DNA of 64,000 nt from Robiginitalea sp. GTDB lineage: Bacteria > Bacteroidota > Bacteroidia > Flavobacteriales > Flavobacteriaceae. Below are positions 1 through 64,000 of the stretch, piece by piece. Position 1 is the stretch's first letter; every line of letters begins with the position of its first letter. The DNA is taken from contig JAHEJJ010000006.1 of the NCBI GenBank assembly GCA_024638915.1, forward strand, positions 1 to 64,000. Reading direction: 5' to 3'. Both the position numbers and the translations under genes were made by a program. Under the pieces are notes generated by a model. That model had not been told where the DNA came from, ran no database searches, and worked only from the letters and a program-made list of their open reading frames with translations.

Positions 1-518
1 CCTATTTGACCAATGCCCTGTTAAAGATTTCCGACGAATTGGATGAGGAATTCAAGGCCCTTAACGATAAGGAAAGTGAAATTCGCCAGGACCGGATTCA
101 TTCCCTGACCAAAGAAGTTCCCCCATTACCGGATTTTAGTTATTTCCACCATTCTTTTCAAGCCGTACCGGGAGTACCCGGAGGCAATCTGCGGGCCGCC
201 TATTTTTTGGCTTATAACGAAGAGAATTATGAATATATCCCTTTAAGCCAATGCCTGGCAGCCATGCAAAAAGGCAAGACATTAGTAGCCTCTACCTTTG
301 TAATTCCATATCCGCCGGGATTTCCGGTTCTCGTCCCAGGCCAGGTAGTAAGCAAGGAGATCATCAATTTCCTGACCGTCCTTGATGTCAGTGAAATTCA
401 TGGTTACCGTTCCGATTTGGGCCTTAGGGTTTTCAAGGAAAATGTTTTGGATAGACAAAAGACCACGACGGCCATAGGAGCTATGACCGCAGGAATGCGA
501 AAAAAAGTAATTCAATAA
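1..518 (+). CDS. Orn/Lys/Arg decarboxylase, C-terminal fragment (cut by window edge)
   Basis: C-terminal part of a PLP-dependent basic amino acid decarboxylase of the Orn/Lys/Arg family, which would turn arginine, ornithine or lysine into the corresponding polyamine precursor in the cytoplasm. The frame stays open to the left edge, so the start and the PLP-lysine domain are outside. The visible ~170 residues contain the Pro/Gly-rich run VIPYPPGFPVLVPGQ typical of this family's C-terminal domain and end at TAA 516-518. It sits 21 bp before an ATP-grasp gene on the same strand, so the two are probably co-transcribed. The substrate cannot be told from this piece. Confidence 0.85.
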   Translation, partial: YLTNALLKISDELDEEFKALNDKESEIRQDRIHSLTKEVPPLPDFSYFHHSFQAVPGVPGGNLRAAYFLAYNEENYEYIPLSQCLAAMQKGKTLVASTFVIPYPPGFPVLVPGQVVSKEIINFLTVLDVSEIHGYRSDLGLRVFKENVLDRQKTTTAIGAMTAGMRKKVIQ

Positions 519-539
519 TCAGAACAAAATATACAATAT

Positions 540-2078
540 ATGAGCGCTAAAAAGACAACTACGAGAAAGAGGGCAACCAAGCCTGCAAGTAAAAAAACAA
601 CGCGGGTCAAAAAAGACACCACAATCAATATGCTTAACGGGGTCCCTGATATAAGGCGGTTCTTCTACAAAAACGAAGTTCCCCTGTATTTTATCAGCGC
701 TACCAATTTTAATATGTTGGGTGCGGATGAATGGATCAAGGGATTTAAGTTTATTTGTTATATCGAATGTTTTGATGGCCAACATCCCAATGTTTTTTCG
801 CCCAAGGAGGAAATTCCCCATGATGAGTTTACAGGCATTGAGGATATCAACAATTATCTTCTTCAGCATCCTGAGGTGCAGGACTACCTGAAAACCAGGA
901 AAAAAGGTAGAAATACAGGTAAGGCCATGTTTTTAATGTTCGATGAACAAACCGAAAAACTTGCCAGGAAACTTGGGCTGGAAATCATGTTTCCCAGCGC
1001 AAAGATGCGCACATTCATGGATAACAAGGTCAACACCAATCGCATCGCAGAAAAAGCCGGGGTACCCTGTGTTCCTTATGTGCTCTCTTCCGTTAAGGAT
1101 TACAAACATTTGAGAAAAGTTTCCGAATCGCTGGGAAACGACCTGGTCATACAAACCCCATTTGGTGATTCTGGCCACACCACTTTTTTTATTTCCAATG
1201 AAGAGGATTTCAAAAAACATGAAGAAGAAATAGTAAAGGAGAAGGAAGTCAAAATAATGAAACGCATCAATTGCAGGGGTTCAGCCATTGAGGCATGTGT
1301 TACCAGACATGGTACTATTGTTGCTCCATTGATGACAGAGTTGGTAGGTTTCCAGGAACTTACACCCTATAAAGGGGGTTGGTGTGGTAATGAAATCTAT
1401 CCGGATGCCTTTAGTCCGGAGTTAAGAAAGAAAGCCACAAAATTCACCCAAATGTTTGGCAATCAACTAAGAGAGGAAGGCTACAAAGGTTACTTTGAAT
1501 TGGATTTCCTGATAGACCAGGACAACGGTGAAATTTATCTGGGGGAATTGAATCCAAGGGTCACAGGTGCAAGTTCAATTACCAACCACGCTGTTTTTGC
1601 ACTTGCCGACGCTCCTCTTTTTGTTTTCCATATTTTGGAATGGATGGATGTTGATTACAAATTGAGCGTAAAATCTATAAACGATCGCTGGGCCCGACAG
1701 GAAAATATTGACGGATGGAGCCAATTAATCATCAAACATACTGAAGATACCATTGAATATGTCTCAGAAGCCCCAAAATCGGGAATTTATAAAATGTTCG
1801 ATAACGGTCATATTCGATTTGACCGGATGGATACTCACCGAAGAGCCGTAGAGACTGAAAGTGAGGCGTTTTTCCTGAATATTTCAAAGCAAGGAGATTA
1901 TTTGTACGAAGGAGCAGACATGGGTATTTTGGTTTCCAGGGGCCGAATGATGACCAATAATTTTAAGCTGAATGAGCGAGCAAAAAAATGGATCCAAGCC
2001 ATACGTGGAAAATACGTATCCCAAATAGTCGAAGACAAACGGAAAAAGATGGAGCTTACGGGTAGTCTAACCAAGTAG
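540..2078 (+). CDS. ATP-grasp ligase (biotin-carboxylase-like)
   Basis: 512-residue protein with an ATP-grasp fold. Seen: a Lys/Arg/Thr-rich N-terminal tail (residues 1-27), a pre-ATP-grasp region, a nucleotide-binding loop QTPFGDSGHTTF (205-216), and the Mg/ATP-binding cluster Glu320, Glu336, Asn338 and Arg340 in YLGELNPRVTGAS. Databases often label such proteins biotin carboxylase, but there is no biotin acceptor domain here or nearby. It more likely joins a carboxylate to an amine or another nucleophile through an acyl phosphate. It lies between a basic amino acid decarboxylase and, after one unknown gene, an aldehyde dehydrogenase, which suggests a substrate related to amino acids or polyamines. 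That substrate is inference only. Confidence 0.8.
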   Translation: MSAKKTTTRKRATKPASKKTTRVKKDTTINMLNGVPDIRRFFYKNEVPLYFISATNFNMLGADEWIKGFKFICYIECFDGQHPNVFSPKEEIPHDEFTGIEDINNYLLQHPEVQDYLKTRKKGRNTGKAMFLMFDEQTEKLARKLGLEIMFPSAKMRTFMDNKVNTNRIAEKAGVPCVPYVLSSVKDYKHLRKVSESLGNDLVIQTPFGDSGHTTFFISNEEDFKKHEEEIVKEKEVKIMKRINCRGSAIEACVTRHGTIVAPLMTELVGFQELTPYKGGWCGNEIYPDAFSPELRKKATKFTQMFGNQLREEGYKGYFELDFLIDQDNGEIYLGELNPRVTGASSITNHAVFALADAPLFVFHILEWMDVDYKLSVKSINDRWARQENIDGWSQLIIKHTEDTIEYVSEAPKSGIYKMFDNGHIRFDRMDTHRRAVETESEAFFLNISKQGDYLYEGADMGILVSRGRMMTNNFKLNERAKKWIQAIRGKYVSQIVEDKRKKMELTGSLTK

Positions 2079-2087
2079 CCGCAAAAA

Positions 2088-2795
2088 ATGCCCAATTTTA
2101 AGTATGCCGCAGAGGTATTGGAATTGAAGGAAATTCATGAAATGCCGGGTGCATGGACACCTGACGATTATTTGGGTTTGTTAAATCATATTGAATACGA
2201 TGATCCGACGGCCATCGATGCCATCCCTCAGGAAGAATTACAGGAAATGGCCTGTATGGCACTTTCGGATTTCACCTTGGAAGATGCCGCAGTAAAGGTT
2301 TTGGAATTTCGTCTCGGTGAAACCCTGAATAAAGGTCAACGCCAAAATCTTGCAGAAGAATTCAAGGAAGAACGCCTCTGGGAAGAGTATTCTGATATTG
2401 CACTCCATGAAGAGTTATTCAATATTGCATGTGTGCTCTATTGGACCTTTCCAAGGCAGTTTTCAACCCCTGATATTGCCCGACTGAAGGTCATCGTCAG
2501 ATCCTTGAATAAAGATTCCATGGTCAATTTGCTTAAGCCAACAGAATCTTTCCTTACCCGATTGTTGAACGATGGGATGGACGGACACAACATTATCCGT
2601 AGGTTATTCGCAGATAATATAAAATCCAATAGTTTCCCTGAATCGGAGCATATTATCTGGAAATTTGAGGAATCCGGCTTCTCGGCAGAAAATACTTCCA
2701 GTACTTTTACCATCTACACCTCATGCAACTGGGTAGATGGACTTAAAAGAGTAAAAGATTATGAATCAACAGCCTTCGCAGACGGACAATTATAA
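2088..2795 (+). CDS. Conserved hypothetical protein of the ATP-grasp operon
   Basis: 235 residues, soluble, acidic, with no signal peptide or membrane segment. I do not recognise a named domain. It begins 9 bp after the ATP-grasp stop and ends 5 bp before the aldehyde dehydrogenase, so it is tightly embedded in the operon and likely works in the same pathway. The middle (about residues 75-130) is rich in Glu and looks helical, with a short hydrophobic stretch FNIACVLYWTFP. The C-terminus has TSCNWVDGLKRVKDYES, including the only Cys-Asn-Trp motif. No catalytic signature can be assigned. Confidence 0.75.
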   Translation: MPNFKYAAEVLELKEIHEMPGAWTPDDYLGLLNHIEYDDPTAIDAIPQEELQEMACMALSDFTLEDAAVKVLEFRLGETLNKGQRQNLAEEFKEERLWEEYSDIALHEELFNIACVLYWTFPRQFSTPDIARLKVIVRSLNKDSMVNLLKPTESFLTRLLNDGMDGHNIIRRLFADNIKSNSFPESEHIIWKFEESGFSAENTSSTFTIYTSCNWVDGLKRVKDYESTAFADGQL

Positions 2796-2800
2796 ATAAT

Positions 2801-4162
2801 ATGGAATTCAAAAGTATCAACCCCTACAATGGTCAACAGCTTGGCCTATACACATCACTAACGCAAAAGGAACTGGTTGAGAAGCTCAACAGAAGTCGGC
2901 AAGGCTTTGAATCCTGGCGAAAAGTGTCCCTTGCCGAACGCTGTAACCTCATTAAAAAAGCGGGTCAGGTACTTCTGGACAATGTGGAGGAATATGCCAG
3001 TATGATTACTTTGGAAATGGGAAAGCCCATCTCCGAATCCAGGTCAGAGATAAACAAATGTGCCTGGGTCTGTGATTACTATGCGGAAAACGCCGAAACT
3101 TTTCTGGCGAATGAAACCATCGTCACCGATGCCTCCCAAAGTTTCGTCAGGCATGATCCCATAGGGAGCGTTCTGGCTATTATGCCCTGGAACTTTCCGT
3201 TCTGGCAAGTTTTCAGATATGCGGCGCCAACCCTCACGGCCGGGAACACCGGATTGCTGAAACACGCCCCGAACGTATTCGGATGTGCCCAGAAAATAGA
3301 AGAAGTATTTATAAAAGCAGGATTTCCCGGAGATGTTTTCCAAAACCTGATTATACATCACGATCATACAGAAAAAATTATAGCCCACGATGCCGTGCGC
3401 GCCGTTACCCTCACAGGTAGTGAACGGGCCGGTGCTGCGGTAGCGGAAATTGCGGGGAAATACATTAAAAAAACAGTATTGGAACTCGGAGGCAATAATG
3501 CCTATATCGTGTGGGATGATGCAGACATCGATAAGGCGGTAAAAACCGCGGTTACCGCACGTATGTTAAACTGTGGACAAAGTTGTATCGCAGCAAAACG
3601 CTTTATTTTAATGGAGGAAATTTACGATGATTTTGTCTCTAAATTCACTGAGGCGGTAAATGCCCTAAAATCTGGTGACCCAATGGATGAAGGGACAAAT
3701 ATCGGTCCACTGGCGCGAAAGGATTTAGCAGATCAGCTCCATAGCCAGGTCGGGCAGTCTCTTAAGCAGGGTGCCGATTTATTGCTTGGAGGCAATCAGA
3801 ATGGTTGTTATCATGAGCCTACAATTCTCGGCAATGTAAAACCGGGAATGCCCGCATTTGACGAGGAGACCTTTGGACCCCTTGCAGCTATGATCAAGGC
3901 AAAAGATATCCCACACGCATTTGCGCTATCGGAACAATCCAAATACGGACTTGGGGTAACGGTGTGTACCAGGAACACGGAAAAGGCTATTAAATGGGCC
4001 CATAGTGTTAGCGATGGCGCCTACTTTGTAAATGAACTGGTAAAATCTGACCCCAGGCTACCGTTCGGGGGAACCAAAAATTCCGGATATGGACGTGAAC
4101 TGGCCAGGGATGGCATACTGGAGTTTGTGAATAGAAAAACCGTTTATGTACATAATCACTAA
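2801..4162 (+). CDS. NAD(P)-dependent aldehyde dehydrogenase, succinate-semialdehyde type
   Basis: 453-residue aldehyde dehydrogenase, length typical for the short SSADH-like branch. The key residues are all present: Asn131 in PWNFPFW, Lys154, Glu228 in LELGGNN and the catalytic nucleophile Cys262 in GQSC. The C-terminal [14 protein letters not shown] is the family's substrate-tunnel and hinge signature. It oxidises an aldehyde, probably a semialdehyde, to the acid. Last gene of the operon with decarboxylase and ATP-grasp ligase, a layout compatible with polyamine or 4-aminobutyrate catabolism, although no aminotransferase is visible beside it. A terminator follows at 4353-4380. Confidence 0.9.
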
Positions 4163-4352
4163 CGAGGCCTTAGGCTTATTTGCAGCCTTCTTAGCCTTGC
4201 TACTGTGATGAAGTAGGTTTACGAACGTGGAGAGAGCCAACCTCAGCTCTGATTGTTTCAATTTCGAAGTTCAGCGTCCTAAGGTGTTCGTCTTGAGCAG
4301 CGATGGACCAAACCGCGATCGAGTTATAAGTGAAGGATAAATTCATAACAAG

Positions 4353-4380
4353 AAAAGGCACCCATTCAGGTGCCCTTTAT
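4353..4380. terminator. Intrinsic terminator between convergent genes
   Basis: GGCACC (4357-4362) pairs with GGTGCC (4369-4374) around a 6-nt loop, flanked by AAAA on the left and CTTT on the right. It lies between the end of the aldehyde dehydrogenase (+) and the end of the hypothetical gene (-), so it can serve both strands. The T-run is short. Confidence 0.7.
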
Positions 4381-4408
4381 TCAAAACTACTTTAATCGAT
4401 TAAGTTGG

Positions 4409-4963
4409 TTAACAGTTAACCAATTTGCCTGCTTGTGGTTTTGATTTATTAAAAATATTTTTTAATGATCGGAAATAACTTTTCAGGCTAAAGGGTTCAA
4501 AGTCGAATCGCATTCTAACCTGAAGCTCTTCATTACCTTCTGTTTGCAAGCCGCCCCAGATTTCGAAATCCATATGATTTAAATGAAAAATATCTTCTTT
4601 GCTCCAATTATCATATATAAAACTATTTCCTGTATTGCACAAATAGAATCTGAAAGTGGTATATGAACCTTTCTTGAGTTTAAGTGTATTTATGATATTG
4701 ACTAAAAATTCTGTGTCTACCCCTTTTGAGTTCAATTCAACCCGATTTGGGAAACCACTCTGGAAATATTCATTTCCTTTTTTATCGAATATCGAGAACC
4801 TAATTACACTAAGCATTATTTTCGCTACGCCAATTTCTTTTGCCTTACTATTATTCAGGACCAACTCCATGGCATCATTTTCTGATCGATCCCATAACTC
4901 CGTCATATTGAAAGTGAAGGGATTTGTATGAAACATTGTTGGATAATAAGTCAATTTACTCAT
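4409..4963 (-). CDS. Hypothetical protein, AT-rich orphan
   Basis: 184 residues, no signal peptide, no membrane segment and no domain I recognise. It starts MSKLTYYPTMFHTNPF and has alternating hydrophobic and polar stretches that suggest a beta-sandwich-like fold (for example MLSVIRFSIFDKKGNEY and TTFRFYLCNTGN). Its base composition is clearly more AT-rich than the neighbours and it is isolated by about 250 and 310 bp of non-coding DNA on its two sides, which fits late acquisition. It is convergent with the aldehyde dehydrogenase. Function unknown. Confidence 0.6.
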   Translation of the reverse strand: MSKLTYYPTMFHTNPFTFNMTELWDRSENDAMELVLNNSKAKEIGVAKIMLSVIRFSIFDKKGNEYFQSGFPNRVELNSKGVDTEFLVNIINTLKLKKGSYTTFRFYLCNTGNSFIYDNWSKEDIFHLNHMDFEIWGGLQTEGNEELQVRMRFDFEPFSLKSYFRSLKNIFNKSKPQAGKLVNC

Positions 4964-5274
4964 AATAGCATTTTTTTAAAATGTAAAGCAAAATTCCGCG
5001 CTTTTTGGCTTCCGTAAAACAAGGATTTTATCCAAATTCTATGCTATTTTAACATTTATAGCTGTATTTAATATATTATTAGGAAAATATACTACATCCA
5101 TCTACTAAATATTATCTGATTATGCAACGCAGCTCAATGGAGTCAGCCCCAACCTTTATTGATGTATGTAGTACATAGTTGCAGTATGCGGGAAGTTTTC
5201 TTTAGGATTTATTCCTGGCAATTGTCCGGACTACACTCTTGATCACTGCATCAAATCCCCATATATTTATCCGA
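4964..5274. other. Intergenic region without a gene
   Basis: 311 bp of AT-rich DNA between two minus-strand genes. I see no small gene with good coding character, no RNA gene and no clear repeat. It should hold the promoter of the hypothetical gene ending at 4409, but I could not pick a convincing -33/-7 pair. Confidence 0.5.
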
Positions 5275-6684
5275 CTATTTCCCTGGCAAGCTTCTGGTTA
5301 GCCACCCTCTTCTGTTAGCAGTAGCAATAGCATATGGGGTGATCCAAAACAACCCGAAAGTATAGAGTATGCTGTAAGAATACGCCCAGAACGACTCCGA
5401 GAGTTTGTACCTTCCGGCATAAAAGATCACCGGAAATGTAGAGAGGATCAGAATGCTAAACAGCGTTGAACTGAGGAATAACAATGGATTGGTGATCACA
5501 AAAAACAGCATAAAAAACAGAAATGGGAAACACATCAGGATGCGCGACATCTGACTTACGAACAATAATCGGGCACCGGATTTCGGCCCTTGCCTGAAAT
5601 CGGTGAATACATATTTGGCCATCTGGATATTTTCCCGAACATTGCTCCTGCCCCAGCGGGTGAACATTTTATGCAAACCACGGTAGTTTTCCGGTACATT
5701 GGTATAAGCATAGGCGTTTCTTTGGAAAAGCACATGGTAACCCTGCTTTAGGATCATATTGGTCATAGCCCGGTCTTCCCCGATATCTGAAGGTTGTCCC
5801 ATAAAGGTTTGATTGATCCATTGATCCAGACAATTAAAAACTGCTTCGCTGCGGTAGGCGGCCAAAGCTCCGGGAGTACACAAAACCGTATTCAAAGTGC
5901 TCTCCGCCGAACGTACAAATTCAAAACTTAAAACAAAACTAACGTCGAGCATCTTTGGTAACAACGCTTTCTTGTTGTTTAACACCCTGATATTTCCCGC
6001 AACTGCGCCGCACTCGGGGTTCGTCACAAACGGACTCATCATATTTCGCAGGGTATCTCTATCGACCTCAGAATCGCTGTCGACTGTTAAAAAAACAGAT
6101 CCCTTACCCAGGTTAAAACCCCGGTAGAGGGCATGCCTTTTGCCCATATTTTTGGGTTGCTGGTAAATCTCGACCCTGGCTCCCAATTCCTCTTTTGCTT
6201 TTTGCATCCATTGCCAGGTGTCGTCCTGACTCCCGTCGTCAATACTGATCAGCTGCATCTTTTCAGTCGGGTAGTCGCTTTTCGCTAAACTTTTTAAGGT
6301 AGACCAAACCTGCTTTCCTTCATTGTAGGCCGGAACGATGATCGTACAACTGGGTAGATCTTCATCACTAACCGACAGAATCGGTTTGTATCGGAAGAAC
6401 CGATATAATAGAAACAGAAAAAAGAACGCCTTGAACAAAAAGAAAGCCACAGAAACCATGAGGAATGCCAAACCTAAGGTAGAATTTACGCGGCTGATAT
6501 GATATTGTTCAAAATCGTGCTGTAAAACATTGATCATCTGGATCGCCCCCAGCATCAAAACAAGTGTACTGCCCTGAACGAAAACCTGCCAGGCATTCGC
6601 CCTGTTAAAAAAGGCCTTTATTTTTTCTAATAGTATTCGAAAAGTGAAGGAATTGCTTGGAATAGTTGGGTGCGAAAATCTCAT
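5275..6684 (-). CDS. Processive family 2 glycosyltransferase, membrane-bound
   Basis: 469-residue inner-membrane GT2 enzyme resembling hyaluronan, chitin or poly-N-acetylglucosamine synthases. Seen: two N-terminal membrane segments (about residues 35-55 and 70-97), the cytoplasmic GT-A domain starting TIIVPAYNEG, the SIDDGSQDDT nucleotide-binding stretch, the DSDSE metal site, the catalytic GEDRAMT, the RWGRS acceptor motif of processive enzymes, and three to four C-terminal membrane segments. It would polymerise a UDP- or GDP-sugar and export the chain. There is no partner deacetylase or outer-membrane exporter next to it, so the polymer is unknown. Monocistronic on the minus strand. Confidence 0.88.
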   Translation of the reverse strand: MRFSHPTIPSNSFTFRILLEKIKAFFNRANAWQVFVQGSTLVLMLGAIQMINVLQHDFEQYHISRVNSTLGLAFLMVSVAFFLFKAFFFLFLLYRFFRYKPILSVSDEDLPSCTIIVPAYNEGKQVWSTLKSLAKSDYPTEKMQLISIDDGSQDDTWQWMQKAKEELGARVEIYQQPKNMGKRHALYRGFNLGKGSVFLTVDSDSEVDRDTLRNMMSPFVTNPECGAVAGNIRVLNNKKALLPKMLDVSFVLSFEFVRSAESTLNTVLCTPGALAAYRSEAVFNCLDQWINQTFMGQPSDIGEDRAMTNMILKQGYHVLFQRNAYAYTNVPENYRGLHKMFTRWGRSNVRENIQMAKYVFTDFRQGPKSGARLLFVSQMSRILMCFPFLFFMLFFVITNPLLFLSSTLFSILILSTFPVIFYAGRYKLSESFWAYSYSILYTFGLFWITPYAIATANRRGWLTRSLPGK

Positions 6685-6830
6685 TAATAAGTTTCAATTT
6701 AGGGTGAACAGTTCTTGTCACTCTATCTTATACGGTAGAACCTTCCTTTCAGATGACGCCTTGCCAAACATTAACATAAATTTCATTATAGGGATGTTCT
6801 TTTAAAAAAATATCCTGGTAAATAGCTTTC

Positions 6831-6911
6831 ATGAATTACGAACTGATGGATCAATTATTCTGCTTTTTATCCTTAGCGGTTTTTATCGGTTGCAGATCAA
6901 CCAACACATAA
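6831..6911 (+). other. Out-of-frame lipoprotein signal peptide before the metallo-beta-lactamase gene
   Basis: ATG 6831 opens a frame reading MNYELMDQLFCFLSLAVFIG followed by Cys-Arg-Ser-Thr-Asn-Thr and TAA 6909-6911. This is a convincing signal peptide with a lipobox (VFIG-C). It ends 1 bp before the TTG at 6913 that opens the enzyme frame, which is shifted by +1. The frame of the enzyme is closed upstream by TAG 6874-6876. The simplest reading is one extra base (or two lost) somewhere in about 6890-6912, either a natural frameshift or a base-calling error. Confidence 0.6.
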
Positions 6912-6912
6912 A

Positions 6913-7581
6913 TTGTCATGTAGCCTTCCAAAAACGTTGAAAATAGAAAGGGTTGGCGAAAATATTTTCAGGCATACCTCTTTTTTGGAGACCGAAGACT
7001 ACGGAAAGGTTTCATGTAACGGGATGCTTTTCTTTAACGGAGATGAAGCCATAGTCATTGACACCCCAACCAATGATATAGCATCCTCTGAATTGATTGG
7101 ATGGATCCAGAAGATTCAAAACAAGAAGATAAAAGCTGTTGTGGTTAACCATTTCCATGTCGACTGTCTTGGCGGATTATCGGAATTCCATAAGAACAAC
7201 ATCGCCTCCTATGCCAGCAACCGAACCATAGAACTTGCCGAACTGAACGATCAGGCCGTGCCAAAAAATGGATTTAAACGTAAAAATGAGTTTACAGTTG
7301 GTAATGAACTAGTTCTTGAGGAGTATCTTGGCCAGGGACACACAGGCGACAATATCGTTGGATATATCACCGCTGAAATGACTTTGTTTGTAGGGTGTTT
7401 GATCAAAACCATGGGTGCTGGAAAAGGAAACCTTTCAGACGCCAATACCGCTGAAGGGGCCAATACGGTTACAATAATAAAAAGCCGATTCCCCAAAGTA
7501 AGACATGTGGTTCACGGCCACGGAAAGCACGGTGGAGCAGAATTACTGGACTATACCATCGGGCTGTTTGAAAATAATTAA
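6913..7581 (+). CDS. Subclass B1 metallo-beta-lactamase family protein
   Basis: 222 residues in the only continuous frame, which opens at a TTG. All B1 zinc ligands are present: His80, His82 and Asp84 in NHFHVDCLGG, His143 in GQGHTGDN, Cys162 in FVGCLIK and His203 in VHGHG. Lys165, three residues after the Cys, corresponds to the substrate carboxylate-binding lysine of B1 enzymes. B1 enzymes act in the periplasm and need a signal peptide; here a lipoprotein signal sits just upstream in another frame (6831-6911), so the gene is either frameshifted or misassembled, and as drawn the protein would stay cytoplasmic. The likely activity is hydrolysis of a beta-lactam; other substrates are possible. 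Confidence 0.85.
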   Translation: MSCSLPKTLKIERVGENIFRHTSFLETEDYGKVSCNGMLFFNGDEAIVIDTPTNDIASSELIGWIQKIQNKKIKAVVVNHFHVDCLGGLSEFHKNNIASYASNRTIELAELNDQAVPKNGFKRKNEFTVGNELVLEEYLGQGHTGDNIVGYITAEMTLFVGCLIKTMGAGKGNLSDANTAEGANTVTIIKSRFPKVRHVVHGHGKHGGAELLDYTIGLFENN

Positions 7582-7607
7582 TCGCTTCGCCAAAAAGATC
7601 TTATATC

Positions 7608-8468
7608 CTAAGGAGCGTTTTTTAATTCGAGGAACGCCTTCTGCAATTTTTGGGTTACAGGGCCTGCTTGCCTTTCGAAAAACCTATATCCATCGACCTC
7701 TTTTATCGCCATGACCTGGGTACTCGTCCCGGTGAGAAAAGCCTCATCCATCTTATCGATTTCTTTTGATGGGATCCCTTCGAGTCGTACTTCCATACCA
7801 TGTTGCTTACAGAGTTCCAGAACAACCTGCCTGGTGATACCATCAAGGATAAGAGGGCCCCTAGGATGGGTGTAAACGATCCGGTCCTTTACAAAAAATA
7901 CATTGCAATGCGAAGCTTCGGTAATCTTTCCATCACGAATAAACAAGGTTTCATAGCAATCATTCTCCATAGCCAATTGATTGGCCATGACATTGCCGAG
8001 TAAAGAAGTCGACTTTATGTCGCAACGCGACCATCGGTAGTCTTCTATTGTCAAGACCGAAGCATGTGTTGTGTTGATGCCAGCTAAAGTTTTAGGCCAT
8101 GCATACATCATCAAAGTAGGCCGAATTTTTTGGGGATAGGAATGCTGACGCGGCGCCGTCCCACGGCTGACCTGCATGTATAAAAGACAGTCCTTCTCCG
8201 CAAGGCCTGAGGCCGCCAACAGCTCGGGGATCGCATTTTCCAGCTGGCTGATATCTGCTTTTATATGAATTTGGCCCAGGCACCATTTTAGTCGGGCTAA
8301 ATGTGCCTCCCTATAAAAAAATCGACCGTCGATACGCGCCATGACCTCATAGACTCCGTCACCGAAAATAAATCCCCTGTCGAAAACGGATATTTTGGCA
8401 TCGCCCGCGTCCAGGATTTCTCCATTCAGGAATACCTTAGCAGGATATTTATATTTTATCTGACTCAT
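7608..8468 (-). CDS. Class IV PLP aminotransferase (D-alanine / branched-chain type)
   Basis: 286-residue fold-type IV aminotransferase. Seen: N-terminal VFDRGFIFGDGVYE, the PLP-binding Lys152 in DIKSTSLLGN, and EASHCNVFFVKD plus LDGITR in the C-terminal half. The DIKS-LLGN context resembles D-amino-acid transaminases more than IlvE, so it may make D-glutamate/D-alanine or serve as a 4-amino-4-deoxychorismate lyase-like enzyme; the exact substrate is open. Convergent with the metallo-beta-lactamase gene, 26 bp apart, and not in an operon. Confidence 0.85.
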   Translation of the reverse strand: MSQIKYKYPAKVFLNGEILDAGDAKISVFDRGFIFGDGVYEVMARIDGRFFYREAHLARLKWCLGQIHIKADISQLENAIPELLAASGLAEKDCLLYMQVSRGTAPRQHSYPQKIRPTLMMYAWPKTLAGINTTHASVLTIEDYRWSRCDIKSTSLLGNVMANQLAMENDCYETLFIRDGKITEASHCNVFFVKDRIVYTHPRGPLILDGITRQVVLELCKQHGMEVRLEGIPSKEIDKMDEAFLTGTSTQVMAIKEVDGYRFFERQAGPVTQKLQKAFLELKNAP

Positions 8469-8574
8469 AATATTTGGGCATCACCTATTTAGACGCCTAT
8501 TAGCAAAGATGATATGTGACCGGCCGATCCAAATGCTGACAGGCCATATTGAGAGAACATGTATCTATTAATAA

Positions 8575-9153
8575 TTATGCTCTTTTTGTATTGGCCGCAA
8601 TCGCCGTCAGGGCCCTGCCCTGCTCGGCCAGGTATCTTGTACCGATAATAATGAGAAAACCATAAATGGGCATTAACACCACAAATAACAACCCACTTTG
8701 AAGAAAGTCATAATCCAATTGCCTGAGCAGATACCGTCCCTCATCACCCAGAAGCAAGGTGGTTAAAAGGGCCACAGTACCGCCTACAAAACCTATCCAG
8801 GTACCAAGCCATTCTCCAAAAGTCTGCACAAAATGAGATACCCCGGGCGTTGCCATATACTCATCCCCTTCAGTCGAGATCTTTTTGACCTTTTCCTTAC
8901 GATCCCACCAAAGTTGAAAACTGATCCAGGATGCGAAAGCAATGACCAACCAGGTGAGTATAAAAGCGATAACGAATTCCGGCGGTGCATCGAAGATTCT
9001 GCTATCGAAAGCTCTGTAGAGTACATCGAGGGGAACGATCAAATTGAGAATAGCCAACATGATGTAGAGCCAGCTAAAGGGTTTACGATAAAACTGTCCG
9101 CTGTCTATAAAAGACAAATACGGTTTGATAAAGGTAAAAAACTTGTTTTCCAT
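8575..9153 (-). CDS. Polytopic membrane protein, unknown
   Basis: About 192 residues from ATG 9153 (an upstream ATG at 9204 would add a 17-residue polar tail; 9153 places the start right before MENKFFTFIKPYL). Four predicted membrane segments: roughly WLYIMLAILNLIVPLDVLY, FVIAFILTWLVIAFASWISF, a Gly-rich GFVGGTVALLTTLLL and LLFVVLMPIYGFLIIIG. No catalytic motif and no family name I can give. Divergent from ppc, from which it is separated by about 300 bp. Confidence 0.7.
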   Translation of the reverse strand: MENKFFTFIKPYLSFIDSGQFYRKPFSWLYIMLAILNLIVPLDVLYRAFDSRIFDAPPEFVIAFILTWLVIAFASWISFQLWWDRKEKVKKISTEGDEYMATPGVSHFVQTFGEWLGTWIGFVGGTVALLTTLLLGDEGRYLLRQLDYDFLQSGLLFVVLMPIYGFLIIIGTRYLAEQGRALTAIAANTKRA

Positions 9154-9457
9154 TTTTTTTGGTATTTGATTATCCCTACTCTCTTGGCTTTTCGGATGCG
9201 CCATATTCAGTTGGTGGTTACATCTTTCACCAGCTGTACTCCAATGTATTAAATATACAGCCTATTTTAATGTAATGCCCGGTATGAGAATATTTGAGCA
9301 TTGTTATCGCTCATCTAACCAGTTTTTAGAATTGTTGAATTATTCACAAGTTATGCCGGTGTTGTTATTCTAAATACAATTGACGAAACTCACTTTAAAT
9401 ACTTGTCATTATAACTTAACTTCGGCTTTTAAAGTTTAACTATCAATAGTTCGCTAA
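9154..9457. other. Divergent intergenic region upstream of ppc
   Basis: About 304 bp containing no credible gene. A TTG at 9380-9382 followed after 17 nt by TACTTG (9400-9405) is a weak candidate for the flavobacterial -33/-7 promoter of ppc. Nothing else stands out. Confidence 0.4.
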
Positions 9458-12232
9458 ATGCTGAACAAAACTAACATAGTAACACTGGCTACCCTGGAGG
9501 AAGAAATTGGGAAACCCTATCGGGATCTTCGATTTCTGCTTGAGGCCTTGGCAGAAGTTCTCCAAGAGAACGGGGAATCCAACATCGCACAAGATATTCC
9601 CTGGATAAATATCAATACTCCTGATACCCAGCTATCCGTTTCCAGGAGAGTTCAACTCTACTCACTGATCTTTCAGCTAGTCAATATGGTTGAAATCAAT
9701 CATGCGGTCCAACAACGTCGTGCTCTCGAGGATTCTGATATAACCAAGGTTAACGGGCTTTGGGCTCGTAGCCTGAACGACGCTATGAGCGAGGGAATTT
9801 CCGAGAAGGAAATTTTGGACGAATTGAAGCTCATAGACGTAGAACCTGTACTTACAGCGCATCCGACGGAAGCCAAACGCGCTACGGTGCTGGAACATCA
9901 CAGGGAACTCTATCTGCTGCTGGTGCAGATGGAAAACAGTATGTACTCCAGGCAAGAGATAAGGAATATTCGCGGTAATATTAAACTTGCCCTCTACAGA
10001 TTGTGGAAGACAGGCGAGATCTATCTAGAAAAACCGGATGTATCTTCAGAGCTGAGAAACATAAAACACTACCTGGTCAACGTTTTCCCCGAGGTCATTC
10101 CTATTGTCGATCGAAGACTGGAACAAGCCTTTGATCAAATGGGTGGCGATGTGGAACGTCTGAAATCCGAGCATGCCTATCCTAAGTTGCGATTCGGGAA
10201 CTGGGTTGGAGGAGATCGTGACGGACATCCCCTGGTTACCGCCGAGATCACGAAAGAAACCCTGCTGGTTTTGCGGCTGAACGCCTTTGTCGTGATACGT
10301 AGAAAGCTCGTAGAACTGGTACGCAAGATGAGTTTTAGCCATGATCTTGAGGTATGTTCTAAGAAGTATCAGGAGCGGGTCATGGCACTGGCCGCTGAAA
10401 TTGGCAATAACGGAGAAAAAGCATTGTTTCGCAATAAAGGGGAGGCTTTTAGGCAAATACTTCATTTGATGATCATAAAATTGCCTGTAGATACGGAACG
10501 CGGCCATGCCACGCGTCTCTCAGAACAGCCCGGCTCCTACCAGCACTCCAAAAGGCTCATAGAAGACCTAATGCTATTGCAGGAAGAATTAGTAAACTTT
10601 GGCGCCAGGGCTATCGCCTATCACGATGTCAAAGACGCCATCAGACTTGTGGAAGTTTTTGGCTTTCATCTCGCAGCGCTAGACATCAGGCAGAATAGTA
10701 CATTTCATGACAAAGCCATAACACGGCTTTTGCAGGCCGCACACCTCTCCGATACAGATTTTCAAAATTGGGACGAGTCTAAGAGGACCCGTTTTCTATT
10801 GGAAGAGTTAGAGTTGGCAAGACCTTTTATTCACCCCAAAATAAAACTTGAAAATGAGGCACTTGCGGTTATGGACTGCTACCGCCTTATCGAATCCCAT
10901 ACGGCCCAATACGGTTTTAATTGCCTCGGTTCGTTTATTGTAAGCATGACGCGATCGTTTTCCGACCTGATGGCGATCTATATTCTGGCCAGGGAGGCGG
11001 GCCTTGTTTTTATGGGTCCGGAAGGCCTGGTGTTGAAAGTCCATGTGGTACCGCTTCTTGAAACCATCGAAGATTTGGAAAACGGCCCTTTAATCCTGGA
11101 AAAATACTTTCAAACCCCAATAGTACAACGTTCTCTGGCCTACTACCAGAAAACCCGCGGCCTGAAAAGACCCCAGCAGCAGGTTATGGTCGGGTATAGT
11201 GACAGCAACAAGGACGGTGGTATTATCGCAAGCCAGTGGCATCTTTATAAGGCCCAGTACCGCATTACGGAGCTGGCAGAGCGATATGGTATAGATATCC
11301 GGTTTTTCCATGGGAAGGGAGGTTCCATCAGTCGTGGATCGGGGCCCACACACTACTTTCTCAGGGCGCTTCCCAATGGATCTCCAGGCGGACAAATACG
11401 ACTGACCGAACAAGGAGAGACCATTGCCCAGAAGTACGCCAATAAAGTAAACGCGGCATATAATCTGGAGTTGCTGGCGGCCAATACACTTTATAAGACA
11501 TTGATCGACAAAAAGGCCAACAGGCAATTCCATCCTAATGAATCGGTGGTCGAATGGCTTGCCAATGAGAGTAAAGCACAGTACGAAGCTCTGTTAAACA
11601 AAGAGGGATTTGTAGCGTATTTCCGCCAGGCTACCCCAATCGATGCTATCGAATCGAGTAAAATCGGGTCAAGGCCAGCTAAAAGGACGGGTGCCAATAC
11701 CCTGGCCGATTTAAGGGCTATTCCATGGGTATTTTCTTGGAGCCAGTCCAGATATCATATGACCAGTTGGTTCGGTTTGGGTTCTGCCTTGAAAAAGATG
11801 AAGGAGAAAAAGCCTGATTACTATAAGGCCTTACAAGAAGCACTGAAAACAGACCACTTCCTGCGATATGTCTTCACCAATGTAGACACCAGCCTAGCCG
11901 CCACCGATCCTTCGATAATGGAGGCTTATGCCCAGCTGGTGGAAGACAAGAAACTTAGACAACGATTCCTTTCGATATTTTTGGAGGAACTGGATCTGGC
12001 ACAAAAGCATATGTCGTTCTTGCTTCGAAGGAGCTTTCAGGAAAGGAGAAAAAACCATTATTACTCCAACCAACTGCGTGCGGTTTTAATGGAATCGCTT
12101 CATTATGAACAGATAGCACTATTAAAAAAATGGCGCGCGCAAAAAGAAAATGGACAGCCCTCGGAACAAATCCAGATTGAACTTCTGTTGACGATCAATG
12201 CCATCGCCGGTGCCAACAGGAATACCGGCTGA
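9458..12232 (+). CDS. ppc: Phosphoenolpyruvate carboxylase
   Basis: 924-residue cytosolic enzyme that carboxylates PEP with bicarbonate to oxaloacetate, replenishing the TCA cycle. Seen: the catalytic His135 in VLTAHPTEAKR, VGYSDSNKDGG, the Gly-rich loop FHGKGGSISRGSGPTHYFL, TGANTLADLRAIPWVFSW and a C-terminus NAIAGANRNTG that corresponds to the usual ...RNTG end. Slightly longer than the ~880 residues of the E. coli enzyme. The glycine-rich loop differs from the common HGRGGSVGRGGGP form by several substitutions, but the basic residue and Gly pattern are kept. Monocistronic; the next gene begins about 220 bp later. Confidence 0.96.
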   Translation: MLNKTNIVTLATLEEEIGKPYRDLRFLLEALAEVLQENGESNIAQDIPWININTPDTQLSVSRRVQLYSLIFQLVNMVEINHAVQQRRALEDSDITKVNGLWARSLNDAMSEGISEKEILDELKLIDVEPVLTAHPTEAKRATVLEHHRELYLLLVQMENSMYSRQEIRNIRGNIKLALYRLWKTGEIYLEKPDVSSELRNIKHYLVNVFPEVIPIVDRRLEQAFDQMGGDVERLKSEHAYPKLRFGNWVGGDRDGHPLVTAEITKETLLVLRLNAFVVIRRKLVELVRKMSFSHDLEVCSKKYQERVMALAAEIGNNGEKALFRNKGEAFRQILHLMIIKLPVDTERGHATRLSEQPGSYQHSKRLIEDLMLLQEELVNFGARAIAYHDVKDAIRLVEVFGFHLAALDIRQNSTFHDKAITRLLQAAHLSDTDFQNWDESKRTRFLLEELELARPFIHPKIKLENEALAVMDCYRLIESHTAQYGFNCLGSFIVSMTRSFSDLMAIYILAREAGLVFMGPEGLVLKVHVVPLLETIEDLENGPLILEKYFQTPIVQRSLAYYQKTRGLKRPQQQVMVGYSDSNKDGGIIASQWHLYKAQYRITELAERYGIDIRFFHGKGGSISRGSGPTHYFLRALPNGSPGGQIRLTEQGETIAQKYANKVNAAYNLELLAANTLYKTLIDKKANRQFHPNESVVEWLANESKAQYEALLNKEGFVAYFRQATPIDAIESSKIGSRPAKRTGANTLADLRAIPWVFSWSQSRYHMTSWFGLGSALKKMKEKKPDYYKALQEALKTDHFLRYVFTNVDTSLAATDPSIMEAYAQLVEDKKLRQRFLSIFLEELDLAQKHMSFLLRRSFQERRKNHYYSNQLRAVLMESLHYEQIALLKKWRAQKENGQPSEQIQIELLLTINAIAGANRNTG

Positions 12233-12454
12233 TATGGAGATTCAAATCATACAGTCATCAACTGTTGCTTGGTCAGTAGAAAAGTTCTTTTGGCAGGTTT
12301 TGCACAGATCGGCTGGGCCGCAGCTGGTAAACATAGAATTTCCAGTGGAATCACTACCTTTAGAAATGCGGCTGAAGGGCATTATCGCAGTGTTGAAATA
12401 TTCTTTCTACAGCGCCCCTGGCCCGAACGCCCGAGAACCATTTTATTATTTACT

Positions 12455-13891
12455 ATGAAGACGATTTATGCATTTGTTTTCCTGATACTTGTGATCTGTA
12501 GCTGTCGAGAAAAACCCTCTGAAATAGAAACCATACCGCACGATATCGAATGGTTAACTAGCGCGACAGGGGTGATTGGAGGCGCCATTCTGGTACCGGA
12601 AAACCATGATGATCCCGAGGGTAGTAAAATTAAAATCACCTATGCTGTATTGCGGGCGCAGGACACCACTACATCCAATTTTCCACTGATCTTCTTTGCC
12701 GGAGGCCCCGGTGGTAAAACGCTTAATCCCGGATTGGTCGACTTTTTAAAACAAGATCCGATCAGTGAAAAAAGGGATATTATTCTCTTTGATCAACGAG
12801 GTATCGGATACTCCTCCGACCTGCCTGATATGTCGCTCGACGCCTTTGATGTAATGGCCAAAGATGCCGATGAGTCTGAGGAATTAGTATTGATGCAGGA
12901 AATGATCGACCAGTATCAAAAGAAGTGTGCAAAAGAGGGTATTCAAACCCAGTATTACAATACGCATCAAAACGCAAAGGATGTGGGTATGCTCTTTCAA
13001 CATCTGGGCTATGAAAAATACAATTTGTTAGGTGGTTCTTATGGTACAAGGATCGCCAGAGTGGTTCAGGATATGTATCCAGAATATATACATACTTCAC
13101 TGTTAGATTCTCCTTCCCCACTGAGCGGGGACTTTCTCCTGGACCGACTTAGAAGTTATTCACTGGCCTTGAGCAGGATTTTTGATTATTGCGAACAAAA
13201 TCCGGATTGTAATGGGCTGTACCCCGATCTGGAGGATGATTATTTCCGCGCCTTGGACAAACTCAGTACAGAACCACTGACCATAGCTATGAACGACAGT
13301 ATGGAGGTAGTTATCAATGCACAGGACGGTGTTTACTTGTTACGCCGGCTTTTATACCAGGGTGATGCCCGTGAGAAAGCCCCCGAACTCATCAAGGCGT
13401 TTATCGAAGGCGAAGGGCCTGTTATCAACCAGGTACTAGACATAGAATACAGGTTGAGCGACGGACTCAACCTCAGCATGCTGTTGTCCGTTGAAAAATA
13501 CGAGCAATTCGATTTAAAGAATTCGGCTGAAGCCTTAGAGAAACACTATGAGAAATACCCGTTGATCCCTGTAAAGCTTGGATTTTTTGATGCCTTCTAC
13601 CAGGCAGGAATGTCGTGGCACGACGGCTACTTACCCCCTGCTGAACGTAAATTTCAAACATCGGATATCCCCACCCTGATATTTGTGAATCAATACGATC
13701 CGGTGACGCCTCCTGAAAACGGACATCGATTTATGGATGACCTGAGTAACGGAACCCTGTTAATACTCGATGAAGGCGGGCATGGGGCCGGGAACCGGGA
13801 ATGCAAAGACCAGGTGATGAATGCGTTTATGGATGACCCTGCATCAGAACTAAATACCTCCTGTTTGAAGCTCTATCATAATGCGGATTAG
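12455..13891 (+). CDS. Alpha/beta-hydrolase lipoprotein (TAP-like aminopeptidase)
   Basis: 478 residues from ATG 12455, chosen because it opens a lipoprotein signal peptide (MKTIYAFVFLILVICSC, Cys17 acylated); the frame is open further upstream but that part has no coding character. Alpha/beta-hydrolase core: oxyanion region FAGGPGG (81-87), DQRGIGYS, nucleophile Ser195 in GGSYGTR, Asp in FVNQYDPVTP (about 413) and His in GGHGAG (about 443). This is the layout of proline iminopeptidase / tripeptidyl aminopeptidase-like enzymes, acting on peptides in the periplasm or at the outer membrane. Confidence 0.88.
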   Translation: MKTIYAFVFLILVICSCREKPSEIETIPHDIEWLTSATGVIGGAILVPENHDDPEGSKIKITYAVLRAQDTTTSNFPLIFFAGGPGGKTLNPGLVDFLKQDPISEKRDIILFDQRGIGYSSDLPDMSLDAFDVMAKDADESEELVLMQEMIDQYQKKCAKEGIQTQYYNTHQNAKDVGMLFQHLGYEKYNLLGGSYGTRIARVVQDMYPEYIHTSLLDSPSPLSGDFLLDRLRSYSLALSRIFDYCEQNPDCNGLYPDLEDDYFRALDKLSTEPLTIAMNDSMEVVINAQDGVYLLRRLLYQGDAREKAPELIKAFIEGEGPVINQVLDIEYRLSDGLNLSMLLSVEKYEQFDLKNSAEALEKHYEKYPLIPVKLGFFDAFYQAGMSWHDGYLPPAERKFQTSDIPTLIFVNQYDPVTPPENGHRFMDDLSNGTLLILDEGGHGAGNRECKDQVMNAFMDDPASELNTSCLKLYHNAD

Positions 13892-13955
13892 GGAGCTGTA
13901 ACAAAGATGTTATCAGCCGTAGTTTAGTTAGGCCTTTGACAAACCAGGCTATAAG

Positions 13956-15020
13956 CTACAACCATTTCCTTTGCCTGAAAAAATATATCATCCCAAGGGC
14001 AACCACAATTAATGCGCCCCAGAAGATCGGATAGGCATACGGATATTTTAGTTCGGGCAGATATTCGAAATTCGTCCCATAAATACCGGCCAGGAAAGTA
14101 AGCGGGATAAAGACCACTGAGAAAATAGTTAGTACCCTGATAATATCATTGAGCTTGTTGTTTAGGGCCGAATTATAAATATTGATCTGATCGTTCAGCA
14201 TTTCTTTATAGATCTCAATCGCTTCGGTGGCATGGGTGATATGGTCCTCCAGATCGTTCAGATAAGGAAGGGTAAAATCGTCTATCAGCTCTGAGTCCGA
14301 TCGTTTAAACTTTGATACCAGTTCGCGCATAGGTCTGATCGTTTTTCTAAGAAAATTGATCTCTTTCTTATAGAGGTTAATCTTCTCCAATAATTCCTGC
14401 CGTGGCTGTTGCAAAAGTTCCTCTTCAATACGCTCTATTCGCTCTCCAAAAGTTTCGATGATTTCCATATAACGGTCCGAAACAGCATCCAGCATGGAAA
14501 AGGCTAGATAGTCACTCGATCGTTGCCTTATCTTGGTCGTTGGTCTCAAGAGACGTTCGCGGATGGGGTCAAAAACATCCCTTGGGATCTCCTGAAAGGT
14601 AATCAGCAAGTCTTTCACTATGATCAGACTGATTTGCTCACTTTCTATCTTTTCGGTTTCAAAATCAAAATGCAGCATTTTGACCACCATAAACAATTGC
14701 CCGTCAAATTCTTCGAACTTGGGGCGTTGACCAGTATTCAACACATCTTCCTGTAAAAGCAGGTGCAATCTGAATTGATTCCCGATTTTCTCAACAAGTT
14801 GAGCATCATGCACCCCAACTACATTGAGCCAGCCATTAAGGTCCGGCTTTTGCAATACTGATAGTTCCGTTTTGCGGACCTTTGCCATTTCCACTATCTG
14901 CTCCGAATTATAGGAAACGAATTCCATCTGTGATTTGTCTACCTTTTGAGTACCCACAAAAATGAGGGATCCGGGAGCGGTACCCTTCTTCTCCAACCTT
15001 TTTTTTAGAAATCTAGCCAT
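13956..15020 (-). CDS. corA: CorA-type magnesium/cobalt channel
   Basis: 354-residue inner-membrane divalent cation channel: a large cytoplasmic N-terminal domain, a long helix, and two C-terminal membrane segments (VLTIFSVVFIPLTFLAGI and the last ~22 residues). The loop between them reads YGTNFEYLPEL. The standard selectivity motif is Gly-Met-Asn, so Met is replaced by Thr here. The N-terminus overlaps the end of the MscS gene by 8 bp, so the two form an mscS-corA operon, likely for ion and osmotic balance. Confidence 0.93.
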   Translation of the reverse strand: MARFLKKRLEKKGTAPGSLIFVGTQKVDKSQMEFVSYNSEQIVEMAKVRKTELSVLQKPDLNGWLNVVGVHDAQLVEKIGNQFRLHLLLQEDVLNTGQRPKFEEFDGQLFMVVKMLHFDFETEKIESEQISLIIVKDLLITFQEIPRDVFDPIRERLLRPTTKIRQRSSDYLAFSMLDAVSDRYMEIIETFGERIERIEEELLQQPRQELLEKINLYKKEINFLRKTIRPMRELVSKFKRSDSELIDDFTLPYLNDLEDHITHATEAIEIYKEMLNDQINIYNSALNNKLNDIIRVLTIFSVVFIPLTFLAGIYGTNFEYLPELKYPYAYPIFWGALIVVALGMIYFFRQRKWL

Positions 15021-15861
15021 CTTCTTTCTGCAATATTACTTTTCGATGCGGGAAAGGTATTTCGATACCTTCCCGATCAAATCGTTCCTTTATTGATTTT
15101 AACAAGTCGCATTTCATCTGAAATCCTTCAGCCGGATTGGCTGACCAAAGGGTTGCCCTCAACTGAATAGAGGAATCAGCCCATGATAACACCCTTATAA
15201 TTACCTGGGGAAACCCTGCCTCTATATCTTCCTCGGTGCGTGCGTCGATTAGTAAAGGGTGCTTCATGGCTTCTTCTCTTATAATATCCATGGCATGATC
15301 GATATTGGCGCTGTAGCCGATTCCGAAATACACCTGATTACCCACCTTTTCGTCGTTGATGTGGAAGTTGTGAATCACCTCCGAACTCATAACCGAGTTC
15401 GGGATTATAAATCGTTTGTTCTCTATGTCCTGTATCACCGTATGTCTTAAGGTGATATCTTCTACCGTACCAAAAAATTGTTTAGCAATCTCAACGGTGT
15501 CCCCTACCCTAACCGGTTTAAAGATCACGATAAAGATCCCGCTGATGATGTTTGCAAATGCGGCCTGGGAGGCAAATCCTATGATCGCTGCCAATATCCC
15601 TGCTCCGGCAAATAATGTAACCCCAAATTGCCTCAATTCCGGAATGGAATACATAATTACAATCAAGGCTGTAAGATAAACGACAAAGCTCAGCGCATTT
15701 TTAAGAAAGTAGTAATGAGTTGGATCTACATTGAGGATTTTGGATGATCGATTCAGGAATTTGCCCAATAAAAACCGAAGGATTTTAAGGATAATAAAGG
15801 CTACAAGTGATACCACTACCACCAATATCATGTAGTCCAAAAATTTATTCCCTGTAGACAT
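15013..15861 (-). CDS. Small-conductance mechanosensitive channel (MscS family)
   Basis: 282 residues: two to three N-terminal membrane segments, then the Gly/Ala-rich pore helix and beta domain beginning GAGILAAIIGFASQAAFANIISG, and the C-terminal alpha/beta domain ending IPFPHRKVIL, a near-standard MscS tail. It opens under membrane tension to release osmolytes. First gene of a two-gene operon with corA. The pore helix carries the usual small-residue pattern. Confidence 0.93.
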   Translation of the reverse strand: MSTGNKFLDYMILVVVVSLVAFIILKILRFLLGKFLNRSSKILNVDPTHYYFLKNALSFVVYLTALIVIMYSIPELRQFGVTLFAGAGILAAIIGFASQAAFANIISGIFIVIFKPVRVGDTVEIAKQFFGTVEDITLRHTVIQDIENKRFIIPNSVMSSEVIHNFHINDEKVGNQVYFGIGYSANIDHAMDIIREEAMKHPLLIDARTEEDIEAGFPQVIIRVLSWADSSIQLRATLWSANPAEGFQMKCDLLKSIKERFDREGIEIPFPHRKVILQKEDG

Positions 15862-16029
15862 GATCAGACTAATATCCGAATCTTTTCACAGGAATTCAAT
15901 TTAAAGTTCCAAAACTATCCGAATCGCTTCCATTAGCTGATGAAGAAATAGGAGAAAGTCGCCCAGGATTAATTTAAGGAGCTTGTCGAATAAAATATAT
16001 TCTATACTTTTAAAAACAATATACTCCGA

Positions 16030-16707
16030 ATGAAGTATCTCTGTCTTTGGACACTTATTCTTATCATTCTTTCGATTTTCAGCCTGGGAAACTCGTACAT
16101 ATTCGCTCAGGATAGCGCTGTTGATTCTATCGGCACTCCCTTTAGAAAAGGCCGGTGGATTACAGGAATCAGCGGCACGATAAGCTCTAGCGTCAACGAA
16201 ACCAAGAGCACCGGCGAAAGGACTACTAGTAACGCATACGCCCTGAATATAGTTGGCGGACAATTCTTCAAGGAACGATGGCTGGTGGGTGGAATCGTAC
16301 AGATGAATCGTTCCGATGCTGAAGGACTGACAGACCTTAAAACTGAAAGTTTATTTCTTGGACCCTTGATCACACGCTATTTTTCGGATACGGAACGAGG
16401 GTCTTTGTATTTAACACTAGCTCCCGGGTATACCCGCAATAACAATACGATAAGGTTTATAGATGACCTCGATGAAAACCTGGAAGAATCCGAAGGCAGT
16501 GGATTTGGTTTTATTATCAACCTTGGATATTCCTACGTGGTATTCGACCGCATAGCTTTTGATATAGGTGTAGCCATAACACAGAGTTGGCTAAATGTTG
16601 AACGCCGTCTCGAACCCGGTGAAGTTGTTTTTTCAGACGATATCAACTTACGTGATATCTCTTTTTCCTTCGGATTCAGGGTATTGCTCGATAGATTATT
16701 GCAATGA
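16030..16707 (+). CDS. Outer-membrane beta-barrel protein
   Basis: 225 residues with a signal peptide (MKYLCLWTLILIILSIFSLG, cleavage after about residue 27) and a body of short amphipathic strands ending in aromatic residues, closing with FSFGFRVLLDRLLQ. This fits the small 'outer membrane protein beta-barrel' family common in Bacteroidota. It shares 4 bp (ATGA) with the next gene, an Omp85-type barrel, so translation is probably coupled. Specific role unknown. Confidence 0.75.
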   Translation: MKYLCLWTLILIILSIFSLGNSYIFAQDSAVDSIGTPFRKGRWITGISGTISSSVNETKSTGERTTSNAYALNIVGGQFFKERWLVGGIVQMNRSDAEGLTDLKTESLFLGPLITRYFSDTERGSLYLTLAPGYTRNNNTIRFIDDLDENLEESEGSGFGFIINLGYSYVVFDRIAFDIGVAITQSWLNVERRLEPGEVVFSDDINLRDISFSFGFRVLLDRLLQ

Positions 16708-17825
16708 TTCGGAAAATAATTTTACTCATTTGCCTGTTGATTTTGGCACCCTTAGTGGGGATAAGCCAGGAGCGTGGAGAAGAGGCAATCGTAAAAACCG
16801 ATACGCTGAGGAGAGATAAGAACGTGCAGATACTAGGGCTCCCGGTGGTATTCTACACGCCAGAAACAAAATTTGGATTCGGCGGCGGGGGTCAGCTTTT
16901 TCTGCTCAGCGACAAGGCTAGATTCAACAACCGCATCTCGAATGTTCTGGTCACAGCGATCTACACCACCAATAAACAACTGATCTTTGAAGCGCTTCCT
17001 GAAATCTATCTGGGAAAAGGCAACTATTTTATCGATGCCAGTTACCGGTTTGAGATCTTTCCCAATTCATTCTGGGGCCTCGGGCCAAACACCTTAGAAG
17101 AAGATAGGGAGATCTATGATCAGACCAGTCACATCCTTGAAGCCAATTTTCTTAAGCGCCTCCCGCCCAACCTGAACTTCGGTTTCACCTTTCGCTTCGC
17201 TAACCATCAGATCACCGAAGTAGAAGAAGGCGGTTTGCTAGATTCAGGATTGATCCCCGGTAGTGACCGTGCAGTGATCACAGGATTCGGCGCGATCTTC
17301 AACCTCGATGACCGTGATGATGTCGGTTCGGCAACCTCCGGAAATTATTTGTCTTTTGGTGCCCGTTATTCCAGTAAATTGCTGGGAGCCACTCAGGGCT
17401 TTAATACCTTTATCCTCGATCTTCGAACCTACAGGCCTATCGGTAAGAAAAGTGTTTTTGCTGCACAGCTCTACCTGGAGAATCACTTTGGGGAGGTGCC
17501 CTTTCAAGGCCAGGCGGCATTCGGAGGCAGCAAAGGGGCGCGTGGATATTTTAAAGGCCGGTTTATAGATAAACATATGTATGTCTTGCAGGGTGAGTAC
17601 CGTTATAGGTTCCATCCGCGCTGGGCCGTTAATGCTTTTGGACTCTTTGGCAGTGTAAACAACGAAGCCAGGGAACTCTACAGGTTCGAAAACCTCAAAC
17701 CCTCTCTGGGGGCCGGTTTACGTTATAAGATCCTGAAAGACAAAAGCACCTGGCTACGAATTGATTATGGTGCAGGAAAAGATGGCCAAAACGGAATATA
17801 TTTCGGGGTTAACGAGGTGTTTTAA
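16704..17825 (+). CDS. Omp85/BamA-superfamily outer-membrane protein without POTRA domains
   Basis: 373 residues: signal peptide (MIRKIILLICLLILAPLVG), then a barrel domain of the bacterial surface antigen type (D15/PF01103-like). Seen: NLDDRDDVGSATSGNYLSFG (the conserved DxRD...GxY strand), GGSKGARGY (the conserved L6-loop region, RGY) and the C-terminal strand ending GVNEVF. It is too short to hold POTRA repeats, like the single-domain Omp85 proteins that accompany lipases or stand alone. Translationally coupled to the upstream barrel gene. Confidence 0.85.
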   Translation: MIRKIILLICLLILAPLVGISQERGEEAIVKTDTLRRDKNVQILGLPVVFYTPETKFGFGGGGQLFLLSDKARFNNRISNVLVTAIYTTNKQLIFEALPEIYLGKGNYFIDASYRFEIFPNSFWGLGPNTLEEDREIYDQTSHILEANFLKRLPPNLNFGFTFRFANHQITEVEEGGLLDSGLIPGSDRAVITGFGAIFNLDDRDDVGSATSGNYLSFGARYSSKLLGATQGFNTFILDLRTYRPIGKKSVFAAQLYLENHFGEVPFQGQAAFGGSKGARGYFKGRFIDKHMYVLQGEYRYRFHPRWAVNAFGLFGSVNNEARELYRFENLKPSLGAGLRYKILKDKSTWLRIDYGAGKDGQNGIYFGVNEVF

Positions 17826-18009
17826 ATCGTAATTCTTTTCGTAGGCAATGACTAAGTTGAACCTTTACTATTCCTCTCAAAAATCAAAGTTGCACCAGTG
17901 ATTGATATCCTTTTTTATTTGCCGCACGGGACCAAGCACCGATCAATTCAAAAATAATGTGCAACTGAGTTACAATCCAATGGAATAATCGATCATTTTT
18001 AATAAATTT

Positions 18010-18054
18010 TGTTTAATCATTAACATTATTTATTAAACATTTTTCAGACCTTTG
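18010..18054 (+). promoter_or_regulatory. Operator/promoter of the photolyase operon (TGTTTAAT-N14-ATTAAACA)
   Basis: Perfect 8-bp inverted repeat: TGTTTAAT at 18010-18017 and ATTAAACA at 18032-18039, 14 nt apart, with a further half-site TTAACA at 18020-18025. Seven nt after the right arm comes GACCTTTG (18047-18054), one mismatch from the flavobacterial -7 element TAnnTTTG. The start codon is 55 bp after the right arm. The same arrangement recurs upstream of folE (21558-21602). The bound protein is not known; the CarH-like regulator at 40111 is the best candidate in this window. Confidence 0.7.
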
Positions 18055-18093
18055 AATTAATAGAGGTGGTAATACCTTACTTAAAAATTCATT

Positions 18094-18258
18094 ATGTTCA
18101 ATTTATTTAAAAAGAAGTCCGAGAAAGAAGTACTGCAGGAACGCTATCGAAAATTGATGGAAGAGTCACATAAGCTTTCCCACGTGAACCGAAAGCGGGC
18201 CGATGATAAAGTATTTGAGGCTGAAGAGGTTTTGAAAAAACTTGAAAAGCTGGCATAG
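18094..18258 (+). CDS. Lacal_2735-family small protein
   Basis: 54 residues: MFNLFKKKSEKEVLQERYRK then a charged, coiled-coil-like helix ending VLKKLEKLA. It matches the pattern of the small Lacal_2735-type proteins of flavobacteria. First gene after the conserved operator and 6 bp before the DUF2256 gene in the same frame, so it appears to head the photolyase operon. Function unknown; the charged helix suggests a small adaptor or stress protein. Confidence 0.8.
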   Translation: MFNLFKKKSEKEVLQERYRKLMEESHKLSHVNRKRADDKVFEAEEVLKKLEKLA

Positions 18259-18264
18259 TTAAAT

Positions 18265-18405
18265 TTGCACACAAAGCAACATTTGCCCGAAAAATTATGC
18301 CCAGTATGCCAACGTCCTTTCACATGGCGCAAAAAATGGGCTCGGAATTGGGACATGGTTATCTATTGCAGTGAAAAATGCAGAAGGAACAAAAAACAGG
18401 ACTAG
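18265..18405 (+). CDS. DUF2256 zinc-ribbon-like protein
   Basis: 46 residues starting at TTG 18265 (or a little later), with [19 protein letters not shown] followed by YCSEKCRR. The paired CxxC and CxxxC patterns suggest a zinc-binding knuckle. This is DUF2256, a tiny family that in many marine bacteria sits directly before cryptochrome/photolyase genes, as it does here: its end overlaps the start of the cryptochrome by 28 bp. Role unknown, but the linkage points to a part in photolyase function or expression. Confidence 0.85.
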
Positions 18406-19688
18406 TCTGGTTCAGGAACGACCTCAGGGTTCACGATAATCATTCATTGTGGCGGGCTCAGCAGCTTCATGAGAAAATTATCGGGGTTTATTGTTTCGAT
18501 CCACGACACTTTGCCCTAACCCCTTACGGTTTTAAGAAAACAGAAAAATATCGGGCTAAATTCCTGATTGAATCTATCATCAATTTACAAAAGTCCCTTG
18601 CCGATTTAAATATCAGCCTGATTGTTCTACATGACACTCCAGAAAAAGTGATCCCCGGGCTGGTAGAAAAATACGAGGTGACCAGACTTTATTGCCAGCG
18701 CGAATGGACAGAGGAAGAAAATTCCGTCCTGCAAGGAATCAAACAAAATCTGCCGTCTCCCATTCCTGTCATGGAAACTTTTGATCAATTTCTTTTTCAC
18801 CCCGATGAATGCCCGATGGCTATTGAAGATATACCGAGGGTATTTACTTCTTTTAGAAAAAGTTGCGAAAAAAAAGCAGATGTCAGGCCATTGCTTCCTG
18901 TTCCGAAAAAGTCAGCTCCCGAAAATACACTTAAGGGATCATGGTCAATTCCTTCATTGAATGAGCTGGGATTTGCTGATTTTGAAACCGATCCACGTAG
19001 TGCCTTTCCATTCATGGGAGGTGAAGACCATGCCAACAATCGGATTCAGGAATATTTTTTCAAAACCAAAAAACTAGGATACTATAAAAAAACCCGAAAC
19101 GGTTTGCTGGGAACCGATTATAGCTCAAAACTTTCACCCTGGCTTGCCTGTGGGTGTATTTCGCCCAGACAGATCTATTGGGCCGTCAAAGATTTTGAAA
19201 AAGAGTTTTTTAAAAATCAGAGCACCTATTGGCTGATTTTTGAGTTGATCTGGCGCGACTTCTTTAAGTATATCTCTCTCAAGCATGGCAACCGCATTTT
19301 CCAATTAGGAGGAATTCTTAACAAAACTTATTCATGGCGGTCTTCAGCAAAAGATTTTAAAATATGGATCGAGGGACAAACCGCAGAAGCTTTTGTCAAC
19401 GCCAATATGACGGAGTTAAGAGAAACAGGGTGGATGAGTAACAGGGGTCGTCAAAACGTTGCTTCATATCTGGCTAAGGACCTGCAAATCGACTGGCGTA
19501 TGGGTGCTGCCTGGTTTGAATCGTTATTGGTAGACTACGACGTGCATAGCAATTATGGAAACTGGATGTATGTGGCCGGAGTGGGCAATGATCCCAGAGA
19601 TCGTAAATTCAACATAAGGATTCAGGCCGAACGCTACGACCCTCAGGCAAAGTTCCAGAATCGGTGGCTTCAAAAAACACTATTTTGA
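18378..19688 (+). CDS. DASH-type cryptochrome
   Basis: 436-residue flavoprotein of the photolyase/cryptochrome family, DASH branch. Seen: N-terminal antenna domain beginning [17 protein letters not shown] and YCFDPRHF (characteristic of DASH proteins), and the FAD domain with [32 protein letters not shown] and the C-terminal [20 protein letters not shown] followed by [14 protein letters not shown] proteins repair cyclobutane dimers in single-stranded DNA with blue light and may also signal. Stop and next start share ATGA (19686-19690), so it is coupled to the FeS photolyase. Confidence 0.94.
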
Positions 19689-21220
19689 TGAAAACCTTAA
19701 GGCTTATCCTCGGAGACCAGCTCAATGCCAAACACTCATGGTTTCAGGAAACCGACGAGGATTGCATTTATGCGATGTTTGAAATGAGACAGGAAACCGA
19801 CTATGTGCGGCACCACATCCAAAAAATCATAGGTTTTTTTGCGGCGATGAGGTCCTTTAGTGACGAATTAAAAACCTCAGGACATCAGCTGAGTTATTAT
19901 ACCATCAACGATAAGCGAAATCAGCAAGATCTCGGAAAAAATATCAGGAGGCTTATCGAAGAGCACCAAATAGAAAAGTTCGAATACCTCCTCCCCGATG
20001 AATACCGACTGGACCAGCAGTTAAAGGAGATCACAACTTCATTGAATGTACCAACCACCTGCCATGACACCGAACATTTCTATACTTCCAGAGACGAACT
20101 AGGCGAGTTCTTTTCGGGAAAGAAACAGTACCTGATGGAAAGTTTTTATCGCCATATGCGAAAAAAACACAGGGTGTTAATGGACGGTGATCAACCAGAA
20201 GGAGGGAAATGGAATTATGACAAATCAAATCGTAAGAAATGGACCGGACAACCAAAGATCCCTGCGGCAAAACTCTTTGAAAATAATGTGGCCGGGATCC
20301 TTGAGGATCTTAAGAGTTCGGGAATCGAAACCATCGGCAGATTTGAGAACATTAACTTTCCATATCCGATAAACCTTGATCAGGCCTCAGATCAACTGCA
20401 ATATTTTTGCGAGGTACTATTACCGCATTTTGGAGATTTCCAGGATGCGCTGCATACAGAGGAAAAATTCCTTTTTCACTCCAGGCTCTCTTTTGCCCTG
20501 AACACCAAAATAATAGATCCAAAAACCGTAGTGGATCAGGTGTTGGATCATTATTACAAAAACAAAGCCTCTATAGACCTTTCACAGGTAGAGGGATTCA
20601 TTCGTCAGATCATAGGTTGGCGCGAATATATGCGGGGTATTTACTGGAAAGAAATGCCGGGATATGCCCAAAAGAATGCACTCGACAATCATCAACCTCT
20701 ACCCGATTTCTTCTGGAGCGGTAAAACCAGGATGAACTGCCTTTCAAAAGCCATCAACAACAGCCTCGACAATGCTTATGCTCATCATATACAACGTCTG
20801 ATGATTACCGGGAACTTTGCCTTGCTGACACAAGTACATCCAGACGAGGTAGACCGTTGGTATCTTGGGATTTACATCGATGCTATCGAATGGGTGGAGA
20901 TTACCAACACCAGAGGGATGAGTCAGTATGCAGATGGGGGTATTATCGCCACGAAACCTTATGTTTCCTCCTCTTCCTATATAAATAAAATGGGGAATTA
21001 TTGCAAGGAGTGTTCCTATGACCGAAGCCAAAGAACAGAGGATAATGCCTGCCCGTTTAACAGTCTGTACTGGAATTTTCTGGATGAAAAAAAGGGAAAA
21101 TTGAAAAACAATCCCAGGATGGGGATGATGTACAATCTATTGGGAAAGATTCCCGATACCGAAATGGATGCAATTCGCAATAGAGCAGGCGATATCATTG
21201 AAAACCCTGACAACTACTAG
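19688..21220 (+). CDS. FeS-type prokaryotic (6-4) photolyase (FeS-BCP, PhrB-like)
   Basis: 510 residues from ATG 19688, overlapping the cryptochrome stop. N-terminal LRLILGDQLNAKHSWF is diagnostic of the FeS-BCP class. Four Cys for the [4Fe-4S] cluster are present with the same spacing as in Agrobacterium PhrB: one in TRMNCLSKA, then 88 residues later CKEC (x2 apart), then 12 residues to the last in NACPFN. FAD-domain landmarks include EGFIRQIIGWREYMRG and MLMITGNFALL-like helices. Such enzymes repair (6-4) photoproducts. Known members use a lumazine antenna. Confidence 0.93.
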   Translation: MKTLRLILGDQLNAKHSWFQETDEDCIYAMFEMRQETDYVRHHIQKIIGFFAAMRSFSDELKTSGHQLSYYTINDKRNQQDLGKNIRRLIEEHQIEKFEYLLPDEYRLDQQLKEITTSLNVPTTCHDTEHFYTSRDELGEFFSGKKQYLMESFYRHMRKKHRVLMDGDQPEGGKWNYDKSNRKKWTGQPKIPAAKLFENNVAGILEDLKSSGIETIGRFENINFPYPINLDQASDQLQYFCEVLLPHFGDFQDALHTEEKFLFHSRLSFALNTKIIDPKTVVDQVLDHYYKNKASIDLSQVEGFIRQIIGWREYMRGIYWKEMPGYAQKNALDNHQPLPDFFWSGKTRMNCLSKAINNSLDNAYAHHIQRLMITGNFALLTQVHPDEVDRWYLGIYIDAIEWVEITNTRGMSQYADGGIIATKPYVSSSSYINKMGNYCKECSYDRSQRTEDNACPFNSLYWNFLDEKKGKLKNNPRMGMMYNLLGKIPDTEMDAIRNRAGDIIENPDNY

Positions 21221-21255
21221 AGCTATTTATCCGTGATCAAAATAAGCAGTAAATA

Positions 21256-21516
21256 ATGGATAAAGACCGCATAATAGAAATGGCATGGGAAGATCGTACC
21301 CCATTCGATGCGATTGAATTGCAATTTGGTCTGTCTGAGAAGCAAGTCATTCGTTTGATGCGCAGGCAACTGAAACCATCGAGTTTTAGATTATGGCGAC
21401 AACGGGTGCAGGGTCGCCGAACCAAACATCTCAAAAAAAGAACCTTTGAGGAAGGACGTTTTAAATCAAGCCGACAGCGTCATATCAGCCATAACAAGAT
21501 CAGCAAGCGGAAATAA
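21256..21516 (+). CDS. TIGR03643/DUF2805 family protein
   Basis: 86 residues, very basic. The N-terminal half, IEMAWEDRTPFDAIELQFGL followed by SEKQVIRLMRR, looks like a helix-turn-helix; the C-terminal half is rich in Arg/Lys/His. This is the family (TIGR03643, DUF2805) that repeatedly accompanies photolyase and cryptochrome genes in marine bacteria. It lies 35 bp after the photolyase stop and is the last gene of the operon. A DNA- or RNA-binding role is plausible from charge and HTH-like pattern but is not shown. Confidence 0.85.
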   Translation: MDKDRIIEMAWEDRTPFDAIELQFGLSEKQVIRLMRRQLKPSSFRLWRQRVQGRRTKHLKKRTFEEGRFKSSRQRHISHNKISKRK

Positions 21517-21557
21517 GACGCTGCGTTTTATAGATCTGCTTAAATATTTTGAAATTT

Positions 21558-21602
21558 TGTTTAATTTTTAACATATATCATTAAACATTATTTTTAGTTT
21601 TA
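21558..21602 (+). promoter_or_regulatory. Operator/promoter of folE-gpx (TGTTTAAT-N14-ATTAAACA)
   Basis: Same architecture as the photolyase operator: TGTTTAAT 21558-21565, ATTAAACA 21580-21587, 14-nt spacer, central TTAACA at 21568-21573, and TAGTTTTA (21595-21602) as -7 element exactly 7 nt after the right arm. The ATG of folE is 60 bp after the right arm. The sequence around the repeat is nearly identical to the first copy over about 40 bp, although the genes downstream are unrelated. Confidence 0.72.
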
Positions 21603-21646
21603 TATCTGGAAACAGGTAACGCATCACCAAAAAACAAAGAAAGCAT

Positions 21647-22351
21647 ATGAAAATTACCGATAATACCTTAGACGTTTATCTCGCTACCGAAGAATTGATC
21701 CAAGGGCTAACCCATGATGAGATTGGCGATGACCACCTCTATACAGGTTTGGAAACCCCGATGAAGAAAAATGCATTCGAGATCAGTGACGCTGAGAAAA
21801 AAGAAACTATCGCCCAATTATTTGCTCAGATTATGGACGTGATGGGCCTTGACCTCAATGACGACTCCCTAAAGGGGACACCGAACAGGGTGGCCAAGAT
21901 GTATATAGATGAGATTTTTTCAGGGCTTAACCCTAAAAACAAACCCGAGATAGCGCTATTTGAGAATAAGTACCAATACAACCAGATGTTGGTTGAAAAG
22001 AATATTACCTTCTACTCCAATTGCGAACACCATTTTGTACCTATTGTCGGAAAAGCACATGTAGCCTATATTTCTTCAGGAAAAGTGATCGGATTGTCTA
22101 AACTTAACCGAATCGTCCAATACTATGCAAAAAGACCTCAGGTTCAGGAAAGACTTACAAATCAAATAGGTACAGAATTACAACAGCTCCTCGAAACAAA
22201 AGACGTGGCTGTAATTATAGACGCAAAGCACCTCTGCGTTTCCTCAAGGGGAGTTAAAGACGATAGCTCAGCTACGGTGACTTCCTTTTATGGCGGTAGT
22301 TTTGAAAATCCGACAAAAATTACTGAGTTGCAACAATATATAAATGCCTAG
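21647..22351 (+). CDS. folE: GTP cyclohydrolase I
   Basis: 234 residues. Converts GTP to dihydroneopterin triphosphate, first step of folate/pterin synthesis. Seen: zinc-binding and catalytic segments FYSNCEHHFVPIVGKAHVAY and KHLCVSSRGV, plus SKLNRIVQYYAKRPQVQERL. The first ~45 residues are an extra N-terminal part. It shares its operator with the photolyase operon, which makes sense because photolyases and DASH cryptochromes carry folate (MTHF) or related pterin/lumazine antennae. Possibly a light-inducible second copy of folE; that needs the rest of the genome. Five bp before gpx. Confidence 0.95.
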   Translation: MKITDNTLDVYLATEELIQGLTHDEIGDDHLYTGLETPMKKNAFEISDAEKKETIAQLFAQIMDVMGLDLNDDSLKGTPNRVAKMYIDEIFSGLNPKNKPEIALFENKYQYNQMLVEKNITFYSNCEHHFVPIVGKAHVAYISSGKVIGLSKLNRIVQYYAKRPQVQERLTNQIGTELQQLLETKDVAVIIDAKHLCVSSRGVKDDSSATVTSFYGGSFENPTKITELQQYINA

Positions 22352-22356
22352 TTATA

Positions 22357-22899
22357 ATGAAAACAATCGAACATATGGAGAAAAAGGGCACTCAACCATT
22401 CGCCCGTAAAACGGTCAATGAGACTTCATCATCTATCTATGATATAGAGATCAATAGCTTAGAAGGCGGGCCCCTAACACTCTCAGAATTTGAGGGGAAG
22501 CATATATTGGTGGTCAATGTCGCGTCTAATTGCGGTTTCACAGGTCAGTATAAATCCCTTCAGGCGCTCAGCGAAAAATATAAGGATGAAATGGTAGTCA
22601 TCGGGGTTCCCTGCAATCAATTTGGTAAGCAGGAGCCTGGTGATGCTTCCACCATCCGCTCGTTTTGTGATTTGAGATATGGGGTGACCTTCCCGCTCAC
22701 TCAAAAAATAGAAGTAAAAGGATCTGGACAACACCCTTTATATCAATGGCTTACCAAAAAGTCGCGCAATGGCAAGAAAAATTCAACCGTACGTTGGAAC
22801 TTCCAGAAATATTTATTGGATAAAGAAGGGCAATTGGTTGATGTTTTTTACAGTACCACTTCTCCTCTGAGCAAAAAGATCACTCGCCGTCTGCAATAG
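22357..22899 (+). CDS. Glutathione-peroxidase-family thiol peroxidase
   Basis: 180 residues (an internal ATG at 22375 would give 174). Cys-type member of the GPx family, reducing hydroperoxides, probably with thioredoxin rather than glutathione since the family in Bacteroidota is thioredoxin-dependent. Catalytic tetrad visible: Cys59 in NVASNCGFTG, Gln88 in PCNQFG, Trp147 and Asn148 in VRWNF. Second Cys at residue 86 or 104 could resolve the oxidised form. It follows folE by 5 bp and so belongs to the same operator-controlled, light/oxidative-stress unit. Confidence 0.93.
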   Translation: MKTIEHMEKKGTQPFARKTVNETSSSIYDIEINSLEGGPLTLSEFEGKHILVVNVASNCGFTGQYKSLQALSEKYKDEMVVIGVPCNQFGKQEPGDASTIRSFCDLRYGVTFPLTQKIEVKGSGQHPLYQWLTKKSRNGKKNSTVRWNFQKYLLDKEGQLVDVFYSTTSPLSKKITRRLQ

Positions 22900-22915
22900 C
22901 AGTATTTGCCCTTGC

Positions 22916-23344
22916 TTAACTACCTTTTTTAAGTAATTCCTGAACCCGCTTGAAAAGTACAAGTCCGGTTTTACTCGCCTTGATAAAGATTTTCGATTCG
23001 CTAAAATAGGAGTGCATTAGCATTTGTTTGTAGCGGGATTGTTGATGCTCATCGCCCATATTCTGGAAAGCCATACTCCATTGGTCAAAAATCCGTTCTT
23101 CGATCTCTTCCTCTTCTAACAACTCAACCAGATGGTGTCTTGGATCTTGTCTGATACGCTCATATAAAGAAGTTATTTCGGTTTCTGCCCCTTCCAGCAA
23201 CTGAATGAATTGCCCACTATGGTATAGCAAACAACCGGTAATACTATGGATTGCATTAAAATCTCGAGCCTCGCTAAGCATTTTATAAATCTTCGGCATA
23301 TCGAATGAATCCCTGGCTACAGAACGATAAATCAGACTGTACAT
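22916..23344 (-). CDS. BLUF-domain blue-light sensor
   Basis: 142 residues from ATG 23344 (an in-frame ATG at 23395 would add 17 residues with no BLUF character). Single BLUF domain that binds FAD and senses blue light. All photocycle residues are present: Tyr6 (LIYRS), Asn30, Gln48 (FIQLLEG), Trp89 and Met91 (FDQWSM). Each is exactly two positions before its Slr1694 counterpart (Tyr8, Asn32, Gln50, Trp91, Met93). The C-terminal ~45 residues form a short helical cap with no output enzyme, so it must signal through a partner. Convergent with folE-gpx, and divergent from the carbonic-anhydrase-like gene. Confidence 0.95.
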   Translation of the reverse strand: MYSLIYRSVARDSFDMPKIYKMLSEARDFNAIHSITGCLLYHSGQFIQLLEGAETEITSLYERIRQDPRHHLVELLEEEEIEERIFDQWSMAFQNMGDEHQQSRYKQMLMHSYFSESKIFIKASKTGLVLFKRVQELLKKGS

Positions 23345-23467
23345 AAAGAAGAAATTAGGTTGTCTCTTAAAGGTAGACATTTTTTGTACATGCATATCAC
23401 CATTTGGTACTAAGAACTACAATGACCCCCTGGTGAAGAATATTTTAGGTGGAATGATCAATAATTG

Positions 23468-23475
23468 TAATTTTG
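23468..23475 (+). promoter_or_regulatory. Candidate -7 element (TAATTTTG) of the carbonic-anhydrase-like gene
   Basis: TAATTTTG matches the flavobacterial -7 consensus TAnnTTTG exactly and lies 37 bp before ATG 23513. It runs into TTTGTTTG, resembling the left part of the TGTTTAA operators, but no right arm is present and no -33 TTG is found at the usual distance. Confidence 0.4.
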
Positions 23476-23512
23476 TTTGTATCAATTGGCAATCATTATT
23501 TTTTTAACCGGC

Positions 23513-24226
23513 ATGCAATCTTATAGATCTGTTTTATATGGTTTATTTATGGCTTCCTTTTTGCTGTTATCCTGTAAGGATACCGGATCAAAAAAGCAGA
23601 CTGAAAACCCTGTGTTAGAACCGCCTCCTACCTTTGAAGGTATCGCCCATGCCCTTATTTATCCGCCGGTTCAAATTCTTCCATTGCCTGGTGATACCAC
23701 TAAATTCAAAGTTGTGATGAATACTGTGGAAAATGGTATAATAGAGGAAGAAGCGCAAAAGGCAGAACTCAACTTCGATTTTGAATCCGCGCTGGAGATT
23801 GGTGATCGTCAATATGGCTTTAAGCATTTACATTTTCACAGCCCGGGGTCTCATTTACTGGAGGGAGTCAGTTTTCCGATGGAGTTCCATGTGGTAACAC
23901 AACCTGTAAATGGTGGTAAGCCAGGTGAATATCTGGTTATCGCGACCTTGTTTAAAATAGGCACAGAAAATCCATTCATCCGGGAAATATTATTACAAGC
24001 TTCAGATCTGGGTCGTTCTAAGTCAGAGACCCTGCTGGCTATACTGAAAGGAGGGCAGGCTATGGTCAATAAAACCAATCTTGATATGGAAGGATTTTAC
24101 CACTATACCGGGTTTCTTGCCTCCGAGCCCTATAGTAAGAGTGTTCAATGGTATATAGCCCATAGGATCTTCGAGGTATCAGCTCAACAGATCGAGCAAA
24201 TAAAAGCGCTCCAGGAGCAGGAATAG
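23513..24226 (+). CDS. Alpha-carbonic-anhydrase-like lipoprotein, active site altered
   Basis: 237 residues from ATG 23513, giving a lipoprotein signal (lipobox LLLSC, Cys21). The zinc ligands of alpha-carbonic anhydrases are kept: His107 and His109 in HLHFH, His126 in MEFH. The gatekeeper pair is not: the position of Glu106 (human CA II numbering) is Ser113 in SPGSH instead of SEH, and the LTTPP loop reads LASEP, so Thr199 is Ala203. Zinc binding with weak or altered CO2 hydration is the inference. Located beside the BLUF gene, sharing its upstream region. Confidence 0.82.
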   Translation: MQSYRSVLYGLFMASFLLLSCKDTGSKKQTENPVLEPPPTFEGIAHALIYPPVQILPLPGDTTKFKVVMNTVENGIIEEEAQKAELNFDFESALEIGDRQYGFKHLHFHSPGSHLLEGVSFPMEFHVVTQPVNGGKPGEYLVIATLFKIGTENPFIREILLQASDLGRSKSETLLAILKGGQAMVNKTNLDMEGFYHYTGFLASEPYSKSVQWYIAHRIFEVSAQQIEQIKALQEQE

Positions 24227-24228
24227 TA

Positions 24229-24885
24229 TCAGCGACTAGTAGATTCTCCAAGACCCTCTTCACGAAAAATCACATCCTGTTCTCCCATGGCCAAAACGAC
24301 AAGTTTTATATAATCATCGATAGTTTTGGTCATATCGATAGGGTCGGTGATATCGATAACACCTCTCCAGATAAGTTCACGTTCCTTACCTACACAGATA
24401 CAGTATAAAGAAGTTTCGGCATGATAAATCATATATTGATCATAGTACGTATCATCGAAATAAATATCCTGATGGGTCAGGTAATCATCAGAAAATTTTC
24501 CATAATAACTGTCCAGATCAGCCATCCTTTGCCGGAAACTCTGTTTGCTTTCTGAACCCATTACCTTGGTGAATAAAATAGCATCAAAATCCCGATCCAA
24601 CAAAACTTGTTCCACTTCATCCAGCTCTTCTTCCGTCCTCGCGGTATTGGTGAACTCCACATCGAACAAGTCGATGCTTCGCACTGCCTCGATATTTCGC
24701 TTGCTGAATTGACGCTTCATTTTTGTCTCAAACTTTTCACGAGCTTCTTCATTTGGGGTCATTCCGACAATCAGCACCTTGTAGGCATCAAATATCACGA
24801 TATCAGGATTTTTCCAGGTATCGACCAACTGCGCGGAAGAACATGCGGCAAGAACTAGTATTAAAAGGGCAAATGCTTTTTTCAT
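24229..24885 (-). CDS. Lipoprotein of unknown function
   Basis: 218 residues with a clear lipoprotein signal (MKKAFALLILVLAACSS, Cys15). The mature part starts with WKNPDIVIFDAYKVLIVGMT, a pattern like DUF4136/LpoB-type periplasmic lipoproteins, followed by a helix and an alpha/beta segment; a Tyr/Asp-rich stretch lies around residues 125-150. Ends 2 bp after the stop of the convergent carbonic-anhydrase-like gene, and starts 10 bp after the small helical protein gene upstream, so it is probably expressed from that gene's Crp-type promoter. Confidence 0.7.
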   Translation of the reverse strand: MKKAFALLILVLAACSSAQLVDTWKNPDIVIFDAYKVLIVGMTPNEEAREKFETKMKRQFSKRNIEAVRSIDLFDVEFTNTARTEEELDEVEQVLLDRDFDAILFTKVMGSESKQSFRQRMADLDSYYGKFSDDYLTHQDIYFDDTYYDQYMIYHAETSLYCICVGKERELIWRGVIDITDPIDMTKTIDDYIKLVVLAMGEQDVIFREEGLGESTSR

Positions 24886-24895
24886 GGAGTTTGAT

Positions 24896-25339
24896 TTAAC
24901 TGAGCAAGCTCTTCTGCTTCTCTTTCCTGATCACCTTCGAAATTAGGCCAAATAACTGTTTTTTCAGTCCCCTGTAATCTTCAAGATAGTGCTGCATAAG
25001 GATCATTAACTCCTTATGAGTTTCCTTGTAGGCCCTTTCCATCTTGGGTTGATCGATATCATCGACCATGATCTCCAATTGATTTTCGTGAGCCTGAATC
25101 TTCTTCATCAGGATTTTAACTTCTTTTTCCGCGTCCAAAATAGCTGCTACGATGGCTTTGCTTTTTTCAAATCGGCCTGCATCTGCCAATTGAATCGTAT
25201 AGTGCTTTACCAGGCTGTTAAGAAAATCCTGTTCGTCCCGGACAAAATTTAGCTCGGAAAGCCACTGCACAGTCTCAGTATGCATATCTTCCGGACTGAT
25301 CCACTCGATATAGCGGTGTGTCTTCTCTTTTATTTTCAT
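24896..25339 (-). CDS. Small helical stress-island protein, paralogue 1
   Basis: 147 residues, soluble, almost entirely helical by pattern, no Cys cluster or membrane segment. I do not recognise a named family, but two paralogues lie in this window (25444-25857 and 39155-39604). Shared pattern: a Trp, then S-E/D-L/I-x-F, a D-E/D and F-L/V, for example WLSELNFVRDEQDFLNSLV here and WISEINFVQDEIVFVKKML in paralogue 2, followed by heptad-like helices. The fold is likely a three- or four-helix bundle. It has its own Crp/Fnr-type promoter (25373-25415). Confidence 0.75.
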   Translation of the reverse strand: MKIKEKTHRYIEWISPEDMHTETVQWLSELNFVRDEQDFLNSLVKHYTIQLADAGRFEKSKAIVAAILDAEKEVKILMKKIQAHENQLEIMVDDIDQPKMERAYKETHKELMILMQHYLEDYRGLKKQLFGLISKVIRKEKQKSLLS

Positions 25340-25372
25340 GGCTACGCTGATTTTAATTTATCATTATCAAAA

Positions 25373-25415
25373 TGAAGGTACAGCACAAAACAGAGTGCAG
25401 AAATGATCAAGATCA
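25373..25415 (-). promoter_or_regulatory. Crp/Fnr-type activator box and -7 element, small helical protein 1
   Basis: Box TGATcaagATCA at 25404-25415, a perfect TGAT/ATCA palindrome with a 4-nt centre. Reading on the minus strand, 23 nt after the box lies TACCTTCA (25380-25373), a weak TAnnTTTG match. The start codon is 65 bp from the box. Same box-to--7 distance as six other sites in this region. Confidence 0.75.
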
Positions 25416-25443
25416 GTCGGGTTCAATTTAGAAGGAGTACATA

Positions 25444-25857
25444 CTACCTTCTTTTCTTTCTAAAAATACCAGCAGTGTACTCAAATATTCCCGACTTAAG
25501 CATCTGAAATTTCCTTGTTATCTGTTCGAGCCGCAGAGCTGTCTCCATGTGCTCTGTTTCTACATCAGAATGATCTTCTGAATTGATTTCTATAAGTGTT
25601 CCGAGTTCAACCTCATGGCGCTGTAACCCCGTTTCAAAAGTGGCTAACTCTCTTTCAAAGGATTCCAGCAGGCCGATATATTCCCGAATGCGCTCGAACA
25701 AATTGGCAGTGCCGGGCTCAAATACGTCGGAATTCAACATTTTCTTTACGAATACGATTTCGTCCTGAACAAAATTTATTTCGGATATCCACTTGTGAAT
25801 ATCACGGGAAAATCCTTCACCATCCTTGCGCTGATTAATAGAAACTTCTTTTGTCAT
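25444..25857 (-). CDS. Small helical stress-island protein, paralogue 2
   Basis: 137 residues, predicted all-helical, with WISEINFVQDEIVFVKKML near residue 20, a central helix around ERIREYIGLLESFERELATF, and a basic end FRKKRR. Homologous in pattern to the proteins at 24896-25339 and 39155-39604 but with weak identity outside the Trp/Asp-Glu region. Transcribed from its own Crp/Fnr-type promoter (25882-25924) downstream of the Usp operon. Function unknown; its place among universal stress proteins suggests a stress or dormancy role. Confidence 0.75.
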   Translation of the reverse strand: MTKEVSINQRKDGEGFSRDIHKWISEINFVQDEIVFVKKMLNSDVFEPGTANLFERIREYIGLLESFERELATFETGLQRHEVELGTLIEINSEDHSDVETEHMETALRLEQITRKFQMLKSGIFEYTAGIFRKKRR

Positions 25858-25881
25858 AATTCCTCTTTTTTAACGGTCATC

Positions 25882-25924
25882 TCAATCTAGGGGTTATTTC
25901 AAACATAAAGAATGACCAGGATCA
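25882..25924 (-). promoter_or_regulatory. Crp/Fnr-type activator box and -7 element, small helical protein 2
   Basis: Box TGACcaggATCA at 25913-25924 (one base off perfect symmetry). On the minus strand, 23 nt after it comes TAGATTGA (25889-25882). The start codon lies 56 bp from the box, the same distance as for two Usp genes. Confidence 0.75.
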
Positions 25925-25937
25925 CTTGATCCGGATT

Positions 25938-26786
25938 CTATGCCTGATCGTTCAAGGCCAGCATGGGTATTTTATAATGGTAGCCGATTTCCTTGACCAG
26001 CGGCCTTGAAAGTATCGTACTGAATAGATTATGCTTTCGGTTGATAAAGGCAATCATCCGGCTGTCCCGGCTATTGACAAAAGCGCCTATTCCGCTGTGA
26101 ATACCGCGGTCTTTTAAAACATGAAAACTGTGCTCTGTATCCTCCAGTATGGCGGCCAGCAATTCCCTGTTGCTTTTCTGCTCCTGATTCAACTCCTTGT
26201 TTTTCTCAATATGTAAGACCCGTATTGCCGCGTTATGCATGCCGGCTATCTCTGTCATATGCTGAAGCTCTTTTTTCTTGTAATAGACTTTAAAATCGGT
26301 AGGAAAGACGATTTCATTGGGGGGTTGAAAACCATATTCCTCTGGAATGGTCAATACCGGGCAATTGGTGATCCCTTCCATAAGGTTGATGGCATTGGTG
26401 CCAAAAATAAGGCTCTCGGCTCCGGTAATTCCTTTTGTACCCATAACGACAAGATCGATGTCTTTCTGAGCTATAGCAGTTTCCGCGGCATGTAAAAGCG
26501 AATTGTAGCTGGCGATCGACTCAAAATGATGTCCCGGGTTTTGCGGATGAAAAGAGATGCGTTCTAAAAGCTCGGTAAGTTGCTTTTCGGAAGATGACCT
26601 TGCTGCCTGGTAAGCGATGTCTTCAGGCTCCGGATCGAAAGGGCTGTCTACCGAATATCCACTGATCTGATATGCATTGAGCAGATAAAAATCACAGGCT
26701 ATCTGGGCAAATAGCTGCATGGCATATCGGCTGGCATTCAGGGCCGTTGATGAAAAATCGGTAGGTATTAAAATCCTTTTATTCAT
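25938..26786 (-). CDS. Universal stress protein, tandem-domain
   Basis: 282 residues, two Usp domains. The N-terminal domain starts RILIPTDFSSTALNASRYAM and keeps the ATP-binding signature G-x2-G-x9-G-T (MGTKGITGAESLIFGTNA); the C-terminal domain (from about residue 150, EIVFPTDFKVYYKKKEL) lacks it. Last of four usp genes read as one minus-strand operon from 29403, with a 42-bp gap upstream. Usp proteins bind ATP and help cells survive starvation, low oxygen or oxidative stress. Confidence 0.93.
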   Translation of the reverse strand: MNKRILIPTDFSSTALNASRYAMQLFAQIACDFYLLNAYQISGYSVDSPFDPEPEDIAYQAARSSSEKQLTELLERISFHPQNPGHHFESIASYNSLLHAAETAIAQKDIDLVVMGTKGITGAESLIFGTNAINLMEGITNCPVLTIPEEYGFQPPNEIVFPTDFKVYYKKKELQHMTEIAGMHNAAIRVLHIEKNKELNQEQKSNRELLAAILEDTEHSFHVLKDRGIHSGIGAFVNSRDSRMIAFINRKHNLFSTILSRPLVKEIGYHYKIPMLALNDQA

Positions 26787-26828
26787 AATATCGGATCAAC
26801 GATCCTTTACAGATCTGATTAATAGGCC

Positions 26829-27686
26829 CTATACTCGCGTAGCCCCGGCGGGCATAACCAAAAAGGGGATATCGAGTTTGAATATCAATTTATGGAACAC
26901 CGGCTCACGGATAAGTTGGGCAAGCATACCATGTTCGTATTTGATCATTGCCAGCAGTTCTATATTGAGTTCATCTACAAAAGTCTCTATTACATGGCTC
27001 TTATTGCTAAAATCAGGCATCCAGTGGACGGAATGGTTTACTTCGGCCAGATATTCTTTCAGGATATTCAGATTCGTTTTTTGAAGCTTGCTTAAACGCT
27101 CATGTTCATTGATATGGATAATGCGGACCGATGCTCCGTACAAAGCGGTAAGTTCTTTCAGGGGATGCAGCAATCCGGCATCGTAAGGGTGCTTGTAGTC
27201 CGTGGCAAATGCTATCTCCTTAGGCATATTGCATTCGATCTCTTTAGGAACGATGAGCAAGGGGCAATCGGTAATTTCATCAATGGCCTTGGAAACCGTG
27301 CTGCCCATTATTATGTTATCAACTGCCGCCGTCCCTTTATGGCCCATAACCAAAAGATCGATATGGTAGTGGTCGATAGCCTGATTCGCTATCTCTGAGA
27401 AATGCCCGTTTCTCGAAAGTGTCTTGAATTGATGCAAAGGATTATTCTGATCGAGATGGATCCTGTGGTAGACCTCATTCAATCCTTCGGCCGACTCTTC
27501 GGATAGCTGTTCGATCAGTGACCGGCGGCTTCCTGCTCCCACCTTCTGGCTGATCAGCTTTGTTAGCTCGGTATAGCTGTTTAGCAGATAAAAATTACAT
27601 TTTCGCTCTTTGAAGAGTTCAGTAGCAAAGAACAATGCATTGTATGCGTTATTCGAAAAATCGGTAGCGACGAGAATATTTTTCAT
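26829..27686 (-). CDS. Universal stress protein, tandem-domain
   Basis: 285 residues. N-terminal NILVATDFSNNAYNALFFAT; the nucleotide-binding motif reads MGHKGTAAVDNIIMGSTV, i.e. G-x2-G-x9-G-S with His in place of Thr/Ser after the first Gly. The second domain (from about residue 150, EIAFATDYKHPYDAG) is degenerate. Third gene of the four-usp operon, starting 11 bp after the previous stop. Confidence 0.92.
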   Translation of the reverse strand: MKNILVATDFSNNAYNALFFATELFKERKCNFYLLNSYTELTKLISQKVGAGSRRSLIEQLSEESAEGLNEVYHRIHLDQNNPLHQFKTLSRNGHFSEIANQAIDHYHIDLLVMGHKGTAAVDNIIMGSTVSKAIDEITDCPLLIVPKEIECNMPKEIAFATDYKHPYDAGLLHPLKELTALYGASVRIIHINEHERLSKLQKTNLNILKEYLAEVNHSVHWMPDFSNKSHVIETFVDELNIELLAMIKYEHGMLAQLIREPVFHKLIFKLDIPFLVMPAGATRV

Positions 27687-27697
27687 GGTTCACATGT

Positions 27698-28537
27698 TTA
27701 CTGATGAGGTAAAACCATAAAGGGTATGGAAACATGAAATCCTATTTTTTTGATAATAGGTTCTATAAATAAACTTTCCAGGAAAGTGTGTTTATTCTGT
27801 ACCATAGCCAGCAGTTCTACTTTGTGCTCTTTTTGAAAATTATTGATGGCTTCTATAACTTCCTGGCTTGGAACCTCATAATACTTTGTGTTCAAAGGGG
27901 CAAGAATTTTTTCAAGAGTAAATCTGTTTTTTTTCTGGTTTTCGGTAAGTCCATAGCCCGAGGCAATATGCAACACGTGAATTTCCGCATCGACCATACT
28001 GGCTAGTTCCAATAAGGCCGATAGCTCTTCCACCTGATAATCTATTTCATAATCTGTTGGAAACAATATTGAAGTGGGCGCTGTAAAAGTATATACCGCA
28101 GGAATGGCCAATACCGGTTTTATAGATTTCTTGATCACATGTACCGTATGGGTTCCCAAAAATATTTCTTTGGCTCCGCTAGCGCCCTGAGTACCCATAA
28201 TTACAAAATCAGCCTTTTCTTTTTCTGTCATACTCACCACCTCATCGACCAGAATATTGAATGCTGAATGGGTGATCAGCGTATGCTTCGGGTTTTTAAA
28301 CTCCTGCTCTAATTGCTTATGGAGTTTTTCGAGTTGCTCCTGAGATTCGGACTGGTATATATCACCCAGACCAATCTGCCCCGGACTATGTAATACATAT
28401 TCGGCCTGGTATATGGCCGGAGTATATGTATTCATCAGATAAATGGTACACTCCTGGTCCTCAAACAGCTTTAAGGCGTATCGTGCGGCATTCAATGCAT
28501 TTTCAGAAAAATCTGTGGGAAGAATGATTCGTTTCAT
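27698..28537 (-). CDS. Universal stress protein, tandem-domain
   Basis: 279 residues. N-terminal RIILPTDFSENALNAARYAL, intact ATP motif MGTQGASGAKEIFLGTHT, second domain SILFPTDYEIDYQVEELSAL without the Gly signature, and a C-terminus FHVSIPFMVLPHQ shared with its neighbours. Second gene of the four-usp operon. The series probably arose by tandem duplication followed by divergence, since all four share the same half-degenerate architecture. Confidence 0.93.
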   Translation of the reverse strand: MKRIILPTDFSENALNAARYALKLFEDQECTIYLMNTYTPAIYQAEYVLHSPGQIGLGDIYQSESQEQLEKLHKQLEQEFKNPKHTLITHSAFNILVDEVVSMTEKEKADFVIMGTQGASGAKEIFLGTHTVHVIKKSIKPVLAIPAVYTFTAPTSILFPTDYEIDYQVEELSALLELASMVDAEIHVLHIASGYGLTENQKKNRFTLEKILAPLNTKYYEVPSQEVIEAINNFQKEHKVELLAMVQNKHTFLESLFIEPIIKKIGFHVSIPFMVLPHQ

Positions 28538-28557
28538 GTCTTGCGGTTTTCTTCTGG

Positions 28558-29403
28558 TTACCTGGCCAAATTCTGAAGTACCAGAAATGGTATTTTTATA
28601 TGTAATCCTATCTTATCGATAGTAGAGCGATAAAGCATATCCTCCAGATGTGAGTGCCTGGAGTTGACCATGACCAACATATCGATATCATTGTGAACTA
28701 TATATTTCGTGATGGCTATAGTTTTATCACTTTCTTCGGTCGTTTCAAAAGTCAGCACTGCCTTTTGCAAACATTCTTTTAGAAATCCCATGTTGTCTTC
28801 CTGCCTAAGGGATAACTTTAGGAGCGGGTTGACATAGAGCATATGGATCGTAGCCCGAAAAGACCCTGAAAGTTCAGATAACAGTTTCAATTCTCTTCTT
28901 TTATAGGGTACCATATAATCCGATGGGAACAGCATTTCTTTTGGTGGATGGTAAGCATACTGTTCTGGAATGGCCAATACAGGACACTGTACATATTTAA
29001 GCACCTGTAAGGTATTAGTGCCAAAGGTGATCTTGCGGTCGTTGGTTTCACCACGTGTACCCATAACCACCACATCTATATTCTCTGTATTTACAAGGTC
29101 ATTGATCTCATCGGTGAGTGTTCCAAAAGCAGAAATAAGATTGAATTTATGTTTTGGATTTGGAGAATATTCCTGTATTCGAACCGAGGTCTCCTGCAAA
29201 CTTTGCTGTGACCTTTGATAGGTAACCTCCTTTAATTCATCTAAAAAACTACGCTTCACCACCGTATCCTGAAGATAAACATCTTCTGCATAGGCATGTA
29301 AAATATAAAAATCGCTTCTCTCGTACTTAAATACCTGACAGGCATATTTTAAGGCATTAAAAGCGTTTGATGAAAAATCTGTTGGAACAACCACCTTTCT
29401 CAT
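28558..29403 (-). CDS. Universal stress protein, tandem-domain, first of the usp operon
   Basis: 281 residues from ATG 29403, chosen because MRKVVVPTDFSSNAFNALKY is the family start; the frame is open 17 codons further upstream, but that stretch overlaps the promoter. ATP motif MGTRGETNDRKITFGTNT; second domain EMLFPSDYMVPYKRRELKLL. First gene of the operon and directly behind a bidirectional Crp/Fnr-type box (29459-29470) shared with thioredoxin. Confidence 0.92.
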   Translation of the reverse strand: MRKVVVPTDFSSNAFNALKYACQVFKYERSDFYILHAYAEDVYLQDTVVKRSFLDELKEVTYQRSQQSLQETSVRIQEYSPNPKHKFNLISAFGTLTDEINDLVNTENIDVVVMGTRGETNDRKITFGTNTLQVLKYVQCPVLAIPEQYAYHPPKEMLFPSDYMVPYKRRELKLLSELSGSFRATIHMLYVNPLLKLSLRQEDNMGFLKECLQKAVLTFETTEESDKTIAITKYIVHNDIDMLVMVNSRHSHLEDMLYRSTIDKIGLHIKIPFLVLQNLAR

Positions 29404-29427
29404 GATAGATGTACTTTGGGTCTGATA

Positions 29428-29501
29428 TAAAATTAGTACGACCCAGGACGCCAAACCATGATAAAAATCAGGTGTACAATTGCTGAATTTAACTAACTTC
29501 G
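29428..29501. promoter_or_regulatory. Bidirectional Crp/Fnr-type promoter, usp operon / trxA
   Basis: Central box TGATaaaaATCA at 29459-29470. On the minus strand TAATTTTA (29435-29428) follows after 23 nt and leads to the usp operon, start codon 56 bp from the box. On the plus strand TAACTTCG (29494-29501) follows after 23 nt and leads to trxA, start codon 91 bp from the box. One activator dimer could thus serve both genes. Confidence 0.75.
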
Positions 29502-29560
29502 ACCCGATCTTTACCTATTGAGTTCAAGTAATTGATCCTGAGATCTCTAATTTTACAAGG

Positions 29561-29866
29561 ATGAAAGCATCATTTAAAAAGATCATAAACGCCGATGTGC
29601 CGGTACTTGTTGATTTTTATGCCGATTGGTGTGCCCCCTGCAAAGTCCTTGCGCCGGTCCTTCAGGAAGTCAAAAAACAGATGGGCGATGATGTGAAAAT
29701 TGTTAAAGTGGATGTCGACAAAAACGCCAAGCTGGCTGATAAATTCCAAATAAGAGGTGTGCCCACGATGATTCTATTCAAAAATGGGGAGGTGGTTTGG
29801 AGACAATCGGGTGTGCCTGGAAAGGAATCCATACTGCAGGCAATCCAATCGCAAAAAACCGCTTGA
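29561..29866 (+). CDS. trxA: Thioredoxin
   Basis: 101-residue classical thioredoxin: [20 protein letters not shown] with the redox pair Cys-Ala-Pro-Cys (E. coli has Cys-Gly-Pro-Cys), cis-Pro in [13 protein letters not shown], and no signal peptide, so cytosolic. The only plus-strand gene inside the usp array; it is divergent from the usp operon and sits behind the shared Crp/Fnr-type box, suggesting it is a stress-induced copy rather than the housekeeping thioredoxin. Confidence 0.95.
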
Positions 29867-29898
29867 GCTACGTAACTTTCGGATTCCTCAAATATTCA

Positions 29899-30738
29899 TC
29901 ATTCATGGAGTACCAAAAATGGGATGTCGGTATGATAGCTGATCTCCTCCACTTTGGGCTTGAATAAAATGCGCTGGTAAAAGTTTAAATTCTTGGCCAC
30001 CATGGCGACAATATCGATATCCCGACTTTCAACAAAACACTGAATGGCTGTTTCCAGATGGTTACTGGTGAGCGAATGGAAACTGTGTTCTATACCCCTC
30101 AGGTAATCGTGAAGAAAATCTTTATTCTCCAATTGTTTCTCGCTCAGATCCTCGCCCTTTTTCGATATATGAACGATCCTGAGCATAGCATCGTTCATTT
30201 CGACCATTTCGATCAGGGTGTCCAGTACTTTGATATCATATGCGATGTGATAATCGGTGGGGAATGCGATTTCCCTGGGAATTTTGTAAGAAGCATTTTC
30301 CGGAACTGCCAGCAAAGGACATTTAACCTTGGTAATGACATCGCCTGTATTACTGCCCAGGGTTACACGCTTCAATCCACTGGCTCCTTTAGTTCCCATA
30401 ACGATCAGATCGATCTTCTTGTCCTGTACTTCCCTTTTGACGCTTTCCACAAAATAGTCGTACAAGGCGGTGGTAACAAATAAATGATTGTTGTTGTCTG
30501 AGTACTCTTTAACTTGTTCCACCAAAGTTTTAAGCTGTGCTTTGCTTTCCTTGAGCATAGACTCCTTCAGGATGGCTGTTGATGTCCTGACCGAACTCCC
30601 CGCCCCTGAATAAGGCGGAATTGGATTTACATTGAGGAGATAGAAGGTGCATTTATCATTTTTAAAAAAATCAAGGCAATACTTTAAAGCATTCCATGAG
30701 TTTAATGAAAAATCCGTCGGTAGTAATATTCGTTTCAT
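29899..30738 (-). CDS. Universal stress protein, tandem-domain
   Basis: 279 residues. N-terminal RILLPTDFSLNSWNALKYCL, intact ATP motif MGTKGASGLKRVTLGSNT, degenerate second domain EIAFPTDYHIAYDIKVLDTL, C-terminus YHTDIPFLVLHE. Transcribed alone from its own Crp/Fnr-type promoter (30763-30805), which has the best -7 element of the series, and convergent with trxA. Confidence 0.93.
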   Translation of the reverse strand: MKRILLPTDFSLNSWNALKYCLDFFKNDKCTFYLLNVNPIPPYSGAGSSVRTSTAILKESMLKESKAQLKTLVEQVKEYSDNNNHLFVTTALYDYFVESVKREVQDKKIDLIVMGTKGASGLKRVTLGSNTGDVITKVKCPLLAVPENASYKIPREIAFPTDYHIAYDIKVLDTLIEMVEMNDAMLRIVHISKKGEDLSEKQLENKDFLHDYLRGIEHSFHSLTSNHLETAIQCFVESRDIDIVAMVAKNLNFYQRILFKPKVEEISYHTDIPFLVLHE

Positions 30739-30762
30739 ATCGGTAAAGGATTTAAACGTTCA

Positions 30763-30805
30763 CAAAAATACGCGCATCCCCCCTACTTGTAAATGACTCT
30801 CATCA
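30763..30805 (-). promoter_or_regulatory. Crp/Fnr-type activator box and -7 element, usp 29899-30738
   Basis: Box TGACtctcATCA at 30794-30805; on the minus strand 23 nt later comes TATTTTTG (30770-30763), an exact TAnnTTTG. Start codon 56 bp from the box. No TTG -33 element is present, as expected if an activator replaces it. Confidence 0.8.
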
Positions 30806-30830
30806 TATTGCCTTTCATAATTCATTCCAT

Positions 30831-31883
30831 TTACCGCATATTCTGAAGTCTTTTGGTATCGATAATCTTAATACTTCGGTCTTTGATATCGATAATACCC
30901 TCTTTCTTAAAACTTGAAAGTGTCCTGATCAGTGTTTCGGTAGCCATACCAGCTACCCCTGCAAGGTCGCTTCGGAGAATGTGAATATTGCCCAGCCTGT
31001 CTTCCTGGAGTTTATCTGTAAATCTTAGCAGAGTACTCGCCGTCTTTCTCCTGACTGAACCATAGGCCATCTCCAAAAGCTGTTCCCTTGTTTCTGAGAG
31101 GTCTTCTGCCAGCATTTGAAGGAGTTCCATGATAAGGTCAGAATTATGTTCAAGCGCCCTTTTCAACTGCTCCTTAGTAATACCGGTTAACCTGCATTCT
31201 TCAATGGCTGTGGCATATTCCCGATAAGGAATATTGCTGGTAAAACTAGTAAATCCGAAAAAATCATCCGCCTTATAAATACCTGTAATAAGTTCTTTTC
31301 CCTGTTCATCCAGTTTATGAGTTTTCACAGCACCGCTCAGAATAAGGTAAACCAGATTTGAGTTGTCTCCTTCCCGGTATATCTCCTGGTTTAACCCAAA
31401 AGTGAATTCCCTTCCGTGATCATCTATATAATTCTTAAATTCTTCTAAGTTTCTGATATCCAAGCCCTCTGTCCAATACTGTTGCCCTTCCTGCTCGCTT
31501 AGTTCCTTCAGGATAACGGATCGGGCGATACGGCTTTCAATAGCACCGATGAGTTCAGATTCTTCAAAGGGCTTTGTGATATAATCGTCTGCTCCCAGTT
31601 CCATGCCTTTGCGGATATCCTTTCTTTCGGTTTTTGCAGACAGGAAAATAAAGGGTATTCCTTGTGTATCGTGGTGCTCTGACAATGCCTCTAAAACCTG
31701 GTAGCCATCCATCCCGGGCATCATAATATCACAAACGATCACATCAGGGATATTATGTCTTGCCAGCACTATTCCCTTTATACCGTCCGAGGCCGTAAGC
31801 ACTTCATACTTCGCTAAATTCAGCAATTCTGCTGTATTTTCCCTAAGCACATTATCGTCTTCTATGAGGAGAACTCTTTTCAT
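30831..31883 (-). CDS. Response regulator with Crp/Fnr-type DNA-binding output
   Basis: 350 residues from ATG 31883. Receiver domain (1-120): Asp8-Asp9 (IEDD is residues 7-10), phospho-acceptor Asp52 in CDIMMPGMDG, Lys104 in YITKPF. Then a cyclic-nucleotide-binding-like beta barrel (about 150-245, EIYREGDNSNLVYLILSGAV) and a Crp-type winged HTH (about 275-345). In the recognition helix ATETLIRTLSSF, Glu316 and Arg320 match the Glu and Arg of FNR/CRP that read a TGA core; FNR's Ser between them is Ile. No N-terminal Cys cluster, so it is not an FeS oxygen sensor. It follows the LOV kinase by 61 bp and is surrounded by matching TGAY-N4-RTCA boxes. Confidence 0.93.
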   Translation of the reverse strand: MKRVLLIEDDNVLRENTAELLNLAKYEVLTASDGIKGIVLARHNIPDVIVCDIMMPGMDGYQVLEALSEHHDTQGIPFIFLSAKTERKDIRKGMELGADDYITKPFEESELIGAIESRIARSVILKELSEQEGQQYWTEGLDIRNLEEFKNYIDDHGREFTFGLNQEIYREGDNSNLVYLILSGAVKTHKLDEQGKELITGIYKADDFFGFTSFTSNIPYREYATAIEECRLTGITKEQLKRALEHNSDLIMELLQMLAEDLSETREQLLEMAYGSVRRKTASTLLRFTDKLQEDRLGNIHILRSDLAGVAGMATETLIRTLSSFKKEGIIDIKDRSIKIIDTKRLQNMR

Positions 31884-31944
31884 CAACTGCTTAATTTTAA
31901 GTACAATTTACGCCCAAATAAGTGTCCGATGCGTAACCTTAGTC

Positions 31945-33837
31945 TCATCTTACGGGTTTTTGGTCCAAAGGTAGTACGATTGTAAAGATACTCCCCTGAT
32001 TTTCCACACTCTCAAACTCAATACTTCCACCCAAGTTTTCAACATGGGTTTTGACTATATTCAGGCCGATTCCGGTCCCCTGGGTGGTTAAGACATTTCC
32101 TGCTCTGAAATAGCGTTCAAATATATGCTTCTGATCCCCCGCAGGTATTCCTACACCCTGGTCCTTGATCCTGAATATGACGCGATTTTCCAGGACTTCT
32201 ACCTCCATGAATATGGTTGTATTTTCATGAGAGTATTTAATCGCGTTGTGCAGGAGATTGGTCAGGGTTAGGGCAACGATCTTTTCATCCTGAAAAATCC
32301 TGATTTCTTCGATGTTTATAGGGTATTCTATTTTCTGACCTGTTTTTAATAACATATTGGCGCTATAGACCACTTCATTGATCACTTTACTGAGATAGAA
32401 TTCGGTCATCTTGTATATTTCCTTTCCTTGCTCCAGGCGCTCCACTGATAAAAAATCGTCCAGGATCCCTGTGAGATGCTTAACTTCCGAAGTAATGGAC
32501 TTTATGTGCTTATCTCGTTTTTGCTGTTGATCTTCCAACGGGTATTTTCCGATCAAAGTCGCAGAAGTTAGAATGGCGCTTAAAGGGGTTTTGAACTCAT
32601 GTGATACGAGCGACAGGAATTTGGTTTTGAGTGCCCCTAGTTCCTTTTCTTTGATCAGCGCCTGCCTTAGTTGTTCTGTGCGTTCGGCTACTGTATTTTC
32701 TAACTTTTTGGTATAGTCCTTCCTATCGGAGATATCCATTACAATGGCTACAATCAGCGTGCGATCTTCGAGTGAAGAAGATTGCATATGGATCTCTACC
32801 GGATAGCTGCTTCCGTCTTTACGGGAATAGGTGGTTTCCAGTTCAACCTTTTTACGTGAATTGGACAGTATCGGCTGTATGAGTTTTATGAATTTCTTTT
32901 TGCTGAACTCAGGCATGAGTTCATAGGGCTTCATCGATTGGAGTTCCTGCAACTTATAGCCAATACTTTTTTGTGCTCCAAAATTAGCATGGGTAAATTC
33001 AAGCGATTCCGCATCGAAAACATAGATCTCGTTCAGGGAGTCATTAAAGATCTTGATAAGGTGGCTTATTTCCTGTTCGGCCATCACCCTTTCTGAGACA
33101 TCGTTCTGTATACCTATGAAATGAGTGATCTTTCCATTGGTCGCCCGAATAGGATTTACCGACACTTCATTCCAGAACATGCTGCCGTCCTTTTTGTAAT
33201 TCCTTACCTCTACCTGGCAGCTGCTACCGGTTTTAATGGCCTCCCGGATCTGCTTTACCCCCTCCTGATTTCGATCTTTACGCTGTAGGAAGCGGCAGTT
33301 GTGCCCCATGATTTCTTCTTTGGTGTACCCCGTCAATTTCTGAAATGCCTTGTTATAATAAATAATGGGGTTATCCTCCTGTTGGGCATCGGTGATCACT
33401 ATTCCGTTAAGGGCAAATTCTAATGCTTTTCCTTTAATTTTGAGCTTGCGCCGATATTCCAGGGTCTGGGTCATGTCGTATACCACAGCCAGAACATATT
33501 TTCGCTGATAGATCGTGAAAGGGCTGAGACCTACTTCCAACGGAAATTCTTTTCCCGATTTTTTCAACCCACATAGCACCCTTCCGTCGGCCATCCGACC
33601 TTGTTTTCCCTGGTGGAAGAATTCGGTCATATGTTTTTCATGTGGTTTCTTATAATTGTCAGGAATGATCTGCGACAGGGATGTACCGATGAGTTCGTCG
33701 GGTTCATAACCAAAAAGAGATTCGGCCCGTCTGTTGATCGAGACGATCGTAAAATCGTGGTTCACCACTATGGTGCCCTCCATTATTGCCTCGGATAGGA
33801 GGTGAAAAATATTACCATTTTTTTTAAAAACGCGCAT
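31945..33837 (-). CDS. LOV-PAS sensor histidine kinase
   Basis: 630 residues, soluble. Domains: PAS 1 (about 12-125), LOV domain (about 135-255), PAS 3 (about 260-375), short coiled coil, HisKA with His413 in SHEFKTP, HATPase with Asn531 (HNAIKYS), DQGVGIP (559-565) and GTGIGLNI. The LOV core reads GHNCRFLQ with photoactive Cys181; Asn213, Asn223 (FWN) and Gln244 (GIQ) complete the FMN set. Cys-to-Asn (32) and Asn-to-Asn (10) spacings equal those of Bacillus YtvA. It should sense blue light by forming a Cys-flavin adduct and phosphorylate the receiver-Crp protein encoded next. It lies in an operon after hpf and a usp gene. Confidence 0.94.
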   Translation of the reverse strand: MRVFKKNGNIFHLLSEAIMEGTIVVNHDFTIVSINRRAESLFGYEPDELIGTSLSQIIPDNYKKPHEKHMTEFFHQGKQGRMADGRVLCGLKKSGKEFPLEVGLSPFTIYQRKYVLAVVYDMTQTLEYRRKLKIKGKALEFALNGIVITDAQQEDNPIIYYNKAFQKLTGYTKEEIMGHNCRFLQRKDRNQEGVKQIREAIKTGSSCQVEVRNYKKDGSMFWNEVSVNPIRATNGKITHFIGIQNDVSERVMAEQEISHLIKIFNDSLNEIYVFDAESLEFTHANFGAQKSIGYKLQELQSMKPYELMPEFSKKKFIKLIQPILSNSRKKVELETTYSRKDGSSYPVEIHMQSSSLEDRTLIVAIVMDISDRKDYTKKLENTVAERTEQLRQALIKEKELGALKTKFLSLVSHEFKTPLSAILTSATLIGKYPLEDQQQKRDKHIKSITSEVKHLTGILDDFLSVERLEQGKEIYKMTEFYLSKVINEVVYSANMLLKTGQKIEYPINIEEIRIFQDEKIVALTLTNLLHNAIKYSHENTTIFMEVEVLENRVIFRIKDQGVGIPAGDQKHIFERYFRAGNVLTTQGTGIGLNIVKTHVENLGGSIEFESVENQGSIFTIVLPLDQKPVR

Positions 33838-33881
33838 AGGAAAAATTTATAAGAGCTAGTTTCAGATCGGGAATAAGATGC

Positions 33882-34718
33882 CTAGATCTTGCAACTGATG
33901 ACAGGAAATTTGGCGTGATTGGCCAAATCTGCTCCCAGGCTCCCTTTGAAAAAATGCATTAAACCGCTACGCCCGTGAGTTGGGATCGCGATCACATCTG
34001 CATCGATTTCTCCCGCTACGAAATAAACACCTCCTTCGATGGTATAGTCCGAAACAAATCGGATCGAGGTTTTAGATGGAAGTCTACCTCCATGGGCAGC
34101 GTTCATAAAATTGTCGGCCGTCTCCTGCTTCTCCCGCGTACTTCTGAATTTTTCATTTGGCAGGTTAACATAAACCAGGCAGACCTCGGCATCCCAAAGG
34201 GTTGCCAGTTTCCTGATTCGGTTATAAGCTACTATTGCTTCAAGGCTGAAGTCGGTGGCAAAAACCACTTTTCGCGGATTAAAATCAGGGCGTCGGGTCT
34301 TGATTACCAGCACGGGTATCTCGGAACTGCGCACCACCTTTTCCGTATTGGACCCGACAAATAACTCACTCAATCCTCCGGTACCATGCGAACCCATCAC
34401 GATAAGATCGATATTCTGCTCGGCGGCAACTTGATTGATTTCACTGAAAATTTTATAATTCTGGACTATTTCGCTTACTTTCAAATCTTTAAGATAGGGT
34501 TGATTAAGAAAGCGTTCGAACCTGGTTTTGGCCAGTTTCATATAATAATGTGCTTCTGCGAATTCCTGTGTCTCATCTTTGGTAAGAAAGGCCTCAGAAA
34601 GTCCTAACATATGAAGTACTATAATTTCGGATTCGTATTTCCGTGCCAGTATTGCGGCTACCTCCAATGCGAATCCTGCGTGCTCAGAAAAATCGACGGG
34701 TACCAGGATCCTCTTCAT
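33882..34718 (-). CDS. Universal stress protein, both domains with ATP motif
   Basis: 278 residues; unlike the other usp genes here, both halves keep the Gly signature: MGSHGTGGLSELFVGSNT in the first domain and PTHGRSGLMHFFKGSLG in the second. N-terminal RILVPVDFSEHAGFALEVAA. It therefore belongs to a different Usp subfamily. Second gene of the hpf-usp-kinase-regulator operon (24 bp after hpf, 44 bp before the kinase), so its dose follows that of the signalling pair. Confidence 0.93.
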   Translation of the reverse strand: MKRILVPVDFSEHAGFALEVAAILARKYESEIIVLHMLGLSEAFLTKDETQEFAEAHYYMKLAKTRFERFLNQPYLKDLKVSEIVQNYKIFSEINQVAAEQNIDLIVMGSHGTGGLSELFVGSNTEKVVRSSEIPVLVIKTRRPDFNPRKVVFATDFSLEAIVAYNRIRKLATLWDAEVCLVYVNLPNEKFRSTREKQETADNFMNAAHGGRLPSKTSIRFVSDYTIEGGVYFVAGEIDADVIAIPTHGRSGLMHFFKGSLGADLANHAKFPVISCKI

Positions 34719-34742
34719 AATTCAGGCTTATTATGCTAATAG

Positions 34743-35042
34743 TCAGTATTTCTTAAACGTGTGTTTGCGTTTCTGCAATTGTACTTCTAAATCTTTAATC
34801 GTTCCTGCAGCGGCCTTTTCAAAATCATCTTCATTGCTTTTGGCAAATATTCTGGGGCCGGGAACACTTAAACGGATCTCGCAAATCTTGCCTTTACCCG
34901 ACGGATCGTTTTCCATCTTAAAAAATACATCCGCCCGGATTATAAAATCGAATTTTTTGGACAGTTTATTCAGTTTGCTTGTCATCAATTCATTCATAGC
35001 CTCACTGGTAGGCATTTGAATATATTGGTAATTAATCGTCAT
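34743..35042 (-). CDS. hpf: Ribosome hibernation promoting factor (short HPF/RaiA type)
   Basis: 99 residues: MTINYQYIQMPTSEAMNELM, then CEIRLSVPGPRIFAKSNEDD and a C-terminal helix with basic residues (LEVQLQKRKHTFKKY). The beta-alpha-beta-beta-beta-alpha layout of HPF/YfiA fits. It binds the 30S decoding region and inactivates ribosomes in resting cells. No long C-terminal dimerisation domain. First gene of the operon with usp, the LOV kinase and the receiver-Crp regulator, behind the box at 35099-35110, so ribosome silencing is tied to the same signal. Confidence 0.88.
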   Translation of the reverse strand: MTINYQYIQMPTSEAMNELMTSKLNKLSKKFDFIIRADVFFKMENDPSGKGKICEIRLSVPGPRIFAKSNEDDFEKAAAGTIKDLEVQLQKRKHTFKKY

Positions 35043-35067
35043 ATGTAGAAGTTTTGAGATGTGAATA

Positions 35068-35110
35068 TAAAATTCGCTGAGCTGACACTAGAAAACTATG
35101 ACATTTATCA
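35068..35110 (-). promoter_or_regulatory. Crp/Fnr-type box and -7 element of the hpf-usp-LOV kinase-regulator operon
   Basis: Box TGACatttATCA at 35099-35110; on the minus strand, 23 nt later, GAATTTTA (35075-35068). Start codon of hpf 57 bp from the box. The regulator gene is the last of this operon, so the site implies autoregulation. In the plus direction no -7 element is found at 23 nt. Confidence 0.72.
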
Positions 35111-35122
35111 TTCCCGGTCAAA

Positions 35123-35623
35123 TCACAGAGCGGGAATCTCAAAAAAAGGTTGGTTTAGGGTTAGTCGGTTGCCTAAGTAACTAACGGAAATCGTTTTGCC
35201 CTTTTTATTCAAGAGCATAACCACCAACACACCCAGGATAATAATATTTTTAATAATATACTGACCAAGCAAGGTAAGTCCGAACGGTGCATCGGTCCAC
35301 AACAGCTCGGAAAAGAAAACAAAAGGTGAAAATGTTAAAAGAATATGTATCAGGGCCATTTGTATGGTAAAGCGATTCCAAAGATTAAAGATTAAAAGGA
35401 TTCCAATAGCCGTTTCCCAAACGGCTAGTAGTATAATGGACACTTCCGGAAGTATCAACCCCTCTGTCAGATGGGTGATAGTATTTTTGGCCAGTTGTTC
35501 AGCCGGACTGACCCCTGAGAAAAACTTCAGACTGCCAAATTAGAGATAGACCAGACCAATACTGATGGGTAGTATCGATAATTGAGAGAGTCGCCTTATG
35601 GAGACGGGTAGGATATCTTTCAT
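35123..35623 (-). pseudogene. DoxX-like membrane protein gene interrupted by an in-frame stop
   Basis: Reading from ATG 35623, the frame gives MKDILPVSIRRLSQLSILPI and SIGLVYL, then TAA (35542-35540), then continues in the same frame with FGSLKFFSGVSPAEQLAKNT and four membrane segments to the end at 35123. The interrupted spot corresponds to the usual YxWFGxLKFF of DoxX-like membrane proteins. Full length would be 166 codons. Either a young nonsense mutation, or a base-call error, or a restart at the TTG near 35458 gives a truncated 111-residue product. It retains a Crp/Fnr-type promoter upstream. Confidence 0.75.
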
Positions 35624-35642
35624 TATTATTTGATTAAAGCCG

Positions 35643-35716
35643 CTAATCTATTAGCAGCCAAACAATAAAAAGATGATAAATGTCATAGTATAAGCGGTGC
35701 CAGGGATATAGGTTGC
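35643..35716. promoter_or_regulatory. Crp/Fnr-type box before the DoxX pseudogene, possibly bidirectional
   Basis: Box TGATaaatGTCA at 35674-35685. On the minus strand TAGATTAG (35650-35643) follows after 23 nt, and ATG 35623 is 51 bp from the box. On the plus strand TAGGTTGC (35709-35716) also follows after 23 nt, pointing to the ABC efflux operon, but its start codon is about 190 bp further, so that direction is less sure. Confidence 0.65.
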
Positions 35717-35911
35717 CCCTATTTTAGTTCCCAAATTTATCAGGTTCTATTGGTGAACTGCTAAATAAATAAGGTAAATTAGAACTGGATTGCATCCCTG
35801 ATAGACCCACTATACTGGGAATTTTAGTACACTGGAAATCAGTTGTTAATGCGTATAAAATATTATTGAAAGATGCCTCAGTATCCCAAAAATTACGATG
35901 TCTTGCTCTTT

Positions 35912-37027
35912 ATGGAAAGGAATTGGCTCGTGGGATTGGCGTATAATTTTCTAACTATTCTGAGCTTCTTAGCTTTGGTTGGACTCACTTCCTGCCGATC
36001 AGATAGGGACAGTATCACACCAACGATCACTACCATCACAGAATCCGTTTATTCTTCTGCTACGGTTCAACCAGACAGCCTTTATCAGGTTTATGCTGCT
36101 GTTTCAGGTATTTTGGACCAGAATCTTGTGGAAGAGGGAGATACTGTTATCAGGGGTACCCCCATCGCACAGATTATAAACAATGCCCCACAACTCAATG
36201 TGGAAAATGCTCGTTTAAACCTTGAGCTAGCCATAGACAATTACAGCGGTAATAATGCTGTGCTAAGGACCTTAAAAGATGAAATCAGAGCAGCTCGCCT
36301 TAGGGTTCAAAACGACTCGGTCAACTTTTTCAGGCAGAAAAACTTATGGGAACAAAACATCGGTTCAGCCGTAGAATACGATAGTAGAAAACTTGCTTAT
36401 GAACTTTCGAGTAATAACTTGTCGCTGTTGATCAGCAATTACGAACGAACCAAAAACGAACTGAAAACAAAAGTCATCCAGGCGGAAAATAATTACAAGA
36501 CGGCACAAATAACAACAGGTGATTTTACAGTTGAAAGTAAGATTCAGGGGACCGTTTACGCGCTTTATAAGAATCACGGGGAATCGATCAGCGTCCTGGA
36601 ACCACTCGCGGCTATTGGCAGCTCAAAAGAGTATATCATCGAGTTGCTGGTAGACGAAGTGGACATCGTAAAGATTCTTCTCGGCCAGCCAGTACTGGTT
36701 ACGCTCGATGCCTATCAGGGCCAGGTTTTTGAAGCCAATGTGCGTAAAATTTACCCCAGGAAAGATGAAAGAACACAAACCTTTAAAATAGAGGCAGTTT
36801 TTAGTCAACCCCCCGAAGTTTTGTACCCGGGTCTGGCCGGTGAAGGCAATATTGTGGTGGGAAAGAAAGAAAATGCCATGACCATACCTCGTGAATACCT
36901 TGTAGCTGAAAATCAGGTAATGACCAAAGATGGCCTCGTTTCTGTTCAGCTGGGGCTTCACAACCTGGAACTGGTCGAAATACTGGGCGGGATAAATAAA
37001 GAAACGAATATCTTAAAACCAGAGTAA
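35912..37027 (+). CDS. HlyD/MacA-type periplasmic adaptor lipoprotein
   Basis: 371 residues from ATG 35912 (an ATG at 35873 would add 13 residues before the signal). N-terminal hydrophobic segment ending LVGLTSC, a lipobox, then a split biotinyl/lipoyl-like domain (AAVSGILDQNLVEEGDTVIR), a long alpha-hairpin (about residues 95-190) and a beta-barrel with LVDEVDIVKILLGQPVLVTL. This is a membrane fusion protein linking an inner-membrane ABC pump to an outer-membrane channel. Its stop overlaps the start of the permease (TAATGA). Confidence 0.9.
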   Translation: MERNWLVGLAYNFLTILSFLALVGLTSCRSDRDSITPTITTITESVYSSATVQPDSLYQVYAAVSGILDQNLVEEGDTVIRGTPIAQIINNAPQLNVENARLNLELAIDNYSGNNAVLRTLKDEIRAARLRVQNDSVNFFRQKNLWEQNIGSAVEYDSRKLAYELSSNNLSLLISNYERTKNELKTKVIQAENNYKTAQITTGDFTVESKIQGTVYALYKNHGESISVLEPLAAIGSSKEYIIELLVDEVDIVKILLGQPVLVTLDAYQGQVFEANVRKIYPRKDERTQTFKIEAVFSQPPEVLYPGLAGEGNIVVGKKENAMTIPREYLVAENQVMTKDGLVSVQLGLHNLELVEILGGINKETNILKPE

Positions 37028-38289
37028 TGACCAATTGGAAGGTTATTCTGCAAATCGCCAGGACACATTTAGTGACCAAGTTGAAATCGACTGTTACGGC
37101 TTCGCTGGGTGTCACTTTTGGTATCGGTGCTTATATTACCCTGGTCAGCTTTATGACCGGACTCAACAAAATGCTCGATGATCTTATCCTGAATCAAACC
37201 CCTCATATCCATCTCTACAATGAAATTGAACCATCAGCTCAACAACCAGTGGCGCTTTATCCCGAGTTTGAAGAAGCCATAAACATCGTCCGCTCGGTAA
37301 AACCAAAGAAAAGTCAGCGAAAGATCCATAATGCCTTACCAATTTTAAATTATTTAAGGGAAAAGGAGAATGTAAAAGGTGCTACCCCACAACTAAGGGC
37401 TCAAATCTTTTATTTATCGGGTTCTATCGAAATCGGGGGGAATCTGACCGGCATTGACGTGATGGAAGAGATAAGGTTATCTAATTTCAGGGACTATATC
37501 GTAGAAGGTAGCTCCGAAGCGCTGCTCAATACAGAAAACGGCATCCTGCTCGGTTCCGGCCTGGCGGATAAAATGTCGCTATCCACTGGAGACAGGGTGC
37601 AGATCAGCACGGTTAAAGGCGATGTATTTCCCTTAAAGATTGTGGGGCTGTACCAAAGTGGAATTGCCGATATAGATAATATTCAGAGCTATACCAACCT
37701 CAAGACGGTTCAGCGCATTCAGGGTGAGGCCGAAAACTATATTACCGATATCAATATAAAACTATACGATTTAGGCGAGGCCGTACCCATGGCGAGGCAG
37801 TTAGAAAAACAATTCAAGGTTAAGGCTACAGATATCATCGCGGCAAATGCACAATTTGAAACCGGATCCAATATCAGGAACCTCATCACTTATGCGGTGT
37901 CGGTTACCTTGCTTATCGTCGCCGGTTTTGGTATTTATAACATCCTTAATATGTTGATCTATGAAAAGATGAAAGACATTGCTATACTAAAGGCAACGGG
38001 GTTTTCGGGCAAAGACGTACAGTTGATCTTCATGAGCCAGGCAATGATCATTGGCCTGATCGGCGGGGCGATGGGACTTTTAGTCGGTTTCGTATTATCG
38101 CGTGTGATCGATCAAATTCCTTTCGAAACTGAGGCCTTGCCCACGATTACCACTTTTCCGGTTAACTACAAACTGGGATACTATATCATCGGTATTGTAT
38201 TTGCTTTGATATCCACCTTTATAGCGGGGTATTTACCCTCTAATAAGGCCAAAAAGATAGATCCTGTAAAAATCATAAGGGGTACTTAA
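37027..38289 (+). CDS. ABC transporter permease (FtsX/MacB-like)
   Basis: 420 residues: one N-terminal membrane segment (VTASLGVTFGIGAYITLVSF), a large periplasmic domain of about 220 residues, then three C-terminal segments (VSVTLLIVAGFGIYNILNML, LIGGAMGLLVGFVLSRV and YYIIGIVFALISTFIAGYL) and the end KAKKIDPVKIIRGT typical of FtsX-type permeases. With the adaptor and ATPase it makes a MacAB/DevBCA-like tripartite exporter whose cargo (lipoprotein, peptide, antibiotic or glycolipid) cannot be told. No outer-membrane TolC is encoded alongside. Confidence 0.92.
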   Translation: MTNWKVILQIARTHLVTKLKSTVTASLGVTFGIGAYITLVSFMTGLNKMLDDLILNQTPHIHLYNEIEPSAQQPVALYPEFEEAINIVRSVKPKKSQRKIHNALPILNYLREKENVKGATPQLRAQIFYLSGSIEIGGNLTGIDVMEEIRLSNFRDYIVEGSSEALLNTENGILLGSGLADKMSLSTGDRVQISTVKGDVFPLKIVGLYQSGIADIDNIQSYTNLKTVQRIQGEAENYITDINIKLYDLGEAVPMARQLEKQFKVKATDIIAANAQFETGSNIRNLITYAVSVTLLIVAGFGIYNILNMLIYEKMKDIAILKATGFSGKDVQLIFMSQAMIIGLIGGAMGLLVGFVLSRVIDQIPFETEALPTITTFPVNYKLGYYIIGIVFALISTFIAGYLPSNKAKKIDPVKIIRGT

Positions 38290-38298
38290 ATCGGAGCG

Positions 38299-38982
38299 AT
38301 GGGAATTTTATTGGAAGCCCAAAATATAAATAAGCATTTTAGAAAACCTGTTGATTTTCATGTATTGCAAGACATCAGTTTTGCCGTACAACGCGGAGAA
38401 TTCGTAAGTATAATGGGTAAATCGGGATCAGGTAAATCAACCCTGCTCTATATTCTCTCTACCCTGGATACTGATTATGAAGGACGTTTATGGTTCAATG
38501 GGGAACTTCTAACCGGCAAAGGGCAAAAACAGCTATCCAAAGTTCGCAATCAACATATCGGATTTGTTTTCCAGTTTCACTATCTGCTCTTAGAATTTTC
38601 CGTGCTTGAAAATGTTATGCTCCCGGCACAAAAACTAGGTGCCAAAACTCATTTGGAAATAGAAAAACAGGCCCATAAGAGCCTGGGGATGCTCGGAATT
38701 GAACACCTTGGCAAGAAAAAGGCCTCAAGGATCTCAGGAGGTGAAAAACAACGTGTCGCCATAGCACGTGCCCTGATCAACAAACCTGACATCCTTATGG
38801 GAGATGAGCCCACCGGTAATCTCGACAGCTTCAATTCAGAAAATGTCTTTCAAATTTTTAAGCAACTCAAGGAAGAGGAAGGTCTTTCGCTTCTGGTGGT
38901 CACGCACGATGGGGATTTTGCACGGAGAACAGATCGGATAATCACCATGGAGGATGGTCGGATTATTGGAGGCAACGGGTAG
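38299..38982 (+). CDS. ABC transporter ATP-binding protein (LolD/MacB-like)
   Basis: 227 residues: Walker [13 protein letters not shown]-loop [12 protein letters not shown], signature [16 protein letters not shown], Walker [14 protein letters not shown] and switch His in VVTHDGDF. Of the LolD/MacB/FtsE clade, which powers FtsX-type permeases. Third gene of the operon, 9 bp after the permease stop. Confidence 0.95.
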
Positions 38983-39090
38983 TCATCATCCTCTAGGTAG
39001 GACCTATTTTAACTACTGAGCTTTATCTCCTATTAAGCCATTAATACACTGCTTAAGAGCTTCTGCCAAAAATATTCGATGATACAGTTA

Positions 39091-39133
39091 TGATTTATAT
39101 CATATTTATTTCCGGCATACAGTCCTACATTTA
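39091..39133 (+). promoter_or_regulatory. Crp/Fnr-type activator box and -7 element, small helical protein 3
   Basis: Box TGATttatATCA at 39091-39102, a perfect palindrome within the longer ATGATTTATATCAT. Twenty-three nt later comes TACATTTA (39126-39133). Start codon 53 bp after the box. It is the only plus-strand single-direction member of the set and 4 kb from the regulator gene operon. Confidence 0.78.
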
Positions 39134-39154
39134 AAATCCAATAAATCCACAGAT

Positions 39155-39604
39155 ATGAATACTTCAAATAAATCTACCCAAGTTAATCTTGCCGCTGATC
39201 CCAAATGGCAGGAACTATATGTACTTACAGAACACTGGCAATCGGATCTGGAATTCTATAAGGACGATTTGCGGTTTCTCCACCATCTTGTCGATAAATA
39301 TGTGATCTGGATTACCAAGAGCGAGAACCTTGAAATAGTTAAGGAAATTATGCTGAGTGTAATAGATCTCAAACAGAGATGCTTCAAGCTGATCGAAAAA
39401 GTGGCAGATCACAAACATAATCTGGCCATGTTGGAAAAAGATGCACTAAAAGAACGATGGGAAAAGGTTAAGACAGATCATGGGGAAATGGAGCATGCCA
39501 TCTATAATTTTGTAAAAGAATTCAGGGCTAATCGTAAAGAAGTGTTCAGGATCACCGAATACATCATCGATAGTGAAGAACTAACCAATCTTTTGAAAGC
39601 TTGA
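39155..39604 (+). CDS. Small helical stress-island protein, paralogue 3
   Basis: 149 residues, predicted all-helical and soluble. The family pattern is HWQSDLEFYKDDLRFLHHLV near residue 30, equivalent to the WxSExNFVxDExxFL of the two copies at 24.9-25.9 kb. Further helices contain KHNLAMLEKDALKERWEKVK and a C-terminal EYIIDSEELTNLLKA. It stands 13 kb from its paralogues yet has the same type of Crp/Fnr promoter, evidence that these proteins belong to the regulon. No known function. Confidence 0.78.
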   Translation: MNTSNKSTQVNLAADPKWQELYVLTEHWQSDLEFYKDDLRFLHHLVDKYVIWITKSENLEIVKEIMLSVIDLKQRCFKLIEKVADHKHNLAMLEKDALKERWEKVKTDHGEMEHAIYNFVKEFRANRKEVFRITEYIIDSEELTNLLKA

Positions 39605-39673
39605 GGTGGTTCTTAGAGAATCGCTGAGTGAAATTGAAATACTTCCCTATATTTGCACTTCCAAAAAATCCTT

Positions 39674-39757
39674 GCCCAGGTGCTGGAACTGGTAGACAGG
39701 CATGGTTGAGGGCCATGTGTCCTTTAGGGCGTATGGGTTCGACTCCCATCCTGGGCA
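39674..39757 (+). tRNA. tRNA-Leu(GAG)
   Basis: 84-nt class II tRNA with a long variable arm. Acceptor GCCCAGG (39674-39680) pairs with CCTGGGC (39750-39756), discriminator A 39757. Anticodon stem CATGG/CCATG encloses the loop TTGAGGG, giving anticodon GAG. The T arm is ATGGG-TTCGACT-CCCAT (39733-39749). CCA is not encoded. A terminator follows at 39762. Confidence 0.97.
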
Positions 39758-39761
39758 CTAT

Positions 39762-39799
39762 AATCCCTTTGTTATTGCAGCAAAGGGATTTTTGTTTGT
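39762..39799 (+). terminator. Intrinsic terminator of tRNA-Leu
   Basis: AATCCCTTTG (39762-39771) pairs with CAAAGGGATT (39781-39790) around a 9-nt loop, followed by TTTTGTTTG. Begins 5 nt after the tRNA. Confidence 0.9.
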
Positions 39800-40081
39800 A
39801 TATGGTTTTCTTTGTTTTTATCCTTTTCTCAACCAAGTACAAGTGTTATTATAAAGGATAGACCTCTGATCTGGTCAATCGCCTTCAAAGACACCAAAAG
39901 GGATTAGAGAAATTTACCTCCCTATGCAGATCATAAAACACTTCGAGTAAAACAAGCCGAATCTTAAATATAAAAGTCACTTTATTTCTATCCGCCCAGT
40001 TTTAAAGAGCTATGCGGTCAAATACCATTGAAAAAAGTAAAATTTAACGTAACTCTTAGAAATTCAAAACCGTAAAAGTCG
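39800..40081. other. Intergenic region before the CarH-like gene
   Basis: About 280 bp, AT-rich, with no credible gene. AAAAGTCGTAAA / TTTAACTTTT flank the -7 element of the next gene as an imperfect inverted repeat whose right half runs to about 40099; otherwise nothing recognisable. Confidence 0.45.
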
Positions 40082-40096
40082 TAAATTTGTTTAACT
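40082..40096 (+). promoter_or_regulatory. -7 element and operator half-site of the CarH-like / carotenoid operon
   Basis: TAAATTTG (40082-40089) is an exact TAnnTTTG and overlaps TTTGTTTAAC, which contains the TGTTTAA half-site found upstream of the photolyase and folE operons. A regulator bound there would block the -7 element directly. The start codon is 22 bp downstream. No complete second arm is visible, though AAAAGT and ACTTTT flank it. Confidence 0.5.
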
Positions 40097-40110
40097 TTTA
40101 TTAGAAAAAA

Positions 40111-41010
40111 ATGAACAATGTAAAGAAGTATTTTAGTATCCGGGATCTGGAAAACTTATCTGGTATTAAAGCTCATACGATACGTATCTGGGAGAAACGC
40201 TACAATCTTTTGTCACCTGAGCGGACCGATACCAATATAAGAATTTACAGTCTGGCGAGCCTGCAGAAACTTCTCAATATCATTTTGCTTTATAACAATG
40301 GCTACAAGATCTCTAAAATTGCCAAGATTGATGAAGAAGAGCTACCCTCTGTAGTCCGCGAGATCATTGCGAAGAACAGTATGAAAAGTCATGCTATCAA
40401 TGCTTTTAAATTGTCGATGATCAATTTTGATTTCAGTTTATTCCAAAATACATATAACAGCCTGTTGGCCACCCGTTCCTTCAGGGAAATCTTCTGGGAG
40501 GTATTTATGCCCCTTTTGGGAGAATTGGGCCTGCTTTGGCAAACCGATACCATCAGCCCTGCTCATGAGCACTTTATCACCAATTTGATTAAACAAAAAA
40601 TATATACAGCTACAGAAAAATTACAAGTTATAGAACCTACCCGGCAGGACAAAGTCTTTGTGCTCTACCTTCCCGAGAATGAGATCCATGAAATCGGTTT
40701 ATTATTTGTTAATTACGAAGTGGTGCTTAAAGGGTACAAAACAATATACCTGGGCCAAACCATGCCGATTGAAAGTTTGGTTGACTTTCAGAAATTTTAT
40801 GATAATATCCATTTCCTATCCTATTTCACCGTCGAGCCTAACAAGGACAGAATAGATAAATATATCGAAGAATTCAGACAGGAAATCAATGTTAAAGCAG
40901 ATTCCAAACTTTGGATACTCGGCAGGCAAACAGAACATCTGGACCAGAACAATATATCGAGTGATATTCGTATCTTTGGGACGATAGAAGAGCTATCCAA
41001 AGCACTTTAA
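40111..41010 (+). CDS. CarH/LitR-type MerR regulator with B12-binding domain
   Basis: 299 residues. N-terminal MerR winged HTH (about 5-75, IRDLENLSGIKAHTIRIWEK), a four-helix bundle and a Rossmann-like cobalamin domain. Seen: Trp143 and Glu153-His154, the W-x9-EH motif that caps adenosylcobalamin in CarH, and Glu191-x-His193-x-x-Gly196, the B12-binding E/DxHxxG motif with His193 as lower ligand; Ser237 fits the later SxL position. CarH binds DNA as a tetramer in the dark and is released by light. It heads the carotenoid operon, 27 bp before crtI, so it most likely represses carotenoid synthesis in the dark. Confidence 0.92.
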   Translation: MNNVKKYFSIRDLENLSGIKAHTIRIWEKRYNLLSPERTDTNIRIYSLASLQKLLNIILLYNNGYKISKIAKIDEEELPSVVREIIAKNSMKSHAINAFKLSMINFDFSLFQNTYNSLLATRSFREIFWEVFMPLLGELGLLWQTDTISPAHEHFITNLIKQKIYTATEKLQVIEPTRQDKVFVLYLPENEIHEIGLLFVNYEVVLKGYKTIYLGQTMPIESLVDFQKFYDNIHFLSYFTVEPNKDRIDKYIEEFRQEINVKADSKLWILGRQTEHLDQNNISSDIRIFGTIEELSKAL

Positions 41011-41037
41011 ACGAGCCCCAAACATACACATATTACC

Positions 41038-42495
41038 ATGAGCAAATCTATCGCAATAATCGGTTCCGGATTTTCTTCACTTTCGGCAGCATGTTACCTT
41101 GCAAAACAGGGTTACCAAGTGACGATCTATGAAAAAAACGATACTGTCGGTGGACGAGCACGGCAACTGATAAAAAATGGATTTACCTTCGACATCGGCC
41201 CTAGCTGGTATTGGATGCCCGATATTTTTGAGCGCTTCTTTGCCGATTTCGGAAAGAAAACCTCGGATTACTACGAACTGGAGAAGCTGAGCCCGGCTTA
41301 CAAGATCTTTTTTGAGGACGATGTGATAACCATTGGCGACTCTATGGATAAGATATGTTCGGAATTTGAGCGTGTGGAAAAAGGCAGCTCTAAACTTCTC
41401 AGGAGCTTTATTTCCAAAGCACGTCGCAATTACGAGATCGCAATAAATGAAATAGTATATCGGCCTGGACTATCCCCATTTGAACTGGTTACAAAAGATA
41501 CTGTACTCAGGGTGGGGCAGTTTTTCAAAAATATCAGTGGAGAAGTGCGCAGGCAGTTCAAAAATCCTAAACTCATTGCTACCCTTGAGTTCCCCGTGCT
41601 TTTTCTCGGCGCCAAACCCAGTAACACCCCTGCATTCTATAGTTTTATGAATTATGCTGATTTTGGTCTGGGCACATGGCACCCCAGAGGCGGTATGTAC
41701 AAAATTATCGATGGGATGCGGCAGCTGGCCGAAGAACTGGGGGTAAAGATTGAGACCAATCATCCTGTGGAAGGTATCCTGGTGAGCGATGGACAGGCTA
41801 GCGGAATAGAGACTAAAGGTGAAAAAATCCAGGCCGATATGGTTCTGAGCGGTGCCGACTATCATCATACGGAAACCTTGCTGGAAAAACCCATGAGGCA
41901 GTATTCAGAATCATTTTGGTCTAAAAAGACATTTGCCCCCTCCTCCCTGCTGTTTTACATCGGTTTCGATAAAAAACTCAAGAATATAGAACATCACAAC
42001 CTTTTTTTCGATACCGATTTTGAATTGCATGCCCGGGAAATCTATGACACCCCGAGCTGGCCGAGTAGACCACTTTTTTACGCGAATTTTCCTTCGGTCA
42101 CAGATCTTTCGATGGCACCAGAGGAATCGGAAACCGGTTTTTTCCTGATACCCATAGCCCCAGGACTGGAAGATACCCCGGAGTTGAGATCCCAGTACTT
42201 TGAAATCATTATGAAGAGGTTTCAGGAAAGAACGGGGCAAAGCGTAGAAAATAATATTATATTTAAAGAGTCGTTTTGTGTAAACGATTTTGTGGAGCAG
42301 TATAATTCATATAAGGGAAATGCTTATGGTATGGCCAATACACTGTCTCAAACGGCTTTTTTAAGGCCCGGACTAAGGAGTAAAAAGGTAAAAAATCTTT
42401 ATTTTACGGGTCAATTAACGGTCCCCGGACCAGGTGTGCCCCCATCATTGATTTCCGGAAAATTAGTTTCTGAATTGATGAGTAAGACACAATAA
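41038..42495 (+). CDS. crtI: Phytoene desaturase
   Basis: 485-residue FAD-dependent enzyme converting phytoene to lycopene. Seen: the dinucleotide fold IAIIGSGFSSLSAACYLAKQ with EKNDTVGGRA, the substrate-region GPSWYWMPD, and the C-terminal signature LYFTGQLTVPGPGVPPSLIS. Membrane-associated from the known family. Co-transcribed with the CarH-like regulator before it and crtB after it (10-bp gap). Confidence 0.96.
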   Translation: MSKSIAIIGSGFSSLSAACYLAKQGYQVTIYEKNDTVGGRARQLIKNGFTFDIGPSWYWMPDIFERFFADFGKKTSDYYELEKLSPAYKIFFEDDVITIGDSMDKICSEFERVEKGSSKLLRSFISKARRNYEIAINEIVYRPGLSPFELVTKDTVLRVGQFFKNISGEVRRQFKNPKLIATLEFPVLFLGAKPSNTPAFYSFMNYADFGLGTWHPRGGMYKIIDGMRQLAEELGVKIETNHPVEGILVSDGQASGIETKGEKIQADMVLSGADYHHTETLLEKPMRQYSESFWSKKTFAPSSLLFYIGFDKKLKNIEHHNLFFDTDFELHAREIYDTPSWPSRPLFYANFPSVTDLSMAPEESETGFFLIPIAPGLEDTPELRSQYFEIIMKRFQERTGQSVENNIIFKESFCVNDFVEQYNSYKGNAYGMANTLSQTAFLRPGLRSKKVKNLYFTGQLTVPGPGVPPSLISGKLVSELMSKTQ

Positions 42496-42505
42496 ACCAA
42501 ACAGT

Positions 42506-43345
42506 ATGAAGTCAATTTTCGATCGGGTTTCTATCGAATGCAGTAAATTAGTTACCGAATCTTACAGCACCTCTTTTTCCCTGGCTACCCGAATGTTGTC
42601 CTCATCTATTCGTAATGATATTTACAACATTTATGGATTTGTACGCTTCGCCGATGAAATTGTAGACACCTTTCATGATTACGATAAGGAAACTCTTTTC
42701 AATGATTTTGAACGGTCTCTCGAAAATGCCCTTGATAACAAAATCAGTCTCAATCCTATACTGAACTCTTTCCAAAAGACCTATCACCAGTATCAAATTC
42801 CCAAACACCTGGTAGACTCGTTCATGAAAAGTATGAGAATGGACCTTAATAAGAATATTTACACCACTCAGGAGGAGTATAAAGAATACATCTATGGATC
42901 TGCCGATGTGGTTGGATTGATGTGTTTGTGCGTATTTGTGAACGGAGATCAGAAGCAATATGAAGAATTAAAAGATGCTGCCAAGGCCTTGGGATCAGCT
43001 TTTCAAAAAATAAACTTTTTAAGGGATCTTAAAGCGGATTATGAAGAGCTCAATCGCTCGTATTTTCCAAATACCAATCTTTTGGATCTTGATGAACAAT
43101 CCAAGATACTGATTGTTGCGGAAATAAAGGAAGACCTTAGATTAGGATATGACGGAATCCTAAAACTTCCTAACAGTTCAAAATTTGGGGTCTATACAGC
43201 CTATAAATACTACAGCAAGTTGTTGAATAAATTGAAAAAAACCCCGTCGAGGGAAATAAAGAACGCCCGTATACGGATTCCGAATTATCAAAAATTCGGA
43301 CTACTGGCTAAATCATATGTAAATTATAAACTCAATCTGTTCTAA
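42506..43345 (+). CDS. crtB: Phytoene synthase
   Basis: 279 residues, all-helical trans-isoprenyl diphosphate synthase fold, joining two geranylgeranyl diphosphates. Both Asp-rich Mg-binding motifs are present: DEIVDTF (near residue 50) and DLKADYEELNRSYFP (near residue 175). STSFSLATRML opens the family's first conserved helix. Gene follows crtI by 10 bp and ends 1 bp before crtZ. Confidence 0.96.
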   Translation: MKSIFDRVSIECSKLVTESYSTSFSLATRMLSSSIRNDIYNIYGFVRFADEIVDTFHDYDKETLFNDFERSLENALDNKISLNPILNSFQKTYHQYQIPKHLVDSFMKSMRMDLNKNIYTTQEEYKEYIYGSADVVGLMCLCVFVNGDQKQYEELKDAAKALGSAFQKINFLRDLKADYEELNRSYFPNTNLLDLDEQSKILIVAEIKEDLRLGYDGILKLPNSSKFGVYTAYKYYSKLLNKLKKTPSREIKNARIRIPNYQKFGLLAKSYVNYKLNLF

Positions 43346-43346
43346 G

Positions 43347-43796
43347 ATGAATATAGTCTTTGGGATTTTAATCTTTTTGGCGACGTTTTGTTTGATGGAA
43401 TTTATGGCATGGTTCACGCATAAATATATCATGCATGGATTTCTTTGGAGTCTGCACAAGGACCATCACAGGAAAGACCATGATTCCTGGTTTGAGCGAA
43501 ATGATGCATTTTTTATTTTTTATGCCGTGGTAAGCATGGTTTGTTTTTATCTGGGCGCAAATACCACATTTTGGCCTGGGTGGCCATTAGGGCTTGGGAT
43601 TCTGGCTTATGGGATCGCCTATTTTATGGTCCATGATATTTTTATCCACCAGCGTTTCAAAATGTTCAGGAATGCAAATAACTGGTATGCACGTGGTGTG
43701 CGCCGGGCTCACAAGATTCACCATAAGCACCTGGGGAAAGAGAAAGGAGAATGCTTTGGTATGCTTATAGTTCCTTTGAAGTACTTTAAGACGTAA
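43347..43796 (+). CDS. crtZ: Beta-carotene hydroxylase
   Basis: 149-residue membrane di-iron hydroxylase that adds 3-hydroxyl groups to beta-carotene rings, giving zeaxanthin. Histidine boxes seen: HKYIMH, HKDHHRKDH, HDIFIHQ and HKIHHKH; three to four membrane segments. Last gene of the operon. No lycopene cyclase (crtY) follows, although the substrate of CrtZ needs one, so the cyclase must be elsewhere. Confidence 0.95.
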   Translation: MNIVFGILIFLATFCLMEFMAWFTHKYIMHGFLWSLHKDHHRKDHDSWFERNDAFFIFYAVVSMVCFYLGANTTFWPGWPLGLGILAYGIAYFMVHDIFIHQRFKMFRNANNWYARGVRRAHKIHHKHLGKEKGECFGMLIVPLKYFKT

Positions 43797-43817
43797 GAAA
43801 CTTCACCCAATTCTTTT

Positions 43818-44372
43818 TCAGGAGCCCACCAGCTCATCAAGCATCGCTCTGGTCGCTTTGCTATTCCAGGCTGCAGCACCTGTTTCCGACACTATAATCT
43901 TTCCTTGCCTATCTAAAATGTATGTGGTTGGTAAGCTGTTACTAGACAGTTGCCTAGGCGAAGAACCCAACTCATAAAATATCGGAAAATCATATTGGTT
44001 TTCTTCCATAAAAGCCCCTACCCTTTCCTTCTTATCCCGGGCGATAAAAAGAAAAACCACCTTTTTGTTGTAGTCCTTGTACAAGAGCTGTAAATCTGGC
44101 ATTTCGGCAACACAGGGTGGGCACCAACTGGCCCAGATATTTATAAATACTACTTTTCCCTTGGCATGGCTCAAATCGTAACCACTCCCTTCCCGGTCTA
44201 CCAAACGCCATGCATATGAACTCAGTATTTCCTGTTTCCGTTCTTCCACTGGCGTCGGATTAAACGAAAGCACCCGGTTGACCCAAACTTTTAAATGAAA
44301 TCCAAGAGGTGAAAACAATAGTAATGCCAGCAGTAGCAGCAGTGAGATATTGGTGATTTGCCTCCGTTTCAT
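43818..44372 (-). CDS. TlpA-like thiol-disulfide protein
   Basis: 184 residues: N-terminal signal anchor (ISLLLLLALLLFSPLGFHLK) and a periplasmic thioredoxin-like domain with the redox motif WASWCPPCVAEMP and cis-Pro in SLPTTYILDRQG. Likely membrane-tethered reductase of periplasmic disulfides (cytochrome c maturation or general redox). Overlaps by 4 bp the upstream paralogue, which has lost the first Cys. Confidence 0.92.
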   Translation of the reverse strand: MKRRQITNISLLLLLALLLFSPLGFHLKVWVNRVLSFNPTPVEERKQEILSSYAWRLVDREGSGYDLSHAKGKVVFINIWASWCPPCVAEMPDLQLLYKDYNKKVVFLFIARDKKERVGAFMEENQYDFPIFYELGSSPRQLSSNSLPTTYILDRQGKIIVSETGAAAWNSKATRAMLDELVGS

Positions 44373-44932
44373 TCCTCTTCAATCAATTCATCAATAAGGT
44401 CATAGATCTTAGCATTATCCCAATCGGCAATACCATCTTGTTGCACCCTGATATGCCCGTTCTTGTCCAAGATAATAGATGCTGGTGGTTCTGGAATTTC
44501 AAAAGGAGCCGGGGCACCTATTATCAAATAAGTAAGAGGGAAGCTGAAGTCATTTTCCTCCATGAACTCCTCAACGGGCTCCCGCTCCTCATCTGTTATA
44601 ATATAGAAGTCTACAGAGCCTGTATAACGTTCATACAGGTGTTGAACACCCTTTAATTCCGCAGCACAAGGTAATCTCCAGGAGGCCCAGAAATTTATAA
44701 AAACCACACGCCCTTTGGATTGTTCAAAATTGAAAAACTCCCATTGAGGATCTTTAAGCTGCCAGTCATAATCAGGAATCTTCCGAGCTTCAGTACTCGG
44801 AAGAATGTCGGGGCTCATCGCAAACATCCGGTTCAAAAGGACTTTGCCATGATATCCCAATGGGGTAACGAAGAAAGAAAGCACCAAGGCAATCAGGAGT
44901 ATATTGAAAATCGTTTTTTTACTGATTTTCAT
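44369..44932 (-). CDS. TlpA-like paralogue with a degenerate active site
   Basis: 187 residues with the same plan as its downstream neighbour (signal anchor IFNILLIALVLSFFVTPLGY, thioredoxin-like domain), but the motif reads WASWRLPCAAEL: the nucleophilic N-terminal Cys of CxxC is Arg and only the second Cys remains. The cis-Pro region EPPASIILDKNG is also altered. It cannot run a normal dithiol cycle; it may bind, regulate or assist the active partner. Coupled to it by a 4-bp overlap. Confidence 0.88.
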   Translation of the reverse strand: MKISKKTIFNILLIALVLSFFVTPLGYHGKVLLNRMFAMSPDILPSTEARKIPDYDWQLKDPQWEFFNFEQSKGRVVFINFWASWRLPCAAELKGVQHLYERYTGSVDFYIITDEEREPVEEFMEENDFSFPLTYLIIGAPAPFEIPEPPASIILDKNGHIRVQQDGIADWDNAKIYDLIDELIEEE

Positions 44933-44981
44933 CCTTTAATGCTTCTCCGGTGGAAACCGGTCTATACGATCATCGTTCATA

Positions 44982-47252
44982 TTACGCATTTTCTTTTTTA
45001 ATCACATTGAGGGCAGACCCTTCCCTGAACCATTCGATCTGAGACTCATTATAACTATGGTTGGTAAGAATCATGTCTTTTGATCCGTCTTTATGCAACA
45101 CTTCAATACTCAGGGGTCTTTCCGGCGCAAACTGATCGATGTCGATAAAGTTAAATGTATCATCCTCCTGGATAAGATCATAATCCTTTTCATGGGCAAA
45201 AGTAAGAGCCAACATCCCCTGCTTTTTAAGGTTGGTCTCATGAATACGCGCGAATGACTTTACCAAAACTGCAGCAACACCCAGATGTCTGGGTTGCATA
45301 GCCGCGTGTTCCCTGGAAGATCCTTCACCGTAATTGTGGTCACCCACAACAATGGTTTTGATGCCGGCTGCCTTATATGCCCTTTGTGTATCCGGAACTC
45401 CGCCGTATTCGCCGGTAAGTTGATTCTTTATAAAATTGGTCTTCTTATTGAATGCATTTACAGCACCGATCAGGGTATTGTTAGAAATATTATCCAGATG
45501 CCCCCTGTATCGCAACCATGGGCCGGCCATAGAGATATGATCTGTGGTACATTTGCCAAAAGCCTTGATCAGGAGTTTCATCCCCTGTAGGCTTACCGGT
45601 GAGATCGGGATAAAAGGGTCTAGTAATTGTAATCTTTCCGAGTCAGAAGCTACCTTCACTTCAACCGATGCTCCGTCGACAGAAGGAGCTACATAGCCGG
45701 CATCTTCTACTGCAAAGCCTTCGGGTGGTAATTCATATCCCCTGGGTTCGTCGAGCATTACTTCCTGCCCTTCCTCGTTGATGAGTTTATCGGTCAAAGG
45801 GTTAAAATCCAAACGGCCGGCAATCGCAATGGCGGTCACCAGTTCCGGTGAGCCGACAAAAGCCAGGGTATTAGGATTTCCATCTGCCCGCTTGGCAAAA
45901 TTCCTGTTGAATGAATGCACAATTGTATTTCTGGGGCCGTTTGCTGCCTTATCCCCATAACGGTCCCACATTCCGATGCAAGGGCCGCAGGCATTGGCAA
46001 AAACAGTGGCGCCAATTACGTTGAAGGTATCGATGAACCCATCGCGCTCTATCGTATATCGCACCTGCTCCGATCCAGGAGTTATGGTGAATTTAGATTT
46101 GGTTTTTAAATTCTTATCGGCTACCTGCTTAGCTAGTGATGCCGCCCTCGAAATGTCCTCATAGGACGAATTCGTACAGGAACCGATCAGGCCGACCTCT
46201 ACATTTATCGGCCAGTCATTTTCCTTAGCCGCCTCACTCATTTTAGATATAGGCGTAGACAGATCGGGAGTAAACGGACCGTTTAAATGCGGTTCCAGAT
46301 CATTAAGGTCGATCTCTATTAACTGGTCAAAATATTGTTCCGGATTTGCATAAACTTCGGGATCTGCGGTAAGATAATCAGCCACCTGATTGGCCGCATC
46401 GGCCACATCGGCCCGATCTGTTGACCTTAAGTATCGATCCATAGATTCATCATAGCCAAAAGTTGAGGTGGTGGCTCCCACTTCTGCACCCATATTGCAA
46501 ATAGTGCCCTTGCCGGTACAAGACATCGCTATAGCCCCTGGTCCGAAATATTCGATAATAGCGCCGGTTCCTCCCTTAACGGTGAGTATGTCGGCTACTT
46601 TTAATATCACATCCTTGGGAGCTGTCCAACCCGAGAGTTCTCCGGTAAGCTTTACCCCGATGAGTTTAGGAAATTTCAATTCCCATGGCATTCCGGCCAT
46701 AACATCCACTGCATCAGCTCCACCTACACCAATCGCTACCATACCAAGACCTCCGGCATTTACCGTATGAGAATCAGTACCGATCATCATACCACCGGGA
46801 AAGGCATAGTTCTCCAACACTACCTGATGGATAATTCCGGCACCTGGTTTCCAGAAACCTATACCATATTTATTAGAAACAGATTCGAGAAACCGGAAAA
46901 CCTCATTACTTGTCTCATTGGCTCTTTTAAGATCGGCTTCTGCCCCTACCTTAGCCTGAATCAAATGATCGCAATGCACTGTGGTGGGCACAGCCACTTT
47001 GGGCTTACCAGCATGCATAAACTGTAACAGTGCCATCTGGGCGGTGGCATCCTGGCAGGCAACCCTGTCTGGTGCAAAATCGACATAATCCTTTCCTCTG
47101 CTGAACACACGGTCAGGAATACCTTTCCAGAGATGCGAATACAGGATTTTCTCAGAAAGTGTTAAAGGTCGGCCTACCAGTTCACGGGCTCTGTCCACGC
47201 GTTCTGGCATATGGGCATAAACCTCTTTAATCATGTCTATATCAAATGCCAT
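44982..47252 (-). CDS. acn: Aconitate hydratase, mitochondrial type
   Basis: 756 residues, converting citrate to isocitrate in the TCA cycle. [4Fe-4S] ligands are seen in [11 protein letters not shown] and [10 protein letters not shown]; active-site landmarks include [15 protein letters not shown] and [18 protein letters not shown]. The length and sequence match the mitochondrial-like aconitase of Bacteroidota rather than the longer AcnA or AcnB of proteobacteria. Monocistronic. Confidence 0.96.
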
Positions 47253-47438
47253 TATCTGTTCTTTTTAAGGAGATTTGCAATTCCTCAAAAGTACTAAAAT
47301 GCATGGGGAAATAAAACTTTTAGAGCCGGTGCGAGGATTTAATTATGAGATTATCCAAAGAAGGATAATAGAAGACAGTCGGCTAAAATTTTTAGGGTAT
47401 GATCCTTAGAATTTAACTCTGATAAGTAACCCACTCTT

Positions 47439-48392
47439 CTAAAGCAACTGTCGAATGATATCTTCTTCGGTGATAGACTCTGCTTCGGCCTTATAGTTTT
47501 TAATGATCCTATGCCTAAGGATCCCGTAGGCCACAGCTTTTACATCTTCGATATCCGGGGAGAATTTACTATTTATGGCCGCATGGGCCTTCGCGCCAAG
47601 TATGAGATATTGTGATGCCCTGGGGCCCGCTCCCCAATCGAGATACTGTCTGACAAAATCGGGCGAAGATTCCAATCCCGGGCGGGTACTGTTCACCAAC
47701 TTAACGGCATAGTTCACTACATTATCAGCGACAGGTATTCTGCGAATTAAATGTTGAACCTGAAGGATCTCATCCGCTGTAAACAGAACATCCAATTCTG
47801 GCGTCTCATCATTGGTAGTGGTTTTCACCACCTCGATTTCTTCTTCCACCGAAGGATATTTCAACTCGATGGCAAACATAAACCGGTCGAGCTGAGCTTC
47901 CGGTAAAGGATAGGTTCCCTCTTGTTCAATGGGGTTTTGCGTGGCTAATACGAAGTAGGGCAAGGTTAATTTGTACTGTTTGCCTGTTATCGTGACGGCC
48001 CTTTCCTGCATAGCCTCCAATAAGGCTGCCTGGGTTTTAGGAGGAGTCCTGTTGATCTCATCGGCCAAAATAATGTTAGCAAAAACCGGACCCTTGATGA
48101 ACTTAAAATTACGGTTCTGATCCAGTATTTCACTTCCCAGTATATCACTGGGCATCAGATCGGGTGTAAATTGGATCCGCTTAAAATCTAGCCCGAGTGT
48201 TTGGGCTATGGTATTTACCATCAAAGTTTTTGCCAATCCCGGGACCCCAATGAGGAGGGAATGCCCGCCAGTATAAATCGATAACAAGATCTGGTCGATC
48301 ACCTTCTCCTGCCCTACGATTACCTTGGCAATTTCTTTCTTCAGGGCCTGATGTTTCTCAACCAGGTATTCAATGGCGGTGACATCGGACAT
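47439..48392 (-). CDS. MoxR-family AAA+ ATPase
   Basis: 317 residues: Walker A LLIGVPGLAKTL, Walker B NIILADEINRTPPKTQAALL, sensor region FVLATQNPIEQEGTYPLPEAQLDRF and arginine finger LDRFMF. MoxR proteins act as chaperones with VWA or DUF58 partners, which are normally encoded next to them. Here downstream is aconitase instead, so the partner is missing from this locus. Starts 3 bp after a SurA-like chaperone gene. Confidence 0.93.
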   Translation of the reverse strand: MSDVTAIEYLVEKHQALKKEIAKVIVGQEKVIDQILLSIYTGGHSLLIGVPGLAKTLMVNTIAQTLGLDFKRIQFTPDLMPSDILGSEILDQNRNFKFIKGPVFANIILADEINRTPPKTQAALLEAMQERAVTITGKQYKLTLPYFVLATQNPIEQEGTYPLPEAQLDRFMFAIELKYPSVEEEIEVVKTTTNDETPELDVLFTADEILQVQHLIRRIPVADNVVNYAVKLVNSTRPGLESSPDFVRQYLDWGAGPRASQYLILGAKAHAAINSKFSPDIEDVKAVAYGILRHRIIKNYKAEAESITEEDIIRQLL

Positions 48393-48395
48393 ATA

Positions 48396-49862
48396 TTATT
48401 CCTTTACCCATTTATTAGCAAATTGACAGTCTTTGTTACTCCCGCTGACACTAACATAAGTATCCTCTATATGTTCCTCCATCCATTCTTTGATCGCTCT
48501 GAACTGTTTTTCGCGCAGAGCCAATTCCTGGATTTTAATATAGTCTTTAGCAAAATTGGCCACATGTTCATCATAACGGTTGGTCACATTGAGGATCTTA
48601 TAAGAAGGAGGACCTCCTCTCGGATCTTGTTCTAATATGGGATTGGAAATCTCGTTATCCTTAAGATTTCTTACCTGATTATAAAGGTTAGGGTCCATTT
48701 TAGTCAGCTCGAATCGCGAATCAAAATTTGTGGGGTTCCGAAGTAAACCTCCATCGAATTTGGTTTCTTTCTCATCCGAGAAATTGCGGGCGGCTTCAGC
48801 AAAGGTATATTTCCCTTCAAGGATATGTTTCCGGATGGTATCTAATTCCACTTTAGCCTCATCGAGTGCCGACTGAGGGATATCAGGTTGAATGAGGATA
48901 TGCCGCAAATCGAGCTCCTGCCCCCTGATCTTTTCGATATAGATGATATGATAGCCAAAAACCGTTTCAAAAGGATCGGAGATCTCTCCTTCCTGCAGTC
49001 TAAAAGCCACATCTTTAAATTCCTTAACGAATGGGGTCTGCCGTGTCATGCTGTAAAATCCTCCTTTGGATTTGGAGCCGGGATCCTGGGAATAAAGAAT
49101 CGCCTTTACGCTGAAACTCGCATCATTGTCTTCAACATCAGCTTTGATCTCCGCTAATTTATCGATAACCTTTTGTTTCTCCTCTTCGGGTACTTTTGGT
49201 TGCTTGACGATCTGTGAGATCTCCAATTCTGCTCCGAAGACTGGCCTTTCATCTTCGGGAATTTTTTTAAAGAACTGTCGCACTTCCTCGGGGGTGACCT
49301 TGATATCCGAAATGATCTTTCGCTGCATTTTTTCCGAAAGCATTCTCAACTTATTGATGTTGAACAATTCCTCGCGGAAGGCTTCCACCGATTCCTTCTT
49401 ATAAAATTCGAGCACTTTATCCATTGAACCCACTTGCTGTACTAATTGCTGTATTTGACGATCACTGGTGCTGTTCACCTCATCATCTGATACCAAAATA
49501 CTATCCTGCACCGCCTGATGGGCATATAACCGATCTTCCATAAGTTTACCCAATAAACCACAATGAGTGATATCCTCCGCAGAGGCACCCTGATTCTTCA
49601 AATCGATAAGGGTCTTGTCGATATCCGAGTTGAGTATTACATAGTCACCTATCACGGCTGCGATCCCATCGATCTGGATACGTTTAAAGTTATTTGTGCT
49701 GTCCATGATCACAACTTCCGGTGCTTCCAAAGGAGTTTCCGGCGGTTCAATCTGCGGATCGGGTATCGAGTCCCTTTGCTGCGCCTGAGCAATAGCAGAC
49801 ACCATTAAGCTCAGTATCAATATGCAAAACGTCTTCCCGTTATTCAAAAATCTCGAATTCAT
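48396..49862 (-). CDS. SurA-like periplasmic peptidyl-prolyl isomerase
   Basis: About 488 residues from ATG 49862 (ATG 49880 would add 6). Signal peptide FCILILSLMVSAIAQAQ; SurA-type N-terminal helical domain, then two parvulin domains (about 175-290, GAELEISQIVKQPKVPEEEK; and about 295-400, DLRHILIQPDIPQSALDEAK). Assists folding of outer-membrane barrels. Overlaps the preceding PPIase-lipoprotein gene and is followed by moxR in the same direction. Confidence 0.9.
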   Translation of the reverse strand: MNSRFLNNGKTFCILILSLMVSAIAQAQQRDSIPDPQIEPPETPLEAPEVVIMDSTNNFKRIQIDGIAAVIGDYVILNSDIDKTLIDLKNQGASAEDITHCGLLGKLMEDRLYAHQAVQDSILVSDDEVNSTSDRQIQQLVQQVGSMDKVLEFYKKESVEAFREELFNINKLRMLSEKMQRKIISDIKVTPEEVRQFFKKIPEDERPVFGAELEISQIVKQPKVPEEEKQKVIDKLAEIKADVEDNDASFSVKAILYSQDPGSKSKGGFYSMTRQTPFVKEFKDVAFRLQEGEISDPFETVFGYHIIYIEKIRGQELDLRHILIQPDIPQSALDEAKVELDTIRKHILEGKYTFAEAARNFSDEKETKFDGGLLRNPTNFDSRFELTKMDPNLYNQVRNLKDNEISNPILEQDPRGGPPSYKILNVTNRYDEHVANFAKDYIKIQELALREKQFRAIKEWMEEHIEDTYVSVSGSNKDCQFANKWVKE

Positions 49863-50697
49863 TCTCTCTTGTCGCTTCATCTATGATTTCTGTTTCCAGT
49901 TTTTTGATAAAATCAAGTTTTCTCCGGTTGAGAATCACTTGCCGGATGCTGGGTTCCACATATGGCAATGGGGCAATTTCATTAACCTGAAGGATATCCT
50001 TTATATAGACCAAATATACCCCTGATGGGTCCTGCAATTCAAAAAATTGTGATTTTTTTAAGTATCTGTTCTCATTGTCGGCGCTTAAGGGGGGTATTTC
50101 CTGCATTACCCGAGACACCGGGACCCATAGTGAGTCGTTAAAATTCAACTTTTTAAATTGGATTCCCACGGAATCTAAATAGGATCTATCGTCTTCATCA
50201 AATCCTTTTAGCCGGCTGATCACCTCATCCTTATTCAAAAATTGAAGCGGTGTCTCTACAAACCTCAATCTTAATATCTTCTCTTTTAAACGAAAATTTT
50301 CTTTCTGCAAGTCGTAAAAGGCCTTCAATTCCACCTGGCTCACCGTGGTATCCTGACCCTGAGAAACCAATGCCTCCTTGTAGGCTCTTGTATAGAGATC
50401 CGTTCGGTAATCCTCGACCAGTCTGTCGAATTCTTTTAGTTTCTCTTCAGGAAGGTTGATATTAGCCTTAGAAAGCAATAGCTGCCTGGTAGCCCAATTG
50501 TTGATAAAATTCGTCATGAAGGAAGCGCTATCCGCCGGGGTCATATCTTCAGAGATCAGTCCTTCAACCTCTTGCGTGTAAAGATAGGTATCGCCAACCC
50601 GCGCTATAGGGGTCTGGTCCTCACTGCTGTTCAGTAATTTACCGCAGGAACCAAAACAAAAGAACAATAAAAGAATGAGGCTGTACAACCACTTCAT
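49840..50697 (-). CDS. Peptidyl-prolyl isomerase-family lipoprotein
   Basis: 285 residues from ATG 50697, which opens a lipoprotein signal (MKWLYSLILLLFFCFGSCG, Cys18). An upstream ATG at 50754 would add 19 residues without signal character. The body resembles the SurA N-terminal domain and a degenerate parvulin domain (DLQKENFRLKEKILRLRFVE). Its 3' end overlaps the next chaperone gene by 23 bp, making a two-gene outer-membrane biogenesis operon. Confidence 0.82.
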   Translation of the reverse strand: MKWLYSLILLLFFCFGSCGKLLNSSEDQTPIARVGDTYLYTQEVEGLISEDMTPADSASFMTNFINNWATRQLLLSKANINLPEEKLKEFDRLVEDYRTDLYTRAYKEALVSQGQDTTVSQVELKAFYDLQKENFRLKEKILRLRFVETPLQFLNKDEVISRLKGFDEDDRSYLDSVGIQFKKLNFNDSLWVPVSRVMQEIPPLSADNENRYLKKSQFFELQDPSGVYLVYIKDILQVNEIAPLPYVEPSIRQVILNRRKLDFIKKLETEIIDEATRENEFEIFE

Positions 50698-50837
50698 CAA
50701 ATAATGAATATAGAATTGCAAATGCAAAAGTAAGAAATCGGAGAAGTTGAACAATGATCGGGATAAGGGATTTACAAATTATTACGACATGATCCCCTTT
50801 TATTAACTAAATTAGTGGATGTGGAAAGTGGGGTAAT

Positions 50838-51299
50838 ATGAAATATACTACCGAATTAACGATCGATATACCCAGGAGTGAGTTCGTTAAAAAATTTGAC
50901 GATCCCGATAATATGATGTACTGGCAGAAGGGATTACTGTCTTATAATTACCTCACAGGTGAACCGGGCGAAGAAGGCTCCCAGATGGAATTACATTATC
51001 AAATGGGAAAACGCAAACTCTTATTGATCGAAACTATTATCAAGCGGAACATGCCCTACGAGTTTCATGCCACCTACGATACCAAGGGTGTTCACAATAT
51101 TCAGAAAAATTTTTTCAAGGATGTTGAAGAAAACAAAACATTGTGGGTATCGGAATCCGAATTCCAATTTTCCGGGATTTTTATGAAGTTCATGGGGTTT
51201 TTAATGCCAGGAGCATTCAAAAAACAGTCGTGCCAGTACCTGCAAGACTTTAAGACATTTGTGGAAACCGGTAAATCGGTTAACGCTTCTGAATCATAA
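50838..51299 (+). CDS. SRPBCC/START-like protein
   Basis: 153 residues, soluble. Begins TTELTIDIPRSEFVKKFDDP and fits the polyketide-cyclase/START-like helix-grip fold that binds hydrophobic ligands. No catalytic residues can be named. It ends 4 bp before the next gene and shares its direction; the opposite-strand PPIase operon is divergent. Confidence 0.72.
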   Translation: MKYTTELTIDIPRSEFVKKFDDPDNMMYWQKGLLSYNYLTGEPGEEGSQMELHYQMGKRKLLLIETIIKRNMPYEFHATYDTKGVHNIQKNFFKDVEENKTLWVSESEFQFSGIFMKFMGFLMPGAFKKQSCQYLQDFKTFVETGKSVNASES

Positions 51300-51303
51300 A
51301 GCG

Positions 51304-51549
51304 GTGAATCGAAGGATCAAACTCATATGGGATTTCAGAGGACCAACGGCGAGCGAGATCGCTCGTCATCATGAAAAACATTTGCAGCAATATATAGTTG
51401 CAGAAGATCTACCGATAAATATTACAGGCTATAAAGATCTGAGCAATGCCCATAGTATCGCCTTCATGGTGGTGGAAGAAAACGATATGCTTCGTGTACG
51501 TGATGCCCTTATACCCCACAGGGGAGAGGTTTACGAGGAATTAGCCTAA
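51304..51549 (+). CDS. Small conserved hypothetical protein
   Basis: 81 residues from GTG 51304, which follows the previous stop by 4 bp and starts VNRRIKLIWDFRGPTASEIA; longer starts would read into the previous gene. It has a His-rich helix RHHEKHLQQYIVAE and a beta-alpha pattern (SIAFMVVEENDMLRVRDALI). I do not know a function; it may act with the SRPBCC protein. Confidence 0.65.
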   Translation: MNRRIKLIWDFRGPTASEIARHHEKHLQQYIVAEDLPINITGYKDLSNAHSIAFMVVEENDMLRVRDALIPHRGEVYEELA

Positions 51550-51581
51550 AAAGCATAACCTTATTAATCACTTTCTTTTTG

Positions 51582-52733
51582 ATGTGGTACCCGAACTTTT
51601 TAAAGACAAAATTGGCCCTTTTGATCGGGAGTGTACTTCTATTAGCCTGTAATGACGAACATATCGCAAATCCGCTTGAGCATATACTCTATACATCCGA
51701 AGATCTCGCTATTCGACGAGTTGTTGATGAGATCGACAAGTACGAACTTCAAATACTCTATACGCAGGTAAACCGTACCAACCAGGAAATTCAGTTCAGG
51801 GATTATGCATTCGGATTAGATGATGCTGCCTATTTCTATCCGGCGAGTACTGTAAAATTTCCCATCGCCCTGGTCGCGCTTGAAAAAGTTTCGCAAATGA
51901 ATGATTTTTCTTTAGATACCCGTTTTTATGTGGAGGGTGATACGGTTGAAACCACAATCGGAAAGGAAATTATCAAGGTTTTTGCCGTGAGCGACAACGA
52001 AGCGAATAACCGACTTTTCGAATTCCTGGGCCAGGACGCGATCGATGAGAGCTTGTCATCAAAAGACATAGGTCCGCACAGGATCGCCCATCGTCTTTCT
52101 GCCGCAAATGCCGACGATATCACCACCCGTCCTCTTATTGTATACTTAAATGACAGCACAACAACCCAAATAGGTCCTGTTATAAACGCTCCACTTGAAT
52201 ATCTCAAATTGAAAAATATTCAAAAAGGCACGGGCTATATAGACGAAGACAGACTGGTTGAAGAACCGTTTGACTTCAGCTTGAAAAACTATTTTCCCAT
52301 TTCATCTCAACAGGAAGTAATGAAAAGGGTGATCTTCCCGGAACATTACCCATCAGCAGAAACCTTCAGCCTGGGACAAAAAGAACGATCGCTGTTACTC
52401 GACGCCATGTCTTCTCCACCGCGAAAATGGGGATATGATGAAGTTGAGTACTATGACAGCTACGGCAAATTTTTTATCTATGGGGATTCCAGGTCGAGGA
52501 TACCCGAATCTGTCAGGATCTATAATAAAGTAGGCTATGCCTATGGAACAATTACCGATTGTGCCTATGTAACAGACATCAGCAACAATATTGAATTTAT
52601 TCTCACGGCTACCCTATTGGTTAACCAGGATCAGGTCTTTAATGACAACCAATATGAGTATGAATCGATCGGTATTCCTTTTTTGGCAGCCTTAGGCAGA
52701 GCGATCCACCAATACGAGTTCAATCGAAAATAA
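51582..52733 (+). CDS. Class A beta-lactamase-like serine hydrolase, lipoprotein
   Basis: 383 residues from ATG 51582. Lipoprotein signal (KLALLIGSVLLLAC, Cys23) and a serine beta-lactamase/DD-peptidase fold: Ser89-x-x-Lys92 in PASTVKFP, Ser137-Asp138-Asn139 (the SDN loop) and KVGYAYG in place of the KTG triad. It is longer than class A beta-lactamases and lacks a clear Omega-loop ExxLN, so peptidase or esterase activity on cell-wall fragments is as likely as antibiotic hydrolysis. Confidence 0.82.
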   Translation: MWYPNFLKTKLALLIGSVLLLACNDEHIANPLEHILYTSEDLAIRRVVDEIDKYELQILYTQVNRTNQEIQFRDYAFGLDDAAYFYPASTVKFPIALVALEKVSQMNDFSLDTRFYVEGDTVETTIGKEIIKVFAVSDNEANNRLFEFLGQDAIDESLSSKDIGPHRIAHRLSAANADDITTRPLIVYLNDSTTTQIGPVINAPLEYLKLKNIQKGTGYIDEDRLVEEPFDFSLKNYFPISSQQEVMKRVIFPEHYPSAETFSLGQKERSLLLDAMSSPPRKWGYDEVEYYDSYGKFFIYGDSRSRIPESVRIYNKVGYAYGTITDCAYVTDISNNIEFILTATLLVNQDQVFNDNQYEYESIGIPFLAALGRAIHQYEFNRK

Positions 52734-52737
52734 CGCC

Positions 52738-53253
52738 ATGGAAACACTAAACTTTCACTCCTTTACCAAGAAAATCTATATCAAAGCGCCTTTGGAGAAA
52801 CTCTACTGGTGCTGGGCTTGTTCAGAAGGGTTGTGCTCCTGGTTCTTAAGGGAGGCGATTTTCACCCAAGAAAAAGACGGAGAGCGGACCCTATCTGAAT
52901 CCATTCAGGCGGGGGATCGGTATACATGGCGTTGGCATAATTGGGATGGTAAAGAAGAAGGTACTGTCCTTCACGCTAATGGGAAGGATACTGTGGAATT
53001 CACCTTTGCAGGGAAAACGCAGGTAAAAGTAGAATTGATCCCTGAAAAAGGATCTGTTCTGGTGGCATTGAAACAATATCATATCCCTACCGATGAAGAG
53101 AGCAAATTACATATTCATGTGGGTTGCAGCAATGGCTGGACCTTCTGGCTTGCCAATTTAAAGGCCTACCTGGAACACAACATCCTACTGCATGAGAAGG
53201 AGCTGGATCTTCGTGCAGTACCCATGGCCGCCTTCGAGTATGTTAACATATAG
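52738..53253 (+). CDS. AHSA1/SRPBCC-domain protein
   Basis: 171 residues: the pattern KKIYIKAPLEKLYWCWACSE, SWFLREAIFT and GGDRYTWRWH-like region with a C-terminal GWTFWLANLKAYLEH is characteristic of Aha1-type (activator of Hsp90 ATPase homologue) START domains. No partner is visible. 4 bp after the serine hydrolase. A terminator follows at 53270. Confidence 0.85.
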   Translation: METLNFHSFTKKIYIKAPLEKLYWCWACSEGLCSWFLREAIFTQEKDGERTLSESIQAGDRYTWRWHNWDGKEEGTVLHANGKDTVEFTFAGKTQVKVELIPEKGSVLVALKQYHIPTDEESKLHIHVGCSNGWTFWLANLKAYLEHNILLHEKELDLRAVPMAAFEYVNI

Positions 53254-53269
53254 ATATGGTCGAAATAAA

Positions 53270-53293
53270 AAAGCACCGCGAAGGCGGTGCTTT
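53270..53293. terminator. Bidirectional intrinsic terminator
   Basis: AAAGCACCGC and GCGGTGCTTT form a perfect 10-bp stem with a 4-nt loop, with A-run on the left and T-run on the right. It separates the AHSA1 gene (+) and the fasciclin gene (-), ending 20 bp from the latter's stop. Confidence 0.92.
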
Positions 53294-53313
53294 AAAGTCA
53301 AAGAGTTTTGTTA

Positions 53314-53832
53314 TTAAGGCATCACAACATCTTCGATAATGTGGATCACGCCGTTAGAAGCCATAACATCGGTCTTGGTGATCTTGCTGTAATTACCGCT
53401 TTGGTCCATCAGAAAAATTCCTCCATCTTTTTCTACTGCTGTAAGCGTGGAACCATTTAAGGTTGTCAACTCAGCTTTGCCATTTCCGGCTTTTAATGCA
53501 TTTACTACATCGGCAGCAGCTATCTTACCAGAGACTACATGATAGGTAAGAATACCGGATAGTTTTTCTTTATTCTCGGGCTGAAGCAGACTGTTAAATG
53601 CAGTGGCATCAATTTTAGCAAATCCGGAATTGACCGGGGCAAAAACGGTAAAGGGCCCATCTCCCTGTAATGCTCCTACAAGGTCGGCTGCTTTTAAAGC
53701 CGTTACAAGCGTACTGAAATCGTCGACCGAAGCCGCTATCTCTACAATGTTTTTAGTATTGTTTTGAGCATTTACAGCGGTTGTCCCAAAAAAGAATACT
53801 GCTGAAGCAAGTAAAAAAAGCAATTTTTTCAT
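53314..53832 (-). CDS. Fasciclin-domain secreted protein
   Basis: 172 residues: signal peptide (LLFLLASAVFFFGTTAVNAQ) followed by one fasciclin/FAS1 domain with FSTLVTALKAADL, GPFTVFAPVNSGFAKI, LTYHVVSGKI and GVIHIIEDVV. Cell-surface or periplasmic adhesion-like function. It is divergent from the SigK-type sigma/anti-sigma pair, 71 bp away, which fits a target of that sigma factor. Confidence 0.95.
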   Translation of the reverse strand: MKKLLFLLASAVFFFGTTAVNAQNNTKNIVEIAASVDDFSTLVTALKAADLVGALQGDGPFTVFAPVNSGFAKIDATAFNSLLQPENKEKLSGILTYHVVSGKIAAADVVNALKAGNGKAELTTLNGSTLTAVEKDGGIFLMDQSGNYSKITKTDVMASNGVIHIIEDVVMP

Positions 53833-53903
53833 GATTTGTTTTTTAGATATAGTTAAAATTAAAAATACTGTTACCCCTATTTACACACAGATTTATCATT
53901 AAG

Positions 53904-54509
53904 ATGACCAAAGATGAATTTTATCATATATTTAACAAAGCTATGAAAGAAGACACATCCGACTTGTTTCTTATCGATCGATTGAAGAACGGTGAAAAAA
54001 ATGCCCTGTATCCTTTATATGATAAATATTCAGGGGCTCTGTTTGGCGTTATCGTTCGAATGTGCAGAGACAAGGAGCTTGCCGAAGACCTCTTACAGGA
54101 GTCATTTATAAAAATCTGGGAAAAGATAGAATCTTATAAACCCGGGAGGGGTAAGTTTTATACCTGGGCCTACAGGATATGCAGGAACACCACATTGAAC
54201 CATTTAAGAAAGTCTTCACCCCTCATCCAGCAAGAAGATTTAAGTGTATATAAGGATGTAACAGATGAAATGCCTTCTGAACCTTATGAACAATTAAAAG
54301 GGGTATTGAAAAAACTGGAACCCCATCATCAGGAAGCGATAAGACTGGTCTACTTTAAGGGTTACACCCATAAAGAGGCTCATGAATTTATGGGGGTTCC
54401 GCTGGGAACATTTAAATCGTACATCAGACAGGCGTTATTGAAATTAAGATCGATTCGTTCAGAATTGTATCATGTTTTGATTGTAATTGAGGTTTTGGCT
54501 AATGGATAG
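53904..54509 (+). CDS. ECF-type sigma-70 factor (SigK-like)
   Basis: 201 residues: sigma region 2 with LYPLYDKYSGALFGVIVRMC and KELAEDLLQESFIKIWEKIE, and region 4 with VYFKGYTHKEAHEFMGVPLG followed by TFKSYIRQALLKLR. SigK-like architecture with a following RskA-like anti-sigma factor. The two genes overlap by 8 bp (start 54502 inside the sigma gene), so equal output is likely. Confidence 0.93.
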   Translation: MTKDEFYHIFNKAMKEDTSDLFLIDRLKNGEKNALYPLYDKYSGALFGVIVRMCRDKELAEDLLQESFIKIWEKIESYKPGRGKFYTWAYRICRNTTLNHLRKSSPLIQQEDLSVYKDVTDEMPSEPYEQLKGVLKKLEPHHQEAIRLVYFKGYTHKEAHEFMGVPLGTFKSYIRQALLKLRSIRSELYHVLIVIEVLANG

Positions 54510-55284
54510 GAAGAGAATCATAGAAGAAGGATTGTTAGAACGATATGCACTAGGTACACTCGCTACAGACGAGGAAACCGAGCTTATTGAGGCTTTATTG
54601 ATAGATGAAGGCCTTAAGGAACAACTGGCAGAATTTGAAGCTGAATTCGAACAAATTGGCCTGGAAAACGCCATTGCACCTCCTGCCCGCGTTAAAGAAC
54701 AGCTTCGAAAATCATTGGAAGCGGTTAGTCTGCCGGCTCCTTCTTCAGTTTCGAAGTCCTCTTCTGTATTACAGTCGGGCAGGCTCATGGTGGCCGCCAG
54801 CATGGCTGCACTATTCGCCCTGGGTGCTTTCTGGCTGTATGTACAATGGCAGACGTCTATAGAAGATCTCAATACGCTGCAGACGCAAACCAATCAACTA
54901 CAGGAACGACTTGATGGACTTGAACAGCAATACGATACCACAAGAGAGCGTTATGCCACCATAAATGATCCCAAAACCATCCCGCTATATCTGGTAGGAA
55001 ATCAGAATTCACCGGAAACCAGAGTCGTCGCTTACGTCAATCATGAAGACAAAACGGTCATTGTAAACGGACTAGGACTTGTAGCCCTTGAAAGAGAGAA
55101 AGCATATCAGATGTGGGCCGATGTTGAAGGTGAAATGATCAATATGGGATTGATCCCCGTCGGTGAAGAGTATATTCCGCTGCGGTACATCGATAAAGCC
55201 GAGTCCTTAAATATTACGGTTGAACCCGCCGGTGGCAGCGAACACCCTACCGTGCAGAACCTGATCACTAACGTATATCTATAG
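54502..55284 (+). CDS. RskA-like anti-sigma factor
   Basis: 260 residues from ATG 54502. N-terminal cytoplasmic sigma-binding region (YALGTLATDEETELIEALLI), a single membrane segment at about 95-114 (MVAASMAALFALGAFWLYVQ), a coiled coil (about 120-155) and a C-terminal periplasmic RskA domain (NHEDKTVIVNGLGLVALERE and MWADVEGEMINMG). Holds the SigK-like factor inactive until a periplasmic or redox signal triggers release. Confidence 0.9.
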   Translation: MDRKRIIEEGLLERYALGTLATDEETELIEALLIDEGLKEQLAEFEAEFEQIGLENAIAPPARVKEQLRKSLEAVSLPAPSSVSKSSSVLQSGRLMVAASMAALFALGAFWLYVQWQTSIEDLNTLQTQTNQLQERLDGLEQQYDTTRERYATINDPKTIPLYLVGNQNSPETRVVAYVNHEDKTVIVNGLGLVALEREKAYQMWADVEGEMINMGLIPVGEEYIPLRYIDKAESLNITVEPAGGSEHPTVQNLITNVYL

Positions 55285-55286
55285 TT

Positions 55287-56588
55287 CTACGCAGGCTTGC
55301 CGTAAAGATCATAATCGGTGGCCTCGATGATTTCGACATCGACAAAATCACCGGTTTTCATATAGTAATCCGACGCATCGATCAAAACCTCGTTGTCAAC
55401 ATCGGGTGAGTCGATTTCGGTTCGGCCAACAAAATAGGCGCCTTCCTTTCGATCGATCAGACATCGCAACACACCACCTACTTTTTGCTGGTTGAGTTCC
55501 CAGGAAATCTGAGATTGAATCTCCATTATCTGATTGGCACGGTCCTTTTTTGTTTCTTCCGAAACATCGTCTTCAAGCATGAAGGCGTGTGTATTCTCCT
55601 CATGACTGTATGTAAAACATCCCAACCGATCGAAACGGGTCTCACCAACCCATTCCTTAAGGATTTGAAAGTCTTGCTCGGTTTCGCCCGGATAGCCTAC
55701 AATCAATGTGGTACGAATCGCTATGCCGGGAACCATCTGCCTGAATTTTTTCAATAAGCTATCGGTTTTCTCCTTAGTGGTACCCCTGCGCATGCTCTTT
55801 AAGATCGGATCGGAAATGTGCTGCAGCGGGATATCGATATAGTTACAGACCTTGGGTTCCTCCCGCATTACTTCGAGTACATCGAGTGGAAAACCACTGG
55901 GAAATGCATAATGCAATCGTATCCATTCTATTCCTTCCACTTTTACCAGGGCACGCAATAGTTTAGCCAGATCTCTTTTTTTGTATAGATCCAGACCATA
56001 GTAGGTAAGATCCTGGGCGATGAGTATCACTTCCTTCACGCCATCTCTGGCCAGTTGTGTCGTTTCTGCGACCAATTCTTCGATCGGTTTACTTCTATGC
56101 TTTCCTCTCATTAGCGGAATAGCACAAAAGGAACACGGCCGGTCGCATCCTTCCGCAATTTTTAGATATGCATAGCTCTTTGGTGTGGTTAAGAGCCTTT
56201 CACCCAGGAGTTCGTGTTTGTAATCGGCTTTAAGCACCTTGAGCAATGCCGGCAGATCGCTTGTGCCAAAATAGGCATCTACATTTGGAATCTCTTTTTC
56301 CAGATCGGGTTTATAGCGTTCGCTCAGACATCCGGTAACAAAGACTTTATCTACTACCCCGGCTTCCTTCTTTTTCACAAAATCCAATATGGTGTTTACG
56401 CTTTCCTCCTTGGCATTATCGATAAAACCGCAAGTGTTGATAACGACGATATTGCCTTCTTCCTCATGGGCAACATCCTTTCCGTTTGCCCGCAACTGTC
56501 CCATCAATACCTCGGAATCATAGACGTTCTTTGAACATCCGAGTGTTACCACGTTGATCTTATTTTTTTTAAGCGATTTTGTTCTCAT
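55287..56588 (-). CDS. rimO: Ribosomal protein S12 methylthiotransferase
   Basis: 433 residues: N-terminal UPF0004 domain with VTLGCSKNVYDSEVLMGQL, radical SAM CxxxCxxC motif in GCDRPCSFCAIPLMRGKHRS, and a C-terminal TRAM domain. It inserts methylthio groups at Asp of ribosomal protein S12. Starts 3 bp from the anti-sigma gene's stop (opposite strands). Confidence 0.96.
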   Translation of the reverse strand: MRTKSLKKNKINVVTLGCSKNVYDSEVLMGQLRANGKDVAHEEEGNIVVINTCGFIDNAKEESVNTILDFVKKKEAGVVDKVFVTGCLSERYKPDLEKEIPNVDAYFGTSDLPALLKVLKADYKHELLGERLLTTPKSYAYLKIAEGCDRPCSFCAIPLMRGKHRSKPIEELVAETTQLARDGVKEVILIAQDLTYYGLDLYKKRDLAKLLRALVKVEGIEWIRLHYAFPSGFPLDVLEVMREEPKVCNYIDIPLQHISDPILKSMRRGTTKEKTDSLLKKFRQMVPGIAIRTTLIVGYPGETEQDFQILKEWVGETRFDRLGCFTYSHEENTHAFMLEDDVSEETKKDRANQIMEIQSQISWELNQQKVGGVLRCLIDRKEGAYFVGRTEIDSPDVDNEVLIDASDYYMKTGDFVDVEIIEATDYDLYGKPA

Positions 56589-56612
56589 AGATGGGCCCTA
56601 TAAAGGTTCTTG

Positions 56613-57470
56613 TTAATCCTGTCTCAACATTTCTTCCCAAAGCACGATATTCTTCTGATTCATACGTACAAACTCGTCCTTACCCAATGATTCCGACAAT
56701 TCCATGGACATCCGGGCAGACCTTATCGCCTGGTCATACTGACCCAGTTCTGCTTCAACAAGAGATTTCACACGATGGAAATAGTAGGTATCACCCCCAA
56801 TTTGGATCGCTTTGTTAAGATAATCCAATGCCTTCTGCGGCGTTTTGCCCTGTTCCTGTAAATAGCGCCCGGCTTCATAGTACGTCTGTGCAGAGGGGTT
56901 TTCTTTAATCTGATTATCGATTTCAACGAGCATAAGACTATGGGTATCCACCTTGATGGGGATGGTTATCCTTGTGTACTCCCATTGCCAGATCATATCC
57001 ATACTTTCGTGATCTATTCTATCGAAACTGATCTCGAAATTCTCTTTTAGCGTATCGATTGCTTCGGGGATGACCTTAATCCTGAAAACGTCTTCTGCGG
57101 GATCATATTTTTCGCGTCCATCACCCCAATGTTCTGTATTGGCGTGAAAGACCACCTCCCACTCTTTCTCCTGGGGAAAAGCATAGAGTGCATAGGTTCC
57201 AGGGAGGAGCTTATTACCAGCTACATAGATAGGGGTATTATTTGAAAATTTTGTCGACTCATTAGCCCCTACTCTCCAGATCCTTCCATAGGGCACCAGA
57301 TCACCTATAATAGAACGGCCTCGAACGCCCGGCCTGGAGTAGATCACTTTAATGGTAGCAAAACCCAGTTCCTGTTCGTTGACGGTCTTAGGGCTTATCC
57401 TGGGATGGGCGATTTGCGCCTTTAGACCGGTGAGGAATAAAAAAATCGAAACATATAAGCAGAGCCTCAC
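56613..57470 (-). CDS. DUF2911 plus TPR secreted protein
   Basis: 285 residues: signal peptide (LYVSIFLFLTGLKAQ), DUF2911 domain (ISPKTVNEQELGFATIKVIY and VPYGRIWRVGANESTKF, EKEWEVVFHAN), and a C-terminal pair of TPR-like helices (PSAQTYYEAGRYLQEQGKTP). Function unknown; probably periplasmic. The start shares 1 bp with the end of ftsY. Confidence 0.9.
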   Translation of the reverse strand: MRLCLYVSIFLFLTGLKAQIAHPRISPKTVNEQELGFATIKVIYSRPGVRGRSIIGDLVPYGRIWRVGANESTKFSNNTPIYVAGNKLLPGTYALYAFPQEKEWEVVFHANTEHWGDGREKYDPAEDVFRIKVIPEAIDTLKENFEISFDRIDHESMDMIWQWEYTRITIPIKVDTHSLMLVEIDNQIKENPSAQTYYEAGRYLQEQGKTPQKALDYLNKAIQIGGDTYYFHRVKSLVEAELGQYDQAIRSARMSMELSESLGKDEFVRMNQKNIVLWEEMLRQD

Positions 57471-58429
57471 TATTCTGATTTGAAAAAGGAGTCGACGAAC
57501 TCGTATTTGTTAAAAACCTGCAGGTCTTCCAACCCTTCTCCCACCCCGATATATTTTACCGGGATCTGGAACTGATCGGAAATTCCGATGACGACGCCAC
57601 CTTTTGCAGTACCATCGAGTTTGGTAATACCCAACGTGGTGACCTCGGTAGCTTTGGTGAACTGTTTTGCCTGCTCAAAGGCGTTTTGACCAGTTGATCC
57701 ATCGAGGACGAGCAACACCTCGTGCGGTGCATCGGGAATGATCTTTTGCATCACCCGTTTTACTTTACCCAATTCGTTCATCAGGTTGACTTTATTATGT
57801 AGCCTTCCAGCTGTGTCGATCAGCACTACATCTGCCTGCTGGCTCAGTGCCGAACTTAGCGTATCGTAAGCAACCGAAGCCGGATCACTTCCCATTTTCT
57901 GTTTTACAATGGGCACATCGACCCTTTTAGCCCATACCTCCAATTGGTCTATAGCGGCAGCGCGGAAGGTGTCTGCAGCACCAAGGATCACTTTAAGGCC
58001 CTGCTTTTTGAATTGATAGGCCAGTTTACCAATGGAAGTCGTTTTACCGACACCATTAACGCCCACCACCATAATTACATAAGGCCGCTGTTCTTCCGGG
58101 ATCCTGAATTCGGTTTCTTCCCCTATATGGGTTTCAGACAACAAGGATGCGATTTCCTCCCTCAAAATTAAATTGAGTTCCTCGGTTCCCATATATTTAT
58201 CGCGAGATACGCGTTCTTCGATCCGGTCGATGATCTTTAAAGTAGTATCGACCCCAACATCCGAAGTTACCAGTACTTCCTCAAGGTTATCCAAAACATC
58301 TTCATCAACCTTCGCTTTTCCGGCTACGGCCTTGCTTAGTTTAGCAAAAAAACTGGTCTTGGATTTTTCGAGACCTTTGTCTAAACTCTCCTTTTTACTG
58401 TCAGAAAATATTTTCTTAAATAAGCTCAT
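57470..58429 (-). CDS. ftsY: Signal recognition particle receptor
   Basis: 319 residues with the NG-domain of FtsY: N-domain helices, then GTPase motifs GVNGVGKTTSIGKLA, DTFRAAAIDQL, DTAGRLHNK and TKLDGTAKGG. It docks ribosome-SRP complexes at the membrane. Short acidic/basic N-terminus typical for Bacteroidota. Confidence 0.96.
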   Translation of the reverse strand: MSLFKKIFSDSKKESLDKGLEKSKTSFFAKLSKAVAGKAKVDEDVLDNLEEVLVTSDVGVDTTLKIIDRIEERVSRDKYMGTEELNLILREEIASLLSETHIGEETEFRIPEEQRPYVIMVVGVNGVGKTTSIGKLAYQFKKQGLKVILGAADTFRAAAIDQLEVWAKRVDVPIVKQKMGSDPASVAYDTLSSALSQQADVVLIDTAGRLHNKVNLMNELGKVKRVMQKIIPDAPHEVLLVLDGSTGQNAFEQAKQFTKATEVTTLGITKLDGTAKGGVVIGISDQFQIPVKYIGVGEGLEDLQVFNKYEFVDSFFKSE

Positions 58430-58464
58430 ATTCTAAAAATCGCCCCGCAAAGGTACGAAATAAA

Positions 58465-58495
58465 AAAGCCGCTATCGGTAAACAACAGCGGCTCA
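58465..58495 (-). terminator. Intrinsic terminator after DUF4295
   Basis: On the minus strand AGCCGCT and AGCGGCT form the stem, and TTTTTTATTT follows. It lies after the stop of the DUF4295 gene (58515) and closes the rpmB operon before ftsY. Confidence 0.8.
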
Positions 58496-58514
58496 ATATC
58501 TTTGTTATGATCTG

Positions 58515-58667
58515 TTATTTCTTAGATAACCAGTCGTTGACCACTTCCGGAGGCATGATCGATTCTACAAAAGTATAGGCCCCTGTCTTAGGAGATTTTA
58601 CCATTTTGATCGCCTTTGTCAGTCTTTTTGAAGAGCTCTGTAATGTTGCTACCGTTTTCTTTGCCAT
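58515..58667 (-). CDS. DUF4295 small ribosome-linked protein
   Basis: 50 residues: MAKKTVATLQSSSKRLTKAI, then a KSPKTGAYTFVESIMPPEVV and the end NDWLSKK. This tiny basic family is found directly after rpmG in Bacteroidota, as here (6 bp downstream). Possibly a ribosome-associated subunit. Third gene of the operon. Confidence 0.92.
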   Translation of the reverse strand: MAKKTVATLQSSSKRLTKAIKMVKSPKTGAYTFVESIMPPEVVNDWLSKK

Positions 58668-58673
58668 GACGCC

Positions 58674-58856
58674 TTATTTAATTTCTTTGTGAACGGTCAT
58701 TTTGTTCAGGATGGGATTGAATTTCTTCATCTCGATCCTGTCTGGTGTGTTCTTTTTATTCTTGGTGGTGATGTACCTCGATGTACCAGGCTTGCCGGAA
58801 GTTTTGTGTTCCGTGCATTCCAATATTACCTGTACCCTGTTGCCTTTCTTTGCCAT
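58674..58856 (-). CDS. rpmG: Ribosomal protein L33
   Basis: 60 residues: [38 protein letters not shown], ending MTVHKEIK. The zinc-ribbon Cys of older L33 types is absent (only one Cys), so it is the zinc-independent type. Between rpmB and DUF4295. Confidence 0.97.
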
Positions 58857-58866
58857 CGCAACAAAT

Positions 58867-59103
58867 TTACTTGATTATACCATTTTTCCTGGCTTCTTTC
58901 AAAACCGCGGAAATTCCTTTCTTATTAATAGTTTTCAACGCTCTGGCAGAAACCTTTAAGGTTATCCAACGATCCTCTTCAGGAATGTAAAAACGCTTCT
59001 TGGAGAGATTAACATCGAATCTTCTCCTGGTTTTATTGATAGCGAAAGACACGTTGTTTCCGAACATTGCCCTCTTTCCTGTGATTTCGCATACTTTAGA
59101 CAT
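58867..59103 (-). CDS. rpmB: Ribosomal protein L28
   Basis: 78 residues: [40 protein letters not shown] and [19 protein letters not shown]. Lead gene of the rpmB-rpmG-DUF4295 operon, downstream of cinA on the same strand. Confidence 0.97.
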
Positions 59104-59175
59104 CGTGCTACCTTTTTATTGGTTTTTAACAGGCTGCAAATTTAGATCATTTTTGTGGGAACACAAAAATCTTTT

Positions 59176-60423
59176 CTAGAATTTTAGGATTTCTTTTTGC
59201 AGCATCTGCAAGGCCATGTGAACGGATTTCTGTACAATTCTCGTTCGATGGTTCCCCATGGTAAATTGCTCTGCATAGACATTTTCTGGGGTAGCCACCG
59301 CTATAAAAACCGTTCCTATATCGGCATCTGAATCTCCTTTAGTAGGGCCTGCATTTCCTGTGGTGGCGACAGCAAAATCCGAGCCGGTGAGCCGTTTTAC
59401 ACTCTTGGCCATCGCCATGGCTACTTCGGCGCTCACCACCGAATGTTTTTCCACCATTTCAACTGGAATCTTCAGCAGGTCGATCTTTACCGAAGTAGCA
59501 TAACTAACCACACTACCTTTAAAATAGACCGATGCACCAGGCACAGAGGTCAACTGCTCTGCAATCTTCCCTCCTGTAAAACTCTCTGCCGTTGACAGAG
59601 ACTTCTTTTTCTCTGTAAAAAGCTTTCCGAGGGTAACTTCGATAGAACCCTGTTCTTCCTCACCATAGATAAGATCACCTATCGTATTGTATAATTGCAC
59701 CGCCACACGGTTCACATCTTCCACAATCCGATCTTTTACCTTGCCTTTAGCCGTTAACCTAAGCCTGACTTTTCCCAAATTTGGGAGGTAGGCCAGTTTT
59801 ACAGAGGCCGGAAGGTTTAGTTCGATATCTGAAATACGCTCCGCTATAGCACTCTCACCCAAACCATAGGTGATCAGCGTTTTATGATAGATAAATGGGC
59901 GGTCAAAGGAATCTGCCAGCTTAGGGATCACTTCCCTGTGCATAAGATGTTTCATCTCGAAAGGTACCCCGGGCAGGGAAACGAATATGGCCTTATTGCC
60001 CTTCATCCACATCCCAGGTGCAGTTCCATATTTATTGTGAAGCACCTCGGCCCTGGAGGGTACAAGAGCTTGTCTTCTGTTGACCTCGGAAATCGGGGTA
60101 TTTATGTATTTTTCGAAGAGTTCTTCTACATGGGCCAGGACCCCAGGGTCTGATACCAGGGTATCGTTGAGAAACTCGCATAATGTCTTTTTGGTAATGT
60201 CGTCTTTGGTAGGACCTAATCCGCCTGTGGTGATAATCACTTCGGCTCTTTCTTCTGCTTCTTCAAAGGCTTTAAGGATATGTTCCCTGTCGTCCTGAAC
60301 CGTGGTGATCTGGAAGACAGAGATGCCAATTTTATTCAACTCCGAAGCGATATAGGCAGAATTTGTGTCGACGATCTGCCCGATAAGAATCTCATCGCCA
60401 ATGGTGATGATCTCTGCAAACAT
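59176..60423 (-). CDS. cinA: CinA-family protein with amidase domain
   Basis: 415 residues: N-terminal MoCF/COG1058 domain (ITIGDEILIGQIVDTNSAYI and TTGGLGPTKDDITK) and C-terminal CinA domain (SLSTAESFTGGKIAEQLTSV and GNAGPTKGDSD). This form has nicotinamide-nucleotide amidase and ADP-ribose pyrophosphatase activity in the family. Starts one base after the following gene's stop. Confidence 0.94.
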   Translation of the reverse strand: MFAEIITIGDEILIGQIVDTNSAYIASELNKIGISVFQITTVQDDREHILKAFEEAEERAEVIITTGGLGPTKDDITKKTLCEFLNDTLVSDPGVLAHVEELFEKYINTPISEVNRRQALVPSRAEVLHNKYGTAPGMWMKGNKAIFVSLPGVPFEMKHLMHREVIPKLADSFDRPFIYHKTLITYGLGESAIAERISDIELNLPASVKLAYLPNLGKVRLRLTAKGKVKDRIVEDVNRVAVQLYNTIGDLIYGEEEQGSIEVTLGKLFTEKKKSLSTAESFTGGKIAEQLTSVPGASVYFKGSVVSYATSVKIDLLKIPVEMVEKHSVVSAEVAMAMAKSVKRLTGSDFAVATTGNAGPTKGDSDADIGTVFIAVATPENVYAEQFTMGNHRTRIVQKSVHMALQMLQKEILKF

Positions 60424-60764
60424 CAGAAATTAAAGTCTTTTCGAAGCTCCGATATAACCTGTAAAACGTCTTTTTTAAGCAAGGGGAATTTGAGTTCTAT
60501 TTCCTGGCTGTTCTCCGAACTTTTACCCAATGTCTCGATTTCCAGAGCGGTAGCCCTGGTCTGCTCCATCCCGAGAAGATCAACATTGGGTTTTATCTTA
60601 TGAGCCAGTTTATAGACATTCTCGAAGTCCTTTTCCCTGATAGCAATTTCCAGTGCTTCCAGATCTATCGGAACTTCTTCCAAAAAGACCGTGATCACCG
60701 AATGGACGAAATCCTCATCGCCAGCCGCCATTTCCTGTAATTTATCCAGACTGTATATCATCAC
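60423..60764 (-). CDS. Histidine phosphotransfer (Hpt) domain protein
   Basis: 113 residues. Hpt signature with the phospho-His in LAHKIKPNVDLLGM, an all-helical four-helix pattern, no other domain. It relays phosphate in a multi-step phosphorelay. Its gene overlaps cinA by 1 bp and the FAH gene by 4 bp. No kinase lies next to it. Confidence 0.9.
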   Translation of the reverse strand: MMIYSLDKLQEMAAGDEDFVHSVITVFLEEVPIDLEALEIAIREKDFENVYKLAHKIKPNVDLLGMEQTRATALEIETLGKSSENSQEIELKFPLLKKDVLQVISELRKDFNF

Positions 60765-61372
60765 TTAATTTTTACAGATAGTAATTCTTCTTTTTCGAGC
60801 GTACCCGAAAGGTAATCATTTGGATGTATTTTACCAACCCCCGCAGGGGTTCCGGTAAAAATAACATCTCCTTTTTTGAGCATAAAAAATTTGGAAACAT
60901 AGGAGACGATCTCATCTATCTTCCACAACATTAACGAAGTATTTCCCTTTTGGACCGGTTCGCCGTTCCTGTATAGCGCAAAGTCGATGTTGTTTATATC
61001 AGCATACCTGGTTTTGGGGACCCATTTACCGATGACTGCAGATCCGTCGAATCCCTTGGCTTTTTCCCAGGGCAGTCCTTTGGCTTTTAAAGCGGTCTGC
61101 AGATCACGGGCCGTAAAATCAATACCCAAACTGATCTGGTCATAATAATTAGATGAAAATTTTGGATCGATATGCTTGCCGACCTTTTTTATTTTTACCA
61201 ATACTTCGAGTTCATAATGCACATCTTCTGTGAACTCCGGGATGTAAAAATCCTGTTCCCTGGGCAGTACGGCAGAGTCGGGTTTTATAAACACCACGGG
61301 TTCATCGGGTCGCTCATTCTGCAATTCCTCTATATGTTCCGAATAATTCCGACCTATGCAAATGATCTTCAT
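60761..61372 (-). CDS. Fumarylacetoacetate hydrolase family protein
   Basis: 203 residues: FAH fold with IICIGRNYSEHIEE, FYIPEFTEDVHYELEVLVKI, SLGIDFTARDLQTALKAKGL and GDVIFTGTPAGVG. Divalent-metal site Glu/Glu/Asp of the family seems kept. Acts on acylpyruvate-type or oxaloacetate-type substrates. In the group with Hpt and exonuclease genes, probably one operon. Confidence 0.92.
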   Translation of the reverse strand: MKIICIGRNYSEHIEELQNERPDEPVVFIKPDSAVLPREQDFYIPEFTEDVHYELEVLVKIKKVGKHIDPKFSSNYYDQISLGIDFTARDLQTALKAKGLPWEKAKGFDGSAVIGKWVPKTRYADINNIDFALYRNGEPVQKGNTSLMLWKIDEIVSYVSKFFMLKKGDVIFTGTPAGVGKIHPNDYLSGTLEKEELLSVKIK

Positions 61373-61383
61373 ACCAGGTGGGA

Positions 61384-62160
61384 TTAGTTCAATTTGTTGT
61401 TCAACCGATTCAGTTTGATCTGCGTAAGCACTTTTTTAGTATACAGCGGAAAATCTGCATTTAAGATCCAACCGAAATAGCCGGGTTCCTTATCGAGGAT
61501 CTCCTCTACCTTCTTGCCATTGTGCTTTCCAAATGTAAAAATCGGTTCTCCTTCCTCATCCCTGCCTATGAATCCGGCAAAATCCATCGAGTTCTTTCGA
61601 TTAGAAAACTCCGAGAGTTTTTTTATATCGTTTTCCAGTTCAGGATAACGATCCAATTGTGAGAGCAGTACCTCATAAGTAGCAAGGGTATCGGCCTCCG
61701 CACTATGGGCTTCTTTTAGCTCTTTATCGCAGTAAAATTTGTAGGCAGCCTCCAGAGTACGCTTTTCCATCTTGTGGAAAATAGTTTGTACATCTACCGA
61801 AACCATGTTCTTCATTTCAAAATCAACCTCAGCCCTGAGCATTTCCTCGGCCAACAAGGGTATATCGAATCGATCGGAATTGTATCCGCCCAGATCACTG
61901 TCTTTGACCATCTGGTATACCTCTTTTGAAATCGATTTAAAGTGGGGCTCATCGGCAACTTTTTCATCCGAAATTCCATGTATGGCAGTAGCTTCAGCGG
62001 GTATGGGGATTCCAGGGTTTACCAGCCAGGTCTTGCTAAGTTTTTTTCCATCGGGAAATACCTTGAGAATGGATATCTCCACAATACGGTCCTTAGCCAC
62101 ATTGGTGCCGGTTGTTTCAAGGTCAAAAAAGCAAATAGGTTTATTGAGATTCAAGTCCAT
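61384..62160 (-). CDS. DnaQ-family 3'-5' exonuclease
   Basis: 258 residues. DEDDh exonuclease: Exo I FFDLETTGTN, Exo II DLGGYNSDRFDIPLL and Exo III HSAEADTLATYEVL (the last His/Asp). C-terminal ~90 residues (FIGRDEEGEPIFTFGKHNGK) are an extra domain typical of flavobacterial members. Works on DNA ends in repair or as a proofreader. Confidence 0.9.
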   Translation of the reverse strand: MDLNLNKPICFFDLETTGTNVAKDRIVEISILKVFPDGKKLSKTWLVNPGIPIPAEATAIHGISDEKVADEPHFKSISKEVYQMVKDSDLGGYNSDRFDIPLLAEEMLRAEVDFEMKNMVSVDVQTIFHKMEKRTLEAAYKFYCDKELKEAHSAEADTLATYEVLLSQLDRYPELENDIKKLSEFSNRKNSMDFAGFIGRDEEGEPIFTFGKHNGKKVEEILDKEPGYFGWILNADFPLYTKKVLTQIKLNRLNNKLN

Positions 62161-62221
62161 AATATTGGATATTTTTTTGAGGAAGATTTCAGATATTAAA
62201 GTTGGGGGGGCGATCTGTTTT

Positions 62222-63571
62222 TTAGATGTCCCTGTTCACATCCCAGGCTTCGAGGTAGTCTGCCACCGTTTTTACAAACATTCCTCCCAGTGCCCCGTTT
62301 ACCACCCGATGGTCGTAACTGTGCGACAAGAACATCTTATGACGGATACCGATGAAGTCACCTTCATCAGTTTCAATAACGGCCGGTACTTTGCGAATCG
62401 CCCCCAATGCCAGTATTCCTACCTGAGGCTGATTGATTATTGGTGTTCCGAACACGCTCCCAAAACTACCTACGTTGGTAACCGTATAGGTGCCATCCTT
62501 GATCTCATCTGGTTTCAAGGCATTCTCTCTGGCACGCTTGGCCAGGTCGTTTACCACTTTTGCCATACCCACCAAATTCAATTGGTCTGCATTTTTTATC
62601 ACCGGAACGATAAGATTTCCATCGGGAAGGGCCGCTGCCATCCCGATATTGATATTTTTCTTCTTGATGACAGAATCCCCGACGAGAGAAATATTTATCA
62701 TCGGAAATTTTTTGAGCGCCTTAGCAATAGCCTCCATAAATATCGGGGTGAAAGTAAGTTTTTCTCCTTCCCGCTCCATAAAAAGATCTTTGGTCTTGAG
62801 ACGCCAATTAACCACATTGGTCACATCAACCTCGATAAAACTTTGGACATGGGCTGAAGTAGCCACGCTTTCAGCCATATGTTTGGCAATCAGCTTGCCC
62901 ATCCGGCTTAAAGGAATGACCTCATCCTCACCATTGGCTTGAACCCCACTCACCTCGTGGGGTTGATCGCTTTCCGCTGCGGGCGACTCAGCAATGGTTT
63001 CAGGTTTTTGAATGATTTCTTTGGCAGGGGCCTTCGGTTTGGAGCTTCTGCCTTGTTCAAGATAAGCCAGGATATCATTTTTAGTAACCCGACCTTCTTT
63101 TCCGCTGCCAGCAATACTCTCGAGCTCTTCCATCGAGACACCTTCCTTTTTGGCGATATTTTTAACCAGAGGCGAGTAAAAGCGTTCCGAGCTGCTATAA
63201 TCCTCCAATGGCTTTTGGACGGTTTCTTTTGCTACCTCTATCGTTTCCTCAACCTGCTCGACAAATTCGGGTGCTGCAACCTCTTTGATGACCTCATCAG
63301 GTCCTGTATCAAGTTGACCATTCCCGGCTGCCACAGTTTCAATTATCGCGACGGTTTCACCAACTTTTATAACATCGTCAATATCAAATCTTTTTTCGGT
63401 CAAAACACCTTCCACTTCACTAGGAACCTCAGAATCTACCTTGTCTGTGGCAATCTCAAAAACCGCCTCATCCATTTCTATAGTATCCCCTACCTCCTTC
63501 AACCAGGAAGTGAGTGTGGCTTCGGCAATGCTTTCGCCCATTTGCGGTAATTTCAATTCGAATTTTGCCAT
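62222..63571 (-). CDS. 2-oxoacid dehydrogenase E2 (dihydrolipoyl acyltransferase)
   Basis: 449 residues: one lipoyl domain (1-80, lipoyl Lys44 in ATDKVDSEVPS), E3-binding domain (about 133-170, FYSPLVKNIAKKEGVSMEEL), an Ala/Pro-rich linker and the C-terminal acyltransferase with His in DHRVVNGALGG. Single lipoyl domain and sequence suggest the branched-chain 2-oxoacid (BkdB) or a general E2. No E1 is visible beside it, so the partner genes are elsewhere. Confidence 0.94.
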   Translation of the reverse strand: MAKFELKLPQMGESIAEATLTSWLKEVGDTIEMDEAVFEIATDKVDSEVPSEVEGVLTEKRFDIDDVIKVGETVAIIETVAAGNGQLDTGPDEVIKEVAAPEFVEQVEETIEVAKETVQKPLEDYSSSERFYSPLVKNIAKKEGVSMEELESIAGSGKEGRVTKNDILAYLEQGRSSKPKAPAKEIIQKPETIAESPAAESDQPHEVSGVQANGEDEVIPLSRMGKLIAKHMAESVATSAHVQSFIEVDVTNVVNWRLKTKDLFMEREGEKLTFTPIFMEAIAKALKKFPMINISLVGDSVIKKKNINIGMAAALPDGNLIVPVIKNADQLNLVGMAKVVNDLAKRARENALKPDEIKDGTYTVTNVGSFGSVFGTPIINQPQVGILALGAIRKVPAVIETDEGDFIGIRHKMFLSHSYDHRVVNGALGGMFVKTVADYLEAWDVNRDI

Positions 63572-63659
63572 TTTGTTAGTTAGAGCGTTGTTGTGGATTA
63601 TTATTTTGCAAAAATACTAAAAATGCCCCCTTTATTTTATAAATAATTCGACCAATGGT

Positions 63660-64000
63660 CTATGAGGTCTTAAGTGATTTCTCGTAGGGTATCCTGTTGA
63701 GGATACTACGTCCCAGCGTAACCTCATCTGCGTATTCGAGTTCATCGCCTACTGCTATACCCCTTGCAATAGTGGAAGTTATTAGGGTCATCCCTTCAAG
63801 CTGTTTGAAAATATAAAAGTTGGTTGTATCCCCTTCCATCGTGGAGCTCAGCGCAAAAATTAATTCCTTGATCTTCCCTAGCGTCGCTTTGGTGATTAAA
63901 GATTCAATATTGAGATCCTGTGGGCCTATACCTTCAATAGGTGAAATTTTCCCGCCCAACACATGGTAATGCCCCTGGAACTGACCGGTATTTTCGATCG
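63660..64000 (-). CDS. recR: Recombination protein RecR, C-terminal part (cut by window edge)
   Basis: Minus-strand frame open to the right edge: visible C-terminal ~113 residues, including [20 protein letters not shown], then the Toprim-domain segment [20 protein letters not shown] and [20 protein letters not shown], and [20 protein letters not shown]. RecR works with RecF/RecO in gap repair. The N-terminal helix-hairpin-helix and zinc finger lie outside. Confidence 0.95.

Follow-up and report, generated by a model that had tools for sequence, protein, structure and literature searches.

The question raised by this locus is whether the Crp/Fnr-like boxes (TGAY-N4-RTCA) that stand at one fixed distance from a putative -7 promoter element constitute a common set of switches and, if so, which regulators would work them and in response to what. 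We analyzed a stretch of 64,000 nt from Robiginitalea sp. (assembly GCA_024638915.1, contig JAHEJJ010000006.1, positions 1 to 64,000, forward strand), referred to here as the window. A preliminary description of this DNA had claimed seven boxes, each exactly 23 nt from a -7-like octamer; in a pattern scan all seven boxes were recovered where they had been reported, and the gap proved exact for each. On the minus strand, the boxes TGATCTTGATCA (25404-25415), TGATCCTGGTCA (25913-25924) and TGATGAGAGTCA (30794-30805) are paired with the elements TACCTTCA (25373-25380), TAGATTGA (25882-25889) and TATTTTTG (30763-30770), respectively. The hpf operon box TGATAAATGTCA (35099-35110, minus) is paired with a weak element, GAATTTTA (35068-35075), which is TAnnTT with one letter changed, as is also the case for the hpf homologues in four of the loci compared below (L001-L004). 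On the plus strand, TGATTTATATCA (39091-39102) is followed by TACATTTA (39126-39133). Two of the seven boxes face both ways: that at 29459-29470 is common to the divergent promoters of a usp operon (minus, TAATTTTA, 29428-29435) and trxA (plus, TAACTTCG, 29494-29501), and that at 35674-35685 is common to a DoxX-like gene (minus, TAGATTAG, 35643-35650) and an efflux-like operon (plus, TAGGTTGC, 35709-35716). The -7-like element on the plus strand at 35709-35716 was absent from the preliminary description. Start-codon distances agree with those reported earlier, the interval from box start to ATG being 64-76 in the clear cases and 102 for trxA. An eighth box, at 25050 inside the open reading frame 24896-25339, has no TAnnTT at spacing 23.

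The genes in the window include three for small helical proteins, grouped by family alignment: A (147 aa, 24896-25339, minus), which had no Pfam or NCBIfam match, B (137 aa, 25444-25857, minus), of the same family as A, and C (149 aa, 39155-39604, plus), whose predicted structure is a bundle of long helices with a mean pLDDT of 82.5. When the fold of the small helical family was compared with solved structures, the best match had E = 0.05 and none reached 0.001. Four Usp-like proteins lie in a run on the minus strand (25938-26786, 26829-27686, 27698-28537 and 28558-29415), of which the last matches Pfam Usp and the other three were named by sequence reading, as were the lone Usp-like protein (29899-30738, minus) and the Usp-like protein (33882-34718, minus) of the hpf-usp-kinase-regulator run. 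Domain scans identified thioredoxin (trxA, 29561-29866, plus) and an Hpf-like ribosome hibernation factor (Ribosomal_S30AE, 34743-35042, minus). The DoxX-like gene (35123-35623, minus) keeps its name from the preliminary description, and its segment 35126-35458 had no Pfam match; a box and a -7 element lie upstream, and its reading frame, in a correction to that description, is broken by one in-frame stop.

The fixed spacing had been held to be far beyond chance, and the counts uphold this at each scale. Among the 16 box-strands of the eight boxes in the window, TAnnTT occurs at spacing 23 on 8, against 0-2 at each other spacing from 5 to 44. Across the whole 3.04 Mb genome the box alone is found 270 times (78 in the control), and a scan for the box, 23 nt and TAnnTT gave 50 matches, compared with 2 at spacing 22 and 1 when the pattern was read backwards. 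The scan was extended to 80 loci, for which the sole criterion of choice was that a homologue of the window's receiver-Crp regulator be encoded there; here 387 of 1066 box-strands have the element at spacing 23 and 5-25 have it at each other spacing, giving a single peak, while the reversed sequence of these loci gave 0/106. Small extra counts were seen in the 80 loci at spacings 24 (24) and 29 (25).

With the first T of TAnnTT taken as position -12, the centre of the box comes to lie at -41.5 relative to the presumed start site. As read from sequence, this is the arrangement of class II (FNR/CRP) promoters, here with a -7 element of Bacteroidetes type, in keeping with the geometry proposed earlier and supported by the fixed spacing (387 vs 5-25 in the loci, 50 vs 2 in the genome). 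The Bacteroidetes sigma-A promoter consensus is TAnnTTTG; as TAnnTT was our selection rule, only the bases that follow it test this consensus. The element tends to run on to TAnnTT[T][G/A]. The next base is T in 56-77% of cases in four genomes and in loci L001-L056, and is not marked in L057-L080; the second is G in 43-52% in the window's own genome, genome G050 and L001-L080 (background G 13-17%), with A prevailing in genomes G155 (G 21%) and G055 (G 35%). Both the T and the G that mark Bacteroidetes sigma-A promoters were thus found.

Conservation of the arrangement was assessed by looking for the box with its element at 23 nt upstream of the best homologue in the receiver-Crp loci. It was kept for two usp genes in 53/61 and 53/56 loci, the latter being the lone Usp-like gene, and was found upstream of doxX in 7/8 and of small helical proteins C and B in 11/12 and 9/13. 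For hpf the box was kept in 17 of 20 loci, with TAnnTT at 23 in 12 and with at most one mismatch in 16. Conservation was weak for small helical protein A (9/22), for trxA (10/22) and for the efflux side of box 35674, where the element was kept strictly in 1/16 and with at most one mismatch in 9/16.

Two regulators are candidates for the use of this box. The receiver-Crp protein (30831-31886, minus) combines, by Pfam and alignment, a REC domain, a cNMP-binding fold and a Crp HTH. Its receiver Asp53 is present in 81/81 aligned rows, and E317 and R321 of the recognition helix, which we take to be the Glu and Arg contacts of the Crp HTH, are present in 79/81, the other two rows having gaps; it thus has the features of a Crp/Fnr-type regulator and, by gene content and alignment, the phospho-acceptor Asp and a putative partner kinase of a two-component system. 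Elsewhere in the genome a second, FNR-like Crp (G000:C66) has nearly the same recognition helix, ATE[ST]..IR being present in both. It matches solved FNR and scores 113.7 bits against NCBIfam Fnr (cut-off 228). On our assumed numbering of the FNR cluster ligands it has Cys at three of four positions, with Asn in place of Cys29.

This putative partner, a histidine kinase (31945-33837, minus), contains a FixL-like PAS domain, a LOV-type PAS (GHNCRFLQ), a third PAS, HisKA and HATPase. A kinase lies directly upstream of receiver-Crp in 76/80 loci; in locus L018 none was found in the 3.1 kb upstream of the regulator. The best solved match of PAS1 is the FixL PAS, with His and Arg aligned, and DosP haem-PAS structures follow closely; a His...Met...Arg/Asp pattern is present in 54/77 kinases. 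The LOV photoreceptor consensus is GXNCRFLQ with its adduct Cys, and PAS2 of the window kinase carries this motif as well as NYKKDG..FWN. Most homologous kinases are PAS histidine kinases of about 380-530 aa without the LOV motif, and LOV as a universal part of the system was ruled out.

We compared motif counts with regulator content in 299 Flavobacteriaceae genomes. These are related to one another, and a regulator was scored as present or absent by arbitrary cut-offs. Genomes with both regulators had a median of 36 matches (control 3), those with receiver-Crp and no FNR-like Crp detected 21 (61 genomes, control 2), those with the FNR-like Crp only 14 (control 3), and those with neither 3 (40 genomes, control 2). 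Among FNR-like-only genomes, 54/100 had at least 10 matches and at least three times the control. Small genome size as the source of the low counts with neither regulator was rejected: the 15 of those 40 genomes of at least 2.5 Mb have 4, control 3. In genomes of the same order and class that lie beyond the family, 21 receiver-Crp carriers and 13 non-carriers did not differ (p = 0.68), so that the link to the regulator was not supported there. Within the family, each regulator is associated with the motif. The earlier attribution to receiver-Crp is therefore supported, as motif number tracks this protein within the family, but not as sole candidate: the FNR-like Crp shows the association independently, and receiver-Crp may account for only part of the control at a given promoter.

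The seven switches of the window are part of a set of about fifty in the genome, so that the regulon described earlier is borne out, although as a genome-wide rather than a local one (42 of the 50 sites lie outside the window). Its predicted targets include, on the stress side, Usp, Hsp20, Hpf, DnaJ, thioredoxin and small helical proteins and, on the energy side, PFOR, ferredoxin, 2-oxoacid:ferredoxin oxidoreductase, PPDK and a HemN-like protein; target content was compared with one receiver-Crp-only genome and two FNR-like-only genomes, of which G055 is given as 6% contaminated. In relatives cbb3 oxidase is a predicted target, as are BON and PfkB classes in G050. The proposed stress/dormancy content is therefore present but does not stand by itself, and because PFOR, 2-oxoacid oxidoreductase, PPDK, the HemN-like protein and, in relatives, cbb3 are among the predicted targets, the set reads as a hypoxia/anaerobiosis regulon. 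No published account of it was found in the openly licensed literature, which leaves the claim that it is undescribed uncontradicted.

An artefact of composition, with AT-rich palindromic intergenic DNA producing such combinations, could be imagined for a consensus that is short and palindromic, but it is exceedingly improbable: the peak is sharp and at one spacing, and chance and composition are ruled out by the reversed-sequence and spacing-22 controls and by the background-level counts of genomes with neither regulator. It is also unlikely that these are ordinary sites of the FNR-like Crp alone, with receiver-Crp merely a target that acts elsewhere. HemN-like proteins, PFOR, ferredoxin and cbb3 are typical of FNR-type regulons and are predicted targets here, and FNR-like-only genomes do have the motif; yet the receiver-Crp-only genomes far exceed those with neither regulator (p = 6e-17), the carrier has the larger excess in 17/17 same-genus pairs differing in receiver-Crp (12 of them at equal FNR-like status), and the two proteins share the recognition-helix motif.

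Usp, Hpf, Hsp20 and DnaJ respond to many stresses, and their presence among the targets would suit a Crp regulon for stress or for nutrient limitation (carbon starvation) with no tie to oxygen, in which the low-oxygen genes are incidental. Passages in one source predict CRP/FNR homologues of a Flavobacteriales metagenome-assembled genome to be MalR-like and carbon-sensing (PMC8510549). We regard this reading as improbable, given that the same promoter architecture precedes the genes for PFOR, 2-oxoacid oxidoreductase and the HemN-like protein, as well as cbb3 genes in relatives, and that the kinase PAS is FixL/DosP-like. That light is a main input, coupled to the regulon as blue light through the LOV domain, is likewise improbable: the NCRFLQ and NYKKDG..FWN motifs of PAS2 and a match of 184 bits to the NCBIfam YtvA family of blue-light photoreceptors (cut-off 250) speak for it, but NCRF.Q is found in only 12/77 kinases (11/76 in the loci, plus the window), and many loci without it keep the promoter architecture.

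The reading that we consider quite likely is that a FixL-type kinase feeds receiver-Crp, whose boxes are common with an FNR homologue, in a low-oxygen survival regulon resembling DosR and lxa. The boxes would be operators of a Crp/Fnr-family activator in the class II position at sigma-A promoters with the Bacteroidetes -7 element, and the 23-nt spacing would be fixed because an FNR/CRP dimer at -41.5 would contact RNA polymerase. The switches are probably worked by the sensor-kinase/regulator pair encoded among them together with the FNR-like protein, the recognition helices of the two regulators being almost identical. Phosphorylation by the neighbouring histidine kinase, with its FixL-like PAS, would switch receiver-Crp, and the FNR-like Crp may use an iron-sulfur cluster to sense oxygen. 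The programme that the two would jointly activate has a survival arm (universal stress proteins, ribosome hibernation, Hsp20/DnaJ, thioredoxin, small helical proteins) and a metabolic arm (PFOR, ferredoxin, 2-oxoacid oxidoreductase, PPDK, oxygen-independent haem synthesis). The sequence data show the boxes, their fixed spacing, their recurrence across the genome, their conservation, the link to each regulator within the family and the domain composition; direct binding, activation, the transcription starts, the signal and the split between the two regulators are what we infer here.

Flavobacteria are a major group of marine bacteria. The promoter code of box, 23 nt and -7 element can be scanned for in any flavobacterial genome, and it would tie the low-oxygen metabolism of this group to a large set of stress proteins and to small helical proteins that are uncharacterized. 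A FixL-FixJ-FixK relay in shortened form and an operator common to two sensors are further suggestions from these data. We hold with about even confidence the fuller proposal of a one-protein FixJ/FixK relay with a FixL-like kinase, LOV-fitted in some lineages, and an operator code common with an FNR homologue, serving a DosR/lxa-like low-oxygen dormancy regulon in many Flavobacteriaceae, with roughly 10-100 promoters in each genome and with two divergent promoters at some boxes.

Known systems share parts of this arrangement. The FNR consensus is TTGAT...ATCAA, whereas the outer bases here are mostly A/C...T. For E. coli FNR, -41.5 is given as the usual class II position in passages of PMC3688515; the palindromic TGAY-N4-RTCA core and a fixed distance to the -10/-7 element are likewise found here, with the differences of a Bacteroidetes-type -7 and at least two candidate regulators. 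LOV histidine kinases responding to blue light also have NCRFLQ and flanking motifs, as in this genome's kinase, but here LOV is an optional addition. DosR belongs to a different regulator class from Crp. For the lxa locus of Burkholderia cenocepacia and the M. tuberculosis DosR regulon, parts of PMC6127331 describe many Usp, alpha-crystallin/Hsp20, BON domain and phosphofructokinase proteins as raised in low oxygen. In gene content, which is what we compared, the predicted targets include these classes, Usp and Hsp20 in the present genome and BON and PfkB in G050, but in another phylum and with sites scattered over the genome under one fixed promoter architecture. The FixL-FixJ-FixK cascade of rhizobia and Burkholderia, as portrayed in sections of PMC6127331 and PMC9104464, comprises a PAS kinase, a receiver and a Crp-type output. 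The present system likewise has a FixL-similar PAS kinase and a receiver, and its DNA-binding output, of Crp type, would act on an FNR-like box, with oxygen as a putative signal; in contrast to the cascade, receiver and Crp output form a single protein, and the relay would therefore be one step shorter.

The preliminary description had reported seven Crp/Fnr-like boxes (TGAY-N4-RTCA) in the window, each with an octamer 23 nt away; boxes and octamers were recovered at its coordinates, and the arrangement is real and more extensive than it had noted. In the whole genome of the same organism (3,039,379 bases, 81 contigs), the box followed by N23 and TAnnTT occurs at 50 sites, 8 of these in the window, against a single site for the reversed control, and the same pattern with a spacing of 22 occurs at 2 sites; without the –7 requirement, the box itself is found 270 times (control 78). 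Within the window, 8 box-strands carry TAnnTT at 23 nt, boxes 35674 and 29459 have a –7-like element on both sides, and an eighth box (25050) sits within an ORF and lacks TAnnTT at this distance. The spacing was also measured in 80 loci picked by homology to the receiver-Crp, i.e., the regulator ORF at 30831..31886 (–) with a REC domain, a cNMP-binding fold and a Crp HTH; these loci include ones from Maribacter, Arenibacter, Lutibacter and Winogradskyella. TAnnTT lies at spacing 23 in 387 of 1066 box-strands, relative to 5–25 at each other spacing from 5 to 44, and the reversed sequence of these loci gave 106 box-strands with none at spacing 23. The spacing histogram also has a slight excess at 24 and 29. 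Among 536 boxes (80 loci plus window), the element is one-sided in 337 and two-sided in 28; since 28 of the 365 element-bearing boxes have it on both sides, a single dimer may serve two divergent promoters there.

In the position weights, mostly A or C precedes TGAY-N4-RTCA and T follows it (92–96% of sites in four genomes, 75% in loci L057–L080); after TAnnTT there is usually T, then G or A, mostly A in the comparison genomes G155 and G055. The motif is an FNR-like core combined with a –7 element of the Bacteroidetes type, as in the known Bacteroidetes –7 consensus. Counting the first T of TA as –12 would put the centre of the box at –41.5. According to one E. coli study, the box lies at –41.5 ± 4 in 19 of 23 FNR-activated promoters of known start (PMC3688515). 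The mechanism predicted from the sequence is class II Crp/Fnr activation.

Targets in the genome were chosen by script as the ORF just downstream of each site, a rule that may pick wrongly at some sites and left 1 of the 50 without an ORF. Pfam-checked targets include PFOR, a 2-oxoacid:ferredoxin oxidoreductase-like protein (POR domains), Hsp20, PPDK, a flavin reductase-like protein, MlaE, DnaJ, Usp, thioredoxin and a radical SAM protein, the last of HemN type by sequence reading. Hpf (Pfam) lies downstream of a window box outside the 50, one with a single mismatch in its –7 element. The names of other targets, such as ferredoxin, cytochrome c and transhydrogenase, come from reading alone; Pfam gave no match at 1e-8 for the ferredoxin-like homologue in G155, nor at 1e-10 for a cytochrome-like protein. 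Small helical paralogues, mostly 130–150 aa, number 42 members among the box targets, including window 24896–25339, 25444–25857 and 39155–39604 and L093:15752–16141; the three in the window had no Pfam or NCBIfam match, and a bundle of long helices is predicted for the family. One in-frame stop interrupts the DoxX-like frame that follows box 35674 (35123–35623, –), which points to either a pseudogene or an assembly error.

Conservation of the window sites across the 80 loci was scored as a box at the 23-nt spacing upstream of the best tblastn homologue for which upstream DNA was present. The box was kept in 53/61 cases for the usp operon and 53/56 for the lone usp, where the best Usp homologues may be paralogues, and in 11/12, 9/13 and 9/22 for small proteins C, B and A, 7/8 for doxX and 10/22 for trxA. 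For hpf it was kept in 12/20 (16/20 with one mismatch allowed) and for the efflux operon in 1/16 (9/16).

The genome encodes five proteins with a cNMP-binding domain, and the helix ATE[ST]..IR is present in two of the Crp-type proteins read, the receiver-Crp and a second, FNR-like Crp, C66 (two of the five, C19 and C6, were read in part). Both were followed through 299 genomes belonging to the same family as the window, assumed to be Flavobacteriaceae, at arbitrary presence cut-offs of E ≤ 1e-60 for the receiver-Crp (159/299) and E ≤ 1e-45 for the C66 Crp (198/299). Median motif matches were 36 with both regulators (n=98, control 3), 21 with the receiver-Crp only (n=61, control 2), 14 with the C66 Crp only (n=100, control 3) and 3 with neither (n=40, control 2); at least 10 matches and at least three times the control were reached by 92/98, 57/61, 54/100 and 1/40, respectively, counts in which related genomes are not independent. 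Small genomes are frequent among the 40 with neither, and in the 15 that reach 2.5 Mb or more the median was 4 (control 3). Matches per receiver-Crp carrier ranged from 7 to 97. Same-genus pairs differing in the receiver-Crp are exempt from the problem of relatedness: the carrier's excess was larger in 17/17, with C66 status equal in 12. Outside the family, in the same order and class, no link of receiver-Crp to motif was found (21 carriers vs 13 others, p = 0.68).

Targets were then compared between genomes with one regulator each, with Pfam confirmation for some. In G050 (receiver-Crp only, 56 matches), boxes precede ten Usp-cluster proteins, two small helical proteins, Hsp20, Hpf, thioredoxin, BON, PfkB, an MlaE-cluster protein, a HemN-like protein, cbb3 and a PPDK-cluster protein, the last of PEP-synthase type by reading. 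In the C66-only genomes G155 (34/34 matches read) and G055 (46/52), they precede 2-oxoacid oxidoreductase, PFOR, ferredoxin and cytochrome clusters, PPDK and cbb3, with four and three Usp-cluster proteins, respectively. The lists from these three genomes, in which gene absence and box absence are not distinguished, suggest that the receiver-Crp governs a stress core and the FNR-like Crp an energy core, the two overlapping. At the C66 locus, the FNR-like Crp gene is divergent to a gene read as cbb3-type copper ATPase-like, and a Usp-like gene downstream of it has its own box. The best structure match of the C66 Crp is the Crp/Fnr-family protein 2gau from Porphyromonas, followed by FNR.

Receiver Asp53 is kept in 81/81, and a kinase ORF lies directly upstream of the receiver-Crp in 76/80 loci; in three of the other four, the sequence ahead of the regulator is shorter than 1.3 kb, and in L018 no kinase was found within the 3.1 kb upstream. 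Against solved structures, PAS1 of the window kinase matched FixL best (1d06, E 4.5e-12), then the multi-sensor kinase 10jx, then DosP-type haem PAS. PAS2 of this kinase (31945–33837, –) contains GHNCRFLQ, a LOV blue-light motif scattered among homologues; because NCRF.Q occurs in 12/77 kinases in this scattered manner, gain or loss of light input is suggested.

No description of the regulator architecture or of the regulon in Bacteroidota was found in searches of openly licensed literature. The lxa locus of Burkholderia cenocepacia comprises 50 genes, among them six Usp, alpha-crystallin, BON and phosphofructokinase, and its own study compared it with DosR; in B. dolosa, FixK is under FixLJ control (PMC6127331, PMC9104464). 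The flavobacterial set is similar in content to the lxa locus. The flavobacterial logic would be similar to FixL-FixJ-FixK, with the difference that receiver and Crp are fused in the flavobacterial protein.
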